A DNA stretch of 64,000 nucleotides from a virus, in the IMG/VR virus record IMGVR_UViG_3300032285_003360, positions 1 to 64,000 of that record; one strand, given 5' to 3'. This document shows positions 1 to 64,000 of this stretch, in pieces. Position numbers and translations under genes: made by a program. How positions within the stretch are numbered: the stretch's first letter is position 1; each line of letters starts with the position of its first letter. A model generated the notes under the pieces. The model was not told where the DNA came from. It worked only from the letters and a program-made list of their open reading frames with translations, and ran no database searches.

Positions 1-36
1 TAACTTTTCAACTTCCTTTTCAGTAAATGTTTTCAT
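1..36 (-). CDS. Partial CDS, N-terminus only (runs off left edge)
   Basis: An ATG at 34-36 on the minus strand opens a frame reading MKTFTEKEVEKL before the window ends. It starts like the tagged family (M-K-T-F) but lacks the K-F-[F/L] continuation, so I do not count it. The ATG is preceded by AATAATATG-type sequence, the start context usual here, and by a palindrome at 86-101. Confidence 0.4.
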   Translation of the reverse strand, partial: MKTFTEKEVEKL

Positions 37-85
37 ATTATTTGTTTTTATATCACAAAAATATACAAAATATTTGAAATGATAT

Positions 86-101
86 TCAGTATTTATACTG
101 A
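86..101. promoter_or_regulatory. Palindrome TCAGTAT-TT-ATACTGA (copy 1)
   Basis: Perfect 7-base arms around a TT centre, lying between the stop of the tagged gene at 106 and the start of the next minus-strand gene at 36. The same palindrome with longer arms recurs at 10883-10902 in an equivalent place. It could be an operator or a weak terminator hairpin. The T-run directly after it is on the plus strand, which does not suit termination of the minus-strand genes. Confidence 0.45.
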
Positions 102-105
102 TTTT

Positions 106-411
106 TTAATTTTCAGCACGATATACTACACTATGATCTGTTATAAATGGTGTAACTATACCCATTGATATCCAATATGTTACAGTCATATTAGTATCTC
201 TTCTTGGATATACCTTAACAACAGCACGATATAATTCACCTTGATTATATGTTGTTTCGGTAATTACATAGTCGGCATCTTGAGTTATTACTCTTCGCCC
301 ACTTGTAAATCTTGTTGAAACATAATTAGCCACAATCCTAATTGCCTTTTGAGACCACTCACCATCATATTGAGTTGGTTGGGTTTCTGTGAGGAACTTA
401 AATGTTTTCAT
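106..411 (-). CDS. FKFL-tagged small protein, paralogue of 6290-6595
   Basis: 101 aa of unknown function. The tag is at residues 4-7 (MKTFKFL). The rest is a clear paralogue of the protein at 6290-6595: both share YDGEWSQ near residue 15, a basic alternating stretch ending in YVI, then VTYWISMG and VTPFITDHS near the C-terminus. No membrane segment or catalytic motif is evident. The composition fits a small alpha/beta fold. It is the last gene of the left array, and its ATG lies inside the end of the upstream frame at 398. Confidence 0.85.
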   Translation of the reverse strand: MKTFKFLTETQPTQYDGEWSQKAIRIVANYVSTRFTSGRRVITQDADYVITETTYNQGELYRAVVKVYPRRDTNMTVTYWISMGIVTPFITDHSVVYRAEN

Positions 412-688
412 TTGGTGTAAATGTTAATGTTACGTTTATATATTCTGTTTCTCGTCTTGGTAATAAAAATACTTGATTACCTCTTACTTCATATACATCA
501 GCATAATTATATGCTTCATGATCTCTTGTTATAAGACTTGCTTGAACTATGGTACCATCAGGAGTGTGTACAAAAATCATAGTTCTACGATTGTTTTGGT
601 CTATTGGAGTAACTCCTAAGAACCTGAAATTTGGAACATCGTATTCCTCAGGATTAAAAGGTTTTCTGAAGAACTTAAATGGTCTCAT
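398..688 (-). CDS. FKFF-tagged small protein
   Basis: 96 aa, unknown. I chose the ATG at 686-688, giving MRPFKFF, rather than 721, because it puts the tag at residues 4-7 as in the rest of the family and gives the usual 14-base overlap with the upstream gene. The body is beta-rich, with hydrophobic strands such as MIFVHT and VFLLP. Its last residues, ENI, are set by the overlap with the tag codons of the next gene. Confidence 0.8.
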   Translation of the reverse strand: MRPFKFFRKPFNPEEYDVPNFRFLGVTPIDQNNRRTMIFVHTPDGTIVQASLITRDHEAYNYADVYEVRGNQVFLLPRRETEYINVTLTFTPNENI

Positions 689-1019
689 ATAAGGATATAT
701 TTTCTTGAGTGGTAAATTCACAATAATATTCTGTATCAGGAAACTTTACACTATAATCTATCCCTATTCTATTAGGTATATTAAAATATGGTACAATATT
801 ATTTATCTTATAGAAATAAGTTACCCCTTCACCAATTTCGTTTTCTACTCTATACTCTACTGGTGAAAATAATATCATATTCTCCCTGTGTAAACCCACC
901 GCTACTTCCATTATATGTCCATACATATCTAATGGGATGCTGTAGGTTGTATTTGTATCCTTGGTGATTATTAGAATATATTGTATTATTGTCCCCGAAA
1001 AGAATTTAAATGGTTTCAT
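675..1019 (-). CDS. FKFF-tagged small protein
   Basis: 114 aa, unknown. The start is placed at 1019 (MKPFKFF) rather than 1049 because of the tag position. The C-terminus ETI with a TAA stop is read out of frame from the start and tag codons of the downstream gene at 686-688 (14-base overlap). The body is rich in beta-forming residues and has no recognisable domain. Confidence 0.8.
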   Translation of the reverse strand: MKPFKFFSGTIIQYILIITKDTNTTYSIPLDMYGHIMEVAVGLHRENMILFSPVEYRVENEIGEGVTYFYKINNIVPYFNIPNRIGIDYSVKFPDTEYYCEFTTQENISLYETI

Positions 1020-1485
1020 TATCTCTTGTGTGTAAGTTAACCTCAACAATTATTTGTCTAATGTGATTTATAGTGTCATCGTAACCACTTAATAATATAT
1101 CCTCAATTCTATCCGTTGTTATATAATCATCGAAAGTATATCCCCTACAATCATTGATAGTTGTTATTGCCGTGTATCTTGTGGTTAGATTATTCTCATC
1201 AGTGTATGTGAAATCACCACTGGTTATAATACAAATACTACTTATATCAAATGTTTCATTTCTCCAATTAATAAAATTCTGAATGGATGACGCAATTACC
1301 GCAATATCTCTTAAACCCATAGCCCCATAGAAAGAATTTCTTAGCATATGAAGGGGACTACCAGGAGGATTCATTAATCGAACCGGCACAAGTTCATTAG
1401 TAATAGTTCTACCCGAGACTCTTGTTGCTATTGGTAGACTATATCCATAATGATTATTTTCATGAAAGAATTTAAATGTTTTCAT
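1006..1485 (-). CDS. FKFF-tagged small protein
   Basis: 159 aa, starting MKTFKFFHEN. Unknown. A central segment of small and hydrophobic residues (near AVIASSIQNF) could be an amphipathic helix. The last residues, ETI, come from the 14-base overlap with the downstream tag. The ATG shares one base with the stop of the upstream gene (TAATG), suggesting translational coupling. Confidence 0.85.
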   Translation of the reverse strand: MKTFKFFHENNHYGYSLPIATRVSGRTITNELVPVRLMNPPGSPLHMLRNSFYGAMGLRDIAVIASSIQNFINWRNETFDISSICIITSGDFTYTDENNLTTRYTAITTINDCRGYTFDDYITTDRIEDILLSGYDDTINHIRQIIVEVNLHTRDNETI

Positions 1486-1844
1486 TATCTATAAATTACA
1501 TGAACGGTTGGATAAGATACATTAACAATCATCCAATCCCAATTTGTTCTCCATATCTTTACTTTAGCTGAAAACAATGGACAGTTAACACCTATTTTAC
1601 TTTCTATGTTGGGTGTTTCCATTAGTTCACACGTTTTATCTATGGATGGAAGATATATTAAATGCTTGTTAGGGTTTCCATACTCATTTGAAAAATATAA
1701 ATCGCTAAGCCATTCCTTTATAACTTCGGAGAATTCATTGGTCCAACATAAGTTTGACTCATCTGTTCTCTTAATGCGATTCATTATCTCTATTTGAAAT
1801 AATGGTTTTAATTTTTTCTTATCAAAGAATTTAAATGGTATCAT
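1485..1844 (-). CDS. FKFF-tagged small protein
   Basis: 119 aa from the ATG at 1842-1844 (MIPFKFFDKKK). The longer frame from 1877 would bury the tag and overlap the upstream gene by 47 bases. The N-terminal third is lysine-rich and the middle is tryptophan- and cysteine-containing with no spaced metal motif. Function unknown. Confidence 0.8.
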   Translation of the reverse strand: MIPFKFFDKKKLKPLFQIEIMNRIKRTDESNLCWTNEFSEVIKEWLSDLYFSNEYGNPNKHLIYLPSIDKTCELMETPNIESKIGVNCPLFSAKVKIWRTNWDWMIVNVSYPTVHVIYR

Positions 1845-2166
1845 ATTGGTTGTTTTGTATTCTTGCCATAAATTCATTACCTTGCATTCTAAATCTAAAA
1901 TGTGTTGGTGTTGTGTTTAACTCGATAACGCTATAATCAATTTCAACCATATCGGGTAAAATGTTATCATAAGTTCTCCACCCGTTTATTCTCAAGAAAC
2001 CGTTGATTGGAACATTAACAAGATGAAAAGGCATATCAATACCCATAATGCTTATATTGTTTAATTGTTTATATATTAGCACGTGAATTAAAACTGTATC
2101 CATATCAAAACTAAGATAATGATTCCCAATTGGTTTTGGTTTTTCAAAGAATTTAAACTCTCGCAT
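1831..2166 (-). CDS. FKFF-tagged small protein
   Basis: 111 aa, starting MREFKFFEKP. Beta-rich, with strands VLIHVLIY and VEIDYSVIEL. No known family recognised. It ends in DTI through the 14-base overlap with the next tag. Its own start lies inside the stop of the gene at 2153. Confidence 0.85.
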   Translation of the reverse strand: MREFKFFEKPKPIGNHYLSFDMDTVLIHVLIYKQLNNISIMGIDMPFHLVNVPINGFLRINGWRTYDNILPDMVEIDYSVIELNTTPTHFRFRMQGNEFMARIQNNQYDTI

Positions 2167-2470
2167 TGTCTACTAAACGATTTATTGTTCTATAATCAAA
2201 TTCATTAATATACCTGGTTGATATCCCCGTAGTAAAATTCAATACCCTATAATGAATCCTAAAGTAATCAACGAAAGATTCAACTTGCAATATTCTTATT
2301 TCACTATTATGTGAGGTAAGAACATCAGTGAAGATAAGAGACGCATCGGTAACATTTGAACCATTTACAATTTGTTGAACCATTAAATTGGTTACCACGT
2401 CTTCATACTCATTGCGATATAATGCATTCAATTGATTTGAGTTGTTATTAAAAAATTTAAATTTGTTCAT
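2153..2470 (-). CDS. FKFF-tagged small protein
   Basis: 105 aa, starting MNKFKFFNNN. Unknown. The body alternates hydrophobic and polar residues and ends in ARV, set by overlap with the next gene. Here the tag is encoded with TTT at each Phe and AAA at Lys, whereas neighbours use TTC and AAG, showing codon drift within the tag. Confidence 0.85.
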   Translation of the reverse strand: MNKFKFFNNNSNQLNALYRNEYEDVVTNLMVQQIVNGSNVTDASLIFTDVLTSHNSEIRILQVESFVDYFRIHYRVLNFTTGISTRYINEFDYRTINRLVDNARV

Positions 2471-2473
2471 AGT

Positions 2474-2761
2474 TTAATCAGTATTTCTTGATGGGTGATT
2501 GTGATAACATTCCAACCAACCTCTCTCCCATGCTCTATGTAATGAATATATTAGTTGTTCACGGTTACTAAATGGATTACTATGAATTTCCCTTCCTTGT
2601 TCACAAGCCCTCCAACCTCTTCTGAATGTCCTTTCTTCTTCAGGTGTTTCACAACTTTCGGGATATGGTATTTCACTAGTGATAACTCTTGGATACCTCG
2701 GTTGCACAAATACTATACGTTCAATAATACCTCTGAAAAACTTAAATGGGTGTATATTCAT
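2474..2761 (-). CDS. FKFF-tagged protein with RMF-like motif
   Basis: 95 aa. The tag is two residues further in than usual (MNIHPFKFF). The C-terminal half (about residues 43-85) reads F-R-R-G-W-R-A-C-E-Q-G-R, then S-N-P-F, then H-R-A-W-E-R-G-W. This is the spacing of ribosome modulation factor (RMF): RG-[YW]-x-A-x-x-x-G, then [CN]-P-[YF], then W-x-x-G-W. I infer an RMF-like fold; whether it binds ribosomes is unknown. Related motifs occur in the genes at 3097 and 5310. Confidence 0.75.
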   Translation of the reverse strand: MNIHPFKFFRGIIERIVFVQPRYPRVITSEIPYPESCETPEEERTFRRGWRACEQGREIHSNPFSNREQLIYSLHRAWERGWLECYHNHPSRNTD

Positions 2762-3110
2762 AATATATTATTTTAACAGGAGATGAGTCAAAATTAACAT
2801 AATCAATATATTGTCGATCATCTTCAGTTAAAGTTGCCCCATTTGGTATCAACGCTTCAATTGATTGGATAACAGGTATATCCAATCTAACATAAAAGAA
2901 TTCTTCCAATGTTCCTTCATATACTCTTTGTATCCAATTATCTGCAAAGACATGAATACCTCTTGCCCAAGCAATAACACTGGAATTTAGAATATTACGA
3001 TAGTCACCATCATTCCAATAACGGATTACTTGTTCGTTATCCAATACTGGTCTTGGTGGTTCCATTGGTGGTTGTCGCCAACCATCATCAAAAAATTTAA
3101 AATCCATCAT
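2742..3110 (-). CDS. FKFF-tagged small protein
   Basis: 122 aa, starting MMDFKFFDDGW followed by a proline-rich linker (PPMEPPRP), as if the tag were tethered flexibly. The remainder is probably helical with an acidic face. It ends EYTPI through a 20-base overlap with the downstream gene, longer by two codons because that gene has its tag two residues later. Function unknown. Confidence 0.85.
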   Translation of the reverse strand: MMDFKFFDDGWRQPPMEPPRPVLDNEQVIRYWNDGDYRNILNSSVIAWARGIHVFADNWIQRVYEGTLEEFFYVRLDIPVIQSIEALIPNGATLTEDDRQYIDYVNFDSSPVKIIYYEYTPI

Positions 3111-3333
3111 TTGCTCTTTGTTGTGCTTGTCTTAATATTTCATAACCTTCCTCTAATTCCCATCCCTGTTCAAACGCCTCAGCTAATTCTGGCGTTAAAA
3201 ATGGATTATAATCTATTGATGCACCATTCAAATAAGACTCTCTTCCTATTTGTATCGCTTGGTTAATGCTGTAATGTGATGGATATTGATTCGATTCATC
3301 CTCCTCCGATAAAAATTTAAAATCTTTTATCAT
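3097..3333 (-). CDS. FKFL-tagged protein with RMF-like motif
   Basis: 78 aa from the ATG at 3331-3333 (MIKDFKFL), which overlaps the upstream TGA by four bases. The frame from 3345 would add only MGRR. After an acidic stretch it reads I-G-R-E-S-Y-L-N-G, then Y-N-P-F, then AFEQGWEL-E-E-G-Y. This resembles a diverged RMF motif, weaker than in the gene at 2474. Last residues DGF are set by overlap. Confidence 0.75.
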   Translation of the reverse strand: MIKDFKFLSEEDESNQYPSHYSINQAIQIGRESYLNGASIDYNPFLTPELAEAFEQGWELEEGYEILRQAQQRANDGF

Positions 3334-3710
3334 TCTTCTTCCCAATTACAACGTTCATAAATTATTTGCGTCATCTCCGCTTCAACATCAATACCAGTCC
3401 ATGCGTTATGTTGTAAATCTGAAATGTATCCACTTATCTCAGGACTAAACATCATAACTATAACTTCATCAATTTTATATTGTATAAAATTTGGACTATA
3501 ATCTGTTAGTTTATCTCTAAACAATTTGGTCATGATAACAATCAACATTGAATATCTTGGTTCATATAAATTGTTATTTGTAATGTGGTTATATGTTTTA
3601 TTTAATACATCAATCAATAACTCTTCATTGATTGCGTCAACTAATAAACCAGTTTGTTCCCAATCTACTTTTGATTCTTTATCATTAAAAAATTTAAACG
3701 CTTTTATCAT
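3330..3710 (-). CDS. FKFF-tagged small protein
   Basis: 126 aa, starting MIKAFKFFND. Mostly helical by composition, with no recognised domain. The stop TGA overlaps the next ATG (ATGA) and its start overlaps the stop of the C-terminally tagged gene at 3710. At this junction an FKFF codon run closing one gene and one opening the next lie within about 40 bases. Confidence 0.85.
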   Translation of the reverse strand: MIKAFKFFNDKESKVDWEQTGLLVDAINEELLIDVLNKTYNHITNNNLYEPRYSMLIVIMTKLFRDKLTDYSPNFIQYKIDEVIVMMFSPEISGYISDLQHNAWTGIDVEAEMTQIIYERCNWEEE

Positions 3711-4186
3711 TAATTAAAAAATTTAAATGATTCACGATGTTCTATTGAACCTGTTACATATTCTCTTCGTATTGGTTGTGTTGTTACCCAAAGCTCATGA
3801 TTGTATTTGTCTCTCGCATCAACTATTTTTTTAAACCAATATCTCGCATATAAATCCGAACCACCTTTGTTGTGAATATAATGATTAGTATTTGATGGCG
3901 TTAATAATTTTATACTTTCAACATCACCTCTCCTATGAATATGATTAAAGAATATTATTTCATCATTGGTATATGGATTAGTTTCTTCAGGTTTATGATA
4001 AGTTTGTTGACCATAACTACCGTTCCTAACCATAACATAAGTGCAGTTCTTGATGGCTTCGTAAGTTACTTTATAGTATTTGTAATCTTTTGAATTAACT
4101 GACATTGTAACAATTAAAAGCACTAAACCGCATAACAATAATGCTACCGCGATAGTTAATAATATTGGAATTGTAGGGTTATTCAT
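3710..4186 (-). CDS. Membrane protein with C-terminal FKFF tag
   Basis: 158 aa. Residues 5-28 form a strong transmembrane helix (IPILLTIAVALLLCGLVLLI). The tag is the extreme C-terminus, ESFKFFN-stop, instead of the N-terminus. If the N-terminus is anchored, the free C-terminus is the end available to a partner on one side of the membrane. The soluble part is basic and Tyr-rich with no known domain. Confidence 0.85.
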   Translation of the reverse strand: MNNPTIPILLTIAVALLLCGLVLLIVTMSVNSKDYKYYKVTYEAIKNCTYVMVRNGSYGQQTYHKPEETNPYTNDEIIFFNHIHRRGDVESIKLLTPSNTNHYIHNKGGSDLYARYWFKKIVDARDKYNHELWVTTQPIRREYVTGSIEHRESFKFFN

Positions 4187-4195
4187 GGCATAAAT

Positions 4196-4510
4196 TTAAT
4201 ACAAATCTTCTGAATACAAAATTATTTTTTTTTCTTTTGTTTGTCCTGCTTCAAATGCGATAAGAGCCGCTTCTTCTCTACCAACAAATCTGTTATCACT
4301 TGTCAAGAAACCTTGCACATAATCGCCTGATTCACTGTCTCTTAGACCTGTGATAGCAACTTTTTGATATATGCAGTTAGGATGTCTCCATCCACAAAAT
4401 ACAATACCTTTATTCACATTGTATGGGCCGAATCCTCTTGGTTCCAATACTTCCGGTTTCAATAACGGTAGTTCTTTATACCATATTGCGGCGCATAATA
4501 TTGATATCAT
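4196..4510 (-). CDS. Conserved phage-type hypothetical protein
   Basis: 104 aa, untagged. Contains FCGWRHPNCI and then VQGFLTSDNRFVGREEAALIAF, a pattern I recall from small hypothetical proteins of many phages and bacteria. Function not known. Its start (ATGATATC) shares one base with the TAA of the upstream C-tagged gene. The first ten residues are hydrophobic but too short for a secure membrane segment. Confidence 0.8.
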   Translation of the reverse strand: MISILCAAIWYKELPLLKPEVLEPRGFGPYNVNKGIVFCGWRHPNCIYQKVAITGLRDSESGDYVQGFLTSDNRFVGREEAALIAFEAGQTKEKKIILYSEDLY

Positions 4511-4977
4511 TAATTTAAAAATTTGAATTCTTTTTTTGGTTCCTCAGCTCTGAATGGTCGCATATAAGCATCATGTCTTAGTTGTGAATATCTTTCTCTC
4601 ATTTCTCTCCAATTGTATATGTCAACCTTTTCATCTCTCAATTTACAAAACTTATTATAATAATACCAACGAAATAAATTACCATACCTCGTAGATTTAT
4701 GTATGTAAAGATTCTCATCTAATTTTAAATCTCCGTCGGGAAAAAACACGATACAATCACTAACCGGTATGAACTCTACTCTACGTATATCGTAATCATA
4801 TAATCTAAAAAGACTACCATGACCAACATGAGGTTCATATTTATAAACATCACGATTCATTAATTTATAAATCTCCCTATACTTCTGAAAGTCAGGTATT
4901 GATTGTAAATGAAGACCTCCATATATAAAGAAGGATATCCCTGTCAGTATTTCTACTACGATTGTTGGGTTGCTCAT
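4510..4977 (-). CDS. Membrane-anchored protein with C-terminal FKFL tag
   Basis: 155 aa. N-terminus MSNPTIVVEILTGISFFIYGG is hydrophobic and likely membrane-inserted. The C-terminus is EPKKEFKFLN. The N-terminus (M-x-N-P-T-I) also resembles that of the C-tagged protein at 3710, which suggests a shared origin with heavy divergence between. The body is rich in Tyr and Arg. Confidence 0.82.
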   Translation of the reverse strand: MSNPTIVVEILTGISFFIYGGLHLQSIPDFQKYREIYKLMNRDVYKYEPHVGHGSLFRLYDYDIRRVEFIPVSDCIVFFPDGDLKLDENLYIHKSTRYGNLFRWYYYNKFCKLRDEKVDIYNWREMRERYSQLRHDAYMRPFRAEEPKKEFKFLN

Positions 4978-5300
4978 AACGAATATATTATTTTTAGTTT
5001 AGCTTTTCTTCTAATGAATCTCGAAGCCACCTGACGCATATTGAAAACGATGCAGGAATCAAAATAGCCGGTTTCTTTAATAAAGATTTCATATAATGTT
5101 GGTGTTGTCCCTCTTGTTAGATTATAGAACTCCAAAATATTTCCATTGAACTCCAATAAATTACTATCATCCCCATCATAAGGATATTCGCTCCATATGA
5201 AAACCAAATGCTGATTTCTATTGAATTGATTTTTTAATTCAAAAAGACTAATCGATTTTCTTGGTTTTTTAGATATTTGTAAAAATTTAAATTCTTTCAT
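4974..5300 (-). CDS. FKFL-tagged small protein
   Basis: 108 aa, starting MKEFKFLQIS. Lys/Arg-rich at both ends with a beta-like centre. No family recognised. Its TGA overlaps the ATG of the C-tagged gene at 4977 by four bases. Confidence 0.83.
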   Translation of the reverse strand: MKEFKFLQISKKPRKSISLFELKNQFNRNQHLVFIWSEYPYDGDDSNLLEFNGNILEFYNLTRGTTPTLYEIFIKETGYFDSCIVFNMRQVASRFIRRKAKLKIIYSL

Positions 5301-5309
5301 ATTATTTTT

Positions 5310-5834
5310 TTATATTATATCAGGAAAATTATACATAGGGTGACCGTAAATTATTCTTTGTCCTTCAACTATGTTTCCACTAACCACACTTCTCATCAAC
5401 ATAACCTTATATGGCACATATGTTTCCTCATCATATCTAACTTCCGACACATCATGAAAATCAAAATCTTCTATATTATAATATTCAGGATATGTTTCAT
5501 CTATTGGTGGATTGGGATTTACATTTCTAAAGTTTTGACCTGTTCTATTACGACGTTCCCACCATGCATGCCATCCTCTGTTCCATAACTCCGCAGGTAT
5601 TGGATTAATATGTGGATTATTGTAATTGGCATCTCGTGCTGCTTCCCATCCTCGGATGTATACTTCCATATCTTCTATTGGACCGTCTCTCAATTCTCGT
5701 GGCATCATATTCCAATGACGACGTGATATACCTTCTGGTGGATTATCAGGAACATACGGTTCATAGTTCCAATACCAATCCTCGTCAAGAATTGTTTTAT
5801 CGTTTGATTGTAAAAATTTAAATCGGTTTATCAT
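5310..5834 (-). CDS. FKFL-tagged protein with RMF-like motif
   Basis: 174 aa, starting MINRFKFLQSN. Residues about 55-95 read Y-I-R-G-W-E-A-A-R-D-A-N, then I-N-P-I, then L-W-N-R-G-W-H-A-W-W. This is close to the RMF arrangement (RGW-x-A, NP, W-x-x-GW). A longer acidic C-terminal domain follows, with beta strands. Third and largest tagged protein with this motif. Function unknown; ribosome binding would be inference. Confidence 0.8.
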   Translation of the reverse strand: MINRFKFLQSNDKTILDEDWYWNYEPYVPDNPPEGISRRHWNMMPRELRDGPIEDMEVYIRGWEAARDANYNNPHINPIPAELWNRGWHAWWERRNRTGQNFRNVNPNPPIDETYPEYYNIEDFDFHDVSEVRYDEETYVPYKVMLMRSVVSGNIVEGQRIIYGHPMYNFPDII

Positions 5835-5835
5835 A

Positions 5836-6303
5836 TTATCCTCTTCTTTGTAAATTAACTAAAGGAACACTAACACGATATCTTTGCGGTGGTGTGTTGT
5901 GTGTTGTTATTTCATAAAGTATGTGCATCATCCCACCAATATTGATACCACTAATAATGGTTAGTAATGGATTATCAGGTTCTCCAATTAAAATTTGATT
6001 ATATCCTCTCCAATATAAACGATGTTGCATTCTTCTTCTTACAATATGGATAACTTTGCTGTCATATCTGTTCACCATGTTTACAGGTATTCGTATATAA
6101 CCTGCGGGTATAAACTCAGGATCTCTCACTATTTCTTGAACTCTATGCGATAATTCCCCTAAAGTGGTTCTGTTATATAGGTCTGAATTAATAGGTCTAT
6201 CATAAGCATTTGGGAATGGAATACCGCCAAGATGATAATCATCCAACGCATCCATCCAATCGGTGAATACTCTTTCCTTTTCAAAAAATCTAAACTTCTT
6301 CAT
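5836..6303 (-). CDS. Tagged small protein (variant FRFF)
   Basis: 155 aa, starting MKKFRFFEKE. The only member with Arg in place of Lys, a conservative change that again points to selection on the peptide. Because AGA replaces AAA, the upstream gene ends here with TAG rather than TAA. The body is basic with an internal RRRMQHRLYWRGY stretch that could contact nucleic acid; this is speculation. Confidence 0.82.
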   Translation of the reverse strand: MKKFRFFEKERVFTDWMDALDDYHLGGIPFPNAYDRPINSDLYNRTTLGELSHRVQEIVRDPEFIPAGYIRIPVNMVNRYDSKVIHIVRRRMQHRLYWRGYNQILIGEPDNPLLTIISGINIGGMMHILYEITTHNTPPQRYRVSVPLVNLQRRG

Positions 6304-6595
6304 TGTATACTATACTATGGTCTGTTATAAATGGTGTAACTCTACCCATCGATATCCAATACGTTACTCTAATATTAGCATCTCTAATTGGGAATACTTT
6401 AACAACTGCACCAGCTAATTCGCCATGTTGATATGTTACTTCAGCAATAACGTATTGAGCATCCTCAGTTGATATACTTTGGCCGCTTCTAAATCTTCCA
6501 GCAACATATTCAACAACAACCCTAATGGCCATCTGAGACCATTCACCATCATAGCTTGTTAGATTGTTATCTTTGAAAAATTTAAATAATTTCAT
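6290..6595 (-). CDS. FKFF-tagged small protein, paralogue of 106-411
   Basis: 101 aa, exactly the length of its paralogue at 106-411, and similar along the whole length. They share YDGEWSQ, GRF-x-SG, VTYWISMG and VTPFITDHS. The last codons differ because each is fixed by what lies downstream. The duplication implies that the array grew partly by copying. Function unknown. Confidence 0.87.
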   Translation of the reverse strand: MKLFKFFKDNNLTSYDGEWSQMAIRVVVEYVAGRFRSGQSISTEDAQYVIAEVTYQHGELAGAVVKVFPIRDANIRVTYWISMGRVTPFITDHSIVYNEEV

Positions 6596-6909
6596 CGTGT
6601 TCTCCTCCTTCTTTGTTTTTCAAACCATTCATTATATTTGTCTAGTTTGTCTTGTCCTTTCCAAATGTCAATACACCAATAAGCATTTTGTTTATGTTTA
6701 AAATACCATAAAGCTTCGTGGTCTGGTTTGAATTTAAATCCAAACCTTTTATCAACTATTCTTGTTACAATGGTATACTTTGGAATAACTTTACCTGAAG
6801 GTGATGTCATTCGCTCTTTATTCACGGTATAAAACCATTCATCGACATTGATGTCATGCCCATCATGTGATTTCACTAAAACAGTTGAAAAAAACTTAAA
6901 CGATTTCAT
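6592..6909 (-). CDS. FKFF-tagged small protein
   Basis: 105 aa, starting MKSFKFFSTV and ending in an arginine-rich tail (QRRRRTR). Includes a Trp/Lys/His-rich middle (WYFKHKQNAYWCID). No known family. Stop overlaps the next start (ATGA). Confidence 0.83.
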   Translation of the reverse strand: MKSFKFFSTVLVKSHDGHDINVDEWFYTVNKERMTSPSGKVIPKYTIVTRIVDKRFGFKFKPDHEALWYFKHKQNAYWCIDIWKGQDKLDKYNEWFEKQRRRRTR

Positions 6910-7264
6910 AATATATTCTTAGTTTTTGTTCTTTTTTAATTCTTCTTCTATTATATGTAAAATAATCATGGTCACCTCTTAATTGCCAATGTCTCCAACC
7001 TCGTGAATAAAAATGAATCACATGAATCAATGGTTTCCTAAAATTAGCATACCAACACATTCTTGGGTGATTTATTACTGTTTCTCTGAATTCAATAAAT
7101 GTTCCTTCAAATATTTGCATATCAGGAATATTTGTGAAAAGTTCACATGTTGTTGCAAGTTTTAATGACGCACAAGTTTTAGTATTATGTCCTATTGTGT
7201 AATCAATCCACACATAACCATAGTCTCTTTCTTGTCTCTTCACTAAAAATTTAAATGGCTTCAT
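6896..7264 (-). CDS. FKFL-tagged small protein
   Basis: 122 aa, starting MKPFKFLVKRQ. Basic, with a C-terminal RRRIKKEQKLR segment. Ends in EIV by a 14-base overlap with the gene below. Unknown. It follows an untagged oxygenase gene and is the upstream end of the contiguous tagged array. Confidence 0.83.
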   Translation of the reverse strand: MKPFKFLVKRQERDYGYVWIDYTIGHNTKTCASLKLATTCELFTNIPDMQIFEGTFIEFRETVINHPRMCWYANFRKPLIHVIHFYSRGWRHWQLRGDHDYFTYNRRRIKKEQKLRIYYEIV

Positions 7265-7267
7265 AGT

Positions 7268-7789
7268 TTATATGAATTTTTTATTTTTAAATTTAACTTG
7301 TGATTTTTTAAAAAAAACCAAAACAACAGTTCTACTTCCTTTTATAATTTTAGTCACTTCATGTTGAAGCATTGAATTAAACATAAAACAATTGCCAGTT
7401 TTTTTGTTTAAGGTTATATGTTCACCATTTTTTAAATCAATTATTAAATCCCCACCCTCGTAATCATCATTCAATAGTAACCCAACACTTAATAATCTAT
7501 TATACGCGTTATCATCATGCTTACCAAATTTATCGCCAACGTCATATTTTTGTAAATAAAATTCTTTTTGAACCGAACCTTCCCAATCTATGTTGATGTC
7601 ATTTATCCCTTCAACCCACGACATTAATTTATTTAAAACCATAAAATCAGATTTCATTGTTAAAAACTTTGCAGTATAACTTATGTATCCACCGACCTCA
7701 GTGCTGTCTATTGGTTTATCCACATATTTTTGTAATATATTGTTACACTCCTCAGCCGTAAATAAAATATCTTGTTTAAAATCTATCAT
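7268..7789 (-). CDS. 2-oxoglutarate/Fe(II) oxygenase (prolyl-4-hydroxylase type)
   Basis: 173 aa. Iron ligands visible as H91-x-D93 and H143, with R153 as the usual 2-oxoglutarate salt-bridge residue; the double-stranded beta-helix core spans about residues 78-160. The length fits compact phage and bacterial PHD/P4H-like enzymes, which hydroxylate protein or small-molecule substrates; the substrate here is unknown. Phages often carry such genes. It sits between tagged genes and the NlpC gene with no overlap. Confidence 0.85.
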   Translation of the reverse strand: MIDFKQDILFTAEECNNILQKYVDKPIDSTEVGGYISYTAKFLTMKSDFMVLNKLMSWVEGINDINIDWEGSVQKEFYLQKYDVGDKFGKHDDNAYNRLLSVGLLLNDDYEGGDLIIDLKNGEHITLNKKTGNCFMFNSMLQHEVTKIIKGSRTVVLVFFKKSQVKFKNKKFI

Positions 7790-7806
7790 TCAATTTATTA
7801 ATACAT

Positions 7807-8301
7807 TTATTTAGTTATTAAATTTTTCGTTCTACCTCCACCACGATAAGCGGCTTTGTATCTTGGTTCATTTAAACTACTAACCTTGACACCTTCATAC
7901 TTGTTTGATGCATGCACAAACATTGTTTCACCAATGTATGTTCCGCAATGCCAACGAGATGGAGACACTCTACTTCTAAAGAAAACAATATCACCAACTT
8001 GAAGACTATCCTTCTTAACTCTTTCAGTGGTTTCCCATTGAGTCATGCAAGTATTTTCAATTGTGATTTTATAAACGTCTTGAGCTAACCGCTTATTAAA
8101 TTGCGAACAATCAATTCCTTTCTCGGTGCTACCGCCCAATCTATATGGTTTCCTTAACCAATTGATTACAAATGAATTTAACGTGCTATCTTTGGCGAAT
8201 CTTGGAATGGAATCCAAATACCGACTGGTTTGTGCATCCGCTGTCAATACAAGAAGTATTGATACTATTAGAATAGTGATAATGATTATCCTTTTTTTCA
8301 T
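7807..8301 (-). CDS. NlpC/P60 cysteine peptidase with signal/anchor
   Basis: 164 aa from the ATG at 8299-8301, preferred over 8322 because it directly follows a TAnnTTTG promoter and starts a clean signal sequence (MKK then about 18 hydrophobic residues to ADA). Catalytic triad candidates are C65 in IDCSQF, H118 in RWHCG and H130. The family cleaves peptidoglycan stem peptides. Probable lysis or cell-wall remodelling role in the periplasm. Confidence 0.87.
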   Translation of the reverse strand: MKKRIIIITILIVSILLVLTADAQTSRYLDSIPRFAKDSTLNSFVINWLRKPYRLGGSTEKGIDCSQFNKRLAQDVYKITIENTCMTQWETTERVKKDSLQVGDIVFFRSRVSPSRWHCGTYIGETMFVHASNKYEGVKVSSLNEPRYKAAYRGGGRTKNLITK

Positions 8302-8306
8302 ATAAA

Positions 8307-8338
8307 CAAATATACGAAACATTATTCAAATAACCAAA
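8307..8338 (-). promoter_or_regulatory. Bacteroidetes-type promoter, TTTG-N20-TATATTTG
   Basis: On the minus strand, -33 TTTG is at 8338-8335 and -7 TATATTTG at 8314-8307, separated by 20 bases, matching the Bacteroidetes primary sigma consensus. The -7 element ends only five bases before the ATG of the NlpC gene, so the transcript should be leaderless or nearly so. Confidence 0.7.
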
Positions 8339-8569
8339 TTATATTGGGACTTCTGAAATAGGTGGTAAATGATATAAAAAATCGCCTTCACGAACAACTT
8401 GACCTGAGATAACCTCACCAGTTTCTCTATGTTTATAATATACCCTTTTTTGTGTGGAAAAATCGTATGGGTTATAGATTAAAGGGCCGACCGAATGAAA
8501 TTCAAACTCTTCGGTTTCACCATACTCTTCTCTTATTATGTATGTTCTTAAAAATTTAAAATTATTCAT
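8339..8569 (-). CDS. FKFL-tagged small protein
   Basis: 76 aa, starting MNNFKFLRTY. Beta-rich (VYYKHRETGEVISGQVV, then GDFLYHLPP). This resembles the Y-x-H-x-x-T-G-x-x-x-x-G-x-V layout of small SH3-like barrels, but I cannot assign a family. Followed downstream by the promoter of the NlpC gene. Confidence 0.8.
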   Translation of the reverse strand: MNNFKFLRTYIIREEYGETEEFEFHSVGPLIYNPYDFSTQKRVYYKHRETGEVISGQVVREGDFLYHLPPISEVPI

Positions 8570-8573
8570 TTCA

Positions 8574-8903
8574 TTAATGTATAAACAAAGCCCATTTGAT
8601 TATTATTAAATCATTTAGTATATTAAAACCCCATCCAATTCCTTGATTATCAATATTATGTTCAAGGCCATCAGGTCCGGTAATTGAAATGATTGTAACA
8701 ATGAAATGATTCGGGAACTGATTTAAGAAAGAATGAATACCATAATGTCGGTCTGTAACCAATTCATAGTTATATTGTGTTAAATGTTCTATTCGTCCGA
8801 ATATCCAAGATGCTGAATCATCATTTCTTCCGAATATCCATGATGCTGAATCATCATTATATTCCAATAAATCATTATCATGTAGGAACTTGAAAGCCTT
8901 CAT
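8574..8903 (-). CDS. FKFL-tagged small protein with internal 11-residue duplication
   Basis: 109 aa, starting MKAFKFLHDN. Residues about 17-38 contain NDDSASWIFGR twice in tandem, reflecting a 33-base direct repeat. The rest is hydrophobic beta/alpha with no known motif. The tag here uses TTC AAG TTC CTA, quite unlike the TTT AAA TTT TTT of other members. Confidence 0.8.
   Translation of the reverse strand: MKAFKFLHDNDLLEYNDDSASWIFGRNDDSASWIFGRIEHLTQYNYELVTDRHYGIHSFLNQFPNHFIVTIISITGPDGLEHNIDNQGIGWGFNILNDLIIIKWALFIH
8796..8861. repeat. 33-bp tandem duplication inside a tagged gene
   Basis: Two copies of a 33-base unit beginning TCCGAATATCC, at 8796 and 8829, nearly identical (an A/T difference at the twelfth base). 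In frame, it doubles NDDSASWIFGR. The low divergence implies a recent slip event. Confidence 0.85.
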
Positions 8904-8910
8904 TATAATA

Positions 8911-9177
8911 TTATTCTGGTTTACCGTCTTCTTCCCATTCTTTGATGTTGTTCATTATTACCTCAGTTAGTTCTCTGGTTTTGTCATCCAATAACTTCAT
9001 CATTTCAACATCCTTTGGATTTGTTTCATCCCACACAGCTTCTTCTCTTGCGCCCGAATCATGAATCATATCGTTTAATCCGAACCAACAAGATATTCTA
9101 ATCCTTGCTTCTAATGGTGTTTGCTTTAGCAAATCATTTATCTTATCTGATAATAAAGACTTCCTTGGTTTACTCAT
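8911..9177 (-). CDS. Hypothetical small helical protein
   Basis: 88 aa, untagged and highly charged. Probably all-helical (LDDKTRELTEVIMNNIKEW). No family recognised. Its start overlaps by eight bases the end of the C-tagged gene at 9170, suggesting coupled translation. Confidence 0.72.
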   Translation of the reverse strand: MSKPRKSLLSDKINDLLKQTPLEARIRISCWFGLNDMIHDSGAREEAVWDETNPKDVEMMKLLDDKTRELTEVIMNNIKEWEEDGKPE

Positions 9178-9355
9178 TTCTTAAAAATTTGAAGTCCTTA
9201 ATGTTTTTCTTCTTTTCTTCTTCAATAATATCGTTACGGAAATGTTCTCTGATGGCATCCTCAATGGTTTGGTCAGCTTCAGTATCGGTAATCATATTAT
9301 GAATGGCGTTAATCGCATATTGATAAAAATTGGCGAGATAGTTATGTTCCCTCAT
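9170..9355 (-). CDS. Small protein with C-terminal FKFL tag
   Basis: 61 aa ending NIKDFKFLRNE. Unlike the other C-tagged proteins it has no clear membrane helix; it is a charged helical protein with an EEEKKK linker before the tag. It starts at ATG 9353-9355, one base after the upstream TAA (TAATATG). Shows that the tag can be C-terminal without a membrane anchor. Confidence 0.75.
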   Translation of the reverse strand: MREHNYLANFYQYAINAIHNMITDTEADQTIEDAIREHFRNDIIEEEKKKNIKDFKFLRNE

Positions 9356-9356
9356 A

Positions 9357-9533
9357 TTATTTAATTTCTATATACTTAATAACTTTTGTTGTGTCCAACT
9401 TATATTTGTAAATCCCGTTCATTGCGTCAATCTGTCCTTTTTTATAACCATCTCTTTTGATAGACTCACAAAGCAATACCCCGAAAATACAAACTACTAA
9501 AATAAAACCAATAAATGTAAATAGATTTTTCAT
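9357..9533 (-). CDS. Small single-pass membrane protein
   Basis: 58 aa. Residues 4-22 are a hydrophobic helix with two cysteines (FTFIGFILVVCIFGVLLC), followed by a charged segment with GYKKGQIDAMNG. That motif is common after the anchor in small phage membrane proteins. Function unknown. Both its junctions are TAATATG. Confidence 0.75.
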   Translation of the reverse strand: MKNLFTFIGFILVVCIFGVLLCESIKRDGYKKGQIDAMNGIYKYKLDTTKVIKYIEIK

Positions 9534-9534
9534 A

Positions 9535-9786
9535 TTATACGTTTGGATATTTTAAAAACCATTCAGTGAATCTATAAAGTAATTTCATTATTACAACGAT
9601 GATGAACATTGGTGCTGTCACAATCCAAAATATTGAGAAGAACAGATATGCTTGTGCATTGTTTTGCCAATCATCAAAATCAGGTTCATGTGGTGGGTCA
9701 TAATCAATACCAATCTTCTTACCGAATAATCTTAGAAAGGTTAAGGTAATCATGAATCCTATTATGTAAATTAATACGTATATCAT
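9535..9786 (-). CDS. Two-pass membrane protein
   Basis: 83 aa from ATG 9784-9786; a start at 9810 would add eight residues and overlap the upstream stop by 14 bases, and I cannot exclude it. Two hydrophobic helices (IYVLIYIIGFMITLTFL, and FFSIFWIVTAPMFIIVVIM) flank an acidic, proline-containing loop. Unknown function. Confidence 0.72.
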   Translation of the reverse strand: MIYVLIYIIGFMITLTFLRLFGKKIGIDYDPPHEPDFDDWQNNAQAYLFFSIFWIVTAPMFIIVVIMKLLYRFTEWFLKYPNV

Positions 9787-9796
9787 TTTTAATAAT

Positions 9797-9964
9797 TTAA
9801 GAATGTCCAATTACTTCATCTTCTTGTTCAACATAAGATGTTAATGATGGTAATCCACTATATTGACAGATACTTTCGTCACCTACCAATAGTATTTCAT
9901 CAACGTCAAAATATACACCGTTGCTTTCCATATCTGATAATGGTCTATAAGATTGTCCTTTCAT
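9797..9964 (-). CDS. Hypothetical small acidic protein
   Basis: 55 aa from ATG 9962-9964 (MKGQSYRPL), chosen because it gives the TAATATG junction with the upstream lipoprotein gene. Acidic (VDEILLVGDES) and without a known motif. Confidence 0.65.
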   Translation of the reverse strand: MKGQSYRPLSDMESNGVYFDVDEILLVGDESICQYSGLPSLTSYVEQEDEVIGHS

Positions 9965-9965
9965 A

Positions 9966-10463
9966 TTAATTAAGTGGGAATGGTGAAACAATTACTTTTG
10001 GTTCAATATAAACCGGATGTGGTGTTCCTTCTTTATCTAATAACATTAACCATGTTCCATCGGATGAATTTGGCATGAATAAACCATTTGGTTCAGCTTG
10101 AGGTAATGTAATGTTCCCTTGTTCATGTGTTTCCCATCCTTCAGCAGGTCTTTCAGGATTTGAATATTGTGTTGAATATGGAATACCATAACCAACACAT
10201 TTACCAATGAATACTAACTTACCTTGCATTTCATTATACAAGTAAGCATAATTAACAATCTTCTCATTATCTCTTAATTCGTAGATTTGTTTCAACAACT
10301 TCTTCTCTTGGAAGTTATGAATTGCCGGCATTCCAGTTTCACGTTGTGCTTCGGCCAACATTTGTTTTTGTTGCTGAGCATCCTTTCTATCTGGTGTTTC
10401 TTCAATAGGTCCGCAACTTACTAATAACAATGCGATTAGCGACGCAAATAATACTTTTTTCAT
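9966..10463 (-). CDS. Phage lipoprotein
   Basis: 165 aa. Signal peptide with lipobox LLVSC (Cys17), so probably lipidated and periplasmic. The middle includes GKLVFIGKCVGYGIPYSTQYSNP and the end P-H-P-V-Y-I-E-P-K-V. I recall a similar lipoprotein paired with a small coiled membrane protein in other phages; no function is established to my knowledge. Probably co-transcribed with the gene at 10470. Confidence 0.8.
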   Translation of the reverse strand: MKKVLFASLIALLLVSCGPIEETPDRKDAQQQKQMLAEAQRETGMPAIHNFQEKKLLKQIYELRDNEKIVNYAYLYNEMQGKLVFIGKCVGYGIPYSTQYSNPERPAEGWETHEQGNITLPQAEPNGLFMPNSSDGTWLMLLDKEGTPHPVYIEPKVIVSPFPLN

Positions 10464-10469
10464 GTTTAT

Positions 10470-10835
10470 TTATTTTTTGAATTGAATGTGTCCTTGGTCA
10501 AAGTTGTTTTTTAATTCTTGAACGAATGAATAATCATCGTTTGATAATTTGTTTAAATCGAAGTTAGCCATCTCATGTAAAATGGATTGTCTAATAGCTT
10601 CTTTTGCTTGAGGATCTTTCTCTCTTCTATATTCCTCACGCTCTTTGTTTAAGAACTGACGTTTACCTTCCACATAAGATTGTGTTTCCTCAAACACAGT
10701 TCTTTCTGCGTTTTGTTGGGCTTTACCAACGGTCTTAGTGTAACCTACACCGAACCATCCAAATGCTAATGATAATAACATCATTATTATTACGGCACCT
10801 ATGATGGCACCAATTACTGCGAATACTTGTTTCAT
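10470..10835 (-). CDS. Membrane-anchored coiled-coil protein
   Basis: 121 aa. N-terminal transmembrane helix (residues 4-29, AVIGAIIGAVIIMMLLSLAFGW), then a long charged helix with heptad-like spacing (about 40-85). Seven bases upstream of the lipoprotein gene; the two may act together at the envelope. Its promoter region contains the 10883-10902 palindrome. Confidence 0.78.
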   Translation of the reverse strand: MKQVFAVIGAIIGAVIIMMLLSLAFGWFGVGYTKTVGKAQQNAERTVFEETQSYVEGKRQFLNKEREEYRREKDPQAKEAIRQSILHEMANFDLNKLSNDDYSFVQELKNNFDQGHIQFKK

Positions 10836-10882
10836 ATTTTGTATTTTAATAATGTAAAAATAAAATTTATTTCTGATATTTT

Positions 10883-10902
10883 ATTCAGTATTTATACTGA
10901 AT
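10883..10902. promoter_or_regulatory. Palindrome ATTCAGTAT-TT-ATACTGAAT (copy 2)
   Basis: Nine-base perfect arms around TT, about 50 bases upstream of the start at 10835 and just after the stop of the gene at 10904. Shares its 16-base core with the site at 86-101. Suggests a sequence-specific regulator or a shared terminator element. Confidence 0.5.
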
Positions 10903-10903
10903 T

Positions 10904-11092
10904 TTAATGACGATTAATTAGATTGTATATTGCAATTATCGTCACGATACCACATAAAAGATAACTAAAATATCCGAAGAAAAAAAATGCGATGATAATC
11001 CATACCCAACCAACCCTCGCATAAGGGTAGTTTCCATAAAATTCTAAATGAAAAACTAATTCATTTTTAATCCATTGTAAAAATTTGTCCAT
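10904..11092 (-). CDS. Small membrane protein
   Basis: 62 aa. Residues 27-56 form one or two hydrophobic helices (VWIIIAFFFFGYFSYLLCGIVTIIAI). An aromatic-rich N-terminal 25 residues may lie on the membrane surface. Function unknown. Confidence 0.75.
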   Translation of the reverse strand: MDKFLQWIKNELVFHLEFYGNYPYARVGWVWIIIAFFFFGYFSYLLCGIVTIIAIYNLINRH

Positions 11093-11093
11093 G

Positions 11094-11441
11094 TTATATT
11101 TTTTTTATTAAGTAATAAAGTTTGAATAATAATTTATAAAACCATTGTGGTTTTCTATAGTGAAAGTGGCTATTAGGTCTTTTGGGATATGACCAATGAT
11201 AACCAACCATTTGTTCAAAGAAAAATTTCTTCAATCGCCACCTGACATCTTCCCAAAATGTTAAATCATATAACTCACACATCAATTCTTTATCGTCATC
11301 ATATAAATCCTCGTGATTGATTGTCTTGAAGTAAAAAAGAGTCGTCCCCATTTTACATAGACCTGATAGATGAACATCGTAATGGTTGTTAATCCATACA
11401 AACTTTAATTCGTCGTATCTTAGTGTTGCTATGCGTCTCAT
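11094..11441 (-). CDS. Hypothetical phage protein, basic and aromatic
   Basis: 115 aa, with high Trp, Tyr and Phe content and a Lys-rich C-terminus. No catalytic motif or family recognised. TAATATG joins it to the upstream methyltransferase gene, so the two are probably co-translated. Confidence 0.72.
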   Translation of the reverse strand: MRRIATLRYDELKFVWINNHYDVHLSGLCKMGTTLFYFKTINHEDLYDDDKELMCELYDLTFWEDVRWRLKKFFFEQMVGYHWSYPKRPNSHFHYRKPQWFYKLLFKLYYLIKKI

Positions 11442-11442
11442 A

Positions 11443-12069
11443 TTATATAATTTTATTTGGTTTTGGAACCATTATAATATCTCTACCGATTCTTGATGTG
11501 TTATATGAATATCTTTCGCTTAGCATATTTGCCGTCTCATTCTCCAAATCATCATACCATTCACCTTCAAATAAAATATAAGGTTTTTTTTCGACAATAT
11601 CTAACCATTCGACCATTCCTTTTATAATATTTGTGTCATGGCCCTCGGCATCAATCTTTATGAAATCAATCTTCCTATCACCAACCCAATCACTAAACTT
11701 AATGCAGTTAACCTCTTCAATAAAGTGTGGGTGAATTTCCATACCATCATGTTGGATTTTGTTATAACCCAAATTAATTTCCGAACATAAGAATTTCTTC
11801 ACTCCATTTTTATCACTGAATCCAATGTTTTCAAATTCAACGATATCATTCCCCGCAAACTTTCTTTTACATTCTTCATAATATAATTTGATTGGTTCAA
11901 CCAAAATTAGTTTACCCAACTTTACTTTTTCCGTTAGACGCATAGATAACAACCCAGTGTTAGCGCCGATATCAACAAAGACATCACCATCTTTTAAACA
12001 GTTAGCCATTGTATCAACACTACCACACATAAATGGTTCGTATATCTCTTCAAATTCTTGTATTGTCAT
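11443..12069 (-). CDS. FkbM-family SAM methyltransferase
   Basis: 208 aa from ATG 12067-12069, chosen for its TAATATG junction. Motif I VFVDIGANTG lies at about residues 30-39, motif II ILVEPI follows, and the FkbM hallmark IDFIKIDAEGHD is at about 132-143. The family methylates hydroxyls of sugars or small molecules. The likely target is a glycan, but the sequence does not show which. Confidence 0.87.
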   Translation of the reverse strand: MTIQEFEEIYEPFMCGSVDTMANCLKDGDVFVDIGANTGLLSMRLTEKVKLGKLILVEPIKLYYEECKRKFAGNDIVEFENIGFSDKNGVKKFLCSEINLGYNKIQHDGMEIHPHFIEEVNCIKFSDWVGDRKIDFIKIDAEGHDTNIIKGMVEWLDIVEKKPYILFEGEWYDDLENETANMLSERYSYNTSRIGRDIIMVPKPNKII

Positions 12070-12070
12070 A

Positions 12071-13267
12071 TTATTTTGCATATGCGATGGTATAGTTACC
12101 TTTACCATCACCTTTATAATAAAGTTTATAAAATTTATTTGTAACTGTTAGTAATGGGTCGTTTAACCAATCGCTGTCAGGAACAATATCTAAGTTACCA
12201 TCACCATCAACATCATATGTGTTAATCCAATTAAGCCAACTGATTGATTTGTCAACATTCTCATAACCTGGCGGTGAAACTAATAGAGCTGATTGCACAT
12301 ATCCATTACCACTTTTCTTTAACACTTGAATCCTAAAATCACCGTATTGGTCTTGTGGCACACGCCACGATATTCCAAATGTCCTTGTTACAATTATTTC
12401 TTCAATTCCATCTTTATCAAGGTCAACAAAATCAAAATCGGTTATAATACCCCAACCATCAACAGTTGGTAAATTAATCTGTTTACTAATATCGAATGAA
12501 CCTTTACCGTCACCTAAAATTATTCTATTAACGGTTGTTGAATCTCTTACCCATTCATTACCCCCGATTATGATATCCATGTTACCATCATGATTGAAAT
12601 CAAATGATTCCATCGTAAAACAGTTACTTGTATATGACGCATCAAATATTTTTTTCTTAGTAAAATTACCTTTACCATCATTTAAAAAAGCATAACAATC
12701 AATGTTTTTAAATGATACATTTGGTATAATATCTAAATGACCGTCGTTGTTAATATCGGCCACAACACCCGTGTGATGAAACGCTTGAGTGGAATCAAGT
12801 AAGGATATTTTGTATGATGTTGGTGTGAAATATATAATGTAATTTTTATCACCAGGAAAATCTCCATGGTCATATCCGTGGCCAAATAATACCACATCAT
12901 CATAACCATCTTCATTAAAATCACCTTTCACAATCTTTCTTGTTACAGCTTGTGGAACTTCAAACTGCCATTTCAATTGACCGTCCATGTAAACATAAAC
13001 CACATCGTTAGCAACATTACAACTGCTGATTCTACTTATGATTAAATCGGGCTTTGAATTATTGTTTATATTCAAATAGGTTCTACCGTGCGCACCAGTA
13101 CATGTTATTTGTTGAGACGGTATAAACGCTAACCCACGATAATTTGTGAATGGAACAAAACTTGGTGGTTTTGTTGACTGTTGTGTGTTATCGGTATTAG
13201 GTGAAAGAACATCCTTCTTACAACTGAATAAAGATATTATGAAAAACCCTAATATGATTCTTACCAT
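12071..13267 (-). CDS. FG-GAP/VCBS repeat lipoprotein
   Basis: 398 aa. Signal peptide with lipobox SLFSC (Cys16). At least five FG-GAP type repeats with calcium-binding D-x-[DN]-x-D-G cores (DFNEDGYDD, DINNDGHLD, DFNHDGNMD, DLDKDGIEE, DVDGDGNLD), giving a beta-propeller. Typical of Bacteroidetes surface lipoproteins, so probably host-derived. Could decorate the host envelope during infection. Own promoter upstream. Confidence 0.88.
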   Translation of the reverse strand: MVRIILGFFIISLFSCKKDVLSPNTDNTQQSTKPPSFVPFTNYRGLAFIPSQQITCTGAHGRTYLNINNNSKPDLIISRISSCNVANDVVYVYMDGQLKWQFEVPQAVTRKIVKGDFNEDGYDDVVLFGHGYDHGDFPGDKNYIIYFTPTSYKISLLDSTQAFHHTGVVADINNDGHLDIIPNVSFKNIDCYAFLNDGKGNFTKKKIFDASYTSNCFTMESFDFNHDGNMDIIIGGNEWVRDSTTVNRIILGDGKGSFDISKQINLPTVDGWGIITDFDFVDLDKDGIEEIIVTRTFGISWRVPQDQYGDFRIQVLKKSGNGYVQSALLVSPPGYENVDKSISWLNWINTYDVDGDGNLDIVPDSDWLNDPLLTVTNKFYKLYYKGDGKGNYTIAYAK

Positions 13268-13282
13268 TGTTTATATTTTTAC

Positions 13283-13314
13283 CAAAAATACAATGTTTTT
13301 TGAATATGAACAAA
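13283..13314 (-). promoter_or_regulatory. Bacteroidetes-type promoter, TTTG-N20-TATTTTTG
   Basis: Minus strand: -33 TTTG at 13314-13311 and -7 TATTTTTG at 13290-13283, with a 20-base spacer. Leader of 15 bases to the ATG of the FG-GAP lipoprotein. Confidence 0.7.
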
Positions 13315-13319
13315 TTTTT

Positions 13320-13397
13320 TTAATCATCTTTGTTCCTTCGATGTCTAACTAATATCATTAGTAATACCATCAAAAACAATATTTTAGTGTCTATCAT
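13320..13397 (-). CDS. Very small single-pass membrane peptide
   Basis: 25 aa: MIDTKILFLMVLLMILV then the basic tail RHRRNKDD. The start overlaps the end of the gene at 13384 by 14 bases, the commonest overlap length here. A membrane helix with positive tail is coherent, but a frame this short could be chance. Confidence 0.45.
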   Translation of the reverse strand: MIDTKILFLMVLLMILVRHRRNKDD

Positions 13398-13641
13398 CTT
13401 CTTCTGACATTTTTGCGGTCCTTAACGTAATTGACCCTTTAACTGTCCCATTTAAATCATCGTCCTTTAAACCCCTATCAATACCAACAAATGATGTGGT
13501 TTTAAAACGAATCATTTCGGATAATGTTTGTTTAGCTATCACATCAAGTTGATTGCGATATGCTTTTGTAGTATCAGTCCCCAACAAAGGAGCGTCAAAT
13601 TCAGCCTCAATTTCGAGACTTATTTTGTATTTGAATAACAT
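13384..13641 (-). CDS. Hypothetical protein
   Basis: 85 aa. Pattern of a small alpha/beta protein: strand YKISLEIEAEF, helix YRNQLDVIAKQTLSEMI, strand GTVKGSITL. This is the layout of ferredoxin-like or dodecin-like folds, but no family was recognised. Confidence 0.75.
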   Translation of the reverse strand: MLFKYKISLEIEAEFDAPLLGTDTTKAYRNQLDVIAKQTLSEMIRFKTTSFVGIDRGLKDDDLNGTVKGSITLRTAKMSEEDDRH

Positions 13642-13646
13642 ATATG

Positions 13647-14051
13647 CTATTGGTTTAATAAACGTCTTAAATCGTTTGTAAGAACGTCAGAAACAGTTCT
13701 TATGGTGTCATTTGAATACGTTCTACCTCTTACCCTAATAAGTTCATTAGGATGAAACAACACATTCTCTATTAACCTTCTATCCATTGACAAATATGTC
13801 TGTCCCATATGTTGAATCATATCAACCACGGGCCTACATTCATGACCATATTCATAGAAGAATTCAATGATATTCAAACCACGAACATCAAATGGTTCCC
13901 AATCACCAATTCTGTTCGCATTCGCACCATAAGACCATTCAATTGGCCTACACATGCGGTAATCATCTTGGTCAATATATTGTATCCTTGAATAATAATC
14001 AGGGATAGATATATCGTCACATCTGTCAAAAAACTTAAATTCTCCACTCAT
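13647..14051 (-). CDS. FKFF-tagged small protein outside the main array
   Basis: 134 aa, starting MSGEFKFFDRCDD. Tag at residues 5-8. Acidic and aromatic N-terminal half, helical C-terminal half (IRTVSDVLTNDLRRLLNQ). Located more than 4 kb from the main array, among untagged genes, so tagged proteins are not confined to one locus. Confidence 0.82.
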   Translation of the reverse strand: MSGEFKFFDRCDDISIPDYYSRIQYIDQDDYRMCRPIEWSYGANANRIGDWEPFDVRGLNIIEFFYEYGHECRPVVDMIQHMGQTYLSMDRRLIENVLFHPNELIRVRGRTYSNDTIRTVSDVLTNDLRRLLNQ

Positions 14052-14215
14052 GTTACAAGATATTGGTTTACAATTTTTTCACCATCCATTTCTGTTTTAA
14101 TAACATAAACTTCATAGTCGGTGTAATGTTTGAGTTTTCTCATAGCTTGTTCCAATGATTCGCATTGAATTACTTCACTGCCGACCTCAATGTGGTATTT
14201 GATTTTTACTTTCAT
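14048..14215 (-). CDS. Hypothetical small protein
   Basis: 55 aa, too short for a typical ORF cutoff. MKVKIKYHIEVG, then ESLEQAMRKLKHY and a strand YEVYVIKTE: a beta-alpha-beta layout. TGA overlaps the ATG of the tagged gene (ATGA), indicating coupling. First gene of this minus-strand unit. Confidence 0.72.
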   Translation of the reverse strand: MKVKIKYHIEVGSEVIQCESLEQAMRKLKHYTDYEVYVIKTEMDGEKIVNQYLVT

Positions 14216-14295
14216 GGAACAAATTTATAAAAAAATTTTAATAATTAAAAAAATAATTCTAAATTCGCAAAACAAATAATTTAAACTTAAAACTT
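14216..14295. promoter_or_regulatory. Divergent intergenic region
   Basis: 80 bases, almost all A/T, between the minus-strand start at 14215 and the plus-strand start at 14296. Must hold promoters in both directions by position, but I see no full TTTG-N20-TAnnTTTG match. Confidence 0.4.
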
Positions 14296-14541
14296 ATGGT
14301 AACAGCCTATGAAAAATGGTTGGTTAAACAAGCTGATTTTCAAGAGCTTACGTCAACTGACCCTGAATTAGATGCGAAACAAATTTTTATCGCACAAACA
14401 TTGATTGGTGATTGTATGCAACAAAACCCGCAAGCTTTTGACTTGGTGGCAAAAGTGGGTGATGATGCAGGCTTCACAAAAGAAACCTTCTATAAAGCAG
14501 CAAAAATGGTTATTGATAATGTAAACGGAGTATTAGTTTAA
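14296..14541 (+). CDS. Hypothetical small helical protein (lone plus-strand gene)
   Basis: 81 aa, helical, starting MVTAYEKWLVKQADFQEL. Isolated on the plus strand in a minus-strand region; higher codon regularity suggests good expression. Its stop overlaps that of the tagged gene at 14538 on the other strand. No family recognised. Confidence 0.78.
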   Translation: MVTAYEKWLVKQADFQELTSTDPELDAKQIFIAQTLIGDCMQQNPQAFDLVAKVGDDAGFTKETFYKAAKMVIDNVNGVLV

Positions 14542-14921
14542 TATTCGTTATAATATCTCCTATAATCAATTACAATATTCCAATTTTGGAAATTGGGTAA
14601 ATTTTGGTGATCCTCATTTGAAACAAAAGTGAGGACACCATCATCACCATATGGTAATAAGATTAAATCAATTTCAGGAATGTTTGGATATAAAAAATCA
14701 TTATCGGGTCTATCGTTTGTTGCAACCAATGAATTATATGTTGTAATAAAATCTCTTACATTACCCGCATATCTAACTAAAGTATAATAATCAGAATCCA
14801 CACTATCGCTACCCCAAAAAAATGGTTGGCTATATCTTCGACCATCAACTATAGATACTAACACATCATCGTTAGCGTAATTTTTTAATGATGATTCAGT
14901 AAGAAATTGAAATGGTGTCAT
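14538..14921 (-). CDS. Tagged small protein (variant FQFL)
   Basis: 127 aa, starting MTPFQFLTESS. Glutamine replaces the tag Lys. With the FRFF variant, this indicates that the central residue tolerates change while the aromatic/hydrophobic positions do not. Acidic body with strands ILLPYGDDGVLTFVS. Unknown function. Confidence 0.78.
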   Translation of the reverse strand: MTPFQFLTESSLKNYANDDVLVSIVDGRRYSQPFFWGSDSVDSDYYTLVRYAGNVRDFITTYNSLVATNDRPDNDFLYPNIPEIDLILLPYGDDGVLTFVSNEDHQNLPNFQNWNIVIDYRRYYNEY

Positions 14922-15166
14922 TATTCTTCTTCTAATATAATTCTATCTAATTCTTCATGTCTTAATGCCATGGTTTGACATTCTTCATTATAATCGGTTA
15001 ATAAAACAACTAACCATATTCCCATTTGATATTTCTTTACCTTGATTCTTTCGCCACAAATAAAACCAAGTTCCATTAATCTTAATTTAATACATGGTTG
15101 ACAATCATCACATGGCGTATTTTGCGGAACATCAATAATTCTATATGTTTTTCCAATTGTTAACAT
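14921..15166 (-). CDS. FeoA-like small domain protein
   Basis: 81 aa from ATG 15164-15166, which overlaps the upstream TAA by one base; longer frames start inside the upstream gene. MLTIGKTYRIIDV, then RLMELGFICGERIKVKK and a strand IWLVVLL match the SH3-like FeoA layout (L-x-E-[LM]-G). A CDDCQPC cluster, unusual for FeoA, is inserted and may bind metal. FeoA modulates ferrous iron uptake; the phage role is unknown. Confidence 0.7.
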   Translation of the reverse strand: MLTIGKTYRIIDVPQNTPCDDCQPCIKLRLMELGFICGERIKVKKYQMGIWLVVLLTDYNEECQTMALRHEELDRIILEEE

Positions 15167-15609
15167 TAAGCTCCAAATAATTTCATTATCCCAATGAATG
15201 TAATAAGACACCCTAATAAAGTCATGTAGATTACCCCGATAGGTTCTGACCTCCAAGTTGCCTTTAAAGCTAATTTAACCCCTGTTCCAAATATTTTAAC
15301 CTTGGCCCATAAAGTTGGATTAACAGTTATGGTTGATGTTGCTTGAAATAATCTAACATGTTCCACACTTCTTAATTCTTCTTCGTTTCTAAGATTCCTA
15401 TCATATAATAATCGTTCTTGTTCTATACTATGATTTTGTTCATGTTGCATTCTATAGTATAGTTCACGATTAGTATGATATAAATGTCTCCTGCGAAGAT
15501 AACCATCAGGGGTATCGTCATTCAATGATGCGGTGGCGAATATTTCACCGCCACCTATCATATCTACAGTTCCTTTTGTGTAGCCACTAAAAAACTTAAA
15601 TGTTTTCAT
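15166..15609 (-). CDS. FKFF-tagged protein with C-terminal membrane anchor
   Basis: 147 aa from ATG 15607-15609 (MKTFKFFSGYTKG). The N-terminal tag is followed by a charged helical stretch (NREL..RMQHEQNHSIEQERLL), then TVNPTLWAKVKI, ALKATWRSEPI, and a terminal membrane helix (IYMTLLGCLITFIGIMKL). Here the anchor is C-terminal and the tag N-terminal, the mirror image of the C-tagged membrane proteins. ALKATWRSEPI resembles TLRATWRPEPI of the capsid-like tagged protein at 46807. Confidence 0.82.
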   Translation of the reverse strand: MKTFKFFSGYTKGTVDMIGGGEIFATASLNDDTPDGYLRRRHLYHTNRELYYRMQHEQNHSIEQERLLYDRNLRNEEELRSVEHVRLFQATSTITVNPTLWAKVKIFGTGVKLALKATWRSEPIGVIYMTLLGCLITFIGIMKLFGA

Positions 15610-15874
15610 CCTTAGAAGTTTCAACAGTCAAATTGGAACCTTCAATTTTTTGTTCAGATGCGTTAGCTCTAATTTTATTTATTACTTTAGTTGAATCGGC
15701 ATCAAATAAATTTAATTGCTTTACATTTTTGTCAATCATACCATAACCCACAGCCACGTCTCGGTTATAAATTTTCTCGTCTTCTAAAATTTTTAAATCT
15801 CTTATAACTACTTGATAATCAAGTGTTTCTTCTGGTAGGTTATTTAACCACTCTTTTAAATCTTTTACGTTCAT
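15596..15874 (-). CDS. Hypothetical protein (untagged, feeds into a tag overlap)
   Basis: 92 aa. Starts MNVKDLKEWLNNLPEETLDYQV, a motif seen in small phage/bacterial proteins of unknown role (helix D-L-x-x-W-L-x-x-L-P-[ED], then V). Untagged, yet its stop lies in the tag codons of the next gene with the same 14-base overlap (…ENI-stop). Confidence 0.75.
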   Translation of the reverse strand: MNVKDLKEWLNNLPEETLDYQVVIRDLKILEDEKIYNRDVAVGYGMIDKNVKQLNLFDADSTKVINKIRANASEQKIEGSNLTVETSKDENI

Positions 15875-15941
15875 ATTGTTTAATTTATATTAATAAAATA
15901 TATGAAATTATTTTTAAAAAATCAAATATCCATTAAATAAA

Positions 15942-16151
15942 TTACAAACTATTTGTTTTTACTTTATCAACCATCGACTTCAACATGGTGGACAATTCAA
16001 TCGCTTCTATGCTCGTTAAAAATAATTTTCGTTGAATGTATTTGTTATCTTCATCACAAAATGAAAAAATAATCTCACCAACTCTTTCTTCGCTACTTTC
16101 AACAATCGCAACTTGTGCCGACTCAGTATATATTTTTTGTTCTACTTTCAT
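15942..16151 (-). CDS. Hypothetical small protein
   Basis: 69 aa from ATG 16149-16151 (MKVEQKIYTES); the frame from 16199 overlaps the upstream gene. Pattern of beta strands followed by a helix (TSIEAIELSTMLKSMVDKV). Unknown. The 67 bases downstream to 15875 are A/T-rich and hold no gene I can support. Confidence 0.68.
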   Translation of the reverse strand: MKVEQKIYTESAQVAIVESSEERVGEIIFSFCDEDNKYIQRKLFLTSIEAIELSTMLKSMVDKVKTNSL

Positions 16152-16170
16152 TGCCTTACTTTTAATATAA

Positions 16171-16398
16171 TTATTCCGTTTTATCGATTTTGTATTCAAT
16201 CGATTCGATTATCAACCTATCAGTTGGGTATTGTGCGGTTAATTCGAAACCTGGTTCGGGTGAACCATACATACCAATTTTCGTAACTTTTGTTTGAAAT
16301 CTTGTTGCACAAGTTGAGTCGGGATGAACGGTGTCAGCCTCAACAGTTATCGGTTTTAATTCGCTTCCAACAATTAAGAAACAATTATATCTATTCAT
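16171..16398 (-). CDS. Hypothetical small protein
   Basis: 75 aa. Predicted strands CFLIVGSE and ITVEAD, then a basic centre and FELTAQYPTDRLIIESIEY. No known family. Overlaps the gene above by eight bases. Confidence 0.68.
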   Translation of the reverse strand: MNRYNCFLIVGSELKPITVEADTVHPDSTCATRFQTKVTKIGMYGSPEPGFELTAQYPTDRLIIESIEYKIDKTE

Positions 16399-16606
16399 CT
16401 TTTTCTTTTTTTATTTTTACAGAAATTTCAGTTCCAATTAAAGATTCCGTAGCTACCATTCCTAAAAAACAATACACAACTTTAACCCATAATTGCCATA
16501 GCAATGGATTTGATTGTGTTGATAATAACCAAAAAATTAAATACCATTCACCATAACCCACAATTAAGCAAAGAATTATGTGAATGATTGTTATTATTTT
16601 TATCAT
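16391..16606 (-). CDS. Small membrane protein
   Basis: 71 aa with two hydrophobic helices (IKIITIIHIILCLIVGY; LLWQLWVKVVYCFLGMVA) separated by an aromatic loop, and a lysine-rich tail. Shares ATGA-type overlap with the upstream caspase-like gene, so the pair may be co-regulated. Function unknown. Confidence 0.72.
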   Translation of the reverse strand: MIKIITIIHIILCLIVGYGEWYLIFWLLSTQSNPLLWQLWVKVVYCFLGMVATESLIGTEISVKIKKEKDE

Positions 16607-17148
16607 GACTTATATAATCTATTGTTGTTGTAGTAAGCCACAGGATTACTTTCTGCGATTAAACCATATTCTTGTTTAACCATTTCATGAATAACATTTT
16701 TATCTTCATTAATATATTTTGCAATGATATTAACAAAACCATAATTGGATTCATCAACAATCTCTTGGTCAGTTCCAAAAACTCTACAATACTCCGCCTC
16801 ACCTACTTCGCTGATAAACATTCCAGAGTAGAATCCCCTCAATCCATGATACTCAACGAACTTATCAGCGTTGCACCATATGAAAACACTGTTGTCTTTC
16901 TTTTCTAATAAAGGAACGGTATTTTGATTTATGATTAAACCTTTCGCATCAGGAAACATACCGACTGAAAACAAACCAGTCGGACATCCGTGACCCATCA
17001 TCATGACTCTATCATGTGATTCAATAAGTTCATTCAATTCTACAGTTGTGATTCCACCAGTAACAACCGTTTTATCTTCGATATTTTTGTATACAACATC
17101 GAGAAACGTTGTGCTTCGGTCGGCCGGATGAATGATTAATGTTTTCAT
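16603..17148 (-). CDS. Caspase-like fold protein (putative)
   Basis: 181 aa. A hydrophobic strand followed by G-H53-G (RVMMMGHG) and a second strand followed by C92 (VFIWCNAD) are the His-Gly and Cys positions of caspase/clostripain-type (clan CD) peptidases. Length fits a minimal domain. Substrate unknown. It could also be an inactive relative. Immediately followed by a small membrane protein. Confidence 0.6.
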   Translation of the reverse strand: MKTLIIHPADRSTTFLDVVYKNIEDKTVVTGGITTVELNELIESHDRVMMMGHGCPTGLFSVGMFPDAKGLIINQNTVPLLEKKDNSVFIWCNADKFVEYHGLRGFYSGMFISEVGEAEYCRVFGTDQEIVDESNYGFVNIIAKYINEDKNVIHEMVKQEYGLIAESNPVAYYNNNRLYKS

Positions 17149-17150
17149 AA

Positions 17151-17525
17151 TTATTTTGAATTTATGTGTTCTAAAATACGATTCGTTTTATCTTTAAAAT
17201 CTTCTTCATTTTCTTTTCTGTTGGTAAAGTTTTTAACCGCAGACATAATCGTCGTATGATCTCTATCTAACATCTCACCAATAAAAGTAAATGAATAGTT
17301 GTAATGTCTTTTTAGGACACCACATAAAATGTGTCTTGCCACAATTACATCACCCTTTCTTGATTCAGATAAAATGTCTTCAACCGAAACAAATGTTTCT
17401 TTTGATACAATCTCTAATACTTCCTTTGGTGATATTGCTAACTTTCTGTGATTAAAGTTAGTAGGTAGTGAAGTTCTTCTAATACCAGGAAAAGCGTATG
17501 GGCTAATCGGTGCTTTTTTCTTCAT
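17151..17525 (-). CDS. DnaA C-terminal (domain IV) DNA-binding protein
   Basis: 124 aa. Residues about 33-105 match DnaA domain IV: helices ending in RHILCGVLKRHYNYSFTFIGEMLDRDHTTIMSAV, with the D-H-T-T signature that reads DnaA boxes. No AAA+ domain, so it cannot load helicase by itself. Could regulate phage replication or occupy host DnaA boxes. It has its own promoter at 17547-17577. Confidence 0.88.
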   Translation of the reverse strand: MKKKAPISPYAFPGIRRTSLPTNFNHRKLAISPKEVLEIVSKETFVSVEDILSESRKGDVIVARHILCGVLKRHYNYSFTFIGEMLDRDHTTIMSAVKNFTNRKENEEDFKDKTNRILEHINSK

Positions 17526-17546
17526 GTGTGTTTATTTTATTCATCA

Positions 17547-17577
17547 CAAATATAGTAAAATAAAACAAACGGCCAAA
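17547..17577 (-). promoter_or_regulatory. Bacteroidetes-type promoter, TTTG-N19-TATATTTG
   Basis: Minus strand: TTTG at 17577-17574, 19-base spacer, TATATTTG at 17554-17547. About 20 bases lie between the -7 element and the ATG of the DnaA-domain gene. Confidence 0.72.
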
Positions 17578-17582
17578 AAATT

Positions 17583-17840
17583 TTAATAATTACCTTTAAA
17601 GTAGTTGTAAAGGACCTCAGGGATGGTTGTAAATATGATTTTTTCCCCGTTTTCGTCCTTATAAGGCTCACCTTGCTCGTCTCTAATATAAAACCTTGGT
17701 AAGTCCTTCATATAGGCTTTGAGGTAACCTGGCGCCTTTTTAAGTGCATTTATGACGTTTTTTCTTATGTAAGGTTTTTCCCTATCATAATATTCGTTCA
17801 TAATGGTCTTATACTGATTTTCGGTTATCAAAATGGTCAT
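17583..17840 (-). CDS. Hypothetical protein with phage N-terminal signature
   Basis: 85 aa, starting MTILITENQYKTIMNEY. The [IV]-T-E-x-Q-[YF]-K-x-[IL] opening recurs in many proteins of marine and Bacteroidetes phages and may be a cleavable virion-targeting segment; that is recollection and inference. Basic, with a Pro/Tyr-rich remainder. Confidence 0.72.
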   Translation of the reverse strand: MTILITENQYKTIMNEYYDREKPYIRKNVINALKKAPGYLKAYMKDLPRFYIRDEQGEPYKDENGEKIIFTTIPEVLYNYFKGNY

Positions 17841-17851
17841 GTATATAAATA

Positions 17852-18025
17852 CTACACTCTATCCTTAAATCGGTTAATTTGGTCGCTGTATTTGTCTAAA
17901 AATAGCTTACCGCCCGAAAATATCCCTATGAATATGAATATAATAAGGAACATAACATAAGTGTGATATATGAATCCATAACCAAGGTAAACAACCGCAA
18001 AAGCGATTAACAAATATCTTCTCAT
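17852..18025 (-). CDS. Small two-helix membrane protein
   Basis: 57 aa. A hydrophobic segment from residue 4 to about 37 makes two membrane helices, followed by a charged tail (LDKYSDQINRFKDRV). ATGA overlap with the gene at 18022. Unknown. Confidence 0.68.
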   Translation of the reverse strand: MRRYLLIAFAVVYLGYGFIYHTYVMFLIIFIFIGIFSGGKLFLDKYSDQINRFKDRV

Positions 18026-18117
18026 CGTTTGTTTTTTTCTTTAATCATTTGGTAAATAAACCATATTGCAAATGACATTACAATCGCCACATACAATATG
18101 GTTTGTTTAACATACAT
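18022..18117 (-). CDS. Very small membrane peptide
   Basis: 31 aa with a single hydrophobic helix (TILYVAIVMSFAIWFIY) and a basic tail (KEKNKR). Start overlaps the cyclophilin stop by one base (TAATG) and its stop overlaps the next start (ATGA); the tight joints at both ends support it. Confidence 0.6.
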   Translation of the reverse strand: MYVKQTILYVAIVMSFAIWFIYQMIKEKNKR

Positions 18118-18548
18118 TATAACATTGAAATTTCAATGATTTTATCACCTGCTTGAATAGCATCAATAACATCTAAACCTTCAATCACTTTACCAAAGCA
18201 GGTATGGTTTCTATCTAAATGTTGTGTTCCTTGTCTATTATGACAAATGAAGAACTGACTGCCACCAGTATTTCTTCCTGCGTGTGCCATCGATAAAACG
18301 CCGCGGTCATGATATTGCTTCTCAGCATTTACTTCACATGGAATGTTATAACCAGGTCCACCCGCACCATTACCAATCGGACAACCACCTTGAATTACAA
18401 AGTTTGGGATTACTCTATGGAATGTTAAACCGTCATAGAATTTTTTTGCGATTAATTCCTTGAAGTTATTTGTTGTGATTGGTGTTTCGTTATCATATAA
18501 CTCTACAATCATATCACCTTTTGCTGTTGTTATTTTTACGTTGCTCAT
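18117..18548 (-). CDS. Cyclophilin-type peptidyl-prolyl isomerase
   Basis: 143 aa. Core motifs FHRVIPNFVIQGG (catalytic Arg and substrate groove), GPGYNIPCE, GVLSMAHAGRNTGGSQFFI and HLDRNHTCFGKV identify a single-domain cyclophilin without signal peptide. Catalyses proline isomerisation in the cytoplasm, perhaps for phage protein folding. Slightly shorter than the usual 160 aa through loop deletions. Confidence 0.93.
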   Translation of the reverse strand: MSNVKITTAKGDMIVELYDNETPITTNNFKELIAKKFYDGLTFHRVIPNFVIQGGCPIGNGAGGPGYNIPCEVNAEKQYHDRGVLSMAHAGRNTGGSQFFICHNRQGTQHLDRNHTCFGKVIEGLDVIDAIQAGDKIIEISML

Positions 18549-18549
18549 A

Positions 18550-19143
18550 TTATTTCTTTTTTGCGGCTTTCTTTGCAGCCTTTTTAACTGCGGTTTTTTT
18601 AGGTGTTGCTTTTTTAGCTACAGGGTCCAATGGGTCAGGTTTTCTATCTGATTCATCTTCTTCTAACACATATGAAATTGTTGAATCGTCGCCATCGGCG
18701 TCTGTATAATAGACTTCAATTTCTAATGATGCTGCGTTAGCCCATTCGTAATTACTATCACCAATTTCCATGATGTTATATAATTCACTATCATCCGGCA
18801 TATCATCTTCATCAGGTTGGCCGTCGTCCCAAGTTGTTTTATATTCAGGATTACCATTTCTTAATTCCCCTGGTCTTAAACCAAAGTCATCATCGGATAT
18901 TTTAGATAATACTTTTTCTTTTAATACCTCAATAACATCCCCAACAGTATATCCATCCCATTTATCGGCTTCAATGCTTCCATCGTTCCATCCAATGGTA
19001 TAGTCTTGCGAAAATTCAAATCCTTCATATTCACCAGAACCATAACCTACTTCATTACAACCATACTGTAAATTAGCGATTATCTTAACTTTTAAATCGG
19101 GGTTGAATTGTCTCAATTTCGTGATGAGCGTTCTATTTTTCAT
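18550..19143 (-). CDS. Acidic protein with histone H1-like Lys/Ala tail
   Basis: 197 aa. Residues 1-170 are acidic and include many Asp/Gly turns. The last about 25 residues are KKATPKKTAVKKAAKKAAKKK, like histone H1 or bacterial HU-extension tails that bind DNA. The abrupt charge change suggests a fused nucleic-acid tether. TAATATG links it to the cyclophilin gene. Confidence 0.78.
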   Translation of the reverse strand: MKNRTLITKLRQFNPDLKVKIIANLQYGCNEVGYGSGEYEGFEFSQDYTIGWNDGSIEADKWDGYTVGDVIEVLKEKVLSKISDDDFGLRPGELRNGNPEYKTTWDDGQPDEDDMPDDSELYNIMEIGDSNYEWANAASLEIEVYYTDADGDDSTISYVLEEDESDRKPDPLDPVAKKATPKKTAVKKAAKKAAKKK

Positions 19144-19153
19144 ATATTAAATT

Positions 19154-20170
19154 TTACATATTACTTGATGGTCTTAACGCCTCGTATAATGATTGACTGC
19201 GTGGCATTTCAACATTTGGTTCTTCTCTAACATCTTCATCTTCTTGTGAAACTAATGTCATTCTATGAACACCACTATCTTCCGCAATTTCTGATGGGCT
19301 ATCAGGTTCATCAGCTTCTTCGGCTATTGCTCTACCAATTGCGTTTGAAATTCTACCGGTGGTTTTCTTATTAGTTGGTTTATCTTTCTTAACTATTTTA
19401 TTTGATAAGATTTCATTTGACACCGCATCAACTGTGCATTCTTTAAAGATGACTTCTCTAATTTCATTGGTGATTTCGGCTTCCAATGAATCGATACGTG
19501 TATCTTTTTGATTCCACCATGAGAATTCAGGTTCGTGTTTATCTAAAGATTTAAACGCAGCAACTTTGTAACCATTCTCTTTGTTGATAACATATATCAA
19601 CACACCCTTCTTAGTGTATTTCGTATAATACTCTGAATTGTTTTCTTGGGTTGTGCACCACTTAGTATTTGAACCATATTTCTTTGATGCCTCATATGTT
19701 AAAGGTCTTAACACAAACCATGTATCATCAGAATGAACAACTTTAATTTGTTTTTCTAATTCTTTTTCTTGCGCTGCCATGTCTGCAATATTCTTTGCAT
19801 TGTGCAACTCTTCAAATGAATTGTAACGAGTAACATCGTTTTGTTTAATTAAACCTCTCTCATTGTATTCACCAAATTTATAAAACGAAATCAAATCATT
19901 TTGGTTGAATAAATTAATGATAAACTGATAAAAATAAATGATTGTTAAATCAGGTATGGTATCTAAGTCTTCCATACTAATGAAATCATAAGTTGTTGTA
20001 AGGTTTTCTTTAATTTCCTTGATGTGCTCTTTAAAGTTCTTTGACTTCTTCATCAAACGAAGCAACAACTCCGTATACTTTGATTTCTTTTCATAACTAA
20101 ACAACGATAACAATTCATACATGTTAATGTTGTTTTCTGGTGCTGTCCTAAGGTCGCGTGCTTTTGACAT
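19154..20170 (-). CDS. Phage protein with KWCT-type domain (PcfJ-like core)
   Basis: 338 aa. Central region (about 145-225) contains WFVLRPLTYEASKKYGSNTKWCTTQ, then YYTKYTKKGVLIYVI and KVAAFK. The K-W-C-T motif with following strands resembles the Cys-centred core of PcfJ-like proteins, seen twice more at 36033 and 37470. N-terminal helical region; acidic disordered C-terminus. Function unknown. An A/T-rich promoter region lies at 20171-20240. Confidence 0.75.
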   Translation of the reverse strand: MSKARDLRTAPENNINMYELLSLFSYEKKSKYTELLLRLMKKSKNFKEHIKEIKENLTTTYDFISMEDLDTIPDLTIIYFYQFIINLFNQNDLISFYKFGEYNERGLIKQNDVTRYNSFEELHNAKNIADMAAQEKELEKQIKVVHSDDTWFVLRPLTYEASKKYGSNTKWCTTQENNSEYYTKYTKKGVLIYVINKENGYKVAAFKSLDKHEPEFSWWNQKDTRIDSLEAEITNEIREVIFKECTVDAVSNEILSNKIVKKDKPTNKKTTGRISNAIGRAIAEEADEPDSPSEIAEDSGVHRMTLVSQEDEDVREEPNVEMPRSQSLYEALRPSSNM

Positions 20171-20240
20171 ATGTGTTGGTTTTTTTTATTAAATATACTT
20201 AACAAAACTAATAAAAAAAAATTATTCGTTAAGTTTTTTT

Positions 20241-21281
20241 TTAAATTAATGATACAAATTCCTCAAATTTATAATTGGTAAAATCATCTACGTAAGTTAT
20301 CTTAACATTTATAGGTGATTCTAACATATTGATTACCAATTCTTTTACTTCAGTTTCTCTTTCAGCCAATGATTCAGATATAATTTGCAATTCCAATTCA
20401 CTTAACGAATGTTGGATTGCCTTGAATCTTTTAATACCATACTTACCGAATTCTAATGAACCAATTAACGGCCATTTCTTATCGCCGTTTGGTAGTGTAA
20501 ACATGTTACGAACCCTACCGTATATTTTAGTGATGACTTGTGATTTTCTACCACAGTCACATTCGCCTAATTCAATATGATCTCCGTTCTTATATCTTTT
20601 AACATAAGGGTTGGTAAGTGTTGTTATAATCAAACCACCATCAGTATCAACTTCTACTATTTGATTATCCATAACATGATACACACCTTTGTTCTCAGGA
20701 CATTCTAACGCAATTACACCACACTCTTCACTTGAATATATTGTTCCGCCCAATTCGCTACTACCTTTCCATCCAATAAAATTACTAATCTTAGATGTGT
20801 CAAGTAATTTAAAAACAGTTGGGTAACAATTAATATAGTATGGATTTTTCTTTTCCAACCAAGTTTGCAATTCACTAATTGATTTTTGTCCATTGGTATA
20901 AACTATTCCTTGATTGGGTTCAATATTGTATGGTATACCCCAATCATTTAAAACTCCTTCGTTTATACCAGGTTTGATTATTGCAACAGTTTTGGTAACA
21001 TCCCAACCTCTCCATCTAAAATCCAATATATTGCAAGCGGCAAACCAAATAAAATCTTGATATGTTTTGGCTATTTCTAAAGGTTCACCGGTTGACCCTG
21101 ATGTTCTACTGCTATAAAAATGTTTCTCCATTTTCATATCACGCAAATCTTGTCTTGTTATGATTGGTGAATCTTCTAAATTAACATTACGAACTTTGCG
21201 TTCATTGAATTGATTACCCTCAACTTGTTTAAGGATATATTCAATGTCCGAATTGATTTTATCTTGCGTTAAAAGTTCCAT
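20241..21281 (-). CDS. PaaK/CapK-like adenylate-forming enzyme
   Basis: 346 aa. The P-loop-like adenylation motif SSRTSGSTGEP is at residues 57-67; later YSSEECG (ATP/AMP contact), GGLIITTLTN, YKNGDHIELGECDCGR and IYGRVRN match phenylacetate-CoA ligase relatives. About 80 residues shorter than PaaK at the N-terminus. Activates a carboxylate with ATP; substrate unknown. Overlaps by 13 bases the next gene, a possible methyltransferase. Confidence 0.88.
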   Translation of the reverse strand: MELLTQDKINSDIEYILKQVEGNQFNERKVRNVNLEDSPIITRQDLRDMKMEKHFYSSRTSGSTGEPLEIAKTYQDFIWFAACNILDFRWRGWDVTKTVAIIKPGINEGVLNDWGIPYNIEPNQGIVYTNGQKSISELQTWLEKKNPYYINCYPTVFKLLDTSKISNFIGWKGSSELGGTIYSSEECGVIALECPENKGVYHVMDNQIVEVDTDGGLIITTLTNPYVKRYKNGDHIELGECDCGRKSQVITKIYGRVRNMFTLPNGDKKWPLIGSLEFGKYGIKRFKAIQHSLSELELQIISESLAERETEVKELVINMLESPINVKITYVDDFTNYKFEEFVSLI

Positions 21282-21718
21282 ACGTAAAAATTATATGAAC
21301 CACAAGGAACAACTGTTGTTGGTTTTATTTCAAAGTCTTTTTCTAATGGAAAATAATCAGCTATTCTCATTATATCCAATTTTTTAATGAAGGTCCTTGC
21401 AATAAATACTTTGCAGTTTTTGCTCGCCATTTTTAAAATACCATCACATAACTCTTTGTTGAAACATAAGCCCCCATCGATTAATATGTTTACATAATAA
21501 TGTTGATTGTCCAACCAATCACCTTTAATTACGGTATCGGTATCCAACCACGGGTCAATATCCAATTGTCTATTACTAAGTGATATTAATTTTCTTGTGC
21601 AACCCAATAATAATGTCGTGCCATCCTTCATAAAATTCTTGTAAAGGATTACATCTAAGTCATTTGGTGCCAAAGGATGTGGTAAAAATTCAGCCCAATA
21701 TGTCTTATCGACTTTCAT
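21269..21718 (-). CDS. Putative class I methyltransferase partner
   Basis: 149 aa. TTLLLGCTRKLISLSNRQLDIDPW and VIKGDWLD, then VNILIDGGLCFN, follow the SAM-methyltransferase sandwich (motif I-like glycine loop, acidic end of strand 2, Asp-containing strand 4), but motif I is atypical (G-C-T-R). Overlap with the ligase gene suggests a two-step pathway. Could be a non-enzymatic relative. Confidence 0.6.
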   Translation of the reverse strand: MKVDKTYWAEFLPHPLAPNDLDVILYKNFMKDGTTLLLGCTRKLISLSNRQLDIDPWLDTDTVIKGDWLDNQHYYVNILIDGGLCFNKELCDGILKMASKNCKVFIARTFIKKLDIMRIADYFPLEKDFEIKPTTVVPCGSYNFYVWNF

Positions 21719-21890
21719 TTAATTCTCTTTTAAAAATAAAGATATTATTGTTAACACAAACTAACTCCCAACCATCTTGACCCAACTGATTTAAATGGTC
21801 GTTGGTTGAAAGTGGTCTTGATACGTATTCAAATTTTTTTAAATTATTTTTTTCTTCTTCTGTGTTTTCTTTTTGTGCTTTTGATTTCAT
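21705..21890 (-). CDS. DUF4177-like small protein
   Basis: 61 aa. FEYVSRPLSTNDHLNQLGQDGWELVCV and IFIFKRE match DUF4177 (L-N-x-L-G-x-x-G-W-E-L, then F-K-R). N-terminal KSKAQKENTEEEKNN is a charged extension. Overlaps the glucosaminidase end by 47 bases in another frame, unusually long; the start may therefore be internal, but there is no other Met. Confidence 0.72.
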   Translation of the reverse strand: MKSKAQKENTEEEKNNLKKFEYVSRPLSTNDHLNQLGQDGWELVCVNNNIFIFKRELNESR

Positions 21891-22407
21891 GTTTTGTTTT
21901 TTTATGTGTAGTTTGTTTTACTACTATTTGTTGTGGGTCATCGTTATCCAAATCTAATCTTGATATGATGTCTTTTAATTGTGAAGAATAACCGCTACCA
22001 ACCTCACTATAAACCTTATCAAGGTAATGGTAGTATTGTTCTCGTGTTGTTGGGACAATACTTTCTCTTGTTGATTGTTTTAGATAGTAATCAATAACTG
22101 ACATTCTCCAATTAGGATAATGACTATAACCATTAATCGTCGTGTCTGCGGTTGTTGCTCTACTAAAGACTTGTCTCATACCAAACAAATTATTGTTGAT
22201 TTGAAAATTCTTAGATTTGAACCAACCTGTTTCAAGAATCGCTTGCGCAACAATGATGTCTTTATGTTTAAAAGGTAAAGACCAAACCATCATCTTTAAA
22301 CTATCTACAGTCACACTGTCTTGATATGTTATTTGTTTTGGTGGTTCTTGTGTAGCATTGGCACACGATAATGGTGCGATTAAAAACAGTAATAATATTT
22401 TTTTCAT
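21844..22407 (-). CDS. Glucosaminidase-family lysin (lipoprotein signal)
   Basis: 187 aa. Signal peptide with lipobox-like APLSC. The glucosaminidase core is HKDIIVAQAILETGWFKSKNF followed by NNNLFGMRQ, with catalytic Glu in LETGW. Cleaves peptidoglycan glycan strands; the export signal suggests a periplasmic lysis role. Strongly basic C-terminus (KSTKRKHRRRKK) overlaps the next gene. Confidence 0.85.
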   Translation of the reverse strand: MKKILLLFLIAPLSCANATQEPPKQITYQDSVTVDSLKMMVWSLPFKHKDIIVAQAILETGWFKSKNFQINNNLFGMRQVFSRATTADTTINGYSHYPNWRMSVIDYYLKQSTRESIVPTTREQYYHYLDKVYSEVGSGYSSQLKDIISRLDLDNDDPQQIVVKQTTHKKTKHEIKSTKRKHRRRKK

Positions 22408-22416
22408 AGTTTAATT

Positions 22417-22725
22417 TTAATCTCCCGAATCAATAGTGTATCCATCGCCACAATACATACAAGTGTATTTGTAATAACATCTACCAATTGTCATTTCTTC
22501 GTAACGATGTTTACATGGTTCACCATCTTTATTTAATGGGACGATTCCTGTTGGGATTGATGATGCAAACATACCTTTTGGTATGCAGTTTTGACAATGA
22601 ATTGTTTGTGTTTCTGCATCATAAGATTTATTCCATCTTTTATGTGATTCAGCATTAACTGCATCGATTGGTTGTCTTAATGTTCCATTACATACTGGAC
22701 AAGTTCCTGTTGGTCTATTGCTCAT
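22417..22725 (-). CDS. Zinc-ribbon-like protein
   Basis: 102 aa with four Cys pairs or near-pairs: CPVC (9-12), CQNC, C-K-H, and CMYCGDGY near the end. Probably binds two zinc ions. I recall similar C-terminal CKHRYEE..CYYKYTC proteins in phages. Function unknown. Confidence 0.75.
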   Translation of the reverse strand: MSNRPTGTCPVCNGTLRQPIDAVNAESHKRWNKSYDAETQTIHCQNCIPKGMFASSIPTGIVPLNKDGEPCKHRYEEMTIGRCYYKYTCMYCGDGYTIDSGD

Positions 22726-22924
22726 TTTTATTGTGTTTTAAAATTAAAAGATAAAAATAATTCAAACCCGATAACAATACGACAATACCTGCTAACGTAT
22801 TAATCCAAGGTTTAATAAATGGGTTTTGGGTTTTTAAAATGTCATAACCAACATAAGTTGTAGCTAACCCCGCAATGATTAAAAACACATTGCTTGACAT
22901 AATTTTTTCTAAACGATTACTCAT
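22715..22924 (-). CDS. Two-pass small membrane protein
   Basis: 69 aa. Helices at about 10-27 and 40-61 (VFLIIAGLATTYVGYDIL; LAGIVVLLSGLNYFYLLIL). Basic termini. Overlaps both neighbours by about 10 bases. Confidence 0.72.
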   Translation of the reverse strand: MSNRLEKIMSSNVFLIIAGLATTYVGYDILKTQNPFIKPWINTLAGIVVLLSGLNYFYLLILKHNKNEQ

Positions 22925-23372
22925 TGTGTATTTTTTTATTTAAATGTTCAATTATACCTTTCATAAAATCCATAACATATTTGTTTGGCTCTTTACCTGC
23001 TTCCATCTCGCTAATTTCTCTTTGGAATTTTTCGCTAACACGTTCAAAGTTTTGACTTTCCATATCTTTGAAAAACTCAACGATATCATCAGTTGGTTTG
23101 AATTCGAAATAAGCATAGGTTGAATCAAAATCATCATCGTAATTTGTAATGTAGTTTGGGTGTGATTCCATTTCAAAGAAGACATCTTCATATGCTTCTC
23201 TGTTACCGCCACCGCATCTTGTGTAAACAATGATTTTACCTGGTTGACCGCTTTCACCTTTTTCGTAATAAGCGTCTCTAAATCTACCAAAGTCTTCTGA
23301 AGTCTTGCCAAGCGAACCAAGGAGATATCCTGCTGCAGGATTCATCCCAAATAGTGTGTTGTATAAGCTCAT
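22917..23372 (-). CDS. Conserved phage hypothetical (VYTRCGGGNR motif)
   Basis: 151 aa. Distinctive stretch GRFRDAYYEKG, IIVYTRCGGGNREAYEDVFFEME and HPNYITNYDDDFDSTYAYFEF, found in my recollection in many T4-like and other phages without assigned function. Acidic C-terminal helix. First gene after the terminator at 23442. Confidence 0.8.
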   Translation of the reverse strand: MSLYNTLFGMNPAAGYLLGSLGKTSEDFGRFRDAYYEKGESGQPGKIIVYTRCGGGNREAYEDVFFEMESHPNYITNYDDDFDSTYAYFEFKPTDDIVEFFKDMESQNFERVSEKFQREISEMEAGKEPNKYVMDFMKGIIEHLNKKIHNE

Positions 23373-23441
23373 ATTTGTTAATTGTGTTCCGTAAAACTAC
23401 AAAAAAATATTAATACAACCAAAAAATATTTCGAGAAATTT

Positions 23442-23477
23442 TAAAAAAAAATTAACCCCGCTTTATTGGCGGGGTTT
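23442..23477 (-). terminator. Rho-independent terminator (minus strand)
   Basis: Stem AACCCCGC / GCGGGGTT (23454-23461 and 23469-23476) with a seven-base loop, followed on the minus strand by AA then a run of nine T. Ends the unit containing the gene at 23483. Confidence 0.88.
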
Positions 23478-23482
23478 CACAT

Positions 23483-23749
23483 TTACTTTTTTGCTAATAT
23501 ATGACCTGAATCTTGGTCAATCACATAAAATGTTCCGTCTTGACCGCGGCCAATGGTGTATCTTGGAGCACCATGACTTCGTGGTGCCATATCAGGTTCT
23601 TGTGTTGGTTCTTCGCCCCCATCAACGGGTTGTTCTTCTTCACCACCCATTTCATCTTGTTCGGTAAAGTCTTTATATTCGGTTGGTAATTGGTCGCCAT
23701 CATAGCTTTCCATCATTAAAACCAACTCAGCTTTAGTATACTTTTTCAT
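23483..23749 (-). CDS. Hypothetical acidic, low-complexity protein
   Basis: 88 aa. N-terminus MKKYTKAELVLMMESYDG resembles short virion-targeting leaders in phages with prohead proteases (small residue and Glu near residue 14). Middle is Glu/Pro/Gly-rich and probably disordered; the end folds as strands (FYVIDQDSGHILAKK). Strong terminator directly downstream. Confidence 0.72.
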   Translation of the reverse strand: MKKYTKAELVLMMESYDGDQLPTEYKDFTEQDEMGGEEEQPVDGGEEPTQEPDMAPRSHGAPRYTIGRGQDGTFYVIDQDSGHILAKK

Positions 23750-23777
23750 TTAATCCTTTTATTATAAATACCTGTTA

Positions 23778-23876
23778 TTAAGACTTTTTCCCAAACAATC
23801 CTTTTTTCTTTAATTGCTTACGAGAAGCCTTCTCAATCTTCTTGCGAGCAGCCTTTTTTTGTTCATTTTTTGTCAT
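23778..23876 (-). CDS. Very small Lys/Arg-rich protein
   Basis: 32 aa with 16 Lys/Arg (MTKNEQKKAARKKIEKASRKQLKKKG in part). A helical basic peptide, possibly nucleic-acid or ribosome binding. Flanked by A/T-rich TATAAATA sequences on both sides, a possible promoter-like context. Confidence 0.62.
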   Translation of the reverse strand: MTKNEQKKAARKKIEKASRKQLKKKGLFGKKS

Positions 23877-23906
23877 GTTTATAAATACATAACAAAACAA
23901 TAAAGA

Positions 23907-24074
23907 CTATTTGGAATCCTCAGATTTAAAGGTAATCTTAACCGCATCTTTTTCCAATTTGGTTAACCTATCTTCTAAATCCTGAATGGTTTCTGCGTAA
24001 TCACTAAGCTTATTGTTAATTATAAAAATATAAATAACACAAAAGATTACGGCTGGTGGAATTATCATTTCCAT
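23907..24074 (-). CDS. Small membrane-anchored coiled-coil protein
   Basis: 55 aa. N-terminal membrane helix (IIPPAVIFCVIYIFII), then a heptad-like helix (YAETIQDLEDRLTKLEKDAV). Similar in plan to phage spanin-like or Rz-like small proteins, but no evidence beyond layout. Confidence 0.68.
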   Translation of the reverse strand: MEMIIPPAVIFCVIYIFIINNKLSDYAETIQDLEDRLTKLEKDAVKITFKSEDSK

Positions 24075-24253
24075 AAATTATGTTTTTGTTTTTCTTTATT
24101 TTTGGCTTGATATATTGGACGAGCTTCATCCAACATTTTTAAAAATTCTCTGTTTTCAAATTTGTCATTATCCCATAAAGTGGATACACCAAATTTGCGA
24201 GCCCATGCGTTAAACTCTTCAGTTTTTGTTCGAGGTGTAATTAAATTTGCCAT
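24065..24253 (-). CDS. Hypothetical small protein
   Basis: 62 aa, starting MANLITPRTKTEEFNAWARKFGVSTLWD. Helical and basic. No family recognised. Ten-base overlap with the membrane coiled-coil gene. Confidence 0.7.
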   Translation of the reverse strand: MANLITPRTKTEEFNAWARKFGVSTLWDNDKFENREFLKMLDEARPIYQAKNKEKQKHNLWK

Positions 24254-24265
24254 GTTATTATTTGT

Positions 24266-24919
24266 TTATCCTATTACTCCTTTTAAATCGTCTAAGTGAT
24301 GATCATCAGCGCCAAGTTCGGAGCCGATTGGCCTCTTCTTCATGGCATTAATTAAATCTTTAAGGTCATATGGCACAAAACCAATGCTACCATCCAATCC
24401 TACGTCCATTCTACGCCCATTACCAAACTTTTTATTGTAAGGTAAGTGACAGTGACCATGAAGGTGAATACGTCCTTTACGAAGCCCATTCCATGAGTCT
24501 ATTGGATAATGCATAAGTTCTAATGTTTCACCCAAATAGTTTAATTGTAAGAACCATTGTGTTGACGCAAATAAACTTTGACAGTTATCACGATTATTTA
24601 GAATGTGATGGTCATGATTACCATATGTCAAATGTATTTCTTGACATATGATTCTATTGCGAAACTCTTGTATTTGTTCGAACCCGCCAAATGACCAATC
24701 ACCCAAATGAATTAATACATCGTCCTGACCAACATGTTCATTTATGTTGTTAACAATCGCCGCATTCATTTTACTTAATGTTTCATACGGTCGCGTTTGT
24801 TTTTCAGGTATGCTACCATCTGGCATTCTCCAATTAGTTACACCACGACATATATTCGTGTGGTTGTAATGTGTATCGGATGTTACCCAAACCTTCCTAT
24901 CGTTATCAATCTTTAACAT
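24266..24919 (-). CDS. Calcineurin-like metallophosphoesterase
   Basis: 217 aa. Metal-binding motifs in order: D15-T-H17, GD in HLGDW, GNHD in LTYGNHDH, then a distal His, and GHCH in LHGHCHL. Complete active site for a two-metal phosphoesterase. Phage members often have YfcE/pyrophosphatase-like or nucleotide substrates; not determinable here. Confidence 0.92.
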   Translation of the reverse strand: MLKIDNDRKVWVTSDTHYNHTNICRGVTNWRMPDGSIPEKQTRPYETLSKMNAAIVNNINEHVGQDDVLIHLGDWSFGGFEQIQEFRNRIICQEIHLTYGNHDHHILNNRDNCQSLFASTQWFLQLNYLGETLELMHYPIDSWNGLRKGRIHLHGHCHLPYNKKFGNGRRMDVGLDGSIGFVPYDLKDLINAMKKRPIGSELGADDHHLDDLKGVIG

Positions 24920-25649
24920 CTTCTAATTCTTTTTTATACTTACTTTTTACATAGTCCACCGCCTCTCTAAACATTTCAATGGTGCACCCTCTTTCTGAAT
25001 GTGGGTCAGAAAATCTTCTAATCATAACCTCATCATCAAATTTAGATTCAGTAATTAATTCAGTTGGATTGAACATCTCAACTTTACCATCTTTTATTCT
25101 ATATTCAACAACAGGAACGGCAATGACATCATCTTCACCAACTTCACTGTTTTGTAATTGACATGTCAATTCTAAGAATGGAAAGACTTCAGCAATTTGA
25201 ATCCAATCGTTATAAACCTCTTCAACTGACGGCCATTTACCAATGTTATAATTACTGGTTCCAATGTTACCATTCCAATCACACCAACCATGTGCACCAC
25301 CAATCCAAGATGAAACAACTTGACTATTTTGTAAATAGGATAAGTTTAACGACTTAATTTCAGATTGCTTTTGTTCTTTGTAACCCCAAATTGATTTGTA
25401 ATCATTCTCCTGAATATTTAATTTCTCCGCAATTGCTTTACTTTCCCCACCATATGATTTATCAGTAATTTCAATATCATAAAAATATTCATTCAATAAT
25501 TTATTAAATGAATGGTCATTAGATGAAAAATACAAATCATCTGTGCGAAGAATAATCTCCATAGCTTGTTCACGTGTTACCGGTTTACCAACAACCAAAA
25601 GTGCTGGCCACTTAGGTAAGTCTAATTCAAAAAATTCTTGTTTTGTCAT
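24906..25649 (-). CDS. Conserved hypothetical protein (large)
   Basis: 247 aa. Pattern VTREQAMEIILRTDDLYFSSNDHSF near residue 24, and SSWIGGAHGWCDWNGNI near 112, known to me from phage and bacterial hypotheticals. No catalytic assignment. Overlaps the phosphoesterase gene by 14 bases and its ATG shares a base with the stop of the C-tagged gene. Confidence 0.8.
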   Translation of the reverse strand: MTKQEFFELDLPKWPALLVVGKPVTREQAMEIILRTDDLYFSSNDHSFNKLLNEYFYDIEITDKSYGGESKAIAEKLNIQENDYKSIWGYKEQKQSEIKSLNLSYLQNSQVVSSWIGGAHGWCDWNGNIGTSNYNIGKWPSVEEVYNDWIQIAEVFPFLELTCQLQNSEVGEDDVIAVPVVEYRIKDGKVEMFNPTELITESKFDDEVMIRRFSDPHSERGCTIEMFREAVDYVKSKYKKELEDVKD

Positions 25650-26062
25650 TATTTAAAAAATTTAAAGTCCTTTAATTTGTTACCATACCCATTTTGTCTT
25701 CTCCATTCGGTTCTCACTTCATCGGGTGTAAGTGTCCTTTGTCTTGATATTGGTGGTGGAGGTGGAATTGTTCTACCATAATCTGGAATTGCATTTCTAT
25801 TAATCAATCCCATTGTTTGAAACCATCTTCTGTGTCTATCTCCTGTTTCTCTTTCCATTTCTTCCTTTCTTCTTCGTTTTTCTTCTTTTTGTTCATCCCA
25901 AAGAATTAATATTATTACACCACCAATTAATAATGCAACGAATACAGTGCCAATACTCAAGTTACCTTGTTTTCTATGCCAATTTATAATATATAATATT
26001 GACACAATCCAATAGATTGCAAATGATATTATGAAGAAATCTACTATATTATTGTTTGTCAT
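25649..26062 (-). CDS. Membrane protein with C-terminal FKFF tag
   Basis: 137 aa from ATG 26060-26062 (MTNNNIVDFF), preferred to 26137 because the promoter -7 element ends five bases upstream. Two hydrophobic segments (residues 6-23 and 34-55), a charged EEKRRRKEEMERE stretch, then a proline-rich linker (PPPPP), and KDFKFFK at the very C-terminus. Farthest C-tagged gene from the array, about 19 kb away. Confidence 0.82.
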   Translation of the reverse strand: MTNNNIVDFFIISFAIYWIVSILYIINWHRKQGNLSIGTVFVALLIGGVIILILWDEQKEEKRRRKEEMERETGDRHRRWFQTMGLINRNAIPDYGRTIPPPPPISRQRTLTPDEVRTEWRRQNGYGNKLKDFKFFK

Positions 26063-26067
26063 GGTAA

Positions 26068-26075
26068 CAAAAGTA
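26068..26075 (-). promoter_or_regulatory. Promoter -7 element TACTTTTG
   Basis: Matches TAnnTTTG on the minus strand, ending five bases before the ATG at 26062, as in the NlpC gene. The -33 region is T-rich with no exact TTTG at 19-21 bases. Sits just after the strong terminator of the upstream gene, as expected for a fresh transcription unit. Confidence 0.55.
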
Positions 26076-26091
26076 TAAAAATTATTTGGTA

Positions 26092-26124
26092 ATAAAAAAA
26101 AATCCCCCAATTTTTTTGGGGGAT
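26092..26124 (-). terminator. Rho-independent terminator (minus strand)
   Basis: Stem ATCCCCC / GGGGGAT (26102-26108 and 26118-26124), further pairing possible through A/T, followed on the minus strand by at least seven T. Terminates the transcript of the gene at 26175; the 50 bases between stop and hairpin hold no gene. Confidence 0.88.
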
Positions 26125-26174
26125 AGCGAAACACCAAGTGTGTCAGTCCATGGCTACTTACCAGGGAGAGGCTT

Positions 26175-27410
26175 TTAATTATTTAATTGTGTTAATGTGT
26201 TTTTAACCAATGATATTAATTCGTTTTCGTTCAAAGCTTCAGGTCTTTTCGTTACGTCTGTTTGTTGAACTCTAACTCTTTTAAGTAATTCTTCTCTTGG
26301 ATTGATTTCCAAAATTTGATTAGCTAAACTATCAAGTAAACTTTTTAAACCATCAGCAACAGGACCAACGTTCATTATATTCATTGTTTCAGGGTCAAAA
26401 TTAGGATAGTTAAATTCAACTGTGTTATGTGCCACGAATTCTTTATCCTTCTCAAATTTACCTGAGTTAACTCTCATTTCTTCTTTAAGTTTTTTACCAT
26501 ATGCTGTTGTGATTTTAGCACTCCAAACATATTGATAACCTGAATCTAATGTAGGCACAGTATGTGTTTGTTCTAATCTTCCTGTTATGTGTAATGTTGT
26601 TGAGAGAGCAACGTCTTTATCATCTGCTTCATAACCACGTTTAGCTAATGCATATACTGGTGTCAATGGGTCAGCTTTAAAATTAGAACCCATTTTTTCA
26701 GTTTTTCTTAGAGCGCTCCAGTTTGTACCAGGATTATATTGACGCGGCATGTGTGTTCTATAAATTTCAATTTCAGTGCCACCTTTCAACATTAATTGTT
26801 TAGCTGCTTTAGAAAAATCAAAAACGTTGTTGAAAAAATCGTAATCGTGTGATTCCCAATCTAATCTATGATTTGAAATCTCACTGTATTTGTCAACAGC
26901 AGCTTGATTTTCATATGTATTGATTGGTGACAATCCACACTTAGTTAAGTGTTCATTAACTCTATTTGTTAAAAATTCTTTTAAAATTGGGTTGAATTTT
27001 CTTAAGATTGCTTCTTTAACTGAAATTTTATTTCCCGATGAAACATATTGTGTTCCAACCTTCTTACTTCTTGGGTGATATTTTGTTTTATTACCTTCAT
27101 AAATTTTAAGGTTGCCGCCTGTCATTTCATTTAACTTATCTAACAATGCGGCGTTTTCATTAATGAACGCATCTAATTGAGCTCCATGTAATAAAACCAC
27201 ACCTTCGTCTTGACCAGGTATTTGTTGTAAATTTATAATCCAAGCGTCAGGAATATCTGTATCATTTCCTTCAGAGAAATATGGTTTATATTTTGAAGGT
27301 TTTAATTGACCTGTTGCAGTGCTGATTCTTGGGGCTTGAACACCTTTAGATTTGTGCGCCATCTCATCCATATCAAGTTGTTCCAATAAATCTTTTTTTG
27401 AAATTTTCAT
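26175..27410 (-). CDS. Putative virion protein, unknown
   Basis: 411 aa. Starts MKISKKDLLEQLDMDEMAHKSKG, a leader-like helix. No membrane segment. Mixed alpha/beta, ends in a helical stretch (NENELISLVKNTLTQLNN). No family recognised. Own strong terminator and moderate length suggest a well-expressed protein; structural role is inference. Confidence 0.8.
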   Translation of the reverse strand: MKISKKDLLEQLDMDEMAHKSKGVQAPRISTATGQLKPSKYKPYFSEGNDTDIPDAWIINLQQIPGQDEGVVLLHGAQLDAFINENAALLDKLNEMTGGNLKIYEGNKTKYHPRSKKVGTQYVSSGNKISVKEAILRKFNPILKEFLTNRVNEHLTKCGLSPINTYENQAAVDKYSEISNHRLDWESHDYDFFNNVFDFSKAAKQLMLKGGTEIEIYRTHMPRQYNPGTNWSALRKTEKMGSNFKADPLTPVYALAKRGYEADDKDVALSTTLHITGRLEQTHTVPTLDSGYQYVWSAKITTAYGKKLKEEMRVNSGKFEKDKEFVAHNTVEFNYPNFDPETMNIMNVGPVADGLKSLLDSLANQILEINPREELLKRVRVQQTDVTKRPEALNENELISLVKNTLTQLNN

Positions 27411-27445
27411 CTATTTACGTTTGTTACTATAAATATCCCAATATT

Positions 27446-27910
27446 TTATTTAAACCATTCTGGTGTTGGGGTATTTTTCCAAGTGCAGAAATCGCGCTTC
27501 TCCTTCATATAATAGTTTCTATAAGATAATATAGCGCTATTAGCGATTTTACACTCATCAGGCATAGCTAATGGTGGTTCTGTGAATGGTTCATCGGGAA
27601 TGTTAGGTCTATTGTCAGCACACCACGTTAAAACTTCAGAAGTTTTATGTATCTTACCATAACGACGAGTGTATTGGTGACATAGTTCTCTACCCAACAT
27701 ACATAACCACATGTAATTAGACATGGATTTTCTAACCCAAATGGCACATGGATGATTCTTGTGAGATAATCTATATGGCGCTTGTCCACCTGTAGCCCAA
27801 TGAGCACCACATAGAAGTTGTGCTGTTTCCAATATCATTTTAACAACATGTTTGTCATTATGATATTTTGCACATTTAACTACACTTTTATCTAAATAAA
27901 ATATGTTCAT
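27446..27910 (-). CDS. Phage protein resembling pyrimidine-dimer glycosylase-like family
   Basis: 154 aa from ATG 27908-27910 (MNIFYLDKSVVKCAKYHNDKHVVKM), sharing one base with the upstream TAA. The DKHVVKMILETAQLLCGAHW stretch and CAIWVR/NYMWLCML are typical of a family common in phages and annotated as pyrimidine dimer glycosylase-like; I know of no proof of that activity. Likely DNA-related. Confidence 0.75.
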   Translation of the reverse strand: MNIFYLDKSVVKCAKYHNDKHVVKMILETAQLLCGAHWATGGQAPYRLSHKNHPCAIWVRKSMSNYMWLCMLGRELCHQYTRRYGKIHKTSEVLTWCADNRPNIPDEPFTEPPLAMPDECKIANSAILSYRNYYMKEKRDFCTWKNTPTPEWFK

Positions 27911-28278
27911 TATTGTTTCATTTCTGTTGCTAAAACACAACTGATGTGGTCAGTTCCTGCTAAATGGTCATAGTCTACTCTTGAAGTGTCTTCACCACAA
28001 TATTGACAAACCCATTGGTTTTCTATTTGTGGTTCTTTATCACCATATTCCGAATAGTAATATTGACGAACTCTTTCGCCAAGCTCATAATTATTTGGAT
28101 ATGTTTTAATGAAATTTTTTGGGATTATAATCATATCCCTACTTGATTCGTTGCTTCTGTTGTAACATGAAACGCATAATTGTCCTGCGCCTTCCACATA
28201 ACAAGTTCTAAAATCAACGTGTGTTGTCATATCTTCATGTGTTTCTTTACCACATGAAATACATGTTTCCTTTGCCAT
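27910..28278 (-). CDS. Zinc-binding hypothetical protein
   Basis: 122 aa from ATG 28276-28278 (MAKETCISCG). Cys pairs CISC (6-9), CVSC (about 35-38) and CQYC (about 91-94), with D-H following. Possibly two zinc ribbons; an HNH-like arrangement (CQYCGEDTSRVDYDHL) is suggestive of a nuclease but incomplete. A 13-base near-palindrome GTGTAAATTACAC lies upstream at about 28295-28307. Confidence 0.68.
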   Translation of the reverse strand: MAKETCISCGKETHEDMTTHVDFRTCYVEGAGQLCVSCYNRSNESSRDMIIIPKNFIKTYPNNYELGERVRQYYYSEYGDKEPQIENQWVCQYCGEDTSRVDYDHLAGTDHISCVLATEMKQ

Positions 28279-28345
28279 AATAATGTGTTTTAATGAGTGT
28301 AATTTACACAAAATTTGCAATAAAACAAATAATTTTAGGATTTTT

Positions 28346-30178
28346 TTAAGCCATTGAATCAGAAGAGGACGGCATTCTACTTGTAAGTTTAGCAACTTTG
28401 TTACCAACTTGGTCCATCAAACTATTTCCAGTGGATACTCTATTTTCCATTGCTATATCCAATAAAGCTTTAGGGTCAGTAGTACCAGAAGCAACCGCTT
28501 GGTTAACCACTCTTGCAAATTTTTGAAACCAACCCGAACCATTCCAAGTAGCATACGCAAAATGGAAAGTAAGAGCAGGATCTTTACTAACAATATCCGC
28601 AGTTTCAGGTGTAAGGTATCTTCTTGATAATTGGTCAAACTCTGGTTTCATCATTTGAGCAACCAATTCTCTTAACTTATTCGCTAAATCAGGATTGTCT
28701 TTTAACATGTATTCAGGCTTCCACTTGCTTCTTGCGTCTTCAGCATCAATTAAACGCCAAAACTCTTGTCCCGCAGGTGTATTTGATTCAGGTCCTGTTT
28801 TTCTATCTATACCGAACATTGTTTCGCCTGAATTACCATATCTACCATCTTTAATTCTACCATCTTGTAACATATCAGGGTGATAGTAACCACCTTCTAA
28901 GTTATCAATAACGGTATTTACAATACCTTGCCAATCTCTCACATCAATAACACCGCCACCTCCGCTTGTTACGTTCTTCTTAATGAACTCTTTTAATTTT
29001 TCAGGTGTTAGATTTAAACCTTTAACCTTTTCTAATAAAGCTTTTAAGAATTCAGGTGTTGCAGATACCATATGGTCAGTTGCATTCTCATTTAATGATG
29101 CACCTAATTGACCTAATGCAATTCTACCCGCTACCGAACCCGCATCACTTGTTGTTGAAGTGGAACCACCACCACCGCTACTACTGCTACCACTACTACT
29201 ACTACCAACAGACCCTGAAGGTCCACCAACACCCTTTCCTTCACCATATTGTAAATGGAAGTGTCCTGCGGTCGCAGCACCTGATGGGTGTCTATATTCG
29301 TCTATATAACTAAATTTTGGGTCTTTCGATTTGTAACTATCCAACAAAGCAACAAACGCATTGGCGTTTTGGTCATTGAATGGATCTATCACCATATCAA
29401 CAGCTTGACCCTCAGTATGTTTACTATGATAACCTAAACTTTGATGGAACTTATCGTTACCACCTGTTACTGTAATTTTAATATTTGGATTACTTGCTTT
29501 GAAATCTGTTAATATCTTACTAACAATAGAACTTAATTCATCACTAATCTCACCACCATTTGCAATCTCACTTCCTTTTTCATTATAACCTAATTTAGAT
29601 AATGTTGAACGAAGTTCTTGAGAGTTCTCAAGTATTTGTTTAACTGTATAAAATGTTTCGTTGACTGTTTTTCCGGTTTTTGTCCCTGTGTGGCCGGTCG
29701 TTGTTGCTGTTTCACCAGTAGTTGCTCCTGTTGAGGATAAATTAATTTTGTTATCGTCAGCAAATTTTTGAACTGATGCCGCAGTTTCTGGTCCAAATAA
29801 ACCATCAATACCGTGTTGAGGTAATTGGTATCCAAGTAAAACCAAAGCAATTTGCATTGATTCAACTTCTTTAGCATATTGCATTGAGCCACCTGATTGT
29901 TGTTTTAAACCACCAGAATCAATTGCTTTTTCAAATGTATTGTAAAAATCTTCAAGTAATTTTGGGTCAGCGACATTTTTTCCTTGTTCGTCTTTACCAA
30001 CAGCATCAGCTTTCTTTGAATTATCAATTTTGCTTGCTGGGTCATCAGGTGGAGTTTGTTCGTCAACTTCTTTCTCTTTTCTACCCAATAAATCATCAAG
30101 AAATCCTTCTTTGACTATCTTTTTTCCATATGTTAAGGTGTGAATTCTCTCAATCTGTTCCCTTAAAGTTTTCTTCAT
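28346..30178 (-). CDS. Multidomain virion-associated peptidoglycan lysin
   Basis: 610 aa. Order: leader MKKTLREQIERIHTLTYG; disordered acidic region; peptidoglycan-binding-like repeat at about 107-140 (QIALVLLGYQLPQHGIDGLFGPET); D-Ala-D-Ala peptidase-like region at about 230-310 (YHSKHTEGQAVDMVID then AGHFHLQYG, zinc-ligand pattern); Gly/Ser linker (about 325-345); and a C-terminal lysozyme-like domain (EGGYYHPD..DGRYGNSGETMFGIDR). Probably degrades the cell wall at entry. Confidence 0.83.
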   Translation of the reverse strand: MKKTLREQIERIHTLTYGKKIVKEGFLDDLLGRKEKEVDEQTPPDDPASKIDNSKKADAVGKDEQGKNVADPKLLEDFYNTFEKAIDSGGLKQQSGGSMQYAKEVESMQIALVLLGYQLPQHGIDGLFGPETAASVQKFADDNKINLSSTGATTGETATTTGHTGTKTGKTVNETFYTVKQILENSQELRSTLSKLGYNEKGSEIANGGEISDELSSIVSKILTDFKASNPNIKITVTGGNDKFHQSLGYHSKHTEGQAVDMVIDPFNDQNANAFVALLDSYKSKDPKFSYIDEYRHPSGAATAGHFHLQYGEGKGVGGPSGSVGSSSSGSSSSGGGGSTSTTSDAGSVAGRIALGQLGASLNENATDHMVSATPEFLKALLEKVKGLNLTPEKLKEFIKKNVTSGGGGVIDVRDWQGIVNTVIDNLEGGYYHPDMLQDGRIKDGRYGNSGETMFGIDRKTGPESNTPAGQEFWRLIDAEDARSKWKPEYMLKDNPDLANKLRELVAQMMKPEFDQLSRRYLTPETADIVSKDPALTFHFAYATWNGSGWFQKFARVVNQAVASGTTDPKALLDIAMENRVSTGNSLMDQVGNKVAKLTSRMPSSSDSMA

Positions 30179-30189
30179 ATCAATATAAA

Positions 30190-30404
30190 TATCAGGACAT
30201 AGTTATTCCTTCTAGGTAATTTTTTAATCATCAACTTCAGCCTATCAGCATTTCACCCACATAGACCTTATATGATAACCATTTTCAACGCTATCGGGGA
30301 CAATCTTAGTCCATAGGACCTACCAACCCGACGTCTGTCCCTCATCAGTTACCGGATTAAGTATAATCTTTCAAAGGGAGTTAATGCGTTGAATATAAAT
30401 ATTC
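30190..30404 (-). ncRNA. Candidate structured RNA or leader in a gene-free gap
   Basis: About 215 bases with no supportable ORF and more G/C than its surroundings. On the minus strand I see a long-range pairing GGGACA/UGUCCC (30335-30340 with 30298-30303) enclosing the hairpin AGGUCC-UAU-GGACU (about 30309-30322), and a stem GAUAGC/GUUAUC (about 30274-30295). A repeated AATATAAATAT lies at both ends (30183 and 30392). Could be a leader regulating the lysin gene or a small RNA. No known family recognised. Confidence 0.45.
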
Positions 30405-30584
30405 TCAACCTCGATAATCGACATCGGAATCTTCATTTTCATCTCCATAAATTCCAAATAAATCATCACCTTTATAATCGGGATGATTCTTTTGCATATG
30501 GTCAATACCTCTTACCCAAAAGAATGCAACAATAGCTGCTAAAACGAAGCTACAGCCAATACCAACCAAGTAACTTGCTATCAT
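30405..30584 (-). CDS. Small membrane protein
   Basis: 59 aa. Membrane helix at residues 3-24 (ASYLVGIGCSFVLAAIVAFFWV) and an acidic C-terminal half (GDDLFGIYGDENEDSDVD). The ATG overlaps the stop of the HAD gene (ATGA). Just below common length cutoffs, so easily missed. Confidence 0.72.
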   Translation of the reverse strand: MIASYLVGIGCSFVLAAIVAFFWVRGIDHMQKNHPDYKGDDLFGIYGDENEDSDVDYRG

Positions 30585-31162
30585 AATAAAAAATTTAAGA
30601 TTTTTTCTTTAAGTCCTGTTTGTTTGATACCTTGGGTGCTGATTGGAGTTAAAACAAAGTTAGTTAATCCCCAATCCATTTCCATGTCACCCCAACTCTC
30701 GTGTGTTTGGGGGATACCCATATTCAAATCATCAATTGCAACCCAATGAGTAACTTCAGGATGGTCTTGTAGATATTGTTTAATCTCTAAAGAACGAGAT
30801 TGTTCTAAGTCGTATTGTCTTGACCAAGGAAAGTTTTGTGGGACTTCACACTCTGACAAGTTTTTGGTAAATGCGATTGGTTTCTTAATGATTTTTTTTG
30901 ATTCATAATACTCACCCATCTCTTCAACAGTTGCCCATCTCTTCCAATCAGATGAAACCACAATCTCAGCATCTGTCTCTGTTAGAATATTATTTAATAC
31001 AACCACCGCCTTGTTGTCAAAGTTATCGAATCGATATTCAACAGGTAACTCCATAATTGATTGAGACATCTTCCTTCCAAACTTACGTTGTTTCTTATGA
31101 CGACCTCCCCAATTATTTAATAAGCATATAACACCGTCATGGTCAAGAAATATTATTTTCAT
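30581..31162 (-). CDS. HAD-like phosphatase domain protein
   Basis: 193 aa from MKIIFLDHDGV (ATG 31160-31162). Motif I FLDHDGV, motif II VVSSDWKRW, and motif IV VAIDDLNMG. First Asp plus D-G fits a HAD nucleophile/general acid pair (D-H-D). Phage HAD proteins may be nucleotidases or end-healing phosphatases. Substrate unknown. Followed by a small membrane protein. Confidence 0.8.
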   Translation of the reverse strand: MKIIFLDHDGVICLLNNWGGRHKKQRKFGRKMSQSIMELPVEYRFDNFDNKAVVVLNNILTETDAEIVVSSDWKRWATVEEMGEYYESKKIIKKPIAFTKNLSECEVPQNFPWSRQYDLEQSRSLEIKQYLQDHPEVTHWVAIDDLNMGIPQTHESWGDMEMDWGLTNFVLTPISTQGIKQTGLKEKILNFLL

Positions 31163-31538
31163 CGTCATATTTTTTTAACACTTCTTCAGCGTTAGAGTTT
31201 TTTAATTTTTCTCTTGCTTCTGCAGCTCTTTGTTCAAATATCGCAAAGGTTTTCTTTTTATGTTCTTCTTTACGATTCTTTAACTCCTCAAGAATTGTTG
31301 ATGAACTTTTTAATCTTCTCAACATCTCTTCGGTGATATCTCCTTTAATTTTAAACACCCGTCCGTCTTCACCGTTTAAATGAATGATATGACCAACAGT
31401 AGTTTCAATATATGGGATATGGTAAGCAACCATATTGTCCGTGTCCCATTTTATTGTTTCACCAACTCGTTTAACTTCACCTTTATTTACACCACCATAC
31501 TTGGTAAAGTGAATGTATTTGTCCCCATCTTTAAACAT
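31143..31538 (-). CDS. Hypothetical protein with coiled-coil C-terminus
   Basis: 131 aa. N-terminal beta domain (YIHFTKYGGVNKGEVKRVG…), then from about residue 70 a long charged helix (LEELKNRKEEHKKKTFAIFEQRAAEAREKLKN). Unknown. Start touches the stop of the nucleotidase gene. Confidence 0.75.
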   Translation of the reverse strand: MFKDGDKYIHFTKYGGVNKGEVKRVGETIKWDTDNMVAYHIPYIETTVGHIIHLNGEDGRVFKIKGDITEEMLRRLKSSSTILEELKNRKEEHKKKTFAIFEQRAAEAREKLKNSNAEEVLKKYDDENNIS

Positions 31539-32008
31539 TATAATCCTAATTTTAATAGTTCATTAATTGTTTCTTTGGTTGATATGTGATGAATACCAAT
31601 ACCACCTTTTTCTATCCATCCTTCAATGTTATCTAATCTATCGTCAATTAAAATAGCATCAGGTGCTGCAAAATCCTTTTTATGTTTGGCTGTTCTTAAT
31701 AATAAAGGAACACCAGGTAGTTCTCGTTCAACCCATTCGTGTTTACCAACTCTTGAACTATCTTCTCTTGATGGTGCGGATAATAACTTAGGTTTATAAT
31801 CTTTAATATGTTCCCATAGTTCTTTACCATCAGGTTGCCATTCCAAATCAATCCAAAACTTTTTACCTGCTTTGTTGATTGGGTCCCAAAAATGTGTATC
31901 GCTAAAAAATTCGCCACTGATATCTCTACCAGTTAAATCTTGATAACCTTTATCGAAGTTTACAAGCACGCCATCAAGGTCGCAGTATATTTTGTATTTG
32001 TTGTTCAT
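31538..32008 (-). CDS. 5'(3')-deoxyribonucleotidase-like HAD enzyme
   Basis: 156 aa. Motif I YCDLDGVLVNFD, motif II LLSAPSRED, Lys in HKKDF, and motif IV AILIDDRLDNI place it with 5'(3')-deoxyribonucleotidases (NT5C). Would dephosphorylate dNMPs and balance pools, in line with the phage thymidylate synthase. Promoter TTTG-N20-CATATTTG directly upstream. Confidence 0.87.
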   Translation of the reverse strand: MNNKYKIYCDLDGVLVNFDKGYQDLTGRDISGEFFSDTHFWDPINKAGKKFWIDLEWQPDGKELWEHIKDYKPKLLSAPSREDSSRVGKHEWVERELPGVPLLLRTAKHKKDFAAPDAILIDDRLDNIEGWIEKGGIGIHHISTKETINELLKLGL

Positions 32009-32012
32009 GATG

Positions 32013-32044
32013 CAAATATGGTAAAAATTTTTAACAATTACAAA
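32013..32044 (-). promoter_or_regulatory. Bacteroidetes-type promoter, TTTG-N20-CATATTTG
   Basis: Minus strand: TTTG at 32044-32041, 20-base spacer, CATATTTG at 32020-32013 (one mismatch to TAnnTTTG). Only four bases separate it from the ATG at 32008, again predicting a leaderless mRNA. Overlaps the 3' end of the upstream gene. Confidence 0.6.
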
Positions 32045-32721
32045 AATCTTTTTAGATTTTTAATAAAAGGTTTTCTTGCAACTTCAATTGCTTTTGTTTT
32101 CATGGTTGTATATAACCCAGTTGATAGATATGCTTGAATTTCATCGTCGATAATTTTCTTATCAGGACAATATTGCATTTTAATTAACTTTTTCTTAACT
32201 GATTCATAATCAATTTTTCTCATGTCACGAATCAATGACTGGCAACTGTTATAATATTCTTTATTTGTGTAATATAACCCGTGAGCCAATTCGTGTTTCA
32301 TTAAAGATGATTCAGCGTTTTCGGCACATATTAGATACCAAGATTGTCTTTCACCTGTTTTGTTAAGAACATCGTTTTCACAATAGAAAGCAATGTTCTT
32401 CATGATTTCATCATATCCATTACCTTTATAACTGTAATGAAACTCATCAACAGCTTTCCATAATACATGTGATGGTAAATTATATCCCGCCCATTCTGCA
32501 GGATAATTGAATGAGTCTAATTTATTCAACTTAACATACTCATTCATCATTTCTTCAAATGATAATTTTTTACCTTTTATTTTTTTATGTGGTGATTCAT
32601 AATATTCTTGGTATCTACAAAATAGCATACCTCTTTCATATCTATTAGGAATTACAGCAGCATAAACGCGTGGTTTCAATTCGATAATTTTACCCTTAAC
32701 TAATGGGCTTTTAATCTTCAT
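32038..32721 (-). CDS. Putative zinc metallopeptidase (HELAH)
   Basis: 227 aa. H143-E-L-A-H147 in LMKHELAHGLYY is the HExxH zinc site; a third ligand could be Glu or His further on (DDEIQAYLSTG, as in families where E-x-Q-A-Y supplies it). No signal peptide. Phage proteases of this kind may act on host proteins. Exact family not recognised. Confidence 0.7.
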   Translation of the reverse strand: MKIKSPLVKGKIIELKPRVYAAVIPNRYERGMLFCRYQEYYESPHKKIKGKKLSFEEMMNEYVKLNKLDSFNYPAEWAGYNLPSHVLWKAVDEFHYSYKGNGYDEIMKNIAFYCENDVLNKTGERQSWYLICAENAESSLMKHELAHGLYYTNKEYYNSCQSLIRDMRKIDYESVKKKLIKMQYCPDKKIIDDEIQAYLSTGLYTTMKTKAIEVARKPFIKNLKRFL

Positions 32722-32818
32722 TGTCTTCGATTTTATTCATTTGTCTAAAAACATTTATTACACCGAACACAAAATATGTTGCAACAGCAACAAAACATAA
32801 AATAATTAACATTATCAT
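32711..32818 (-). CDS. Very small membrane peptide
   Basis: 35 aa: membrane helix MIMLIILCFVAVATYFVFGV, then a polar tail. ATGATAATG start overlaps the TGA of the methyltransferase gene, and its end overlaps the start of the peptidase gene by 11 bases, so it bridges the two. Confidence 0.65.
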   Translation of the reverse strand: MIMLIILCFVAVATYFVFGVINVFRQMNKIEDNED

Positions 32819-33429
32819 AAACAGCTTTTTAATATTTCATAACATAATTCAGATGGTATCTTACTTCTTTCGTAAGCATTCGCTCTACCTTGCGTTCCAG
32901 TTCTACTACCTCTTGGTGCAGCAACGTGACAAGGATCACCATTCTTACACATAGGGCGTGGAACCCACACATCACTGTTGGTCCATATGTCGGTTGGTTT
33001 CATTCTTTCATCACCGTATTGACAATAAGTTACACTCTTTCTTGGTAGGTCTTTAACAACATCTAACTTACGAAGAACACCGCGTGGATTTTCCATGAAC
33101 CAATACTTTGGTTGGAAGTAATTAATAAGTTCGATTGTTTTTTTAACAAGTTCAATACCTAAACGAGCGGTATCTGTTTTGGGAATGTATGCACCTTTAC
33201 CGCCGCTCCAATGATGACCGATAGCAGCAACACTAAATCCTGTGCAAGGTGGTGAGGCCCAAATAATATCAGGTTGGAATGGAACCTTGCTTACATCAAA
33301 ATCTAAAATACTAATGGGATAATGAATACCTTCAAAGTCAATTAAATCAGATGAGAATACTTCCATACCTAAGCCTTCAGCAACTTTACCAACTGAGCGA
33401 CTACCCGCGAATAATTCTAACACTTTCAT
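32815..33429 (-). CDS. DNA cytosine-C5 methyltransferase-like protein
   Basis: 204 aa. Motif I LELFAGSRSVG, motif IV WASPPCTGFSVA (catalytic Cys in PPC), and motif VI FMENPRG. Shorter than bacterial C5 methyltransferases, with a reduced target-recognition region; such compact versions are common in phages. Probably modifies phage DNA to evade restriction; specificity unknown. Confidence 0.88.
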   Translation of the reverse strand: MKVLELFAGSRSVGKVAEGLGMEVFSSDLIDFEGIHYPISILDFDVSKVPFQPDIIWASPPCTGFSVAAIGHHWSGGKGAYIPKTDTARLGIELVKKTIELINYFQPKYWFMENPRGVLRKLDVVKDLPRKSVTYCQYGDERMKPTDIWTNSDVWVPRPMCKNGDPCHVAAPRGSRTGTQGRANAYERSKIPSELCYEILKSCL

Positions 33430-33707
33430 TATCTTAAGTGTTTAAATTTATCGGCTAAGTTATTGATATAGTCTTCCTCATCAAGAGTTAATAAATCTCT
33501 ACACTTAGATAACTTATCTAAACTCTCAAAGAAAATTTCATCTTTAATATTTGGTTTAGGAACTTTACCAGCATTTAATGTTGCTTGGTCCGGTTGGATA
33601 TATCCATCCTCAATTAAAATTTCAATTAATCTGTCTCGTTCTCTTTTACTACATGAGTCAATAAACTCACTTGGGTCGATGTCAATCTCCGTTGTAAATT
33701 CAGGCAT
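33429..33707 (-). CDS. Hypothetical protein
   Basis: 92 aa, acidic. FIDSCSKRERDRLIEILIEDGYI resembles a phage motif (helix then D-G-Y). Likely helical. TAATG-type joint with the methyltransferase gene. The 55 bases upstream to 33763 are A/T-rich without a gene. Confidence 0.75.
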   Translation of the reverse strand: MPEFTTEIDIDPSEFIDSCSKRERDRLIEILIEDGYIQPDQATLNAGKVPKPNIKDEIFFESLDKLSKCRDLLTLDEEDYINNLADKFKHLR

Positions 33708-33762
33708 AATATTTCAATTTAATGTTTACTAAAAGATAAACAAAAAAATCGGAATAAAAAAA

Positions 33763-34095
33763 TTATAAAGCAAAACTTTCGCCACATCCGCAAGTTCGAG
33801 ATGCGTTAGGATTAATCCATTGGAATCCTTTTCCATTTAATCCGTCGGAATAATCTAATTCGGTTCCATAAAGATATAGAACGGACTTTCTATCAATGAT
33901 AACTTTAAGACCACCATCGGTTTCAACAACTTCATCGAACTCTTCTGTCTTGTCATCAAACTCCATAACATATGATAGTCCACTGCAACCACCACCCTTT
34001 ACACCAACGCGAAGATGGTGGGTGTCGGGTGTTAAACCTTCACTCACCATCAATTCTAATAAATGATTTAAAGCTTTTTCAGATATTGTAATCAT
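33763..34095 (-). CDS. A-type Fe-S carrier (IscA/HesB family)
   Basis: 110 aa. C37 in GGGCSGL, and C102-G-C104 in RTCGCGESF are the three conserved cysteines. Full length for the family. Carries or delivers iron-sulphur clusters. Phage versions may support viral Fe-S enzymes or redirect host metabolism; the target is not visible here. Confidence 0.93.
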
Positions 34096-34106
34096 AATAA
34101 TAAATA

Positions 34107-34361
34107 TTACCCTAATAAATCATCTAAGTCAATATTATGTTCCATAAGAATTGTGTGTATTCTATCACACACTAAATCAACAACTTCATATTTGCTAAGC
34201 GTTTGTTTCTTAGAATCAAATTCTATTTCATTTTGCAACCCCTTTCTTATATTCGTTATATCCCACAACGCCAAAGCCATATCAAGAGATTTCATAGCTC
34301 TTTTATTTGCGAAGATATCGTCAACATCATTTAAATCATATTCTATTATTGCTTTCGCCAT
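34107..34361 (-). CDS. Conserved phage hypothetical
   Basis: 84 aa. [27 protein letters not shown], then [25 protein letters not shown]. All-helical. The first segment resembles a family of small phage proteins in T4-like phages (A-L-W-D). Function unknown. Confidence 0.78.
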
Positions 34362-34483
34362 AAGTCACTTAATTTTTTACCGGGCTTAGTTATTTTACCA
34401 TTGTCATCCATCATAGGTGCACGATACATTTCGAATCCAATCCATAATGCAGCACCTATAAGACCAATTATAAAGTATATCAT
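34346..34483 (-). CDS. Small membrane protein
   Basis: 45 aa. Membrane helix at 3-19 (YFIIGLIGAALWIGFEM), then [26 protein letters not shown]. Overlaps the next start by 16 bases and the gene above by 4. Just upstream of its ATG the DNA reads KKFKF in frame, but with no start codon, so it is not a tag. Confidence 0.7.
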   Translation of the reverse strand: MIYFIIGLIGAALWIGFEMYRAPMMDDNGKITKPGKKLSDLWRKQ

Positions 34484-34788
34484 AAACTTAAATTTTTTGA
34501 TTTCCAAATTTGCCACCATTTACGTTTTGGTATTGGTAAACACTGACTAAAAGGGTTATCACCAAACGATACGCGGCCAAGATATTTTGCCGCAATCATA
34601 TTCAAAAACACTTCTTGATATTCATTAGGAATTGTATCCATATCGGCAGATATTTCAACACTTAATGCTAATGTTCCTTTATCCGCAGTCATAAGATATA
34701 AGGTTTGGTGTGTTTTAATTATTTGAGATGTCTTCATCTCTAAATTATGTCCTGCACCAAGAAAAATTTCCGATTCTTTCTTACTCAT
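34480..34788 (-). CDS. Hypothetical protein
   Basis: 102 aa. Strands then ISADMDTIPNEYQEVFLNMIAAKYLGRV, and a basic Trp-rich tail (KRKWWQIWKSK) like a membrane-surface anchor. Unknown. Confidence 0.75.
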   Translation of the reverse strand: MSKKESEIFLGAGHNLEMKTSQIIKTHQTLYLMTADKGTLALSVEISADMDTIPNEYQEVFLNMIAAKYLGRVSFGDNPFSQCLPIPKRKWWQIWKSKNLSL

Positions 34789-35104
34789 ATTTGTTTGAAT
34801 TTGCTTCTTTTTCTAAATCTTTTTCTAAATTTTTGTATTTTGGATTTTCTTCACTTAAATTAAAAATCATTAGTTCTTGCAAACCATTCGCATGATTTAA
34901 TTCGAAGTTTTCATCCATTAAACTATCTTGTTGTTTAGATAGCGTGTCGTTTAATCTTTTGTAATAGTTTAAACTATCTAATAATTGTTTTCTTTCGGTA
35001 ATGATACCCGCATTCATAATCGACATGGACGATAATCCTGCGATTGTAATGAAAACGATGGTAAATCTTAACCACCAATTTTCGTCTTTGTTAAATAAAC
35101 CCAT
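34781..35104 (-). CDS. Membrane-anchored coiled-coil protein
   Basis: 107 aa. N-terminal membrane helix (residues 11-31), then a long helix with Leu/Asn heptads (LLDSLNYYKRLNDTLSKQQDSLMDENFEL). Periplasmic coiled coil after a single anchor is the layout of inner-membrane spanins, but also of many others. No partner o-spanin is evident next to it. Confidence 0.72.
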   Translation of the reverse strand: MGLFNKDENWWLRFTIVFITIAGLSSMSIMNAGIITERKQLLDSLNYYKRLNDTLSKQQDSLMDENFELNHANGLQELMIFNLSEENPKYKNLEKDLEKEANSNKYE

Positions 35105-35204
35105 TTCTTTTGTTTTTAATGTTTAAATATGTTGTTAGTAAAATCAAAAATATTGCAACAAATATACCTCTTATTATTAGAAATACATTTTTTATTTTTT
35201 CCAT
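35091..35204 (-). CDS. Very small membrane peptide
   Basis: 37 aa with a central hydrophobic helix (VFLIIRGIFVAIFLILLTTYL) and basic ends. Overlaps the start of the coiled-coil gene by 14 bases. Typical of the tiny membrane genes scattered through this window. Confidence 0.6.
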   Translation of the reverse strand: MEKIKNVFLIIRGIFVAIFLILLTTYLNIKNKRNGFI

Positions 35205-35205
35205 T

Positions 35206-35520
35206 TTACAATTCTTGTATTTTAATAAATGTGTCGGTCACTTCTTGCATCGTTAAATAACCAATTACATCATCAGCAATTGGTGTATCATAACATATTT
35301 CACCATCTTTAAAGATTGCCAACTCATATAAACCATCTTTACCTCCGTATGAATATTCACTTTTAACTACAGATGCCTCATATCCGTTTTCAAATTTTGT
35401 TCTACTTGTAATTCCAAACTCCTTCCCTCTTGGGTGAGTTTTAAATTCTATGTCTTCAAATGTTTTCATATTATCGTAGTAAATTTTATTTGTAAATGCG
35501 TGTAAATGATAATTATTCAT
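35206..35520 (-). CDS. Hypothetical protein
   Basis: 104 aa from 35520; an alternative start at 35469 (MKTFEDIEF, in AATATG context) would give 87 aa and a more compact domain. Core: [37 protein letters not shown], known to me from T4-like phage hypotheticals. Beta-rich. Confidence 0.75.
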
Positions 35521-35522
35521 AA

Positions 35523-35687
35523 CTATAATATTTCTTCAATTATTCCTAATGCTTCAGCTAAAATTAAATAACCCGCAGCCTCATGTAAATCCCCTTCAAA
35601 TAATCTCCAACAAGCCACAATTCTTATTACTGATTTAATTAGACTGGTCCAAAAATGCCAATTTGTTTTTGATTCTTTTTCTTGCAT
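35523..35687 (-). CDS. Conserved phage hypothetical (short)
   Basis: 54 aa. [17 protein letters not shown], then [18 protein letters not shown]: a two-helix pattern (K-S-x-x-R-I-x-A, then G-x-x-L-x-x-A-E-x-L-G-I-x-E-E) that I recall from many myophages. Function unknown. Confidence 0.75.
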
Positions 35688-35688
35688 G

Positions 35689-35964
35689 TTATATTTGTTT
35701 TCCTTTTATTATTTCTTTTACCGCAATCCAATAAACCAACTCATCCGAATATCTTTCAGAATTGTAAATCGTTTTTTTGATGTTTGGTTTAATGGAATTA
35801 ATTTGTTTATCGCAATGTTCAATTGCTGCGATGCATGCGAGCTTTTTGATTGTCCCTTCAATCATTATACTCATACCTTTGGTGTAAAGATTACTCGCTT
35901 TGTTATAATGGTAGTCATATAATGAATCAACCATTTTAAAAATATCGGGGCGTCTGATGGCCAT
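35689..35964 (-). CDS. Hypothetical helical protein
   Basis: 91 aa from MAIRRPDIF (ATG 35962-35964); the longer frame begins in A/T-rich leader sequence. Helical and basic, with two Cys-Ile/His-Cys sites (ACIAAIEHC). The leader holds TAATTTTA, one mismatch from the -7 consensus. Confidence 0.7.
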   Translation of the reverse strand: MAIRRPDIFKMVDSLYDYHYNKASNLYTKGMSIMIEGTIKKLACIAAIEHCDKQINSIKPNIKKTIYNSERYSDELVYWIAVKEIIKGKQI

Positions 35965-36032
35965 TTGGTAAATTTTTATAAAATTACGAAAAAAAATTTG
36001 TATTTCAAAATTAATTTTAAGATTATTGATTA

Positions 36033-37433
36033 TCAATCAGTTAGGAAATCATATTTGTCCTTTTTTAATTCAATCTCAACATAATTTACCATTCGATTAC
36101 TCAATTCATTAATCACATTTTGATATTCAACTTTAACTGGTGTGTTAGCTTTACCGTAAGCTTGCACCAGTTTACCCTTTCTATATTGTAAATCGATTCT
36201 TTTTCTACCTGAAGATAATGTAATGTAAACATACAACGCACCGTGTGTGAATTGTTTGGCCATACAATTTTTCATCCTATAACCTTCCATTCTAAAATCC
36301 TCTTCGGATTCCAAAACTTTAGGTTTATAAACAACCCCATCAAGTTCAATCTCTCTTTCAATATCTTCAAGAAATCCGTCAGGAAAAACATACTTAACTT
36401 TGTAGCCCCTTGAAAAATGCATCCTAATACCAGACCATAGCTCAAGTGTGTTGTCAAATTCATTATCGTTTTTGGCTTTAAACTTTAAATTGCTAACACC
36501 TCTTTTTTCTAATAACTCTCTGATTGATAATAACTTATTAACCAAATAAACAAACGAATCCGACTTCAACGTTTCTCTTTCCCATTTGTTTATGGTTTCA
36601 ACCATGCAATTCTTTTCGCTATCGTTTTTTAATTCATGAACCTTTTTGTTTGGTGGCATTTCATAGCAATGTGTTTCCCACATAAATTTCTTTAGATATT
36701 GAACGTGACTATCGCCAAACAATTTACAAATATAATTTAACGCACTAATTTGAATCGGCTTGGCCCAATTCTTGTTTAATTCTCCAATAAGATATTTTGA
36801 TTTAATACCATAAGAATCCAACACTGCTGGTAAAAACTTATTATCATTCTTAACTAACCATTTCTTTTTAGGGTATTCGTTTTGAATATCGTTATAAACA
36901 TTATCATGTCCTTTGATACCTTTAATATCTAAATGAAAATCAACAATCATGTCATATAATGTATTGATAACTGATTTTTCATTTGATATTTTATCATGAA
37001 GATACTGCGATTTGAATTTGGGTTTGAGTGTTTCTAAAATTAATCTCAAGATATGATCTGTTGCTCTACTATACTTGACGCCCCAATACGTTAATCTTTT
37101 TTCACCTCTTATGAATCCGTTTTCAGATAAATCGAACAACATTTTAAAGTCATTCTTTTTATGTTTTTTAGAATTTCTAAACAAATTGACGTCAGTGAAA
37201 TTATGATTTATAATTTCGTATGTAACAGTTATATCACCATTAACCATATTGATACCTAATGTATGAACAAACTTAATGCGCTTCTTATTACCTTGTTTAA
37301 AGTATTCGGTTTCGAATGAACCAATGTATGTTAGATATTCATCGTTTCGCCACAATTGTAAATTAGCAAATGCTGATGCTATATTTTTGTTATCGCTTTT
37401 CTCTTGATTGTATTCTGTTAACAAAATATCCAT
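36033..37433 (-). CDS. PcfJ-like protein A
   Basis: 466 aa. The C-terminal region (about 375-455) has the PcfJ hallmark: LESEEDFRMEGYRMKNCMAKQF, then LYVYIT, KRIDLQYRKGKLVQAYGKANTPV. The N-terminal 350 residues are variable. PcfJ domains occur in phages, plasmids and conjugative elements; function is unknown. Paralogous in plan to the next gene, 37470. Its ATG is inside a hairpin. Confidence 0.82.
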   Translation of the reverse strand: MDILLTEYNQEKSDNKNIASAFANLQLWRNDEYLTYIGSFETEYFKQGNKKRIKFVHTLGINMVNGDITVTYEIINHNFTDVNLFRNSKKHKKNDFKMLFDLSENGFIRGEKRLTYWGVKYSRATDHILRLILETLKPKFKSQYLHDKISNEKSVINTLYDMIVDFHLDIKGIKGHDNVYNDIQNEYPKKKWLVKNDNKFLPAVLDSYGIKSKYLIGELNKNWAKPIQISALNYICKLFGDSHVQYLKKFMWETHCYEMPPNKKVHELKNDSEKNCMVETINKWERETLKSDSFVYLVNKLLSIRELLEKRGVSNLKFKAKNDNEFDNTLELWSGIRMHFSRGYKVKYVFPDGFLEDIEREIELDGVVYKPKVLESEEDFRMEGYRMKNCMAKQFTHGALYVYITLSSGRKRIDLQYRKGKLVQAYGKANTPVKVEYQNVINELSNRMVNYVEIELKKDKYDFLTD

Positions 37434-37454
37434 GTGTAAAATTTACATGGATAT
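37426..37454. promoter_or_regulatory. Hairpin covering the start codon of PcfJ-like protein A
   Basis: Perfect 10-base arms ATATCCATGT (37426-37435) and ACATGGATAT (37445-37454) around nine bases. In the minus-strand mRNA the start codon (37433-37431) is paired in the stem. Could block translation until opened, or be a processing or weak termination site between the two PcfJ-like genes. Confidence 0.5.
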
Positions 37455-37469
37455 TTTTATATTGTGTAG

Positions 37470-39287
37470 TTAAAATGGTAAATTATGAACCGTATTAGCT
37501 CTTATAACTTCAGGTTTGACCTCAATACCGTTAATTTTAAGTGGCACCTTCTTTTTCTCCGTCCAGTTTAATAATCCCCATTTCGCATAAAGAATAATTT
37601 TATCTTTTAATTCCTCAATCGCTTCACTAAATTCTTCGGGAACTGCGCCATTACAAAAATGTCTTGACTGAACGCACCTACCATCTTGAATGTTGAATTC
37701 GTTGGTCACTCTATCTGAACCGTCTTCGTTTCTAACGGACACGATAATCGATTTTTCATGGTTAGCATAACTTGCAACACAGTGATGCATGAATGCACCC
37801 TCTTCAATATACTCCTCTTCTCTTTTTAAAATATATGGGTAGAACGTTTGCTTGATGTTCTTATCGGATGAAATAAATCTTGATATTGGTTTTTCAACCT
37901 CATCTATCATTTTTTGATTAAAGACATATTCAATCACCCAACCCTTCTTCATGGCTGAAATAATCTTAGAAAACTCTTGGTGTTCTTTATTAAAGTCCAT
38001 AATTGTCCTTGCTCTTATTCTAAATGATTGGTCAACTTCTCTAATTTTATTAACCATATAAACATGGTCAAAAATATCTTTAGATAAATCAGCGTTTATG
38101 CCTCTTGGATAAGTCCCATCATTTACACATTTACTGATGTTTTCTTTCTCATCATCATAAAAGTTTAATACCGCCATAGCATTTTTAAAATCATCTAATC
38201 TTTTTTTGATGTTATGAATACTATCTGGTTCCCGATTACCTTCTTTTTTATATGACGATTTTAATAAAATTTCATTACTTAAATTACCAATATACTTGGT
38301 ATAATTTTCACCAAATAAAAAACAAAATTGACCTAACGCATATAAATCTATAAATCGATGGTCATGAACAATTTTAATTAATATTTTTGATTTACAACCC
38401 AATAAATCTAAGACGGATGCGATTAACTTTCTATCATTTTTCTTAAAGAATTTTTCCGTTGGGTAATAATACTTTAATAAGTGTTCATATTCATCATTTG
38501 GTATTTTGATTTTTTTAAGTTCAACAAACGTTTTAACAAGGTGATTGTAAAATGGTGATAAATCGGTATACGTAGTGTTTTTAGCATCAAAATTAAATTG
38601 TGCTGTGATAAATTTATAAAACTCTTCATCACTTAAACATGTCTCCGTATTTTGCATTTGTGGTAACACCTTATCCTTTTTCTTATAATATCTTTCTAAA
38701 TGAAAAATACTACTAGATGTGTTCATTATGTGATTTAACGATAAAAAAGAATTCGTTAAAAAAGTTTGAGTGGCTTTACGTCCGCGTCCAGGTTTACCAG
38801 ATGTATTGATTATTATAAAATTCCCTTTAACTAAATCAAATGTTAAAGTAGTCCTACTTGTTGACGTTCTAAAATACTTAGCGTTATATGGTCTTATTTT
38901 AAGATGTTCAGAAATTGTTATTGAGATTTTATCACCGTTTTTTCTAACCTTTCTTTCAATTATTTTAACTTGAACATGTGCAAATGGATTGTTGTAATGT
39001 CTTTTAATTTGACGGTCCTTAGTTGTTATATAATCTTTGATGGCGATGGGGAAAGCAACATGCTCCATTGAACCTTCATTTTGAACATAAAAAAAATGCG
39101 CGGAAGGTCGTTTATAACTTCCCGATATCTCAATCATTTCTTTATCGTTCCTAGTTATTTGTGAATCAAATATGTTTTCCCATGTACGCTCCTTTATATT
39201 CTCTTTTTTAGGAGGTATTTGGTTATAATTCTTAACTAACGATATTGATGCGTAGCTAAGTCGTTGGTGAAATATAGGTGTTTCCAT
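37470..39287 (-). CDS. PcfJ-like protein B
   Basis: 605 aa. The C-terminal domain (about 480-570) has YILKREEEYIEEGAFMHHCVASYA, then SIIVSVR, and EFNIQDGRCVQSRHFCNGAVPEE: the classic PcfJ pattern. Long, lysine-rich N-terminal region without known domains. Promoter -7 TATATTTG four bases before the ATG. Likely transcribed with PcfJ-like A. Confidence 0.85.
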   Translation of the reverse strand: METPIFHQRLSYASISLVKNYNQIPPKKENIKERTWENIFDSQITRNDKEMIEISGSYKRPSAHFFYVQNEGSMEHVAFPIAIKDYITTKDRQIKRHYNNPFAHVQVKIIERKVRKNGDKISITISEHLKIRPYNAKYFRTSTSRTTLTFDLVKGNFIIINTSGKPGRGRKATQTFLTNSFLSLNHIMNTSSSIFHLERYYKKKDKVLPQMQNTETCLSDEEFYKFITAQFNFDAKNTTYTDLSPFYNHLVKTFVELKKIKIPNDEYEHLLKYYYPTEKFFKKNDRKLIASVLDLLGCKSKILIKIVHDHRFIDLYALGQFCFLFGENYTKYIGNLSNEILLKSSYKKEGNREPDSIHNIKKRLDDFKNAMAVLNFYDDEKENISKCVNDGTYPRGINADLSKDIFDHVYMVNKIREVDQSFRIRARTIMDFNKEHQEFSKIISAMKKGWVIEYVFNQKMIDEVEKPISRFISSDKNIKQTFYPYILKREEEYIEEGAFMHHCVASYANHEKSIIVSVRNEDGSDRVTNEFNIQDGRCVQSRHFCNGAVPEEFSEAIEELKDKIILYAKWGLLNWTEKKKVPLKINGIEVKPEVIRANTVHNLPF

Positions 39288-39291
39288 GGGT

Positions 39292-39299
39292 CAAATATA
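39292..39299 (-). promoter_or_regulatory. Promoter -7 element TATATTTG
   Basis: Exact TAnnTTTG on the minus strand, four bases upstream of the ATG at 39287; predicts a leaderless transcript. No exact -33 TTTG at the standard distance. Confidence 0.6.
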
Positions 39300-39342
39300 C
39301 TAAAAAAAATTTGGAATATACTTATATAAAAATAACATAATT

Positions 39343-39477
39343 ATGGCTAAAGCAAAAGGTGGTAAATCAGCCTCTTCAGTAAAAGTCACTTTTGGTAAAA
39401 GAAAAGGTGGCAAGTCTCAAAAAAGTTGGGGCCCGAAGGCTCAAAAACCAAAGACCTATAGAGGTCAAGGTCGCTGA
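39343..39477 (+). CDS. Very small basic protein
   Basis: 44 aa: about a third Lys/Arg, with repeated G-K/R motifs (GKRKGGKSQKSWGPK). No acidic residue at all. Plus strand, between a divergent minus gene and its own strong terminator, so an independent, probably highly expressed unit. Likely nucleic-acid binding (virion DNA condensation or ribosome-like), by composition only. Confidence 0.75.
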   Translation: MAKAKGGKSASSVKVTFGKRKGGKSQKSWGPKAQKPKTYRGQGR

Positions 39478-39483
39478 GGAAAG

Positions 39484-39508
39484 AACCACCCTTTATGGGT
39501 GGTTTTTT
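39484..39508 (+). terminator. Rho-independent terminator (plus strand; shared with thyA end)
   Basis: Stem AACCACCC / GGGTGGTT (39484-39491 and 39497-39504), five-base loop and a T6 run. Seven bases after the stop of the basic protein gene. The thyA stop on the opposite strand is at 39507-39509, and the hairpin could also serve that gene. Confidence 0.9.
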
Positions 39509-40646
39509 AATTTGATAAGGGTGCTTTAATCGATGGATGTGATTTATAACCCACAATCTCAAAGTCGTCAGGTCTCCAATATTTGGTCTTTTCAATGATT
39601 GATGGTTCATCACCTTTTATCTTAACTGATGGTAAACCAAAAGGTTCTCTTGTAATTTGCTCCTTAGCTTGTTCAATATGGTTCAAATAAAGATGCGTAT
39701 CCCCCAAATTTCCCACCAATTCGTCTGGCAACATATTAACTTCTCTGGCAATTATTTCCAATAATAACGCATAAGAAGCGATATTAAAGGGTAATCCTAA
39801 GAATGTATCTACTGAACGCTGATTCCACATTAAAGAGATTGCTCTTGTTGGGGTTGGTTCATAATATGTGTCATCGTAGTTAGGTAAATTATTTGGGTCA
39901 AAGAATCTCTCCATACCTGTTTCATAATTCTTAACAAACCAAACGTTGTATCTTTCTTCCGCACTTAATTCTCTTGTATAAACTTGAAATCCATAATGAC
40001 AAGGTGGTAAAACCATCTTGTTTAATTCACCTACATTCCAAGCTGATACCATCAATCTTCTACTATCAGGATTAGTTTTAAGGTCATTGATTAGATTTTG
40101 GATTTGGTCGGTATCTTTTGGACTCCAATCTTCTTGCCAATATTGGCTAGTATCTACACTCTCCCATTCTTTCCATTGTTTACCATAAATTGGTCCTAAT
40201 TCGCCCCACTCCTTAGCAAAATCATTATCTGTTTTGATTTTGTTAATGAATTCTTCTTGTGTCAATGGAATTAAATCATCAGGGTTACTAAACATATTTT
40301 CAATATGTGGTTGCATCCCCATTATATCACCACATTTATATCCATCAATAAGTTCGTTTACTTTTTTAGAATAGTTTTTATAAGCATCTCCGTCCCAAAT
40401 GTGACATCCATTCTCAACAAGATATTGAATGTTAGTTTCTCCACGAAGGAACCATAATAACTCAGTCACCATTGTCTTCCACGCCATCTTCTTGGTGGTT
40501 AACAATGGAAACCCTTGTCTCATGTTATGACGTATTTGTCTTCCGAACACCGATATAGTTCCAGTGCCAGTTCTATCAGTTTTAGTGACACCATTATCCA
40601 AGATGTCTTGTAGCAAATCTTGATATTTTTTATCAATTGTATTCAT
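39507..40646 (-). CDS. thyA: Thymidylate synthase (ThyA type)
   Basis: 379 aa. Folate/dUMP enzyme making dTMP. Visible: RTGTGTISVFG near residue 25, catalytic C216 in PPCHYGFQ, RRLMVSAWN (phosphate-binding arginines), RSVDTFLGLPFNIASYA, and GDTHLYLNH. Longer than the classic 264 aa through an insertion at about 88-180 and one after 220 (ELSAEERYNVWFV), as in some longer bacterial forms. Works with the nucleotidase for dNTP control. Confidence 0.96.
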   Translation of the reverse strand: MNTIDKKYQDLLQDILDNGVTKTDRTGTGTISVFGRQIRHNMRQGFPLLTTKKMAWKTMVTELLWFLRGETNIQYLVENGCHIWDGDAYKNYSKKVNELIDGYKCGDIMGMQPHIENMFSNPDDLIPLTQEEFINKIKTDNDFAKEWGELGPIYGKQWKEWESVDTSQYWQEDWSPKDTDQIQNLINDLKTNPDSRRLMVSAWNVGELNKMVLPPCHYGFQVYTRELSAEERYNVWFVKNYETGMERFFDPNNLPNYDDTYYEPTPTRAISLMWNQRSVDTFLGLPFNIASYALLLEIIAREVNMLPDELVGNLGDTHLYLNHIEQAKEQITREPFGLPSVKIKGDEPSIIEKTKYWRPDDFEIVGYKSHPSIKAPLSN

Positions 40647-40647
40647 A

Positions 40648-41751
40648 TTAATAATTGTCTAAATTATTTGTAAATTCATAATACCATTTTGACATGTGGT
40701 GTCTCCAAACGTCTTCATTACGATATTCTTTTTCCCATTGAAAAAATATGTCGGGTATGAATTTTTTATTTTTAAGAATATCCAATGCAACATTATAATT
40801 ATATTCGGCAGTATCCTTTAGCGCTTCACGTATTTCTAAAGGTGAATATTTTTCACAAACTCTTTTAATTTCTTTAACATGTTCTTGAGCCCTAATTATA
40901 TCATCATCAACCGAATCAAATGTATAATCAAATATTTCATCATAAAGTTTAAAACCAAAATTAGTTAGAACTTTGTTAACATTTTTTGCACCATAAGTTA
41001 TAAATGGTTTTCTATGAAGAATTGGAATGAATGTTTTTTCAGTTAAGAATATCACATCATACGTGCTTTCTGTAACTTGTTGGAACGCTGATTCCAAGTA
41101 GGATGGATAAATTTCCCAATAGTTACCTTGATTAACGACATCGGCGGGGTCGGGATAATTTGTTGGGACATTAAAATTGGTAAAATCAAAATGGTTTCTT
41201 GTGAACCAATTGAATTGTTTAATGTTAAACTCAGTTGAAAAACATGAATATAAATTCGTTTCTAATAGACCAAAGTCTTTTAATAATTGTAAAATATACA
41301 TCCTATGAACACGAGGAAGTCTATTATAACTTGTAAAATAATATTTCGGATTGTAATTTAAAGTGGGCGGCGTTACAAAACGATTTTGGTAATTTGCGAA
41401 AGTATGATATAAAAAATATAACGTAAAGAAATGTCTATTTGGATTTAAATGTCTAAAAAAATCTTGTCTATTATAAAAATCTTTTTCTTTATCGTAATCA
41501 CCATAACCTGAGTATATTATGTCGACCTTTGTTTGACTCCAATCGTTAAGATATTCAGAATAATTTTTCAAAAGCACAGGTTGAATTTCAGGTAAACAAA
41601 GAATTTTTAAATCATTGTTCCTATTATGACATTTGTCAATAATATCCAAGAATGTGGTATTAAAGGTAAACGACCATATATAATAAGGGTAATTCTTATC
41701 GACACTGGTATTATATTTCACAAATCCTTCGTTTTGAATTGCCGGTGTCAT
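40648..41751 (-). CDS. Putative glycosyltransferase (phage FLTEKT family)
   Basis: 367 aa. C-terminal VIFLTEKTFIPILHRKPFITYGAKNV, then GFKLYDEIFDYTFDSVDD, a signature common in phages and resembling the C-terminal half of fucosyltransferase/exostosin-type GT-B enzymes. N-terminal domain aromatic-rich with no clear motif. Probably modifies host or virion glycans. Stop/start junction with thyA is one base. Confidence 0.72.
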   Translation of the reverse strand: MTPAIQNEGFVKYNTSVDKNYPYYIWSFTFNTTFLDIIDKCHNRNNDLKILCLPEIQPVLLKNYSEYLNDWSQTKVDIIYSGYGDYDKEKDFYNRQDFFRHLNPNRHFFTLYFLYHTFANYQNRFVTPPTLNYNPKYYFTSYNRLPRVHRMYILQLLKDFGLLETNLYSCFSTEFNIKQFNWFTRNHFDFTNFNVPTNYPDPADVVNQGNYWEIYPSYLESAFQQVTESTYDVIFLTEKTFIPILHRKPFITYGAKNVNKVLTNFGFKLYDEIFDYTFDSVDDDIIRAQEHVKEIKRVCEKYSPLEIREALKDTAEYNYNVALDILKNKKFIPDIFFQWEKEYRNEDVWRHHMSKWYYEFTNNLDNY

Positions 41752-41752
41752 C

Positions 41753-41941
41753 TTATAATATTTTTTGAATTTGGAAACCCGCCATAAATGTTAACCACCT
41801 TACAGTTAAACCCCATGAAGGTGAGGTTTTACCATCATCATAATATTCATTCTTGTCATAATAAAAAACTATAGCAGGTAAAATAAACCAGTGATGTCTT
41901 TTATTATAAATGAAAAAGTCTTTATAATATTTCTTACCCAT
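41753..41941 (-). CDS. Hypothetical small protein, possibly membrane-associated
   Basis: 62 aa, rich in Tyr, Trp and Phe. Segments HHWFILPAIVFYYD and LTVRWLTFMAGFQI could touch or span the membrane. Unknown. One base separates it from the glycosyltransferase gene. Confidence 0.62.
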   Translation of the reverse strand: MGKKYYKDFFIYNKRHHWFILPAIVFYYDKNEYYDDGKTSPSWGLTVRWLTFMAGFQIQKIL

Positions 41942-41942
41942 C

Positions 41943-42122
41943 TTATTTCTTTTTTGGTTTTTTAAAATAATCTAAAACTAAATTGATTGAACCTAAGCTA
42001 ATTGCACCCCAACCAAAATATTTTTCTATTTGCGGGTTAGCATCAGGAACACCGTATTTCTCAATAAGAATACCAGTTAATATCATCATTATGTAAATGA
42101 TTTCTTTGATTTTTATTTGCAT
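41943..42122 (-). CDS. Small membrane protein
   Basis: 59 aa. Hydrophobic segment IIYIMMILTGILIEKYG and a second weaker one (WGAISLGSINLVLDYF), basic tail KKPKKK. Resembles small phage holin-like proteins in layout, without proof. Promoter -7 TAAATTTG upstream at 42137-42144. Confidence 0.7.
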   Translation of the reverse strand: MQIKIKEIIYIMMILTGILIEKYGVPDANPQIEKYFGWGAISLGSINLVLDYFKKPKKK

Positions 42123-42136
42123 AATATTGTTTTTAA

Positions 42137-42144
42137 CAAATTTA
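42137..42144 (-). promoter_or_regulatory. Promoter -7 element TAAATTTG in divergent region
   Basis: Exact TAnnTTTG on the minus strand, with a near -33 (TTTC) 20 bases further. Leader of 14 bases to the ATG at 42122. The 42123-42179 gap also separates the plus-strand DUF192 gene, whose own promoter I cannot define. Confidence 0.55.
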
Positions 42145-42179
42145 CAAAAAAATTTTGATATTCCGAAATAATTATAGTT

Positions 42180-42545
42180 ATGTCAGTTATAATCGGTAAT
42201 AAACATTTCCCCGCAGAATACATGTTAACTCCTGAACAAACTCGTCAGGGAATGATGGGTCGCGAAAGCTTGGAAGGTTGTATGGTATTCAAAATGGGTA
42301 AAGGTCACCATTCTTTTTGGATGAAGGATTGTGTTATCCCACTTGATATTGTGTTTGTTAGTAATAACCGAATAAGCCGCATCCACCCAAACTGTCCTCC
42401 TGCTGACCCACATGCAATGAATCCACCACGTTACACCGGTATTGGTGACCACGTGATTGAATTCCCTGCAGGCATGGCTTCAGACTTTAGAGTTGGTGAC
42501 AGAGTTTCTATGTATTTGGGGACACCTCAGAATCCTGTTCAATAG
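42180..42545 (+). CDS. DUF192 protein
   Basis: 121 aa. EQTRQGMMGRESLEGCMVFKM, then HSFWMKDCVIPLDIVFV and VIEFPAGMASDFRVGDRV match DUF192 along its full length. Bacterial members are usually exported; this has no signal peptide, so it would be cytoplasmic or in the virion. Function of the family is not established. Its 3' end overlaps the opposite-strand methyltransferase gene by 38 bases. Confidence 0.9.
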   Translation: MSVIIGNKHFPAEYMLTPEQTRQGMMGRESLEGCMVFKMGKGHHSFWMKDCVIPLDIVFVSNNRISRIHPNCPPADPHAMNPPRYTGIGDHVIEFPAGMASDFRVGDRVSMYLGTPQNPVQ

Positions 42546-43197
42546 TCCATTTACTATAATCATACTTTACTTTAGGGTTGGTCTTTTGGAACACCCAAAA
42601 ATAACTATGATATTTTCTTGCATGTTGTTGTCTAGTCCACTTTGTCCCAAAACTATTAACCCTTGTGTTTGAATTTAAGATAAATAAATCTTTAGGATAG
42701 AATCCAAGCTCCATGGCCATATTCATAATCATAGAATGGGTAAAATGATTTTTACCGCTTGATACGGTATCTTGACATTTCATTACAACAAAACCGTCCT
42801 TAGCGCAAATTCTGTATAACTCCTTAAGTGTTAAGTAATAGTTCTTCATCAAATCTTCATAAGTTGTATACCCTTCAAATCGTTTAGCCATAAGGGAACT
42901 ACCTTCCTTGTTACTTTTATATGTCGCACCCGCAATAACAAACGGAGGATCATACATAATACTATTCATTGAACCGTCAGCAAATGGTAAATTCTCTGAG
43001 CTCGCTTGAATTACACTATCATTGGCCGGATACAAATCTGATTTATTGATGGGTGATGGTAAGTCCTTCCAAAAGGATCCTTTTGAATATGTGCAATCCA
43101 AATCAAATTGCTCGATTTCATAAAGAAACATTATGTTTTTAATTGTTTCGTAATTAGAATTGTAGATGCTTTTTACGGGTTTAAAATCTTTATCCAT
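42508..43197 (-). CDS. DNA adenine/N4-cytosine methyltransferase-like protein
   Basis: 229 aa. Motif IV IMYDPPFVI (D-P-P-F), preceded by a short region lacking a clear F-x-G-x-G, then KDGFVVMKCQDTV and the C-terminal HSYFWVFQK. Arranged as a beta-class or SAM-motif-permuted enzyme. Probably modifies phage DNA. The convergent overlap with DUF192 encodes both C-termini. Confidence 0.82.
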   Translation of the reverse strand: MDKDFKPVKSIYNSNYETIKNIMFLYEIEQFDLDCTYSKGSFWKDLPSPINKSDLYPANDSVIQASSENLPFADGSMNSIMYDPPFVIAGATYKSNKEGSSLMAKRFEGYTTYEDLMKNYYLTLKELYRICAKDGFVVMKCQDTVSSGKNHFTHSMIMNMAMELGFYPKDLFILNSNTRVNSFGTKWTRQQHARKYHSYFWVFQKTNPKVKYDYSKWTIEQDSEVSPNT

Positions 43198-43200
43198 TTC

Positions 43201-43229
43201 TTGACATTTTAATTTTTATGTGTTATATT
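43201..43229 (+). promoter_or_regulatory. Sigma70-like promoter TTGACA-N17-TATATT
   Basis: Exact TTGACA at 43201-43206, 17-base spacer, TATATT at 43224-43229. A near-ideal classical promoter, unlike the TAnnTTTG elements elsewhere. Lies 58 bases upstream of the small Cys protein gene that opens the plus-strand cluster. Confidence 0.55.
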
Positions 43230-43286
43230 TTAAAATATAAGGAATTAAATTCAATAAACCAAAATATTTATTAAAAAACACACACT

Positions 43287-43418
43287 ATGGGATGCGGATG
43301 CAAAAAAAAACAAGAACAACCAGTGGTTCAACAACCACCTCAATCAATTAACCTACAAAACGTAGCAGCACCAACGGTGACTCAACCTGCAGCTCCTGCT
43401 CCACCTCAAAACCCTTAA
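43287..43418 (+). CDS. Very small Cys/Lys N-terminus, Pro/Gln-rich protein
   Basis: 43 aa: MGCGCKKKQEQ, then a Pro/Gln/Ala-rich tail. Two cysteines in CGC and a basic patch may bind metal or a membrane. Own promoter upstream and own terminator downstream, so an independent, probably abundant product. I recall similar MGCGC peptides in other phages, of unknown role. Confidence 0.75.
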   Translation: MGCGCKKKQEQPVVQQPPQSINLQNVAAPTVTQPAAPAPPQNP

Positions 43419-43422
43419 TAAT

Positions 43423-43478
43423 ATATCGTCGATATAAACGATAATTAGCTTTATCACGAATATCGACGATATTTTTTT
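43423..43478 (+). terminator. Terminator hairpin (plus strand)
   Basis: Perfect 13-base arms ATATCGTCGATAT (43423-43435) and ATATCGACGATAT (43460-43472) with a 24-base, partly self-complementary loop, followed by T7. Begins five bases after the stop. Each arm itself contains the near-palindrome ATCGTCGAT/ATCGACGAT, so it could also be a protein site. Confidence 0.78.
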
Positions 43479-43511
43479 ATTCAGGAAATATATAAACATG
43501 TATATATTATT

Positions 43512-43709
43512 ATGGAAGCAAAAAGCAAATTAACGAGCGTTCACGTCTTGGAAGACGTTTACAATAAATTTAAAGTAAATTCAATTGAAGGAAGTTTATC
43601 ATTTCAAAAATTTGTAAACCGTTCAATGGATTTATATAATAAAGACGAAAATTTTCGTAACAAGGTAAACAACCACATTGGATTGGCTGCTACCGGTTCT
43701 AAGTATTAA
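43512..43709 (+). CDS. Small helical protein (ribbon-helix-helix-like)
   Basis: 65 aa. TSVHVLEDVYNKFKVNS, then SFQKFVNRSMDLY gives a strand-helix-helix order like Arc/MetJ-type DNA-binding proteins; the N-terminal strand is LTSVHV. Directly upstream of the glycosyltransferases (two-base gap), so a regulator of the cluster is possible. Confidence 0.68.
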   Translation: MEAKSKLTSVHVLEDVYNKFKVNSIEGSLSFQKFVNRSMDLYNKDENFRNKVNNHIGLAATGSKY

Positions 43710-43711
43710 TC

Positions 43712-45067
43712 ATGGCTAAAAAAAGAATATTATTATTAAGCGACGACTTAAGAATGACGTCTGGTATTGCCACGATGTCAAAAGAGATTGTCTTAGGGAC
43801 AGTTGATAAATTTGATTGGGTTCAATTAGGTGCAGCTGTTAGTCATCCTGAGTTCGGTAAGATTGTTGATATGAACGACGATGTTAGAAAAAGAACTGGT
43901 GTTGAAGATGCGTATGTAAGAATTTATCCAAACAATGGTTATGGTAACATTGGTATCATAAGAAAATTGATAAAGGACGAACAAATCGATGCGATATTAC
44001 ATTTCACTGACCCGCATTATTGGCAATGGTTATATGATGCTGAGCATGAGATAAGACAAACGACGCCAATATTATATTATCATATATGGGATAACATTCC
44101 TGACCCTGTTTATAATAGAAACTATTATGAATCATGTGATTGGTTAGGGTGTATTTCTAAATTAACATATGGTATTGTTCATCGTGTTGGTAAATTAACA
44201 ACTCACAACACATTTAAACCATTAGAAGATTGGCAGATAAGTTATGTCCCACACGGTATCAATGAAAAAGTTTTTAAACCAACTGAAGTGAGTGATGAAA
44301 TAAAACAACTTGTTACAGGTGGTAAAGAATATGATTATATCTTATTTTATAACAACAGAAACATTAGACGTAAACAACCATCCGATGTAGTTTATTCATA
44401 TAGATTATTTTGTGATAGTTTGCCAAAGAATAAAGCTGACAAGTGTTTATTACTTATGCACACAGCACCTGTTGATGAGAATGGAACTGATTTGAATGCT
44501 GTGATTGAAGCACTTTGTCCTTACGATGTTCGATTCACTAACATGAAACTTGAACAAGAGAAGTTAAATGAGATTTATAATTTTGTTGATTGCACAATCA
44601 ATCTTGCGAATAACGAAGGATTTGGTTTGACAACAGCAGAAAGTATTATGGCGGGGACACCAATCATTGCTAACGTTACCGGTGGTTTGCAAGACCAAAT
44701 GGGATTTGGTTATACTGCTGATGATTACATTACATTTGGTTCGTTACATAATGTAAGAACACATGGTGAAACATTACATGGTGATTGGGCACACCCTATT
44801 TGGCCAAGTGCAATTAATATAAATGGTTCTGTTCCAACACCTTATATCTTTGATGATAGAGTTGATGATAACAAAGTTGCTGATGCGATTATGGAATCAT
44901 ATCAATTGGGTAAGAAGAAAAGAAAGAAGAATGGATTGAAGGGTAGAGAGTGGGCTATTGAGAATATATCATCTAAGGTGATGTGTGATAAATTGACTGA
45001 AGGAATTGAAACAACGTTAGTAAATTTTAAACCTCGTCAAAAATTTGATTTTTATAAAATTGTATGA
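43712..45067 (+). CDS. GT4-type glycosyltransferase
   Basis: 451 aa. GT-B fold: N-terminal LLLSDDLRMTSGIA (acceptor-side loop), hinge YVPHGINEKVFKP, and donor-binding NEGFGLTTAESIMAGTPIIANVTGG with the EX7E-like pair. Transfers a nucleotide-sugar unit; acceptor unknown. Overlaps the next glycosyltransferase by four bases (ATGA). Confidence 0.9.
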   Translation: MAKKRILLLSDDLRMTSGIATMSKEIVLGTVDKFDWVQLGAAVSHPEFGKIVDMNDDVRKRTGVEDAYVRIYPNNGYGNIGIIRKLIKDEQIDAILHFTDPHYWQWLYDAEHEIRQTTPILYYHIWDNIPDPVYNRNYYESCDWLGCISKLTYGIVHRVGKLTTHNTFKPLEDWQISYVPHGINEKVFKPTEVSDEIKQLVTGGKEYDYILFYNNRNIRRKQPSDVVYSYRLFCDSLPKNKADKCLLLMHTAPVDENGTDLNAVIEALCPYDVRFTNMKLEQEKLNEIYNFVDCTINLANNEGFGLTTAESIMAGTPIIANVTGGLQDQMGFGYTADDYITFGSLHNVRTHGETLHGDWAHPIWPSAININGSVPTPYIFDDRVDDNKVADAIMESYQLGKKKRKKNGLKGREWAIENISSKVMCDKLTEGIETTLVNFKPRQKFDFYKIV

Positions 45068-46320
45068 GTAAACCAACATTATTATTTAGAGGACCAGTAA
45101 AAACAAGAAGCGGCTACGGTGCGCATTCGAGAGACGTTTTAAAAGCATTATATGAAATGGATGTATTTGATATAATGATTGATAGTTGTCCGTGGGGGAA
45201 CACACCTATGACAGCATTAGAAGATAACTTATTCCACAAGTGGATTGAGTCTAACATTGTTACATCATTAACGTCACAACCGGACATCTACATACAAGTT
45301 ACCGTTCCAAATGAATTCCAAAGAGTTGGTAAATTTAACATTGGTATAACTGCAGGTATTGAAACAACTGTCGCTCCTAAAAATTGGATAGATGGTTGTA
45401 ACAAAATGGATTTGATTATTGCTACATCAAGTTTTTCTAAGGATGTTTTATTATCAACTGTTTATAATGAAACGGAAAAGAATACTGGTAAGTTAGTTGG
45501 TCAATATAGAATTGAAAAACCAATTGAAGTTTTGTTTGAAGGTGTTGACCTTAACATTTATAACAATGAATCTACAGGTTTAGATATTGACATCAAAGAA
45601 GATTTTGCTTATCTTTTTGTAGGTCATTGGTTGAAGGGAGATATTGGACAGGATAGAAAAGATGTTGGTATGATGATTAAAGTATTTGCGGAAGCATTTA
45701 AGAATGAAGAAAACAAACCCGCATTGGTATTAAAGACATCAGCTGCGAGCTTTTCAATTAAGGAGAGGGAGAATATGAGAAAAAGAATACAAGACCTTGT
45801 ATCAAGTATTGAAAATCCTCCATCTGTTTATCTTTTGTTCGGTGAATTAACTGATGCTGAAATGAATGATTTATATAACCACCCAAAGATTAAATCAATG
45901 GTATCAATAACTAAAGGTGAAGGATTTGGAAGACCTTTACTTGAATTCTCAATGACAGGTAAACCAATCATCGCATCTAATTGGTCAGGGCATAAAGATT
46001 TTTTACCAATGGATAAAGCGGTTATGGTTGGTGGAAAATTAACTGAGGTTCATGCAAGTGCGATTGATGATTTTATTATTAAAGGTTCTAAATGGTTCAC
46101 AGCTAACTATAATGAATTTGCTGAAGTATTAAAGTTGGTTCAAAAAGATTACGAAAGATTTGTTGAGAAGTCTGAGGAATTAAGAAAAGAAAACGGAGAT
46201 AAGTTTTCATTTGAATCAATGAAGGTTACATTCAAAAATATTATTGAAAAATATAATAAAGTGACGCAAGCACCTGTTCAGACAAAATTAATTCTACCTA
46301 AGTTAACTAAAATAAAATAA
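45064..46320 (+). CDS. GT4-type glycosyltransferase
   Basis: 418 aa. N-terminal FRGPVKTRSGYGAHSRDVL (G-x-G-x-H loop), VLFEGVDLNIY, and KGEGFGRPLLEFSMTGKPIIASNWSGHKDF (donor site, E-x7-E). Same architecture as its neighbour, with a different acceptor loop, so probably consecutive steps on one glycan. Confidence 0.9.
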   Translation: MSKPTLLFRGPVKTRSGYGAHSRDVLKALYEMDVFDIMIDSCPWGNTPMTALEDNLFHKWIESNIVTSLTSQPDIYIQVTVPNEFQRVGKFNIGITAGIETTVAPKNWIDGCNKMDLIIATSSFSKDVLLSTVYNETEKNTGKLVGQYRIEKPIEVLFEGVDLNIYNNESTGLDIDIKEDFAYLFVGHWLKGDIGQDRKDVGMMIKVFAEAFKNEENKPALVLKTSAASFSIKERENMRKRIQDLVSSIENPPSVYLLFGELTDAEMNDLYNHPKIKSMVSITKGEGFGRPLLEFSMTGKPIIASNWSGHKDFLPMDKAVMVGGKLTEVHASAIDDFIIKGSKWFTANYNEFAEVLKLVQKDYERFVEKSEELRKENGDKFSFESMKVTFKNIIEKYNKVTQAPVQTKLILPKLTKIK

Positions 46321-46321
46321 C

Positions 46322-46570
46322 ATGGCAAAGAAAAAGACTCAACCAAAAGTTGAGATGAATATCGAAAAAGTAGTTCAGGAATATATTCCATGTGAATGGG
46401 TGATTCAGTTTGATAATGATGAACCCAAAGTATTTGCATCTTCCGATGTTAATTCATCTTCACATGAAGTGGTTTTTAAAATACCTAACACCAGTGAGTC
46501 GCACGTAACCTTTACTGACCCAATATCAAATAAGCGATTTAGTATATACGCAAGACCAAAAACAAGTTAA
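46322..46570 (+). CDS. Untagged paralogue of the tagged protein at 46571
   Basis: 82 aa. CEWVIQFDNDEPKVFASSDVN, then VTFTDPISNKRFSIYARPKTS. Aligns throughout with the next gene (FCFQFGDEEPVVFANGPN; MIFNDNGKVFKLFARPRV), but starts MAKKKTQPKVEMN in place of the tag. Probably a small beta-sandwich; I recall such domains beside glycosyltransferases or structural genes in phages. Function unknown. Confidence 0.8.
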   Translation: MAKKKTQPKVEMNIEKVVQEYIPCEWVIQFDNDEPKVFASSDVNSSSHEVVFKIPNTSESHVTFTDPISNKRFSIYARPKTS

Positions 46571-46810
46571 ATGGATTTTAAGTTTTTTAAAAGTGAAGAA
46601 TTAATACACGATAACTTTATTATATTACAACCTACAAATTTTGCACCTGAAAATGCTGAATTTTGTTTTCAATTTGGTGATGAGGAACCTGTTGTATTTG
46701 CTAATGGGCCAAATGAATGTCAAATTCGTATAAGTCCAACACCAGGTGGTAGTATGATATTCAATGATAATGGTAAAGTTTTTAAATTATTCGCAAGACC
46801 AAGAGTATGA
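46571..46810 (+). CDS. FKFF-tagged small beta protein (plus strand)
   Basis: 79 aa, starting MDFKFFKSEE. The body is a paralogue of the untagged gene just before it, so here the tag is the main N-terminal difference between two copies. Stop overlaps the next start (ATGATG/TGA). One of two tagged genes on the plus strand, 20 kb from any other. Confidence 0.85.
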   Translation: MDFKFFKSEELIHDNFIILQPTNFAPENAEFCFQFGDEEPVVFANGPNECQIRISPTPGGSMIFNDNGKVFKLFARPRV

Positions 46811-47235
46811 TGCACAAGTTTAAATTTTTTGAGGGGTTTCTTGAGAACGTATATGTGTTTGACACCGCTAATATTGTTGCGAGACATGTTCAGCATGGTG
46901 AAAGAACTTTACGTGCAACGTGGAGACCTGAACCAATAGAAGATATCTATTCACATCATGGGATAGATGCTGAGGCGGAATTAACAAGAATGCTATCAGC
47001 ACAATGGGCACAAGAGATTGACAATGATATCATTAGACGATTAAGAGAAATCATTGGTGAAGAAAATGAAACCGATGATGAAGTATTAAGAGGTATTGAA
47101 GTTTTAAATGGTAGAGTTGAAGAGAGTGTTGATACAATCAGAAGAGTAACAAGAAGAATAAATGGTGGGGACGATTTAGCAGATAACGCCGACTATCTTG
47201 GTAGATATTTGGATATAGGAGGAGATAGAGCATGA
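46807..47235 (+). CDS. FKFF-tagged protein with a gp23-like capsid segment
   Basis: 142 aa, starting MMHKFKFFEGFL. Residues about 33-82 (TLRATWRPEPIEDIY, HHGIDAEAELTRMLS, EIDNDIIRRL) align with the T4 major capsid protein gp23 segment containing ALKAEYTIELAQDLR, HGMDADAELSGIL and EINREVV, from memory about 15 identities in 48. The rest is helical and acidic with a coiled-coil-like DIVNG..VEESVDTIRRV region. A capsid fragment behind a tag suggests a capsid-related role. Confidence 0.8.
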   Translation: MMHKFKFFEGFLENVYVFDTANIVARHVQHGERTLRATWRPEPIEDIYSHHGIDAEAELTRMLSAQWAQEIDNDIIRRLREIIGEENETDDEVLRGIEVLNGRVEESVDTIRRVTRRINGGDDLADNADYLGRYLDIGGDRA

Positions 47236-47417
47236 GATGTGAAAGACATAGTTGGGACACAACTGACGCTGAATGGTGTTGGAAATGTGAAGAATTAACA
47301 ATAAACGAAAATAAAAAAAAATATGAAGATAAGTTTTGCGATAACAGTTTGCAACGAGATAAACGAGATAAGGAAATTAGTTCCGTTTCTGTTGGACCAC
47401 AAGAGACCTCAAGATGA
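47232..47417 (+). CDS. Small zinc-finger-like ORF overlapping the next gene
   Basis: 61 aa. C3-x-x-H near the start and C16-W-K-C19 form a plausible zinc site (CxxH-x10-CxxC). The last 31 codons lie in another frame of the glycosyltransferase at 47323, a 95-base overlap, far longer than usual here. Start overlaps the upstream stop by four bases (ATGA). Real N-terminus likely; C-terminus uncertain. Confidence 0.5.
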   Translation: MRCERHSWDTTDAEWCWKCEELTINENKKKYEDKFCDNSLQRDKRDKEISSVSVGPQETSR

Positions 47418-48066
47418 AATTGTAATCTTATATGATGAAAATAATGGTGATGCTCGCGTATTAGATTTCCTTTTACCTTATAACAAATTACCTAATGTTC
47501 AAACATGGAGAAGTTATGATTTTGATAGAAATTTCGCTAATTGGAAAAACTTATTAAACAGTTATTGTAAAGGTGATTTTATTTATCAATTGGATGCAGA
47601 TGAAATGATTAGCTCTTATATGGTAGAAAATTTACATACAATACTGGAAATGAATGATAAGGTTGACTTATATTTCGTTCCAAGAATCAATACCGTAAAT
47701 GGTTTAACTGAAGAAGATGTTATTAAATGGGGATGGAATTTATCTAAAATTGAAAGTCAAATAAATGAAAAAATTATAGACACTGAAAGTGAAGAATACA
47801 AATTATTAAAAAATGGTGGTTTTATAATTGAAGAAACGGATACTATGGGAAAAGTAAAAATTAAATATTACATGCCAATAATAAATGCTTACGACTACCA
47901 AGGTCGCATATATCGCAAGAACATGACATGGTATGGTAAGGTTCATGAAAGAATCATTGGTGGTGAGAAATTTGCATCATTACCCGATAATGAAGAATAT
48001 TGTATTCAACATCACAAAGACATCGATAGACAAAGAAAACAAAACGATTTATACAGCAAAATATGA
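47323..48066 (+). CDS. GT2-type glycosyltransferase
   Basis: 247 aa. GT-A fold start ISFAITVCNEINEIRKLVPFLL, EIVILYDENNGD, and the DXD-like QLDADEM metal site. C-terminus WYGKVHERI and HHKDIDRQRKQ match the family. Start must be here since the first strand follows immediately. Adds sugars, donor unknown. Confidence 0.88.
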   Translation: MKISFAITVCNEINEIRKLVPFLLDHKRPQDEIVILYDENNGDARVLDFLLPYNKLPNVQTWRSYDFDRNFANWKNLLNSYCKGDFIYQLDADEMISSYMVENLHTILEMNDKVDLYFVPRINTVNGLTEEDVIKWGWNLSKIESQINEKIIDTESEEYKLLKNGGFIIEETDTMGKVKIKYYMPIINAYDYQGRIYRKNMTWYGKVHERIIGGEKFASLPDNEEYCIQHHKDIDRQRKQNDLYSKI

Positions 48067-48605
48067 AAACACTAAAAGAAATTTATGGAGGTCATCAAAA
48101 CAATGAGCATTATGGTGACAAAGGAACTGTTCATACATACATCGATGTTTATGAAGACATTCTATCAAAGTATAGGGAGAATAGCACTGTTTTAGAAGTG
48201 GGTATTTTTCATGGTCATTCTTTAAAAATGTGGAATGAATATTTTATTAATTCAAAAATAATCGGTGCAGATATCACTGACGCTTATTTAAGAAATACAA
48301 TTAAAGAAGAGAAATATAATATAATAATTGCTGATGCCACCAAGGAAAGTTTTTTAGATAAATTAGGTGACGACACATTTGATGTCATTATCGATGATGG
48401 TAGTCATAAAATCAAAGACCAAGTTAAAACATTTAATTTATTAAAAACTAAAATGAATAAGGGCGGTCTTTATGTGATTGAAGATATTTCTAATCTTGAT
48501 GCCGATATTGAAGTATATAAGGAATTACACGATAATATTGAAATAATTGATAACAGACACATCAAGAATAGATTTGATGACGTTTTAATACTATATAAAT
48601 TTTAA
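48063..48605 (+). CDS. Class I SAM methyltransferase (CmcI-like)
   Basis: 180 aa. Motif I VLEVGIFHGHSLKMW, then IIGADIT, DDTFDVIIDDGSHKIKDQV and GGLYVIEDI: the cephalosporin-hydroxylase/CmcI-like methyltransferase pattern (D-D-G-S-H). Common in glycan gene clusters. Overlaps the GT2 stop by four bases. Confidence 0.86.
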   Translation: MKTLKEIYGGHQNNEHYGDKGTVHTYIDVYEDILSKYRENSTVLEVGIFHGHSLKMWNEYFINSKIIGADITDAYLRNTIKEEKYNIIIADATKESFLDKLGDDTFDVIIDDGSHKIKDQVKTFNLLKTKMNKGGLYVIEDISNLDADIEVYKELHDNIEIIDNRHIKNRFDDVLILYKF

Positions 48606-48608
48606 AAT

Positions 48609-49337
48609 ATGAGTTTAATAAGAACAAAAGGCGAAATCGATGTTACATTTTATAAAAATGAACAAGACAAACATCAATTTGGTAATGACAATGAATGGGT
48701 TAATGAACAAACCGAATTAAATTTGGGTAATATTGAATGTAGAATTGATATCCCCGCTTGGCAACAACGATATGAATATGAAGCAGGAATGTTAAATACT
48801 ATTATTCAAACAAATAACTTTAAAAAGATTATTGAATTAGGTTCAGGACCAGGTGCGTTAGGTCAAAAAATGATGGAAAAAATTGAATTGGATTATACAT
48901 TCATAGACCAACCAGGTGCAAAAAAAATATTTGAGGACAGGAAATACAAAGGTAAATTTTTAGTTAAAGATTTGATGAATGGTTTTGATACCTCTGATTT
49001 AGATGCTAACTATGATTTTTTAATTACCAACGATTTTTTGGAGCACATTTATAACCCTTCTATTGTTGTTCAAGAATCTTATAAATTGATTAGACCAAAT
49101 GGTAAAATGTTTGTGAGTGTTCCAAATTGGAGAATGGGTCACACTTTTATTTATAGGGGTTTATTTGATTTCGATAATTTCGTATATTTTATGCACACAC
49201 ATGGTTTTAAAATAAGTGGATTATATGAATCACCATTAAAGTGTGGTTATTCATCCAAATTATCTTCTGAATCGGAAATGGACGATAATTTAATAACGAG
49301 TTGGAATTGGTATATGTTGTTTGATAAAATAAATTAA
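48609..49337 (+). CDS. Class I SAM methyltransferase
   Basis: 242 aa. Motif I IIELGSGPGALGQKM near residue 78, DYTFIDQPG, then FLITNDFLEHIYNP and PNGKMFVSVPNW. Methyltransf_23/11 type. Probably acts on a sugar intermediate or polyprenyl-like carrier; unknown. Joined to the epimerase gene by TAATATG. Confidence 0.87.
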   Translation: MSLIRTKGEIDVTFYKNEQDKHQFGNDNEWVNEQTELNLGNIECRIDIPAWQQRYEYEAGMLNTIIQTNNFKKIIELGSGPGALGQKMMEKIELDYTFIDQPGAKKIFEDRKYKGKFLVKDLMNGFDTSDLDANYDFLITNDFLEHIYNPSIVVQESYKLIRPNGKMFVSVPNWRMGHTFIYRGLFDFDNFVYFMHTHGFKISGLYESPLKCGYSSKLSSESEMDDNLITSWNWYMLFDKIN

Positions 49338-49338
49338 T

Positions 49339-50337
49339 ATGAAAAGAGTTTTAATAACGGGTGTTGTGGGGTTACTTGGTTCAAGACTTGCTGATTTTTT
49401 AATCGACACACAAGAAGACATTTATGTAGTTGGTATTGATGATTTAAGTGGTGGATATATTGAGAACGTTAACCCAAAGGTTAAATTTTATCAAACAAAT
49501 CTTCTTGAGAAATCAATCTCAGTAATTTTTGAAATTGAAAAACCTGACTACGTTTATCATTTCGCAGCATATGCGGCTGAGGGATTATCACCCTTCATTA
49601 GAAGTTACAACTATCAAAACAATCTTGTTGCAACATCTCGTATTGTTAATGAATGTATTAAACATGATGTTAAAAGATTGATATTCACATCAACATTAGC
49701 GGTGTATGGTCATGGGTATGGTGGAGTATTTGATGAAAATCAAACGCCAAAACCAATTGATCCCTATGGTGTTGCAAAATATGGTTGTGAAATGGATATA
49801 CAGATTGCTGGTGAGCAGCATGGACTTGATTGGTGTATCATTAGACCTCACAATGTATATGGCCGTAATCAGAACATATGGGACAAATATCGTAATGTAT
49901 TGGGTATTTGGATGTATCAACATCTTAATGGTGAACCAATGACAATATTCGGTGACGGTAATCAAACAAGAGCTTTCAGTTATATTGACGATTCATTGGA
50001 GCCATTATGGCACGCAGCAATAGTTCCGCAAGCATCAAAACAAATTATTAATTTAGGAGGTATCGAAAGTCATTCAATTCGTGAAGCAAATAATATTCTT
50101 TTAGATATTGTAGGTGATGGAAATGTTGTATATTTGGAGCAAAGACATGAGGTTAAACATTCCATTCCAACTTGGCAAAAATCAGTAGACTATTTGGGAT
50201 TTGAACATAAAACAAATTTACATGATGGTTTAAGTCAAATGTGGGAATGGGCTAAAGAACAACCTAATCGTGATAGATTTGTGTGGAGCAATTATGAATT
50301 AGATAAAGGAATTTATTCGTTTTGGAAAACAAAGTAA
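49339..50337 (+). CDS. NAD-dependent sugar epimerase/dehydratase
   Basis: 332 aa. Rossmann motif ITGVVGLLGSRLAD (G-x-x-G-x-x-G), Ser/Thr in IFTSTLAVYG, catalytic Y-x-x-x-K in YGVAKYGCE, then RPHNVYGRNQN. UDP-glucose 4-epimerase-like extended SDR. Supplies a nucleotide sugar for the cluster. Confidence 0.92.
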   Translation: MKRVLITGVVGLLGSRLADFLIDTQEDIYVVGIDDLSGGYIENVNPKVKFYQTNLLEKSISVIFEIEKPDYVYHFAAYAAEGLSPFIRSYNYQNNLVATSRIVNECIKHDVKRLIFTSTLAVYGHGYGGVFDENQTPKPIDPYGVAKYGCEMDIQIAGEQHGLDWCIIRPHNVYGRNQNIWDKYRNVLGIWMYQHLNGEPMTIFGDGNQTRAFSYIDDSLEPLWHAAIVPQASKQIINLGGIESHSIREANNILLDIVGDGNVVYLEQRHEVKHSIPTWQKSVDYLGFEHKTNLHDGLSQMWEWAKEQPNRDRFVWSNYELDKGIYSFWKTK

Positions 50338-50338
50338 T

Positions 50339-50917
50339 ATGAAAATAGAATTTATAATACCAACATACAATAGACCGTATAAGTTGATGACAATTTTATC
50401 ATCAATCAAGTCACAAAGCATTGATGCTTGGAAGATACACGTTGTTGCAGATGCAATGTATGAAGGTTATGATGAAGTTAAAAATATCTTTATTAATGAC
50501 CCAAGAATTAGGTTTAGTGAGCTTAATGGTCCACATATGGATTATGGTCACACAGCAAGAAATTATGGTTTGGAGAATGCGAGTGAAGAATGGGTTGTGA
50601 TGAGTGGTGACGACAACTATTATGTTCCAGTGTTCTGTGAGTTATTTTTACAATCAATTAAAGATGAACCAAATGTTAATTTTGTTTATTGTAATATGGT
50701 TCATAATTGGGTTGACAATGATTACATACCAATTAGGTCTGTTCCGCAAATAAACGGGATTGATATCGGTAATTTTATGTCTAAAACCGAAAACGCTAAA
50801 CAATTAAGATTAGACGCAAGTAAAGTGAATGCTGATGGTGTGTTTGTTGAAGAATATTTGCAAAAGTTTCCCGCAGACATTTTACATATAGATAAATTAT
50901 TATACGTGCACAATTAA
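50339..50917 (+). CDS. GT2-type glycosyltransferase
   Basis: 192 aa. IEFIIPTYNRPYKLMTILSSI, then WKIHVVADAM, and ARNYGLENASEEWVVMSGDDNY (D-D-N metal site). Compact GT-A catalytic core without C-terminal domain. Confidence 0.88.
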   Translation: MKIEFIIPTYNRPYKLMTILSSIKSQSIDAWKIHVVADAMYEGYDEVKNIFINDPRIRFSELNGPHMDYGHTARNYGLENASEEWVVMSGDDNYYVPVFCELFLQSIKDEPNVNFVYCNMVHNWVDNDYIPIRSVPQINGIDIGNFMSKTENAKQLRLDASKVNADGVFVEEYLQKFPADILHIDKLLYVHN

Positions 50918-50918
50918 T

Positions 50919-51713
50919 ATGGTTAAGATTATATCAGGAGTTTCACATGTTGGTGGTTCAACTATTATATTAATAAATCTAACAAATTTATTTAATAGTA
51001 AAGGTATTGACACAACATTCTATGGCCCACATGATTTTCATATGGGTAAATGTAAATCGAAACAACTTAAAGATTTAAAGTTTAAAAAGAATGACATTGT
51101 AATGGCTCATCATTTGAAATATGATGAAAGACCAAACGTTAAAAGAATTGTTTTGGCTTGTCATGAAAAATGGTGGTTTGAGGTTGCGGATTGTCCGATG
51201 TATTGGGATACTGTTGTATTCAATCATGAAGAACAAAGAAACTATCATCACAGATATCAAGGACCGTTTGTTTATATCCCAAATCCAAAGGATGTTAATC
51301 AACCATTATATCCAATCGATAAACCTGAATTAGATTTAGTTGCGGGTGTTATCGGTAGCATCGAAGAAAGAAAACAAACACATATATCAATACAAAAAGC
51401 ATTAGATGATGGTTGCGAAAAGGTATTGGTTTATGGTAAAGTAATGGACGCTGAATATTATAAAAAGTATTGTAGGAAATATTATTTTCACCCTAACGTT
51501 CAATTCATGGATTATGCTGAAACTAAACAAGCTATGTATAATAGCATTGGTAGAGTTTATCATATGTCAATGGGTGAGGTATCGTGTTTGGTTAAAGATG
51601 AATGTCAATATACGAACACCAAATTCTTTGGAACTGAACAAACAAATCACATTGTCTCTGATTTAACAAATGATGAAATATTTGAACTTTGGAGAGACGT
51701 ATTAAAATTTTAA
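50919..51713 (+). CDS. Putative glycosyltransferase
   Basis: 264 aa. IISGVSHVGGSTIILINLTNLF (G-G-S loop at N-terminus), YPIDKPELDLVAGVIGSIEERKQTHISIQ and VLVYGKVMDAEYY match GT-B donor-domain strands. Lacks the clear E-x7-E of the other two GT4 enzymes, so the assignment is softer. Confidence 0.7.
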   Translation: MVKIISGVSHVGGSTIILINLTNLFNSKGIDTTFYGPHDFHMGKCKSKQLKDLKFKKNDIVMAHHLKYDERPNVKRIVLACHEKWWFEVADCPMYWDTVVFNHEEQRNYHHRYQGPFVYIPNPKDVNQPLYPIDKPELDLVAGVIGSIEERKQTHISIQKALDDGCEKVLVYGKVMDAEYYKKYCRKYYFHPNVQFMDYAETKQAMYNSIGRVYHMSMGEVSCLVKDECQYTNTKFFGTEQTNHIVSDLTNDEIFELWRDVLKF

Positions 51714-51715
51714 AA

Positions 51716-52822
51716 ATGGATATATCATTTGTATTAGCTGTATATAACAAATTAGATTTAACAAAAGATTGTTATCGATTACTTAGGGAGAAATACCCTG
51801 AGGCCCCATTAGTTATTAGTAGTGGTGGTTCATCGGATGGAACAAAGGAATGGTTGGAATCATTGGATGATGATTATCTTTCATACATTCATGATGATGA
51901 TAGATTAACGTTCTCCGACACATACAACGCGGGTATTAAACTTGTTGATACTGAGAAGGTTGTGTTGATTCATAATGATATGGTTATTGGTGAAGGATTC
52001 TTGGAATCAATTGAAAGATTATTAACACCCAATATGTTATTATCATATACAACAATTGAACCACCAATATTCAAAGGTCATCAAAGACCTGGTAAAGTAT
52101 TGTTAGACTTGGGAACATCTTTCCATAACTTTAATCATATTCATTTTAACAACTATGTTCAACAATGGAATCAAACAAATAATTTATACTCTGGTGCTGT
52201 ATTCTTCATGAGTGGTTATAAGAAAATGTTTGAAGATGTTGGTGGATTTGATGGATTTAGTTTTGTTCCTTGCTTCTGTGAAGATGATGACTTTTTAATT
52301 CGTGCTAAATTAAAGGGTTACGAATTAAAGACTTGTGATAGTGCAATTACATATCACTTTGTTTCTCAAACATCAAGATTCAGTGAGGAGATGAAAACCG
52401 ATAGAGGAAGAATCGAAATGAATTCAAATAGAAACTTCATTAGAAAATGGGGAATATCAATTTCATCGTTTAATGAATTAAGATATTGGGAAGATAATGC
52501 GTTTAAGTTCAACACATTCAATATGGGTTTAACAACTCGTAACAAAAATAACATTCATATATTGGAACCTTTCTTTGATAAGATTAACTTGGGTGAGATA
52601 CCTGAAGATTATATTGAGATGGAACAAAAGAATACTCGCTATGATTTAAGAAGTAAGTTCACATTGACTGAAACCGTGGATGTTATGATATATGAAACAA
52701 AACCATTTACGGATGAGGACCTTTACACATTACAAAAAATTAGATTATCATTACCCTATTACGAACCGGGTGAATACGAAAGTGGTAATATGAAGATAGA
52801 AATAAAAAAGGGACTTAATTAG
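51716..52822 (+). CDS. GT2-type glycosyltransferase
   Basis: 368 aa from ATG 51716-51718 (MDISFVLAVYN), which follows the upstream stop by two bases. LVISSGGSSDGTKEWLES, YIHDDDRLTFSDTYNAGIKL (D-D-D), VVLIHNDMVIGEGF, and FCEDDDFLIRAKLKGYELKTC. GT-A core plus a C-terminal extension of about 120 residues. Last gene of the plus-strand cluster; ends in the shared terminator. Confidence 0.88.
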   Translation: MDISFVLAVYNKLDLTKDCYRLLREKYPEAPLVISSGGSSDGTKEWLESLDDDYLSYIHDDDRLTFSDTYNAGIKLVDTEKVVLIHNDMVIGEGFLESIERLLTPNMLLSYTTIEPPIFKGHQRPGKVLLDLGTSFHNFNHIHFNNYVQQWNQTNNLYSGAVFFMSGYKKMFEDVGGFDGFSFVPCFCEDDDFLIRAKLKGYELKTCDSAITYHFVSQTSRFSEEMKTDRGRIEMNSNRNFIRKWGISISSFNELRYWEDNAFKFNTFNMGLTTRNKNNIHILEPFFDKINLGEIPEDYIEMEQKNTRYDLRSKFTLTETVDVMIYETKPFTDEDLYTLQKIRLSLPYYEPGEYESGNMKIEIKKGLN

Positions 52823-52836
52823 TCCCTTCTTTTTTT
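52808..52836. terminator. Bidirectional terminator spanning both stop codons
   Basis: Stem AAGGGACT / AGTCCCTT (52808-52815, 52821-52828) with a five-base loop, followed by a T-rich tract on the plus strand and A-run on the other side (T-run for the minus strand). The plus-strand stop (52820-52822) and the minus-strand stop (52815-52817) are both inside the hairpin. Confidence 0.85.
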
Positions 52837-53282
52837 ATTAATTTAAACAACACCATGTAATTGTCTTTGGTGTCTCCCGCTTTTTTCAAATCCTCTTTAG
52901 TGATTTCAGGATATTCAATTTCTTTTTCTTGGTCAAGTAATGGATTGTATTCCGCTTCGAATTTTAAATAAGCATCGTTGAATGTTCTTCCTGTCACATT
53001 ACCTTCAGCATCAACTAATTCGTTGAACATCTTAACCATGATGCCACCCTTACCGTTATCTTCGCCATACTTTAAGATTAACTCATCTCTAAGTTCTTCA
53101 ACCTTTTTTCTTTCCTTTGATAATTTCTCACTTAATTCTTTAAGCTCATATTTTAAGATGACTGAAAGGTTTTGCTTTAAAAAACCGTTATAAATAACTT
53201 CATTAGTTTCGGGATTATTGAACCCGTTGATTTCACTTTCCAATTGTAGGATATCTCCTAATTTAAGTGTAATTTTTTCCAT
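52815..53282 (-). CDS. Hypothetical coiled-coil protein
   Basis: 155 aa. Starts MEKITLKLGDILQLESEING, then a long helix with charged heptads (LKELSEKLSKERKKVEELRDELILKYG). I recall similar proteins in Bacteroidetes phages. No catalytic motif. Ends in the bidirectional terminator. Confidence 0.8.
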   Translation of the reverse strand: MEKITLKLGDILQLESEINGFNNPETNEVIYNGFLKQNLSVILKYELKELSEKLSKERKKVEELRDELILKYGEDNGKGGIMVKMFNELVDAEGNVTGRTFNDAYLKFEAEYNPLLDQEKEIEYPEITKEDLKKAGDTKDNYMVLFKLIKKEGTN

Positions 53283-53339
53283 ATAATTTTAATTCTATTT
53301 AGTTAAAAAATAAATAATATTGTTTAAAATGTAAATGAG

Positions 53340-53546
53340 TTATAATATAATAATTTTATACACTCTACCAGTAGGATCAGCGGCTTCTAATTCTTGTTTT
53401 TTAACTTCAGCCTCCTCTAATGTATCAAAATCATCAAAGGTGTCATCATCGTTTAATTTTTGAACCCATATTTGTCTTTTTTCCCAATTTGGGTCAGATT
53501 GATTATTATCGATTGGTAGAAATTGTTTTATTATTCTGTAAGTCAT
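53340..53546 (-). CDS. Hypothetical small protein
   Basis: 68 aa: YRIIKQFLPIDNNQ, RQIWVQKLNDDDTFDDFDTLEEAEVKKQELEAADPTGRVYKI. Strand-helix-strand pattern of a small phage domain (SPOR-like or DUF-like). Unknown. Confidence 0.72.
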   Translation of the reverse strand: MTYRIIKQFLPIDNNQSDPNWEKRQIWVQKLNDDDTFDDFDTLEEAEVKKQELEAADPTGRVYKIIIL

Positions 53547-53560
53547 ATAGTGTGAATATT

Positions 53561-55582
53561 TTAATAAGATGCTAATGTAGAATTTTCAGATGTTATTGAG
53601 GATACATATGTCATATAAGTATCTATTCCGAATCCTGTTAAATTAACATCGATTTCACCATTACCACCTGAGAATTTTAAAGCGAGATATCTTGAACCAC
53701 CGTAATTACAATCAATTACTGCCATATCTTGTCCACCACCTTTAGCGACTCCTGTTACTGTTGCCGTTACACTTGTTGATGCATATGCTTTTCTTAAATA
53801 AATGTCAGTAACGTTCCAACATGTCCATGACGCACAAACTATTGTGCCTCTTGCAATCCAACCTGAATCAACATCTAAACGACATAATAACACATAACCT
53901 AAATTACCTCCTATATTTGAATTAACATTACCATGAAACACACCGCTACCTCTAAATGCATTCGTGGACGATACTCTAATACTACCGTTTACTTCTAACG
54001 CATATGATGGTGTTGAAGTGTTGATTCCGACGTTTCCTGATGCTAAAACATTTAATATATTATCTCTATCATAAAATCCTAATCCCAAATAATTGCTTGA
54101 ATTACTGTTTCCAACATAATGGAATTTTAATGCAGCATTATTATATGTTGAAAGTGATTGGCCAATGTTAAAAGATAATGCACCGCCAGTTTGATTTGGT
54201 GCTAAAAAATTCCACACATCATAGTTTGCCGATGTAAATGAATTAGTTGAGGTTGAAGTAAGATAACCTGTAGAACCAACAGATAACAATATTCTAGATG
54301 CCGCATAACTATAAAAGCTAATATTAGAATCATTTGCGGCAGTATATAATTCCCATTTGTTACCCGAATTTGCAAAAAATATCCCTGCTTCACTTCCACC
54401 AGTATTCCCTGCGGTTAGTTGCAAATATGCATTTCCACTATTACTAACTGTCAATCCGTTTGCTGTTACAGATGAAGCAAAAGTTGCAGCTTGTGATGAA
54501 TTTATTGTTAAAGCAACAGTATTGTTTGTTTTTAAATACACATTACCGGCGCTTGCAACACCAACTGTTAAATTTCTTGATCCTTCAGCCCATAAAACGA
54601 CGCTTGATGCATCACCATAAACATAGCCAACTGATGTCCCTGTGTTTTGTAAAGCATATAATGCACTTGTGCTACCATCTAACGCTGTTACAGTTCTACC
54701 TGTTGCAGTGTAATTTGGTGATGAAGTTCCAATCGCTAAATTACCATTAACAATTTGTAATCCATTAAATGTGTTTGAACCAGTTGTTGCCAATCTTGCA
54801 ATGTTTGTTGTTGACATCACGTCAATTTGTGCACTACCTGAAACAACTGAAATACCATTAAAATATGAACCCGAGTGTATGGTTGATGATGGAACACTAA
54901 TACTACCACTAATTAAGACGCTACCTGTGAATTGATGTGTGTTGGATATTGTGTTTCCGAATACATTACTACCACTTGAATATTCAACAGAAGAACTAAT
55001 TGTTTGAACCGTTAATTGTTGTGCGGTAATACCATTTGTAACAACTAAACTACCACTAACGGTTAAACTATTGCCAACTTGTATATTGTTACCATCGGAT
55101 GAAACTATCTTATTACCCGCATAAACTGTTGTTGTCCCTTTAAGGGCGATTACACCTGTGTTCGGGTCTAATATAACATCGCCACCACCTGATGACGCTA
55201 AAGTGATATTACCGTCCGCAGATTGTAATGTGATGGTATCTGAACCTGATTCTAATATTTTAAATGATTGACCGACATCTGTGGTAATCTGTAATTCTTG
55301 TGCTGTTGAACCTAAGACTTTTGTTCCGTTTACATAAAGTGAACCAGATGATATGTAAACGTGTCTAAATTGTTGTGTTGGGCTACCTAAATCGTATGTA
55401 TTGGTAACAGCAGGTAATATTGAACCTGACATTGTTTGAGTCCCTACAAAGGTATTAGAACCTGTTGTAGCGTAACCTAAGTTAGCTAACTGACCCGAAC
55501 CTGTTAATAATGCTGTTGTGTTGGAAACGATTGAACCTGTGGCTACAACCTGACCCGCTGCACGTATACTACCAAATTTCAT
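53561..55582 (-). CDS. Tail fibre / virion adhesin-like protein
   Basis: 673 aa from MKFGSIRAAGQ (ATG 55580-55582). Rich in Ser/Thr/Gly/Asn with repeating G-S, T-G-S-N-T-F and V-S-G-S motifs; many short beta strands (trimeric fibre-like). Residues about 525-535 NVGINTSTPSYALEVNGSI match the pattern of cell-surface and tail-fibre stalk repeats in Bacteroidetes. C-terminal globular domain may bind the host. Variable receptor role inferred. Confidence 0.85.
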   Translation of the reverse strand: MKFGSIRAAGQVVATGSIVSNTTALLTGSGQLANLGYATTGSNTFVGTQTMSGSILPAVTNTYDLGSPTQQFRHVYISSGSLYVNGTKVLGSTAQELQITTDVGQSFKILESGSDTITLQSADGNITLASSGGGDVILDPNTGVIALKGTTTVYAGNKIVSSDGNNIQVGNSLTVSGSLVVTNGITAQQLTVQTISSSVEYSSGSNVFGNTISNTHQFTGSVLISGSISVPSSTIHSGSYFNGISVVSGSAQIDVMSTTNIARLATTGSNTFNGLQIVNGNLAIGTSSPNYTATGRTVTALDGSTSALYALQNTGTSVGYVYGDASSVVLWAEGSRNLTVGVASAGNVYLKTNNTVALTINSSQAATFASSVTANGLTVSNSGNAYLQLTAGNTGGSEAGIFFANSGNKWELYTAANDSNISFYSYAASRILLSVGSTGYLTSTSTNSFTSANYDVWNFLAPNQTGGALSFNIGQSLSTYNNAALKFHYVGNSNSSNYLGLGFYDRDNILNVLASGNVGINTSTPSYALEVNGSIRVSSTNAFRGSGVFHGNVNSNIGGNLGYVLLCRLDVDSGWIARGTIVCASWTCWNVTDIYLRKAYASTSVTATVTGVAKGGGQDMAVIDCNYGGSRYLALKFSGGNGEIDVNLTGFGIDTYMTYVSSITSENSTLASY

Positions 55583-55627
55583 GTATCTATATTGTTTAAT
55601 ATAAATACACAAAATGGTAGATTTAGA

Positions 55628-56194
55628 CTACTTCCACCACCAACCTTTTCCGTCTAAGGTGGCATAATCCATAATTAAATTAATCCTATCCTTGTTGCTG
55701 CTGTTTCTAACCTCATGTTCAACCAAATCATTTAACTCCCATACTTCACCTATTCTAAAGAATTTATCCTCGTCTCTAACGTTATAGACAATTTTTTCCT
55801 CTTCAGCGATTAGTGCCACATGTATTCTATGTGAAAGGGAATATGAGGGGCCAACGTCGATATGTCTACCGACGTTTTTCCCTGCAAATAATTTAACGAA
55901 CACCGCTCTTGCTATATAACCATCACCATATTCTTTTTTAAGAACTTCCAACAATGGCTTCATTAACTCTTCCATATTAAGTAAGTCCCAATACTTGTGC
56001 TTGGTTCCACCAAAATGTCTAAAGTCTTTGTCATATATCAACTGAATGGCTTGAGTTGAATGGTGAAATGATTTATATGATTCTTGTCTAAAAGTATCGG
56101 CACCCCAATCAGCGTCATCAATCTTACTAAGAGAGTCAATCATTGGTTGAGGGTCAATCTTACCCAAATACTTAAAGTTAATTCCTATATTCAT
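55628..56194 (-). CDS. Aspartyl/asparaginyl beta-hydroxylase-like oxygenase
   Basis: 188 aa from ATG 56192-56194, overlapping the permease stop (ATGA); the longer frame from 56302 runs through the permease gene. H-I-D in GRHIDVGPSYSLSHRIHVAL gives the first iron ligands, and EVWELNDLVEHEVRNSS with R-I-N-L gives the distal His and 2-oxoglutarate Arg. Hydroxylates a peptide or amino-acid side chain. Downstream of the halogenase cassette. Confidence 0.83.
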   Translation of the reverse strand: MNIGINFKYLGKIDPQPMIDSLSKIDDADWGADTFRQESYKSFHHSTQAIQLIYDKDFRHFGGTKHKYWDLLNMEELMKPLLEVLKKEYGDGYIARAVFVKLFAGKNVGRHIDVGPSYSLSHRIHVALIAEEEKIVYNVRDEDKFFRIGEVWELNDLVEHEVRNSSNKDRINLIMDYATLDGKGWWWK

Positions 56195-57198
56195 AAAATG
56201 GTTATTAATGCGTAGGTTATCATAATAGATATCCAAATTATTAATGCTTTTAAATATGTCATAAATCCTGTGTGGAAATACTTTTGACCTATTGGTAAAC
56301 ATTTATGTGATGGTGATATCAAATACCCTGCGTATTCTAATGTGAAGAATAAAACAAAGTAATGTAAACCAAACACACTTGTCAATAAGCTAACCATACT
56401 TGCATACTTTGCTGATGAACCTAACAAGAATGATGACAAGAATGATAACACACAAACAATAAGAATGTATTGTGGTTTATTGTATTGTTTAATCACCTCT
56501 TCAATTTGAGCTGAATATGAATTAACTAAGTTACCCAATACGATAACTGCAGCTACAATCCATATCAATTCCCAATTAATGTATTCAAGTAACTTTTTCC
56601 AACTACTTGAATAATATATTAACCATAATGTGAATCCTGTAAAGAATCCAAAGTAATAATCGGTAAAGAACACACACATCATGATTGTTACCAAGAATGG
56701 AATAACAACTAACATAATGTTCTTGGTATTGATTGGTTCATCTTTAACTTCGATATCAATCTCACTATCATCTAACGATATAACGTAGTATGTGATGTAT
56801 AATGCTGATATTAATAACAATGGCCAAATATATGACATAAACTGAACGTATGTTAATCCCAATACGGCCATTGGTATAATCACTGTCTTCTCTAATGGTG
56901 ACCATAGATAATAATGATGCGTTGCAAGATAATCAATGATACCAAACTTTTTACGTTTCTTGTTGTCAACTGGTGCAATACTATTCAACATAGATGCTGA
57001 GATTGCAACACGACCCGGTATTGGTAATATACCACCGAATAACGAAACCAAGAAGACAACCATCTTCTTTGATTTTACTTTTTGCTCTAATAATCTGAAG
57101 ATGTCCATAAGGTATCCCTTTTCTTTAAGGATACCTGTTACGAACATAATGAATATTAGATAAATTAAGAACTCTTGTCCTTTATATAATATTTCCAT
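56191..57198 (-). CDS. DUF401-like multi-pass permease
   Basis: 335 aa with about nine or ten hydrophobic helices. The FGGILPIPGRVAISASMLNSI loop near residue 53 is typical of DUF401, an ion-transporter-superfamily-like membrane family of unknown substrate. Inner membrane. Operon position between an outer-membrane barrel and a hydroxylase suggests uptake or export of a small molecule. Confidence 0.83.
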   Translation of the reverse strand: MEILYKGQEFLIYLIFIMFVTGILKEKGYLMDIFRLLEQKVKSKKMVVFLVSLFGGILPIPGRVAISASMLNSIAPVDNKKRKKFGIIDYLATHHYYLWSPLEKTVIIPMAVLGLTYVQFMSYIWPLLLISALYITYYVISLDDSEIDIEVKDEPINTKNIMLVVIPFLVTIMMCVFFTDYYFGFFTGFTLWLIYYSSSWKKLLEYINWELIWIVAAVIVLGNLVNSYSAQIEEVIKQYNKPQYILIVCVLSFLSSFLLGSSAKYASMVSLLTSVFGLHYFVLFFTLEYAGYLISPSHKCLPIGQKYFHTGFMTYLKALIIWISIMITYALITIL

Positions 57199-57204
57199 AA
57201 TAGT

Positions 57205-58077
57205 TTAATTAAATTTCCATCCGAAGATTACGAATGTTCTACTTGTTTTATTTGAATTACCAATACCAACCATAGGTTCGATATCAAGATATGCTTTGTT
57301 GTTTAATCTGAATTGCATTGATGGTCCAATTAGATTATCAAAACTTTTATCTAAGTAATTGTTTGTTCTTTCATGTGCATTCGCATATTGGCCAGAGAAA
57401 CCTAATGAGAAGTTTCTACTAAAGATATGTTGATATGAATAGGTTATTTGACCTTCGTTTGTTTTATCTTTATAAGGTGCTAAGTTTCCTTCATATACTA
57501 AGTTAACACTCCATAGATTATTCTTCTTAGGACCGAACGCATCACCTAATAATAACTTAGGTTCAACAACATCGTAACTATTATTTAAATGTTGATACTC
57601 AAAGTATAATGTTGGGTTACCCCACATCTTTCCCCAATCAGCTAAGGCGTATCTAACTTCCCACGATATTCCACGATTTTCAAATGAACCGTTGTTACCA
57701 TCGAATGTTTTTAAACCTAACATGTAAAGGTCTAACTCAAATCTGTGTCCTAAACCAAATGCCAACTCTTCACGAGTTCTCATTTCAGTTCCATTTCTAT
57801 AAGTTCTTAACTCTTGCCAATGTTCAAATGTAACAACGCCCGGTGCGTTCTGAACATAGATTCTTGAGTTAGGTGACTTTCTAAACTCAGACCAATAAGG
57901 TTGTTTGTATTCTCCAACTAAATCTGTTGGTAATGGTGTGAAGCTTTCAATTGTAACTTCATCTAAGACTTTGACGGTGTCTTTGTCAGGTGGTCTTAAT
58001 ACCTTGATGTCTTGCGCAAACGATGTGATTGCAACAAACATAACAGCTAACATTAGCGATAGCTTTTTTGTTCTCAT
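57205..58077 (-). CDS. Outer-membrane beta-barrel protein
   Basis: 290 aa. Signal peptide (MRTKKLSLMLAVMFVAITSFAQ, cut after A-Q-like site), then alternating aromatic strands (FELDLYMLGLKTF, TLYFEYQHLN, ITYSYQHIFSRNFSLGF) and a C-terminal aromatic ending (FVIFGWKFN), the outer-membrane sorting signal. Encoded by a phage, it would sit in the host outer membrane and could pair with the permease. Confidence 0.85.
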   Translation of the reverse strand: MRTKKLSLMLAVMFVAITSFAQDIKVLRPPDKDTVKVLDEVTIESFTPLPTDLVGEYKQPYWSEFRKSPNSRIYVQNAPGVVTFEHWQELRTYRNGTEMRTREELAFGLGHRFELDLYMLGLKTFDGNNGSFENRGISWEVRYALADWGKMWGNPTLYFEYQHLNNSYDVVEPKLLLGDAFGPKKNNLWSVNLVYEGNLAPYKDKTNEGQITYSYQHIFSRNFSLGFSGQYANAHERTNNYLDKSFDNLIGPSMQFRLNNKAYLDIEPMVGIGNSNKTSRTFVIFGWKFN

Positions 58078-58134
58078 CTTTTTCTATTTTATAAACGTTT
58101 ATTATTATTTATAATATAACAAAAAAAGATGAAA

Positions 58135-58467
58135 TTATAAAATGTGTTTAAGAATAATTGTTAAAGATATTACAATCCATAACGTATTGAAAACGATTAA
58201 AGTAGGTAAAGATTTCTTCATACTTGCCCATATCAATAATGATGATGTGCATAAGGTTAAAAAATGTAACCACCATATTTCTTTACCAAATACTAAACCA
58301 GGAACAATGATTGCAGCTTTAGCCATCCAAGCAGCAAATTCAATTGTGTTGTAGTTTGTCCAATATTCTTTATCGGTATACATTAAAATTTTATTCCATA
58401 TCTTTTGGAATCCAATAAAGTAGAACAAAACAAAAATGAAACAAAAATAAACTAATATATTAATCAC
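58135..58467 (-). CDS. Four-helix small membrane protein
   Basis: 110 aa, four hydrophobic segments (residues 3-23, 45-63, 66-84, 88-108). No known family. Overlaps the halogenase stop by eight bases, so translated with it. The 57 bases downstream to 58078 are A/T-rich with no gene. Confidence 0.75.
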   Translation of the reverse strand: MINILVYFCFIFVLFYFIGFQKIWNKILMYTDKEYWTNYNTIEFAAWMAKAAIIVPGLVFGKEIWWLHFLTLCTSSLLIWASMKKSLPTLIVFNTLWIVISLTIILKHIL

Positions 58468-59980
58468 GGTTGTAAAAATTTTTTAAATAATCATATATGT
58501 TAGGGAACAATTCACAAAGTGAATCAGATTCTCTTTTAATCAATTCAATGCGATGTTCACAAAGTTGTTTATACTTCTCGTGAATTTTCCATTGACAGTT
58601 TTTATAAAAACCCATACCCCATAACCATTGGAACCAGTTAACTGCTCCGAAGATTCTGCCTCTAAACATGTGTGCAGGTGGTTTATGTTCTAACACTTTA
58701 AACTTTTGAATTATCGTATCAGGTAAAAATGTTTTTTCATGAACGTCTCTCCAAAATTGTGTATCTCTTCTTTGACATAAATAGTAATGCGCAATAATAA
58801 AATCACGAATGTCAATCATCATATCGATGTTATCTCTGTTGATTGCATCAATAACTGGTTGACCATATTTTAATCCACTCTTTTCTAATTCAGTAACAAG
58901 TGTAGCCATAATACCTTGGAATGTTGAAATACCAGTTGATTCCATTGGTTCAGCAAATCCACTACTTAATCCACACGCAACCACATTCTTAACAGCAACT
59001 CTTTCACGTGTTCCAATTCTCATTTTAATTTTCATTACCTCACCATTATATCCATCATGGAACTCTCTAAATTCTTTTTCAGCATCTTCATCACTGATAT
59101 GGTTTGATGAATAAACGTAGCCACTTCCAATTCTACTATAGATTGGTGTCTTCCATAACCAACCGCTATTCATCGTATATAAACTCGAATAAGGTGTTAA
59201 TTCTTTTCTCTTATCTTTATATGGAATAGGTGCAACAACTGCTGTGTCGCAAAATAATGAATCTTTGAATGATATGAATGGTTCACCCATTACCGCTTCA
59301 ATTAATGCCGCTCTAAATCCTGAACAATCAATATAGATATCTGCACTATATTTTGATCTATCCATCATTTTTAATTCCTTAACAAAACCAAACGCATCTA
59401 ACTTAACTTCTTTTAAATCAGCTTCAACAATCTTAACACCATTTGGTATTGCTACTTTATCTCTCAATACGTCAGCAAATTTTCTTGCATCAAAGTTGTA
59501 ACTATAAAAACTTTCTAACTTAGATAACTTTGGTGAATAAGAAATGTCTTCTTCAAAGTTTGGACAAATATTCATATCAGCCATCTTCGCTGTTAAATGA
59601 ATGTCATTAATCTTTTTATGGTCGCCTGCGTATTCAGACACCAAGTATTCATGTAAGTTTAAATCATCTGTAATAAAGTGTCTACTTTCATTCTCAACAA
59701 GAACCATGTGTTCACCATCTTCAGACCAATTCATAAACTTACCACCATACTTGTATACCGCATCACATTCATTCATCCATTCACTTTCTTTTAAACCAAG
59801 GAACGACATAAAAGATTGTAAGCTCGCAGTTGAGCTCTCACCAACACCAATGGTTGGGATAAGTTTACTATGTATCAAGGTAATGTCTACTTTACCTTTG
59901 AACATTTTTGACAATAATGATGCAGTCATCATACCAGCAGTTCCACCGCCTAAGATGACAATTTTTTTAACGTCTAACAT
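58460..59980 (-). CDS. Flavin-dependent halogenase (tryptophan halogenase family)
   Basis: 506 aa. FAD site GGGTAGM at residues 11-17, VGESS at 46-50, catalytic Lys77 in YKYGGKFMNW, YIDCSGFRAAL, and SGWLWKTPI, which corresponds to the W-x-W-x-I-P halogenase hallmark. Full length for the family (500-540 aa). Chlorinates, brominates or iodinates an aromatic substrate; substrate unknown. Viral halogenases have a cyanophage precedent. Confidence 0.92.
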   Translation of the reverse strand: MLDVKKIVILGGGTAGMMTASLLSKMFKGKVDITLIHSKLIPTIGVGESSTASLQSFMSFLGLKESEWMNECDAVYKYGGKFMNWSEDGEHMVLVENESRHFITDDLNLHEYLVSEYAGDHKKINDIHLTAKMADMNICPNFEEDISYSPKLSKLESFYSYNFDARKFADVLRDKVAIPNGVKIVEADLKEVKLDAFGFVKELKMMDRSKYSADIYIDCSGFRAALIEAVMGEPFISFKDSLFCDTAVVAPIPYKDKRKELTPYSSLYTMNSGWLWKTPIYSRIGSGYVYSSNHISDEDAEKEFREFHDGYNGEVMKIKMRIGTRERVAVKNVVACGLSSGFAEPMESTGISTFQGIMATLVTELEKSGLKYGQPVIDAINRDNIDMMIDIRDFIIAHYYLCQRRDTQFWRDVHEKTFLPDTIIQKFKVLEHKPPAHMFRGRIFGAVNWFQWLWGMGFYKNCQWKIHEKYKQLCEHRIELIKRESDSLCELFPNIYDYLKNFYNRD

Positions 59981-59990
59981 AAATTAAGTT

Positions 59991-60725
59991 TTAAGAACCT
60001 GGTGTGTAAGTTTGTTCAGCGAATCTTGTGTCTCCCGGAATTACTGTTGTATCAAATGGTAATCTTATATTGATAATATCATCCCCATCAGCATCTTTTA
60101 ATTGTTTCACGTATCCTTCTTGTGCGGCAAATAAACTCGCAATAGTTGCATTGTAATTTGTAACAGCAGTCAATACTTGTGAAGCCAATGTGCTAACATC
60201 AGTTCCTCTTGCAGTTGCTAACATAGAAAGCGTTGGTGTTGCTGCAGTATTATCTGCAGTAAACGCAATTGCTTCAGCTTGTTGTGCCGCCCATGTAGCT
60301 TGTTCTTGAGGTGTTTTGTTAACCAACAAATTTTTAAATTGCTGTTTATAATATTCTTGAACTTGTTGAATTCTTAACCAACGAATTGTGTCATATCTAT
60401 CAGATACTTCTTGGTCCGTCATCGGTCTTTTAATTCTAATACCTTTTTGTTTATCAAACTCCTCATCAAAAAATTCAGCTTCTGAAGCAGATGAATATGT
60501 TTTAAATAATCTTGCAGCATCTTTTGTTGCGATATAAAATTGAATTCCGTTCTCAACATAACTTGGTGCTAATCGAATACCGTAACGTTCAGTTATTGAT
60601 ATTGCGATTTGATTAATGTCAGGAACCTTTACGATGTAAAAGTTTTCAGCATATCCAACCATTTCGACACCACTTAATAATGGTGCAACGTCATTTACCG
60701 GAATTCTATAAGCTACTAAGTCCAT
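59991..60725 (-). CDS. Putative virion/structural protein
   Basis: 244 aa. No membrane or catalytic motif. Ala/Thr-rich central region (about 130-195, AQQAEAIAFTADNTAATPT) looks like a helical or fibrous stalk; flanking segments are globular. Between the halogenase and fibre genes; structural role is inference. TAATATG joins it to the gene at 60727. Confidence 0.7.
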   Translation of the reverse strand: MDLVAYRIPVNDVAPLLSGVEMVGYAENFYIVKVPDINQIAISITERYGIRLAPSYVENGIQFYIATKDAARLFKTYSSASEAEFFDEEFDKQKGIRIKRPMTDQEVSDRYDTIRWLRIQQVQEYYKQQFKNLLVNKTPQEQATWAAQQAEAIAFTADNTAATPTLSMLATARGTDVSTLASQVLTAVTNYNATIASLFAAQEGYVKQLKDADGDDIINIRLPFDTTVIPGDTRFAEQTYTPGS

Positions 60726-60726
60726 A

Positions 60727-61380
60727 TTATAAATCTATTTGTTTAATTTGTGTTTTGTCAATTATTTTTGCAATGTCCTCATCTGTAACCATATCAAGAT
60801 ATTGCACTTGTTTTTGAACATCTCTTGTTATTCTTGTTGATTCAATTAATGTCTTTTGGAATAAGTCTTCACCCATTTGCATCATTGCTTCTAAGTTACC
60901 TGCACCGATTCTTCCTACTGTCAATACTTCCAATGCTGCTTGAGCACCCATTCTTCTTACCCAATAGTCTTCTTCTAATTGTTCTTGATTATCAATGAAG
61001 TTTTGGACGTCATAATTTTCTTTAAACCAATTGTAAATTCTTTCTAATGATGCGATTTCACTTTGAGTTCTTCCTAATGCTCTTACTGAATTCTCTTGTG
61101 CTGCAGCAAATTTGTCTTTCTCAATTTGATATAATTCTCTTTGTGCAGGCGATGTCTCAACCGCAATTTGTTCATCCAACAATTTTTGTTCTGCAATGTT
61201 TTTTCTTTGGTCTAACTTGATGGTTTCTTCCATTGTTTTTCTAACCTCCAATTCCATCAACACTTGTTTAAATTGTTTGTAAGCACTGTGTTGTGAATTA
61301 ACAACGAATTTATTAATCTGAAATGTGGACATTGAAAACGAAAACTTTTCAAATTCTTCTGGTAATTTATCTGATGTCAT
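60727..61380 (-). CDS. Putative virion protein with coiled coil
   Basis: 217 aa. Long charged helices (VRKTMEETIKLDQRKNIAEQKLLDEQIA), with IGAGNLEAMMQMGEDLFQKT near the C-terminus. Unknown, probably a virion or assembly component. Starts the unit downstream of the paralogous fibre genes. Confidence 0.7.
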   Translation of the reverse strand: MTSDKLPEEFEKFSFSMSTFQINKFVVNSQHSAYKQFKQVLMELEVRKTMEETIKLDQRKNIAEQKLLDEQIAVETSPAQRELYQIEKDKFAAAQENSVRALGRTQSEIASLERIYNWFKENYDVQNFIDNQEQLEEDYWVRRMGAQAALEVLTVGRIGAGNLEAMMQMGEDLFQKTLIESTRITRDVQKQVQYLDMVTDEDIAKIIDKTQIKQIDL

Positions 61381-61429
61381 AATCTTTTAATTTTAGTATA
61401 ATATACATAATTTTATTCAAAAAGTCAAA

Positions 61430-62470
61430 TTAAAATGATGACCACATTGGAGATGCTGAAGATAATGCTCTTGGTGCATCACTAATGTTTACAATAGTAT
61501 CCGTATTATAGTTTTGTCTATCTGTATGTGCATTTTGTGAACCGTTATAACCACCGGCCCAATAGCCGTGATTCTGTCCTAATACACCAGGGTTTTCACC
61601 GTTTGTGATTGTTTGTCTACCTGCACTAACTGTCCAAGTGTTTGTTGATGATGTGAATAAATAAACTGTATATCCATCAGCACCGTTTGTATGTGACGTG
61701 AAACAGTTATTTGTTCCGATGTAATGTTTACCCCATTTACTTGGAACAGCATGTTCAGAGTTACAAGCGTTTACTTGACCTAAATCTAACATATTACTAT
61801 TTGTTGTAATTGATGCAATCGACTCTGATGTCCAATCCATTCTAAAAGTATATTGAGCTCCAGCATCATATGCGGATGTTGCCCAACCGTAATATCTATC
61901 AAACCAACTTGCACCATATCTTCCTGATAAGCCATTACTATTTGTGGCCCAAGTCTCTGTTCCAAATGTTAATATATCCATATTAGCACTACCATTACCT
62001 GTTTGATATGCTTTAGTTCCATATGATGCTAAAGTATTATATGTTCCACCTGCTGTTATAGTGTTAACAGATACATCAAAACCAATACCATGTTGAATTG
62101 ATACAGGACTAGAACCACCGTTGTAGTTTCTATTTGCAATTTGTTGAACTGATTCTGTTGGAAAGTTAACGCGTTGATTATACAACCAAGAACTTTGGTC
62201 GCTTTCAAATACATAACCATTTGTAAACGCTGTCGCCCATCCACCGTATTTTGTTCCGTGTGGTAAAGAGTTTGCAGATGTCGACCAACCGTCTGTTGCA
62301 AATTGTATTTTTGTAATTGCAGTCCAACCCGCACCGCCTTGATAACCGCCACCTAAGAAACCTCTAATTAAATTTAAACCATATAAATAACTTTCCTGAT
62401 AGAAGCCAAATATGTCTCTACTATTCTGTAATAATGCATTTGTAATTGTTACGTCTCCGTTTACTATCAT
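61430..62470 (-). CDS. Fibre/propeller-like virion protein, tandem paralogue 1
   Basis: 346 aa. Starts MIVNGDVTI, followed by repeats of about 45-50 residues, each with GGY or GYW-A, W, and a central aromatic strand; C-terminus YWAGGYNGSQNAHTDRQNYNTDTIVNISDAPR..LSSASPMWSSF is shared with both neighbours. Kelch-like beta-propeller or fibre head, probably host-binding. Paralogue of 62483 and 63495. Confidence 0.82.
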   Translation of the reverse strand: MIVNGDVTITNALLQNSRDIFGFYQESYLYGLNLIRGFLGGGYQGGAGWTAITKIQFATDGWSTSANSLPHGTKYGGWATAFTNGYVFESDQSSWLYNQRVNFPTESVQQIANRNYNGGSSPVSIQHGIGFDVSVNTITAGGTYNTLASYGTKAYQTGNGSANMDILTFGTETWATNSNGLSGRYGASWFDRYYGWATSAYDAGAQYTFRMDWTSESIASITTNSNMLDLGQVNACNSEHAVPSKWGKHYIGTNNCFTSHTNGADGYTVYLFTSSTNTWTVSAGRQTITNGENPGVLGQNHGYWAGGYNGSQNAHTDRQNYNTDTIVNISDAPRALSSASPMWSSF

Positions 62471-62482
62471 CTATCTATATTT

Positions 62483-63490
62483 TTAACTTAAAACTATTGC
62501 GCCTGATCCACTCCACATCGGTGCACCTGAAGACAATGACCTCGGCGCATCAAATATTTGTCTTATTGTTTCACTACCATAATCAATTCTATCACTATGT
62601 GCATTTTGCACACCACTATAACCACCCGCAAAATACCCGTGGTTTTGTCCCATCACACCCGATTGTTCTGAATTTCCTAATGTTTGTTTATATAATATAC
62701 CAATCCATGTGCTTGTGCTATTTAAAAACTTTGCACAGTTTTGACCAGTTGATGTTCCAACATAATTTTGGTCCCCACACATAAAACATTTACCATCTTT
62801 TGTATTAACTGGTTTTTGCCAATAACCTGGGCTACCAAATCCTGCAACACCACTGTATGTGTTTGTTGTAGATAATACAGCCCAACTTTCAGATGATGTT
62901 GTCATTTTTTGTGTTGTTGTTCCATAGTTAACCCACGAATAATATTTGTCAAACCATCCTGATGTTTCTTGTGTGTCAGGTGCACTACCGCTTGATAATG
63001 CTGCAGCCGTTTCAGTTGCAAACACCCATCTATCCCAATAACCTCCGTTTGCGTAACCACCATGATATGCTTTAGTTCCATAAGCGGTTCCATCTGTGTT
63101 GAATCCAACACCTTCTTGAACTGACCATGGGTTCGCACCACCATAGTTTTTACTTCCACATGTTGAGGTTGTTTCAGCTGCAAAATTAAATTTTTGCATA
63201 CCTGTTGCACTATCTCTTTGTGCATTACCACAATAACCATTCAATGCTGAACTTGACCACGTTCCATATTTTGTTGCATATGGTAATGTGTTTGAAGCTG
63301 TGCTCCAAGCATCAGTTGCATTTGCAATTTTAGTTACAGTATTCCATATAGAACTACTAACATAACCACCGCCAATATATCCTTTTGATAATGTTAATCC
63401 ATGTTTATAATCATCAGTGAAAACTTGTTTTAAAACTGTTCCATTTTTTGATATGGTTCCTGTAAAATTTATATTTCCGTTTACTATCAT
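62483..63490 (-). CDS. Fibre/propeller-like virion protein, tandem paralogue 2
   Basis: 335 aa from MIVNGNINFTG (ATG 63488-63490); the longer frame runs into its neighbour. Same N-terminal MIVNG and C-terminal YFAGGYSGVQNAHSDRIDY..DAPRSLSSGAPMW. Middle repeats diverge and are Cys/Gly-rich. Tandem copies favour recombination and receptor variation. Confidence 0.82.
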   Translation of the reverse strand: MIVNGNINFTGTISKNGTVLKQVFTDDYKHGLTLSKGYIGGGYVSSSIWNTVTKIANATDAWSTASNTLPYATKYGTWSSSALNGYCGNAQRDSATGMQKFNFAAETTSTCGSKNYGGANPWSVQEGVGFNTDGTAYGTKAYHGGYANGGYWDRWVFATETAAALSSGSAPDTQETSGWFDKYYSWVNYGTTTQKMTTSSESWAVLSTTNTYSGVAGFGSPGYWQKPVNTKDGKCFMCGDQNYVGTSTGQNCAKFLNSTSTWIGILYKQTLGNSEQSGVMGQNHGYFAGGYSGVQNAHSDRIDYGSETIRQIFDAPRSLSSGAPMWSGSGAIVLS

Positions 63491-63494
63491 AATA

Positions 63495-64000
63495 TTAAAT
63501 TGGTGACCATAATGGTGCAGCTGATGACAATGATCTTGGTGCATCCGAAATATTAACAATGTTGTCAGTATCGTAATATATTTTATCACTATGCGCATTT
63601 TGACCTGTTGATGTATTATAACCACCTGCTAAATAACCATAAGCTTGGCCCATGGTTCCTGAATTTTCACAGTTCTGTAATGTTTGGTTATAATAATTTA
63701 AAGTCCATGTTGCAATGTTATTTCTAAACTGATACATTTTTGTATCAGATGTGCTACCGTCTGTTGTTAAATAAAATTTACCTCTTTTGGAGTTTAACCC
63801 TTTTTCCAAATAACCTGCGCCACCACCCCATCCAAATGTTCTTGGTGTGTTTGTTGTTCCATATGTTGACCACGATTCGGTTGCAAATGTCATGATATAT
63901 GTATTTGAACTATCCCAACCATAACCGTAATCTCTGTCAAACCATGCCGCATGATAAGCTGATTGCATGATACCTGAATTGGTTGTTGATGACCATGTAT
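63495..64000 (-). CDS. Fibre/propeller-like virion protein, paralogue 3 (partial)
   Basis: Open across the right edge, so its N-terminus is missing; 168 codons visible. C-terminus YLAGGYN.STGQNAHSDKIYY..ISDAPRSLSSAAPLWSPI matches the other two. The apparent ATG at 63968 is internal. Confidence 0.8.
   Translation of the reverse strand, partial: TWSSTTNSGIMQSAYHAAWFDRDYGYGWDSSNTYIMTFATESWSTYGTTNTPRTFGWGGGAGYLEKGLNSKRGKFYLTTDGSTSDTKMYQFRNNIATWTLNYYNQTLQNCENSGTMGQAYGYLAGGYNTSTGQNAHSDKIYYDTDNIVNISDAPRSLSSAAPLWSPI

What the first reader, a model, noticed from the sequence alone, without database searches (positions are those of the whole stretch)
55628..59980. Halogenase, beta-hydroxylase, permease and outer-membrane barrel form a phage-borne cassette
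Five co-oriented, mostly overlapping genes encode an intact flavin halogenase (Lys77, WxWxxP), a four-helix membrane protein, an outer-membrane barrel, a DUF401-like permease and an Asp/Asn hydroxylase, lying between virion genes. Together they could make or move a modified small molecule or peptide across both membranes. To my knowledge this combination is not described in phages, although a cyanophage halogenase is known.
Basis: partly seen in the sequence, partly recalled or inferred. Interest (0 to 1): 0.8.

Follow-up and report, generated by a model that had tools for sequence, protein, structure and literature searches.

The report
Phage permease–outer-membrane pair beside swappable enzymes
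Large phages, mostly from uncultured viral sequences, carry their own matched inner-membrane transporter and outer-membrane channel, sometimes fused into one gene, and beside it an exchangeable set of enzymes (here a halogenase and a hydroxylase) that follows the tail-fibre type, so the phage appears to equip its host with a private transport route that I found no earlier description of.

Summary
The five genes are real and intact, and the gene order is conserved in relatives. They are not one pathway but two modules. (1) A DUF401-like permease plus an outer-membrane protein, often with a small membrane protein (MEM4). The permease clade occurs in at least 570 viral contigs; one 6.8-kb MAG contig was the only hit in a cellular-genome scan. 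In the window's phage family and a distant one, a 12-strand barrel and a TonB-receptor-like protein occupy this slot as alternative alleles. Two 99%-identical phages differ mainly by an exact swap of the outer-membrane protein body. In two diverged contigs permease and barrel are fused in one ORF, the last permease helix apparently doubling as signal peptide. A TonB-box-like motif precedes nearly every body. (2) Halogenase and hydroxylase replace a radical-SAM/U32-like/methyltransferase set of sister phages, always together and always with the tail-protein allele, while the permease does not follow the enzyme type. Most likely the permease pair takes up a common small solute across both membranes, and the enzymes tailor something tied to tail or cell surface. 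Substrates are unknown. Phage halogenases and halogenase-plus-hydroxylase clusters were already known; the permease–outer-membrane unit appears new.

The parts
58460..59980 (-). Flavin-dependent halogenase (HAL), 506 aa
   Evidence: PF04820 1.8e-111; phrog_2928 4e-103; closest PDB chains are Trp 5-/6-/7-halogenases; catalytic Lys77, WLWKTP
58135..58467 (-). Small polytopic membrane protein (MEM4), 110 aa, GTG start overlapping HAL by 8 nt
   Evidence: No Pfam match; homologues at 65-85% in related contigs and 48-52% directly before PERM in a distant phage group
57205..58077 (-). Outer-membrane barrel (OMP) with signal peptide and TonB-box-like motif LDEVTIES
   Evidence: AF2: 12 strands, pLDDT 74.8; Foldseek FapF 8.5e-10, COG4313/NanC/KdgM channels; a homologue, L164, exceeds the PF13557 cut-off
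56191..57198 (-). DUF401/IT-superfamily permease (PERM), 335 aa
   Evidence: PF04165 2.2e-12, TIGR00529 6.8e-18, phrog_14035 1.9e-80; at least 570 viral relatives
55628..56194 (-). Asp/Asn-type 2OG-Fe(II) hydroxylase (HYD), 188 aa, ATGA overlap with PERM
   Evidence: PF05118 5.4e-11; HID...H...R motif; upstream in-frame extension broken by TAA in relatives
59991..61380 (-). Two tail-region genes (v244, v217) whose allele type follows HAL/HYD
   Evidence: phrog_2618/1604 and phrog_1409; identity blocks
61430..63625 (-). Tandem tail-region proteins (FIB) of the same exchangeable block
   Evidence: phrog_1417 for 61430-62470; no detectable similarity to FIBs of radical-SAM-type phages

Best explanation
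Two modules share one operon-like gene string. Module 1 (PERM + OMP, often with MEM4) is a phage-specific transport unit spanning both membranes. Shown: permease and outer-membrane protein go together, including as one fused ORF. Inferred: the OMP is coupled to TonB through its TonB box and admits a small solute, most likely an organic anion or metal-organate, which the IT-superfamily permease carries across the inner membrane to serve the infected cell. Module 2 (HAL + HYD) is one of several exchangeable sets of oxidative or SAM tailoring enzymes. Shown: it is inherited with the tail-protein allele and not with the permease. Inferred: it modifies something whose identity depends on the tail type (the adhesin itself or a surface or glycan component), and its product is not the permease's cargo.
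For: PERM-OMP unit: OMP-like genes are 60 of 218 direct PERM neighbours versus 3 of 1235 other genes (125 distinct permeases; relatedness not corrected). From the OMP side 62 of 69 testable distinct barrels or TBDR-like proteins have PERM within 2 genes. PERM-barrel fusions L337 and L340, 63% identical to each other, L334 99.5% to L340. Unrelated OMP_b-brl-type proteins (c21) follow PERM in 15 loci. L003 and L004 are 99.0-99.9% identical on both sides of an exchanged OMP body, with breakpoints just after the TonB box and at the PERM start. TonB-box-like motif in 63 of 64 OMPs versus 8 of 2399 other proteins. Two modules: FIB/v217/v244 identity between types 0 / 26-30 / 19-24% (medians) versus PERM 77-85%; HYD follows HAL in 3 of 3 changes on the permease tree. 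Cargo common to all enzyme sets: PERM is indifferent to enzyme type.
Against: 92 of 107 distinct PERM loci do have tailoring enzymes nearby, so the modules may still cooperate. No transport substrate or direction is shown; IT-superfamily proteins can export. The TBDR-like protein has no Pfam or PDB match, its AF2 model failed (pLDDT 26), and its only named match is weak (2e-6, over 16% of its length). TonB boxes are short and coupling was not tested. Tail proteins near halogenases are not Trp-rich, so direct Trp halogenation of adhesins gets no support. HAL lies beside the tail genes, so part of its linkage to them is expected from position alone; only 3 independent HAL/HYD changes were seen, too few for significance.
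Confidence: 0.5

Rival explanations
1. Superinfection exclusion: the phage OMP (and permease) alters the host surface or competes for TonB, blocking other phages that use TonB-dependent receptors; allele swapping reflects an arms race.
For: Precise, recent OMP body swaps between near-identical phages, at least 5 barrel/TBDR changes on the permease tree, alleles shared by phage groups with different translation signals and hence probably different hosts, TonB boxes, location beside tail genes.
Against: Does not explain why the OMP sits beside or is fused to one permease family, across unrelated OMP families. OMP type does not follow tail type. No PADLOC match.
Confidence: 0.22
2. Cofactor supply, a specific version of uptake: PERM-OMP brings in iron (as an iron-carboxylate, CitMHS-like) or 2-oxoglutarate for the many Fe-dependent enzymes (2OG oxygenases, radical SAM, U32-like) of these phages, or for tail iron.
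For: Sub-threshold CitMHS match; 92 of 107 PERM loci have such enzymes nearby; a TBDR-like allele; explains indifference to enzyme type.
Against: 15 of 107 PERM loci lack such enzymes nearby; no substrate evidence; the Fe-S role of the U32-like protein is inferred from cysteine motifs only.
Confidence: 0.15
3. One reading: one pathway that makes a halogenated and hydroxylated small molecule or peptide and exports it through permease and barrel.
For: Conserved order, translational coupling, HAL/HYD co-inheritance, HAL-oxygenase-MEM4-PERM-OMP strings in a distant phage group, best fold match of the barrel is the polypeptide exporter FapF.
Against: PERM and OMP are unlinked to enzyme type and occur without halogenase in most loci; only 1 of 76 distinct viral HAL loci has PERM.
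Confidence: 0.13

Closest known systems
Flavin-dependent halogenases of phages (VirX1 of cyanophage Syn10, PrnA homologues of T4-like cyanophages)
   Same: Same family and motifs; VirX1 chain 6qgm is in the match list (5e-64); several also lie in structural-gene regions
   Different: Mostly 28-35% identical; here in a phage with Bacteroidota-type translation starts, interleaved with OMP and permease
Jumbo cyanophage halogenase/2OG-oxygenase/carbamoyltransferase clusters (PMC7824862)
   Same: Halogenase plus hydroxylases; proposed surface decoration or secondary metabolite
   Different: No permease or outer-membrane protein is described in the section read; here the enzyme set is exchangeable and tied to the tail allele
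Phage-encoded porins such as Lc of phage PA-2 (own knowledge)
   Same: Phage gene for an outer-membrane barrel that changes the host surface
   Different: Trimeric porin without a dedicated permease; here a 12-strand barrel with TonB box, paired or fused with a permease
TonB-dependent transport systems of bacteria (own knowledge)
   Same: TonB-box-bearing OMP plus inner-membrane transporter
   Different: No periplasmic binding protein or ABC transporter seen; the barrel allele has 12 predicted strands and no plug domain; phage-encoded
FapF / COG4313 outer-membrane channels
   Same: 12-strand barrel with an N-terminal segment
   Different: 9-12% identity; FapF exports amyloid and has no TonB box or permease partner (own knowledge)

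Membership tests
Flavin-dependent (tryptophan-type) halogenase | PF04820 match, GxGxxG, catalytic Lys, WxWxxP | tested here: met
   1.8e-111; GGGTAG 11, Lys77, WLWKTP 274; Lys invariant in alignment A5
Flavin-dependent (tryptophan-type) halogenase | Halogenation of tryptophan or another aromatic | not testable with these tools
   needs an enzyme assay with a flavin reductase
Asp/Asn beta-hydroxylase (PF05118) | Family match with HxD...H and distal Arg | tested here: met
   5.4e-11; H111, D113, H160, R170; covers the C-terminal half of the profile only
DUF401 (PF04165) permease | Match over the family's curated score | tested here: met
   47.5 bits versus 24
TIGR00529 equivalog | Match over the curated score | tested here: not met
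   65 bits versus 378: related, not an equivalog
TonB-dependent receptor (TBDR-like allele in L003, L019, L166) | TonB box | tested here: met
   LKEVVVVGG / LNPVTVTAT
TonB-dependent receptor (TBDR-like allele in L003, L019, L166) | Plug (PF07715) and 22-strand barrel (PF00593) | tested here: inconclusive
   no Pfam match, no PDB match, AF2 failed; plug region 32% identical to an Emticicia TonB-dependent receptor, 2e-6
TonB-dependent receptor (window barrel) | 22-strand barrel with plug | tested here: not met
   12 strands predicted, no plug domain; so the barrel is not filed as a TBDR
Known anti-phage defence system | PADLOC model match | tested here: not met
   none for the five proteins

The most novel reading that the evidence does not exclude
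Phages own a previously unrecognised class of trans-envelope transporter: a virus-specific permease with an interchangeable TonB-box outer-membrane partner (12-strand mini-channel or TBDR-like), in some lineages made as one permease-barrel polyprotein that signal peptidase would split into an inner- and an outer-membrane protein, giving infected cells a private TonB-energised uptake route.
Probability: 0.4. Interest if true: 0.88.

Novelty: new variant of a known kind. Interest (0 to 1): 0.74.

Why it matters
Phages are known to carry metabolic genes and occasional porins, but not, as far as I could find, a dedicated matched pair of inner- and outer-membrane transport proteins, let alone fused in one ORF. 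The permease is widespread (at least 570 viral contigs) and essentially absent from the cellular genomes scanned, so it points to a need of infected cells that host genes do not meet. The 99%-identical phages that differ mainly in the OMP body, and the phages that exchange halogenase+hydroxylase for radical-SAM enzymes together with tail alleles, are natural experiments that make two open questions testable: what phages import, and what phage halogenases act on.

Tried and rejected
Trp enrichment of tail proteins beside halogenases, as a sign of adhesin halogenation: not seen (1.2% W in halogenase loci versus 2.6% without). Structure of the TBDR-like protein: AF2 with 6 sequences failed (pLDDT 26) and is not used. 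Profile searches of barrel, TBDR-like protein and permease against PDB: no usable match. Cellular origin of the permease: the genome-contig scan gave one 6.8-kb MAG contig; 145 genomes of that MAG's phylum gave only that one and one weak partial hit; plasmids none. Host: no tRNA and no direct host link; Bacteroidota is inferred from the absence of Shine-Dalgarno sequences (5 of 97 genes versus 3.9 expected), A-rich upstream regions and signal peptides. Promoter and terminator scan: no clear excess over shuffles. Annotation of the cyanophage gene before PERM as a 2OG oxygenase: no Pfam match itself and PHROG calls it endonuclease V; it is kept as 2OG-like only through similarity to cluster c6, one member of which matches PF13640 just below its cut-off. 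HAL/HYD co-change: 3 of 3 but p=0.25. Literature was searched by phrase only, in open-licence papers, so absence of prior description is not proven.

Full report
WHAT IS IN THE WINDOW. The window lies in a 101,769-base viral record. On its minus strand, in order of transcription, are two tail-region genes (61380-59991), a flavin halogenase (HAL, 59980-58460), a 110-aa membrane protein (MEM4, 58467-58135), an outer-membrane barrel (58077-57205), a permease (PERM, 57198-56191) and a hydroxylase (HYD). Families: PF04820 1.8e-111; DUF401 2.2e-12; Asp/Asn hydroxylase 8e-11; none for MEM4 and the barrel. The halogenase has Lys77 and WLWKTP and resembles Trp 5/6/7-halogenases in PDB; VirX1 is also matched. 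HYD most likely starts at 56194: PERM's TGA and HYD's ATG overlap as ATGA, and relatives have an in-frame TAA upstream, giving 188 aa with HID...H...R. The gene 64479-70256, further upstream, is a tail fibre (phrog_5073, 1e-94).

THE ORDER IS CONSERVED. A viral-contig scan gave four HAL relatives that keep v217-v244-HAL-MEM4-OMP-PERM-HYD; a further contig, L076, has the same order.

THE PERMEASE FAMILY SHOWS THE WIDER PICTURE. Permease profiles found 438 and then at least 570 viral relatives. One 6.8-kb MAG contig was the only relative in the cellular-genome scan; plasmids gave none. This clade is essentially viral at the sensitivity used. In most close relatives ('type A', 55 contigs) the place of HAL is taken by a radical SAM enzyme (PF04055 5e-9), a U32-like cysteine-motif protein (no Pfam family; the U32 likeness is my reading of the sequence) and a Methyltransf_24 protein (PF13578 3.8e-6). 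In cyanophages S-H25 and metaG-MbCM1 the permease follows a fused U32-like:methyltransferase protein and a 2OG-like protein. Elsewhere HAL, 2OG oxygenases and U32-like proteins occur in various strings. Of 107 distinct permease loci, 92 have at least one such enzyme nearby (75 U32-like, 39 radical SAM, 40 2OG, 19 HAL, 3 HYD).

PERMEASE AND OUTER-MEMBRANE PROTEIN FORM A UNIT. In the window family the OMP slot holds either a barrel or a ~600-aa TonB-receptor-like protein. L003 and L004 are 99.0% identical upstream and 99.9% downstream, yet one has the receptor-like body and the other the barrel; the breakpoints lie just after the TonB-box-like motif and exactly at the PERM start. Barrel/TBDR changes number at least 5 on the permease tree. 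In a distant phage group, with PERM, MEM4 and HAL in another order, homologues of both OMP types again alternate next to PERM (barrel 49-62%, TBDR-like 46-49% identity). In other phages an unrelated OMP follows PERM (15 loci; OMP_b-brl 3.9e-8 for one member, sub-threshold for another). By a crude signal-peptide and C-terminal-aromatic rule, 60 of 218 direct PERM neighbours are OMP-like versus 3 of 1235 other genes (relatedness not corrected). From the OMP side, 62 of 69 testable distinct OMPs have PERM within 2 genes. Most directly, L337 and L340 (63% identical; L334 is 99.5% to L340) encode PERM and barrel as one ORF of 540/544 aa without stops; the last permease helix is followed by an AxA-type site (AKA|D, VNA|E), the TonB-box-like motif and the barrel. 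Cleavage there is inferred, not shown.

WHAT THE OMP LOOKS LIKE. The AlphaFold2 model of the window barrel (pLDDT 74.8, pTM 0.70) has a signal helix, a disordered stretch and 12 strands. Foldseek's best matches are FapF (8.5e-10, TM 0.55) and other small monomeric channels. A homologue exceeds the PF13557 cut-off. 63 of 64 barrels/TBDR-like proteins carry a TonB-box-like motif versus 8 of 2399 other proteins (the pattern was written with these sequences in view). The barrel is not a classical TonB-dependent receptor; the TBDR-like protein is one only tentatively (uninformative or negative).

HALOGENASE AND HYDROXYLASE BELONG TO A SECOND, TAIL-LINKED MODULE. Between HAL/HYD-type and radical-SAM-type phages the tail-region proteins FIB, v217 and v244 share 0, 26-30 and 19-24% identity (medians; within types 45-67% and 77-87%), while PERM, v155 and GT are about as similar between types as within (PERM medians 77-85%, maxima 82-92%). 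HAL/HYD phages fall in three places on the permease tree, and HYD, which lies on the far side of OMP-PERM, changes with HAL in 3 of 3 cases, MEM4 in nearly all, OMP type not consistently. In 76 distinct viral HAL loci, 60 have 2OG oxygenases within 4 genes, 43 have tail genes within 6, one has PERM. So the enzymes follow the tail and not the transporter. If PERM carried the enzymes' product, its specificity should follow the enzyme set; it does not. Direct halogenation of tail tryptophans is not supported by composition.

MECHANISM. Shown: the genes, conservation, PERM-OMP unit, OMP allele exchange, enzyme-tail linkage. Inferred: TonB coupling, uptake direction, cargo common to all phages (organic anion or metal-organate, from the IT-superfamily/CitMHS relationship), HAL/HYD acting on a tail- or surface-linked target. 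Main rivals are superinfection exclusion, cofactor supply, and a single biosynthesis-export pathway.

KNOWN VERSUS NEW. Phage halogenases are well known, and a halogenase/2OG/carbamoyltransferase cluster in jumbo cyanophages has been proposed to make a secondary metabolite or decorate capsule (PMC7824862). The permease family is in PHROGs as of unknown function. No paper describing a phage permease-OMP pair, fused or not, was found by the phrase searches run. Host: no Shine-Dalgarno signal and A-rich start regions suggest Bacteroidota for the window phage. I rate this a new variant of a known kind (phage-carried auxiliary transport and surface genes), close to a new kind if the transport is confirmed.

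Noticed in passing
window 106-15624 (minus strand) and 46571-47235 (+): 23 of 142 predicted proteins, with otherwise different sequences, begin with a short N-terminal FKF[F/L] motif (e.g. MKTFKFL, MKPFKFF); possibly a targeting or capsid-packaging tag.
   Followed up: partly
G000 70-101 kb: L009:6312-19000 and L010:1-14931: Next to the 1925-aa tail fibre lies a long array of radical SAM/SPASM enzymes, 2OG oxygenases, a carbamoyltransferase, an APS kinase and glycosyltransferases.
   Followed up: partly
L022:4043-5083, L085:1186-2814, L006:2925-4508: A U32-peptidase-like protein with several conserved cysteines, fused to or followed by a Methyltransf_24 domain (phrog_1458, unknown), occurs in 123 cyanophage records and most PERM loci and lacks a Pfam family.
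   Followed up: partly
L337:2625-4247 and L340:920-2554: Permease and outer-membrane barrel fused in one ORF, with the last permease helix apparently doubling as signal peptide.
   Followed up: yes
window 43712-52822 (+ strand): A block of glycosyltransferase, epimerase and methyltransferase genes on the opposite strand faces the cassette; its gene content varies between relatives.
   Followed up: no
L190-L269: Viral halogenases are commonly found after tail genes with runs of several different 2OG-Fe(II) oxygenases, sometimes with two or three halogenases.
   Followed up: partly
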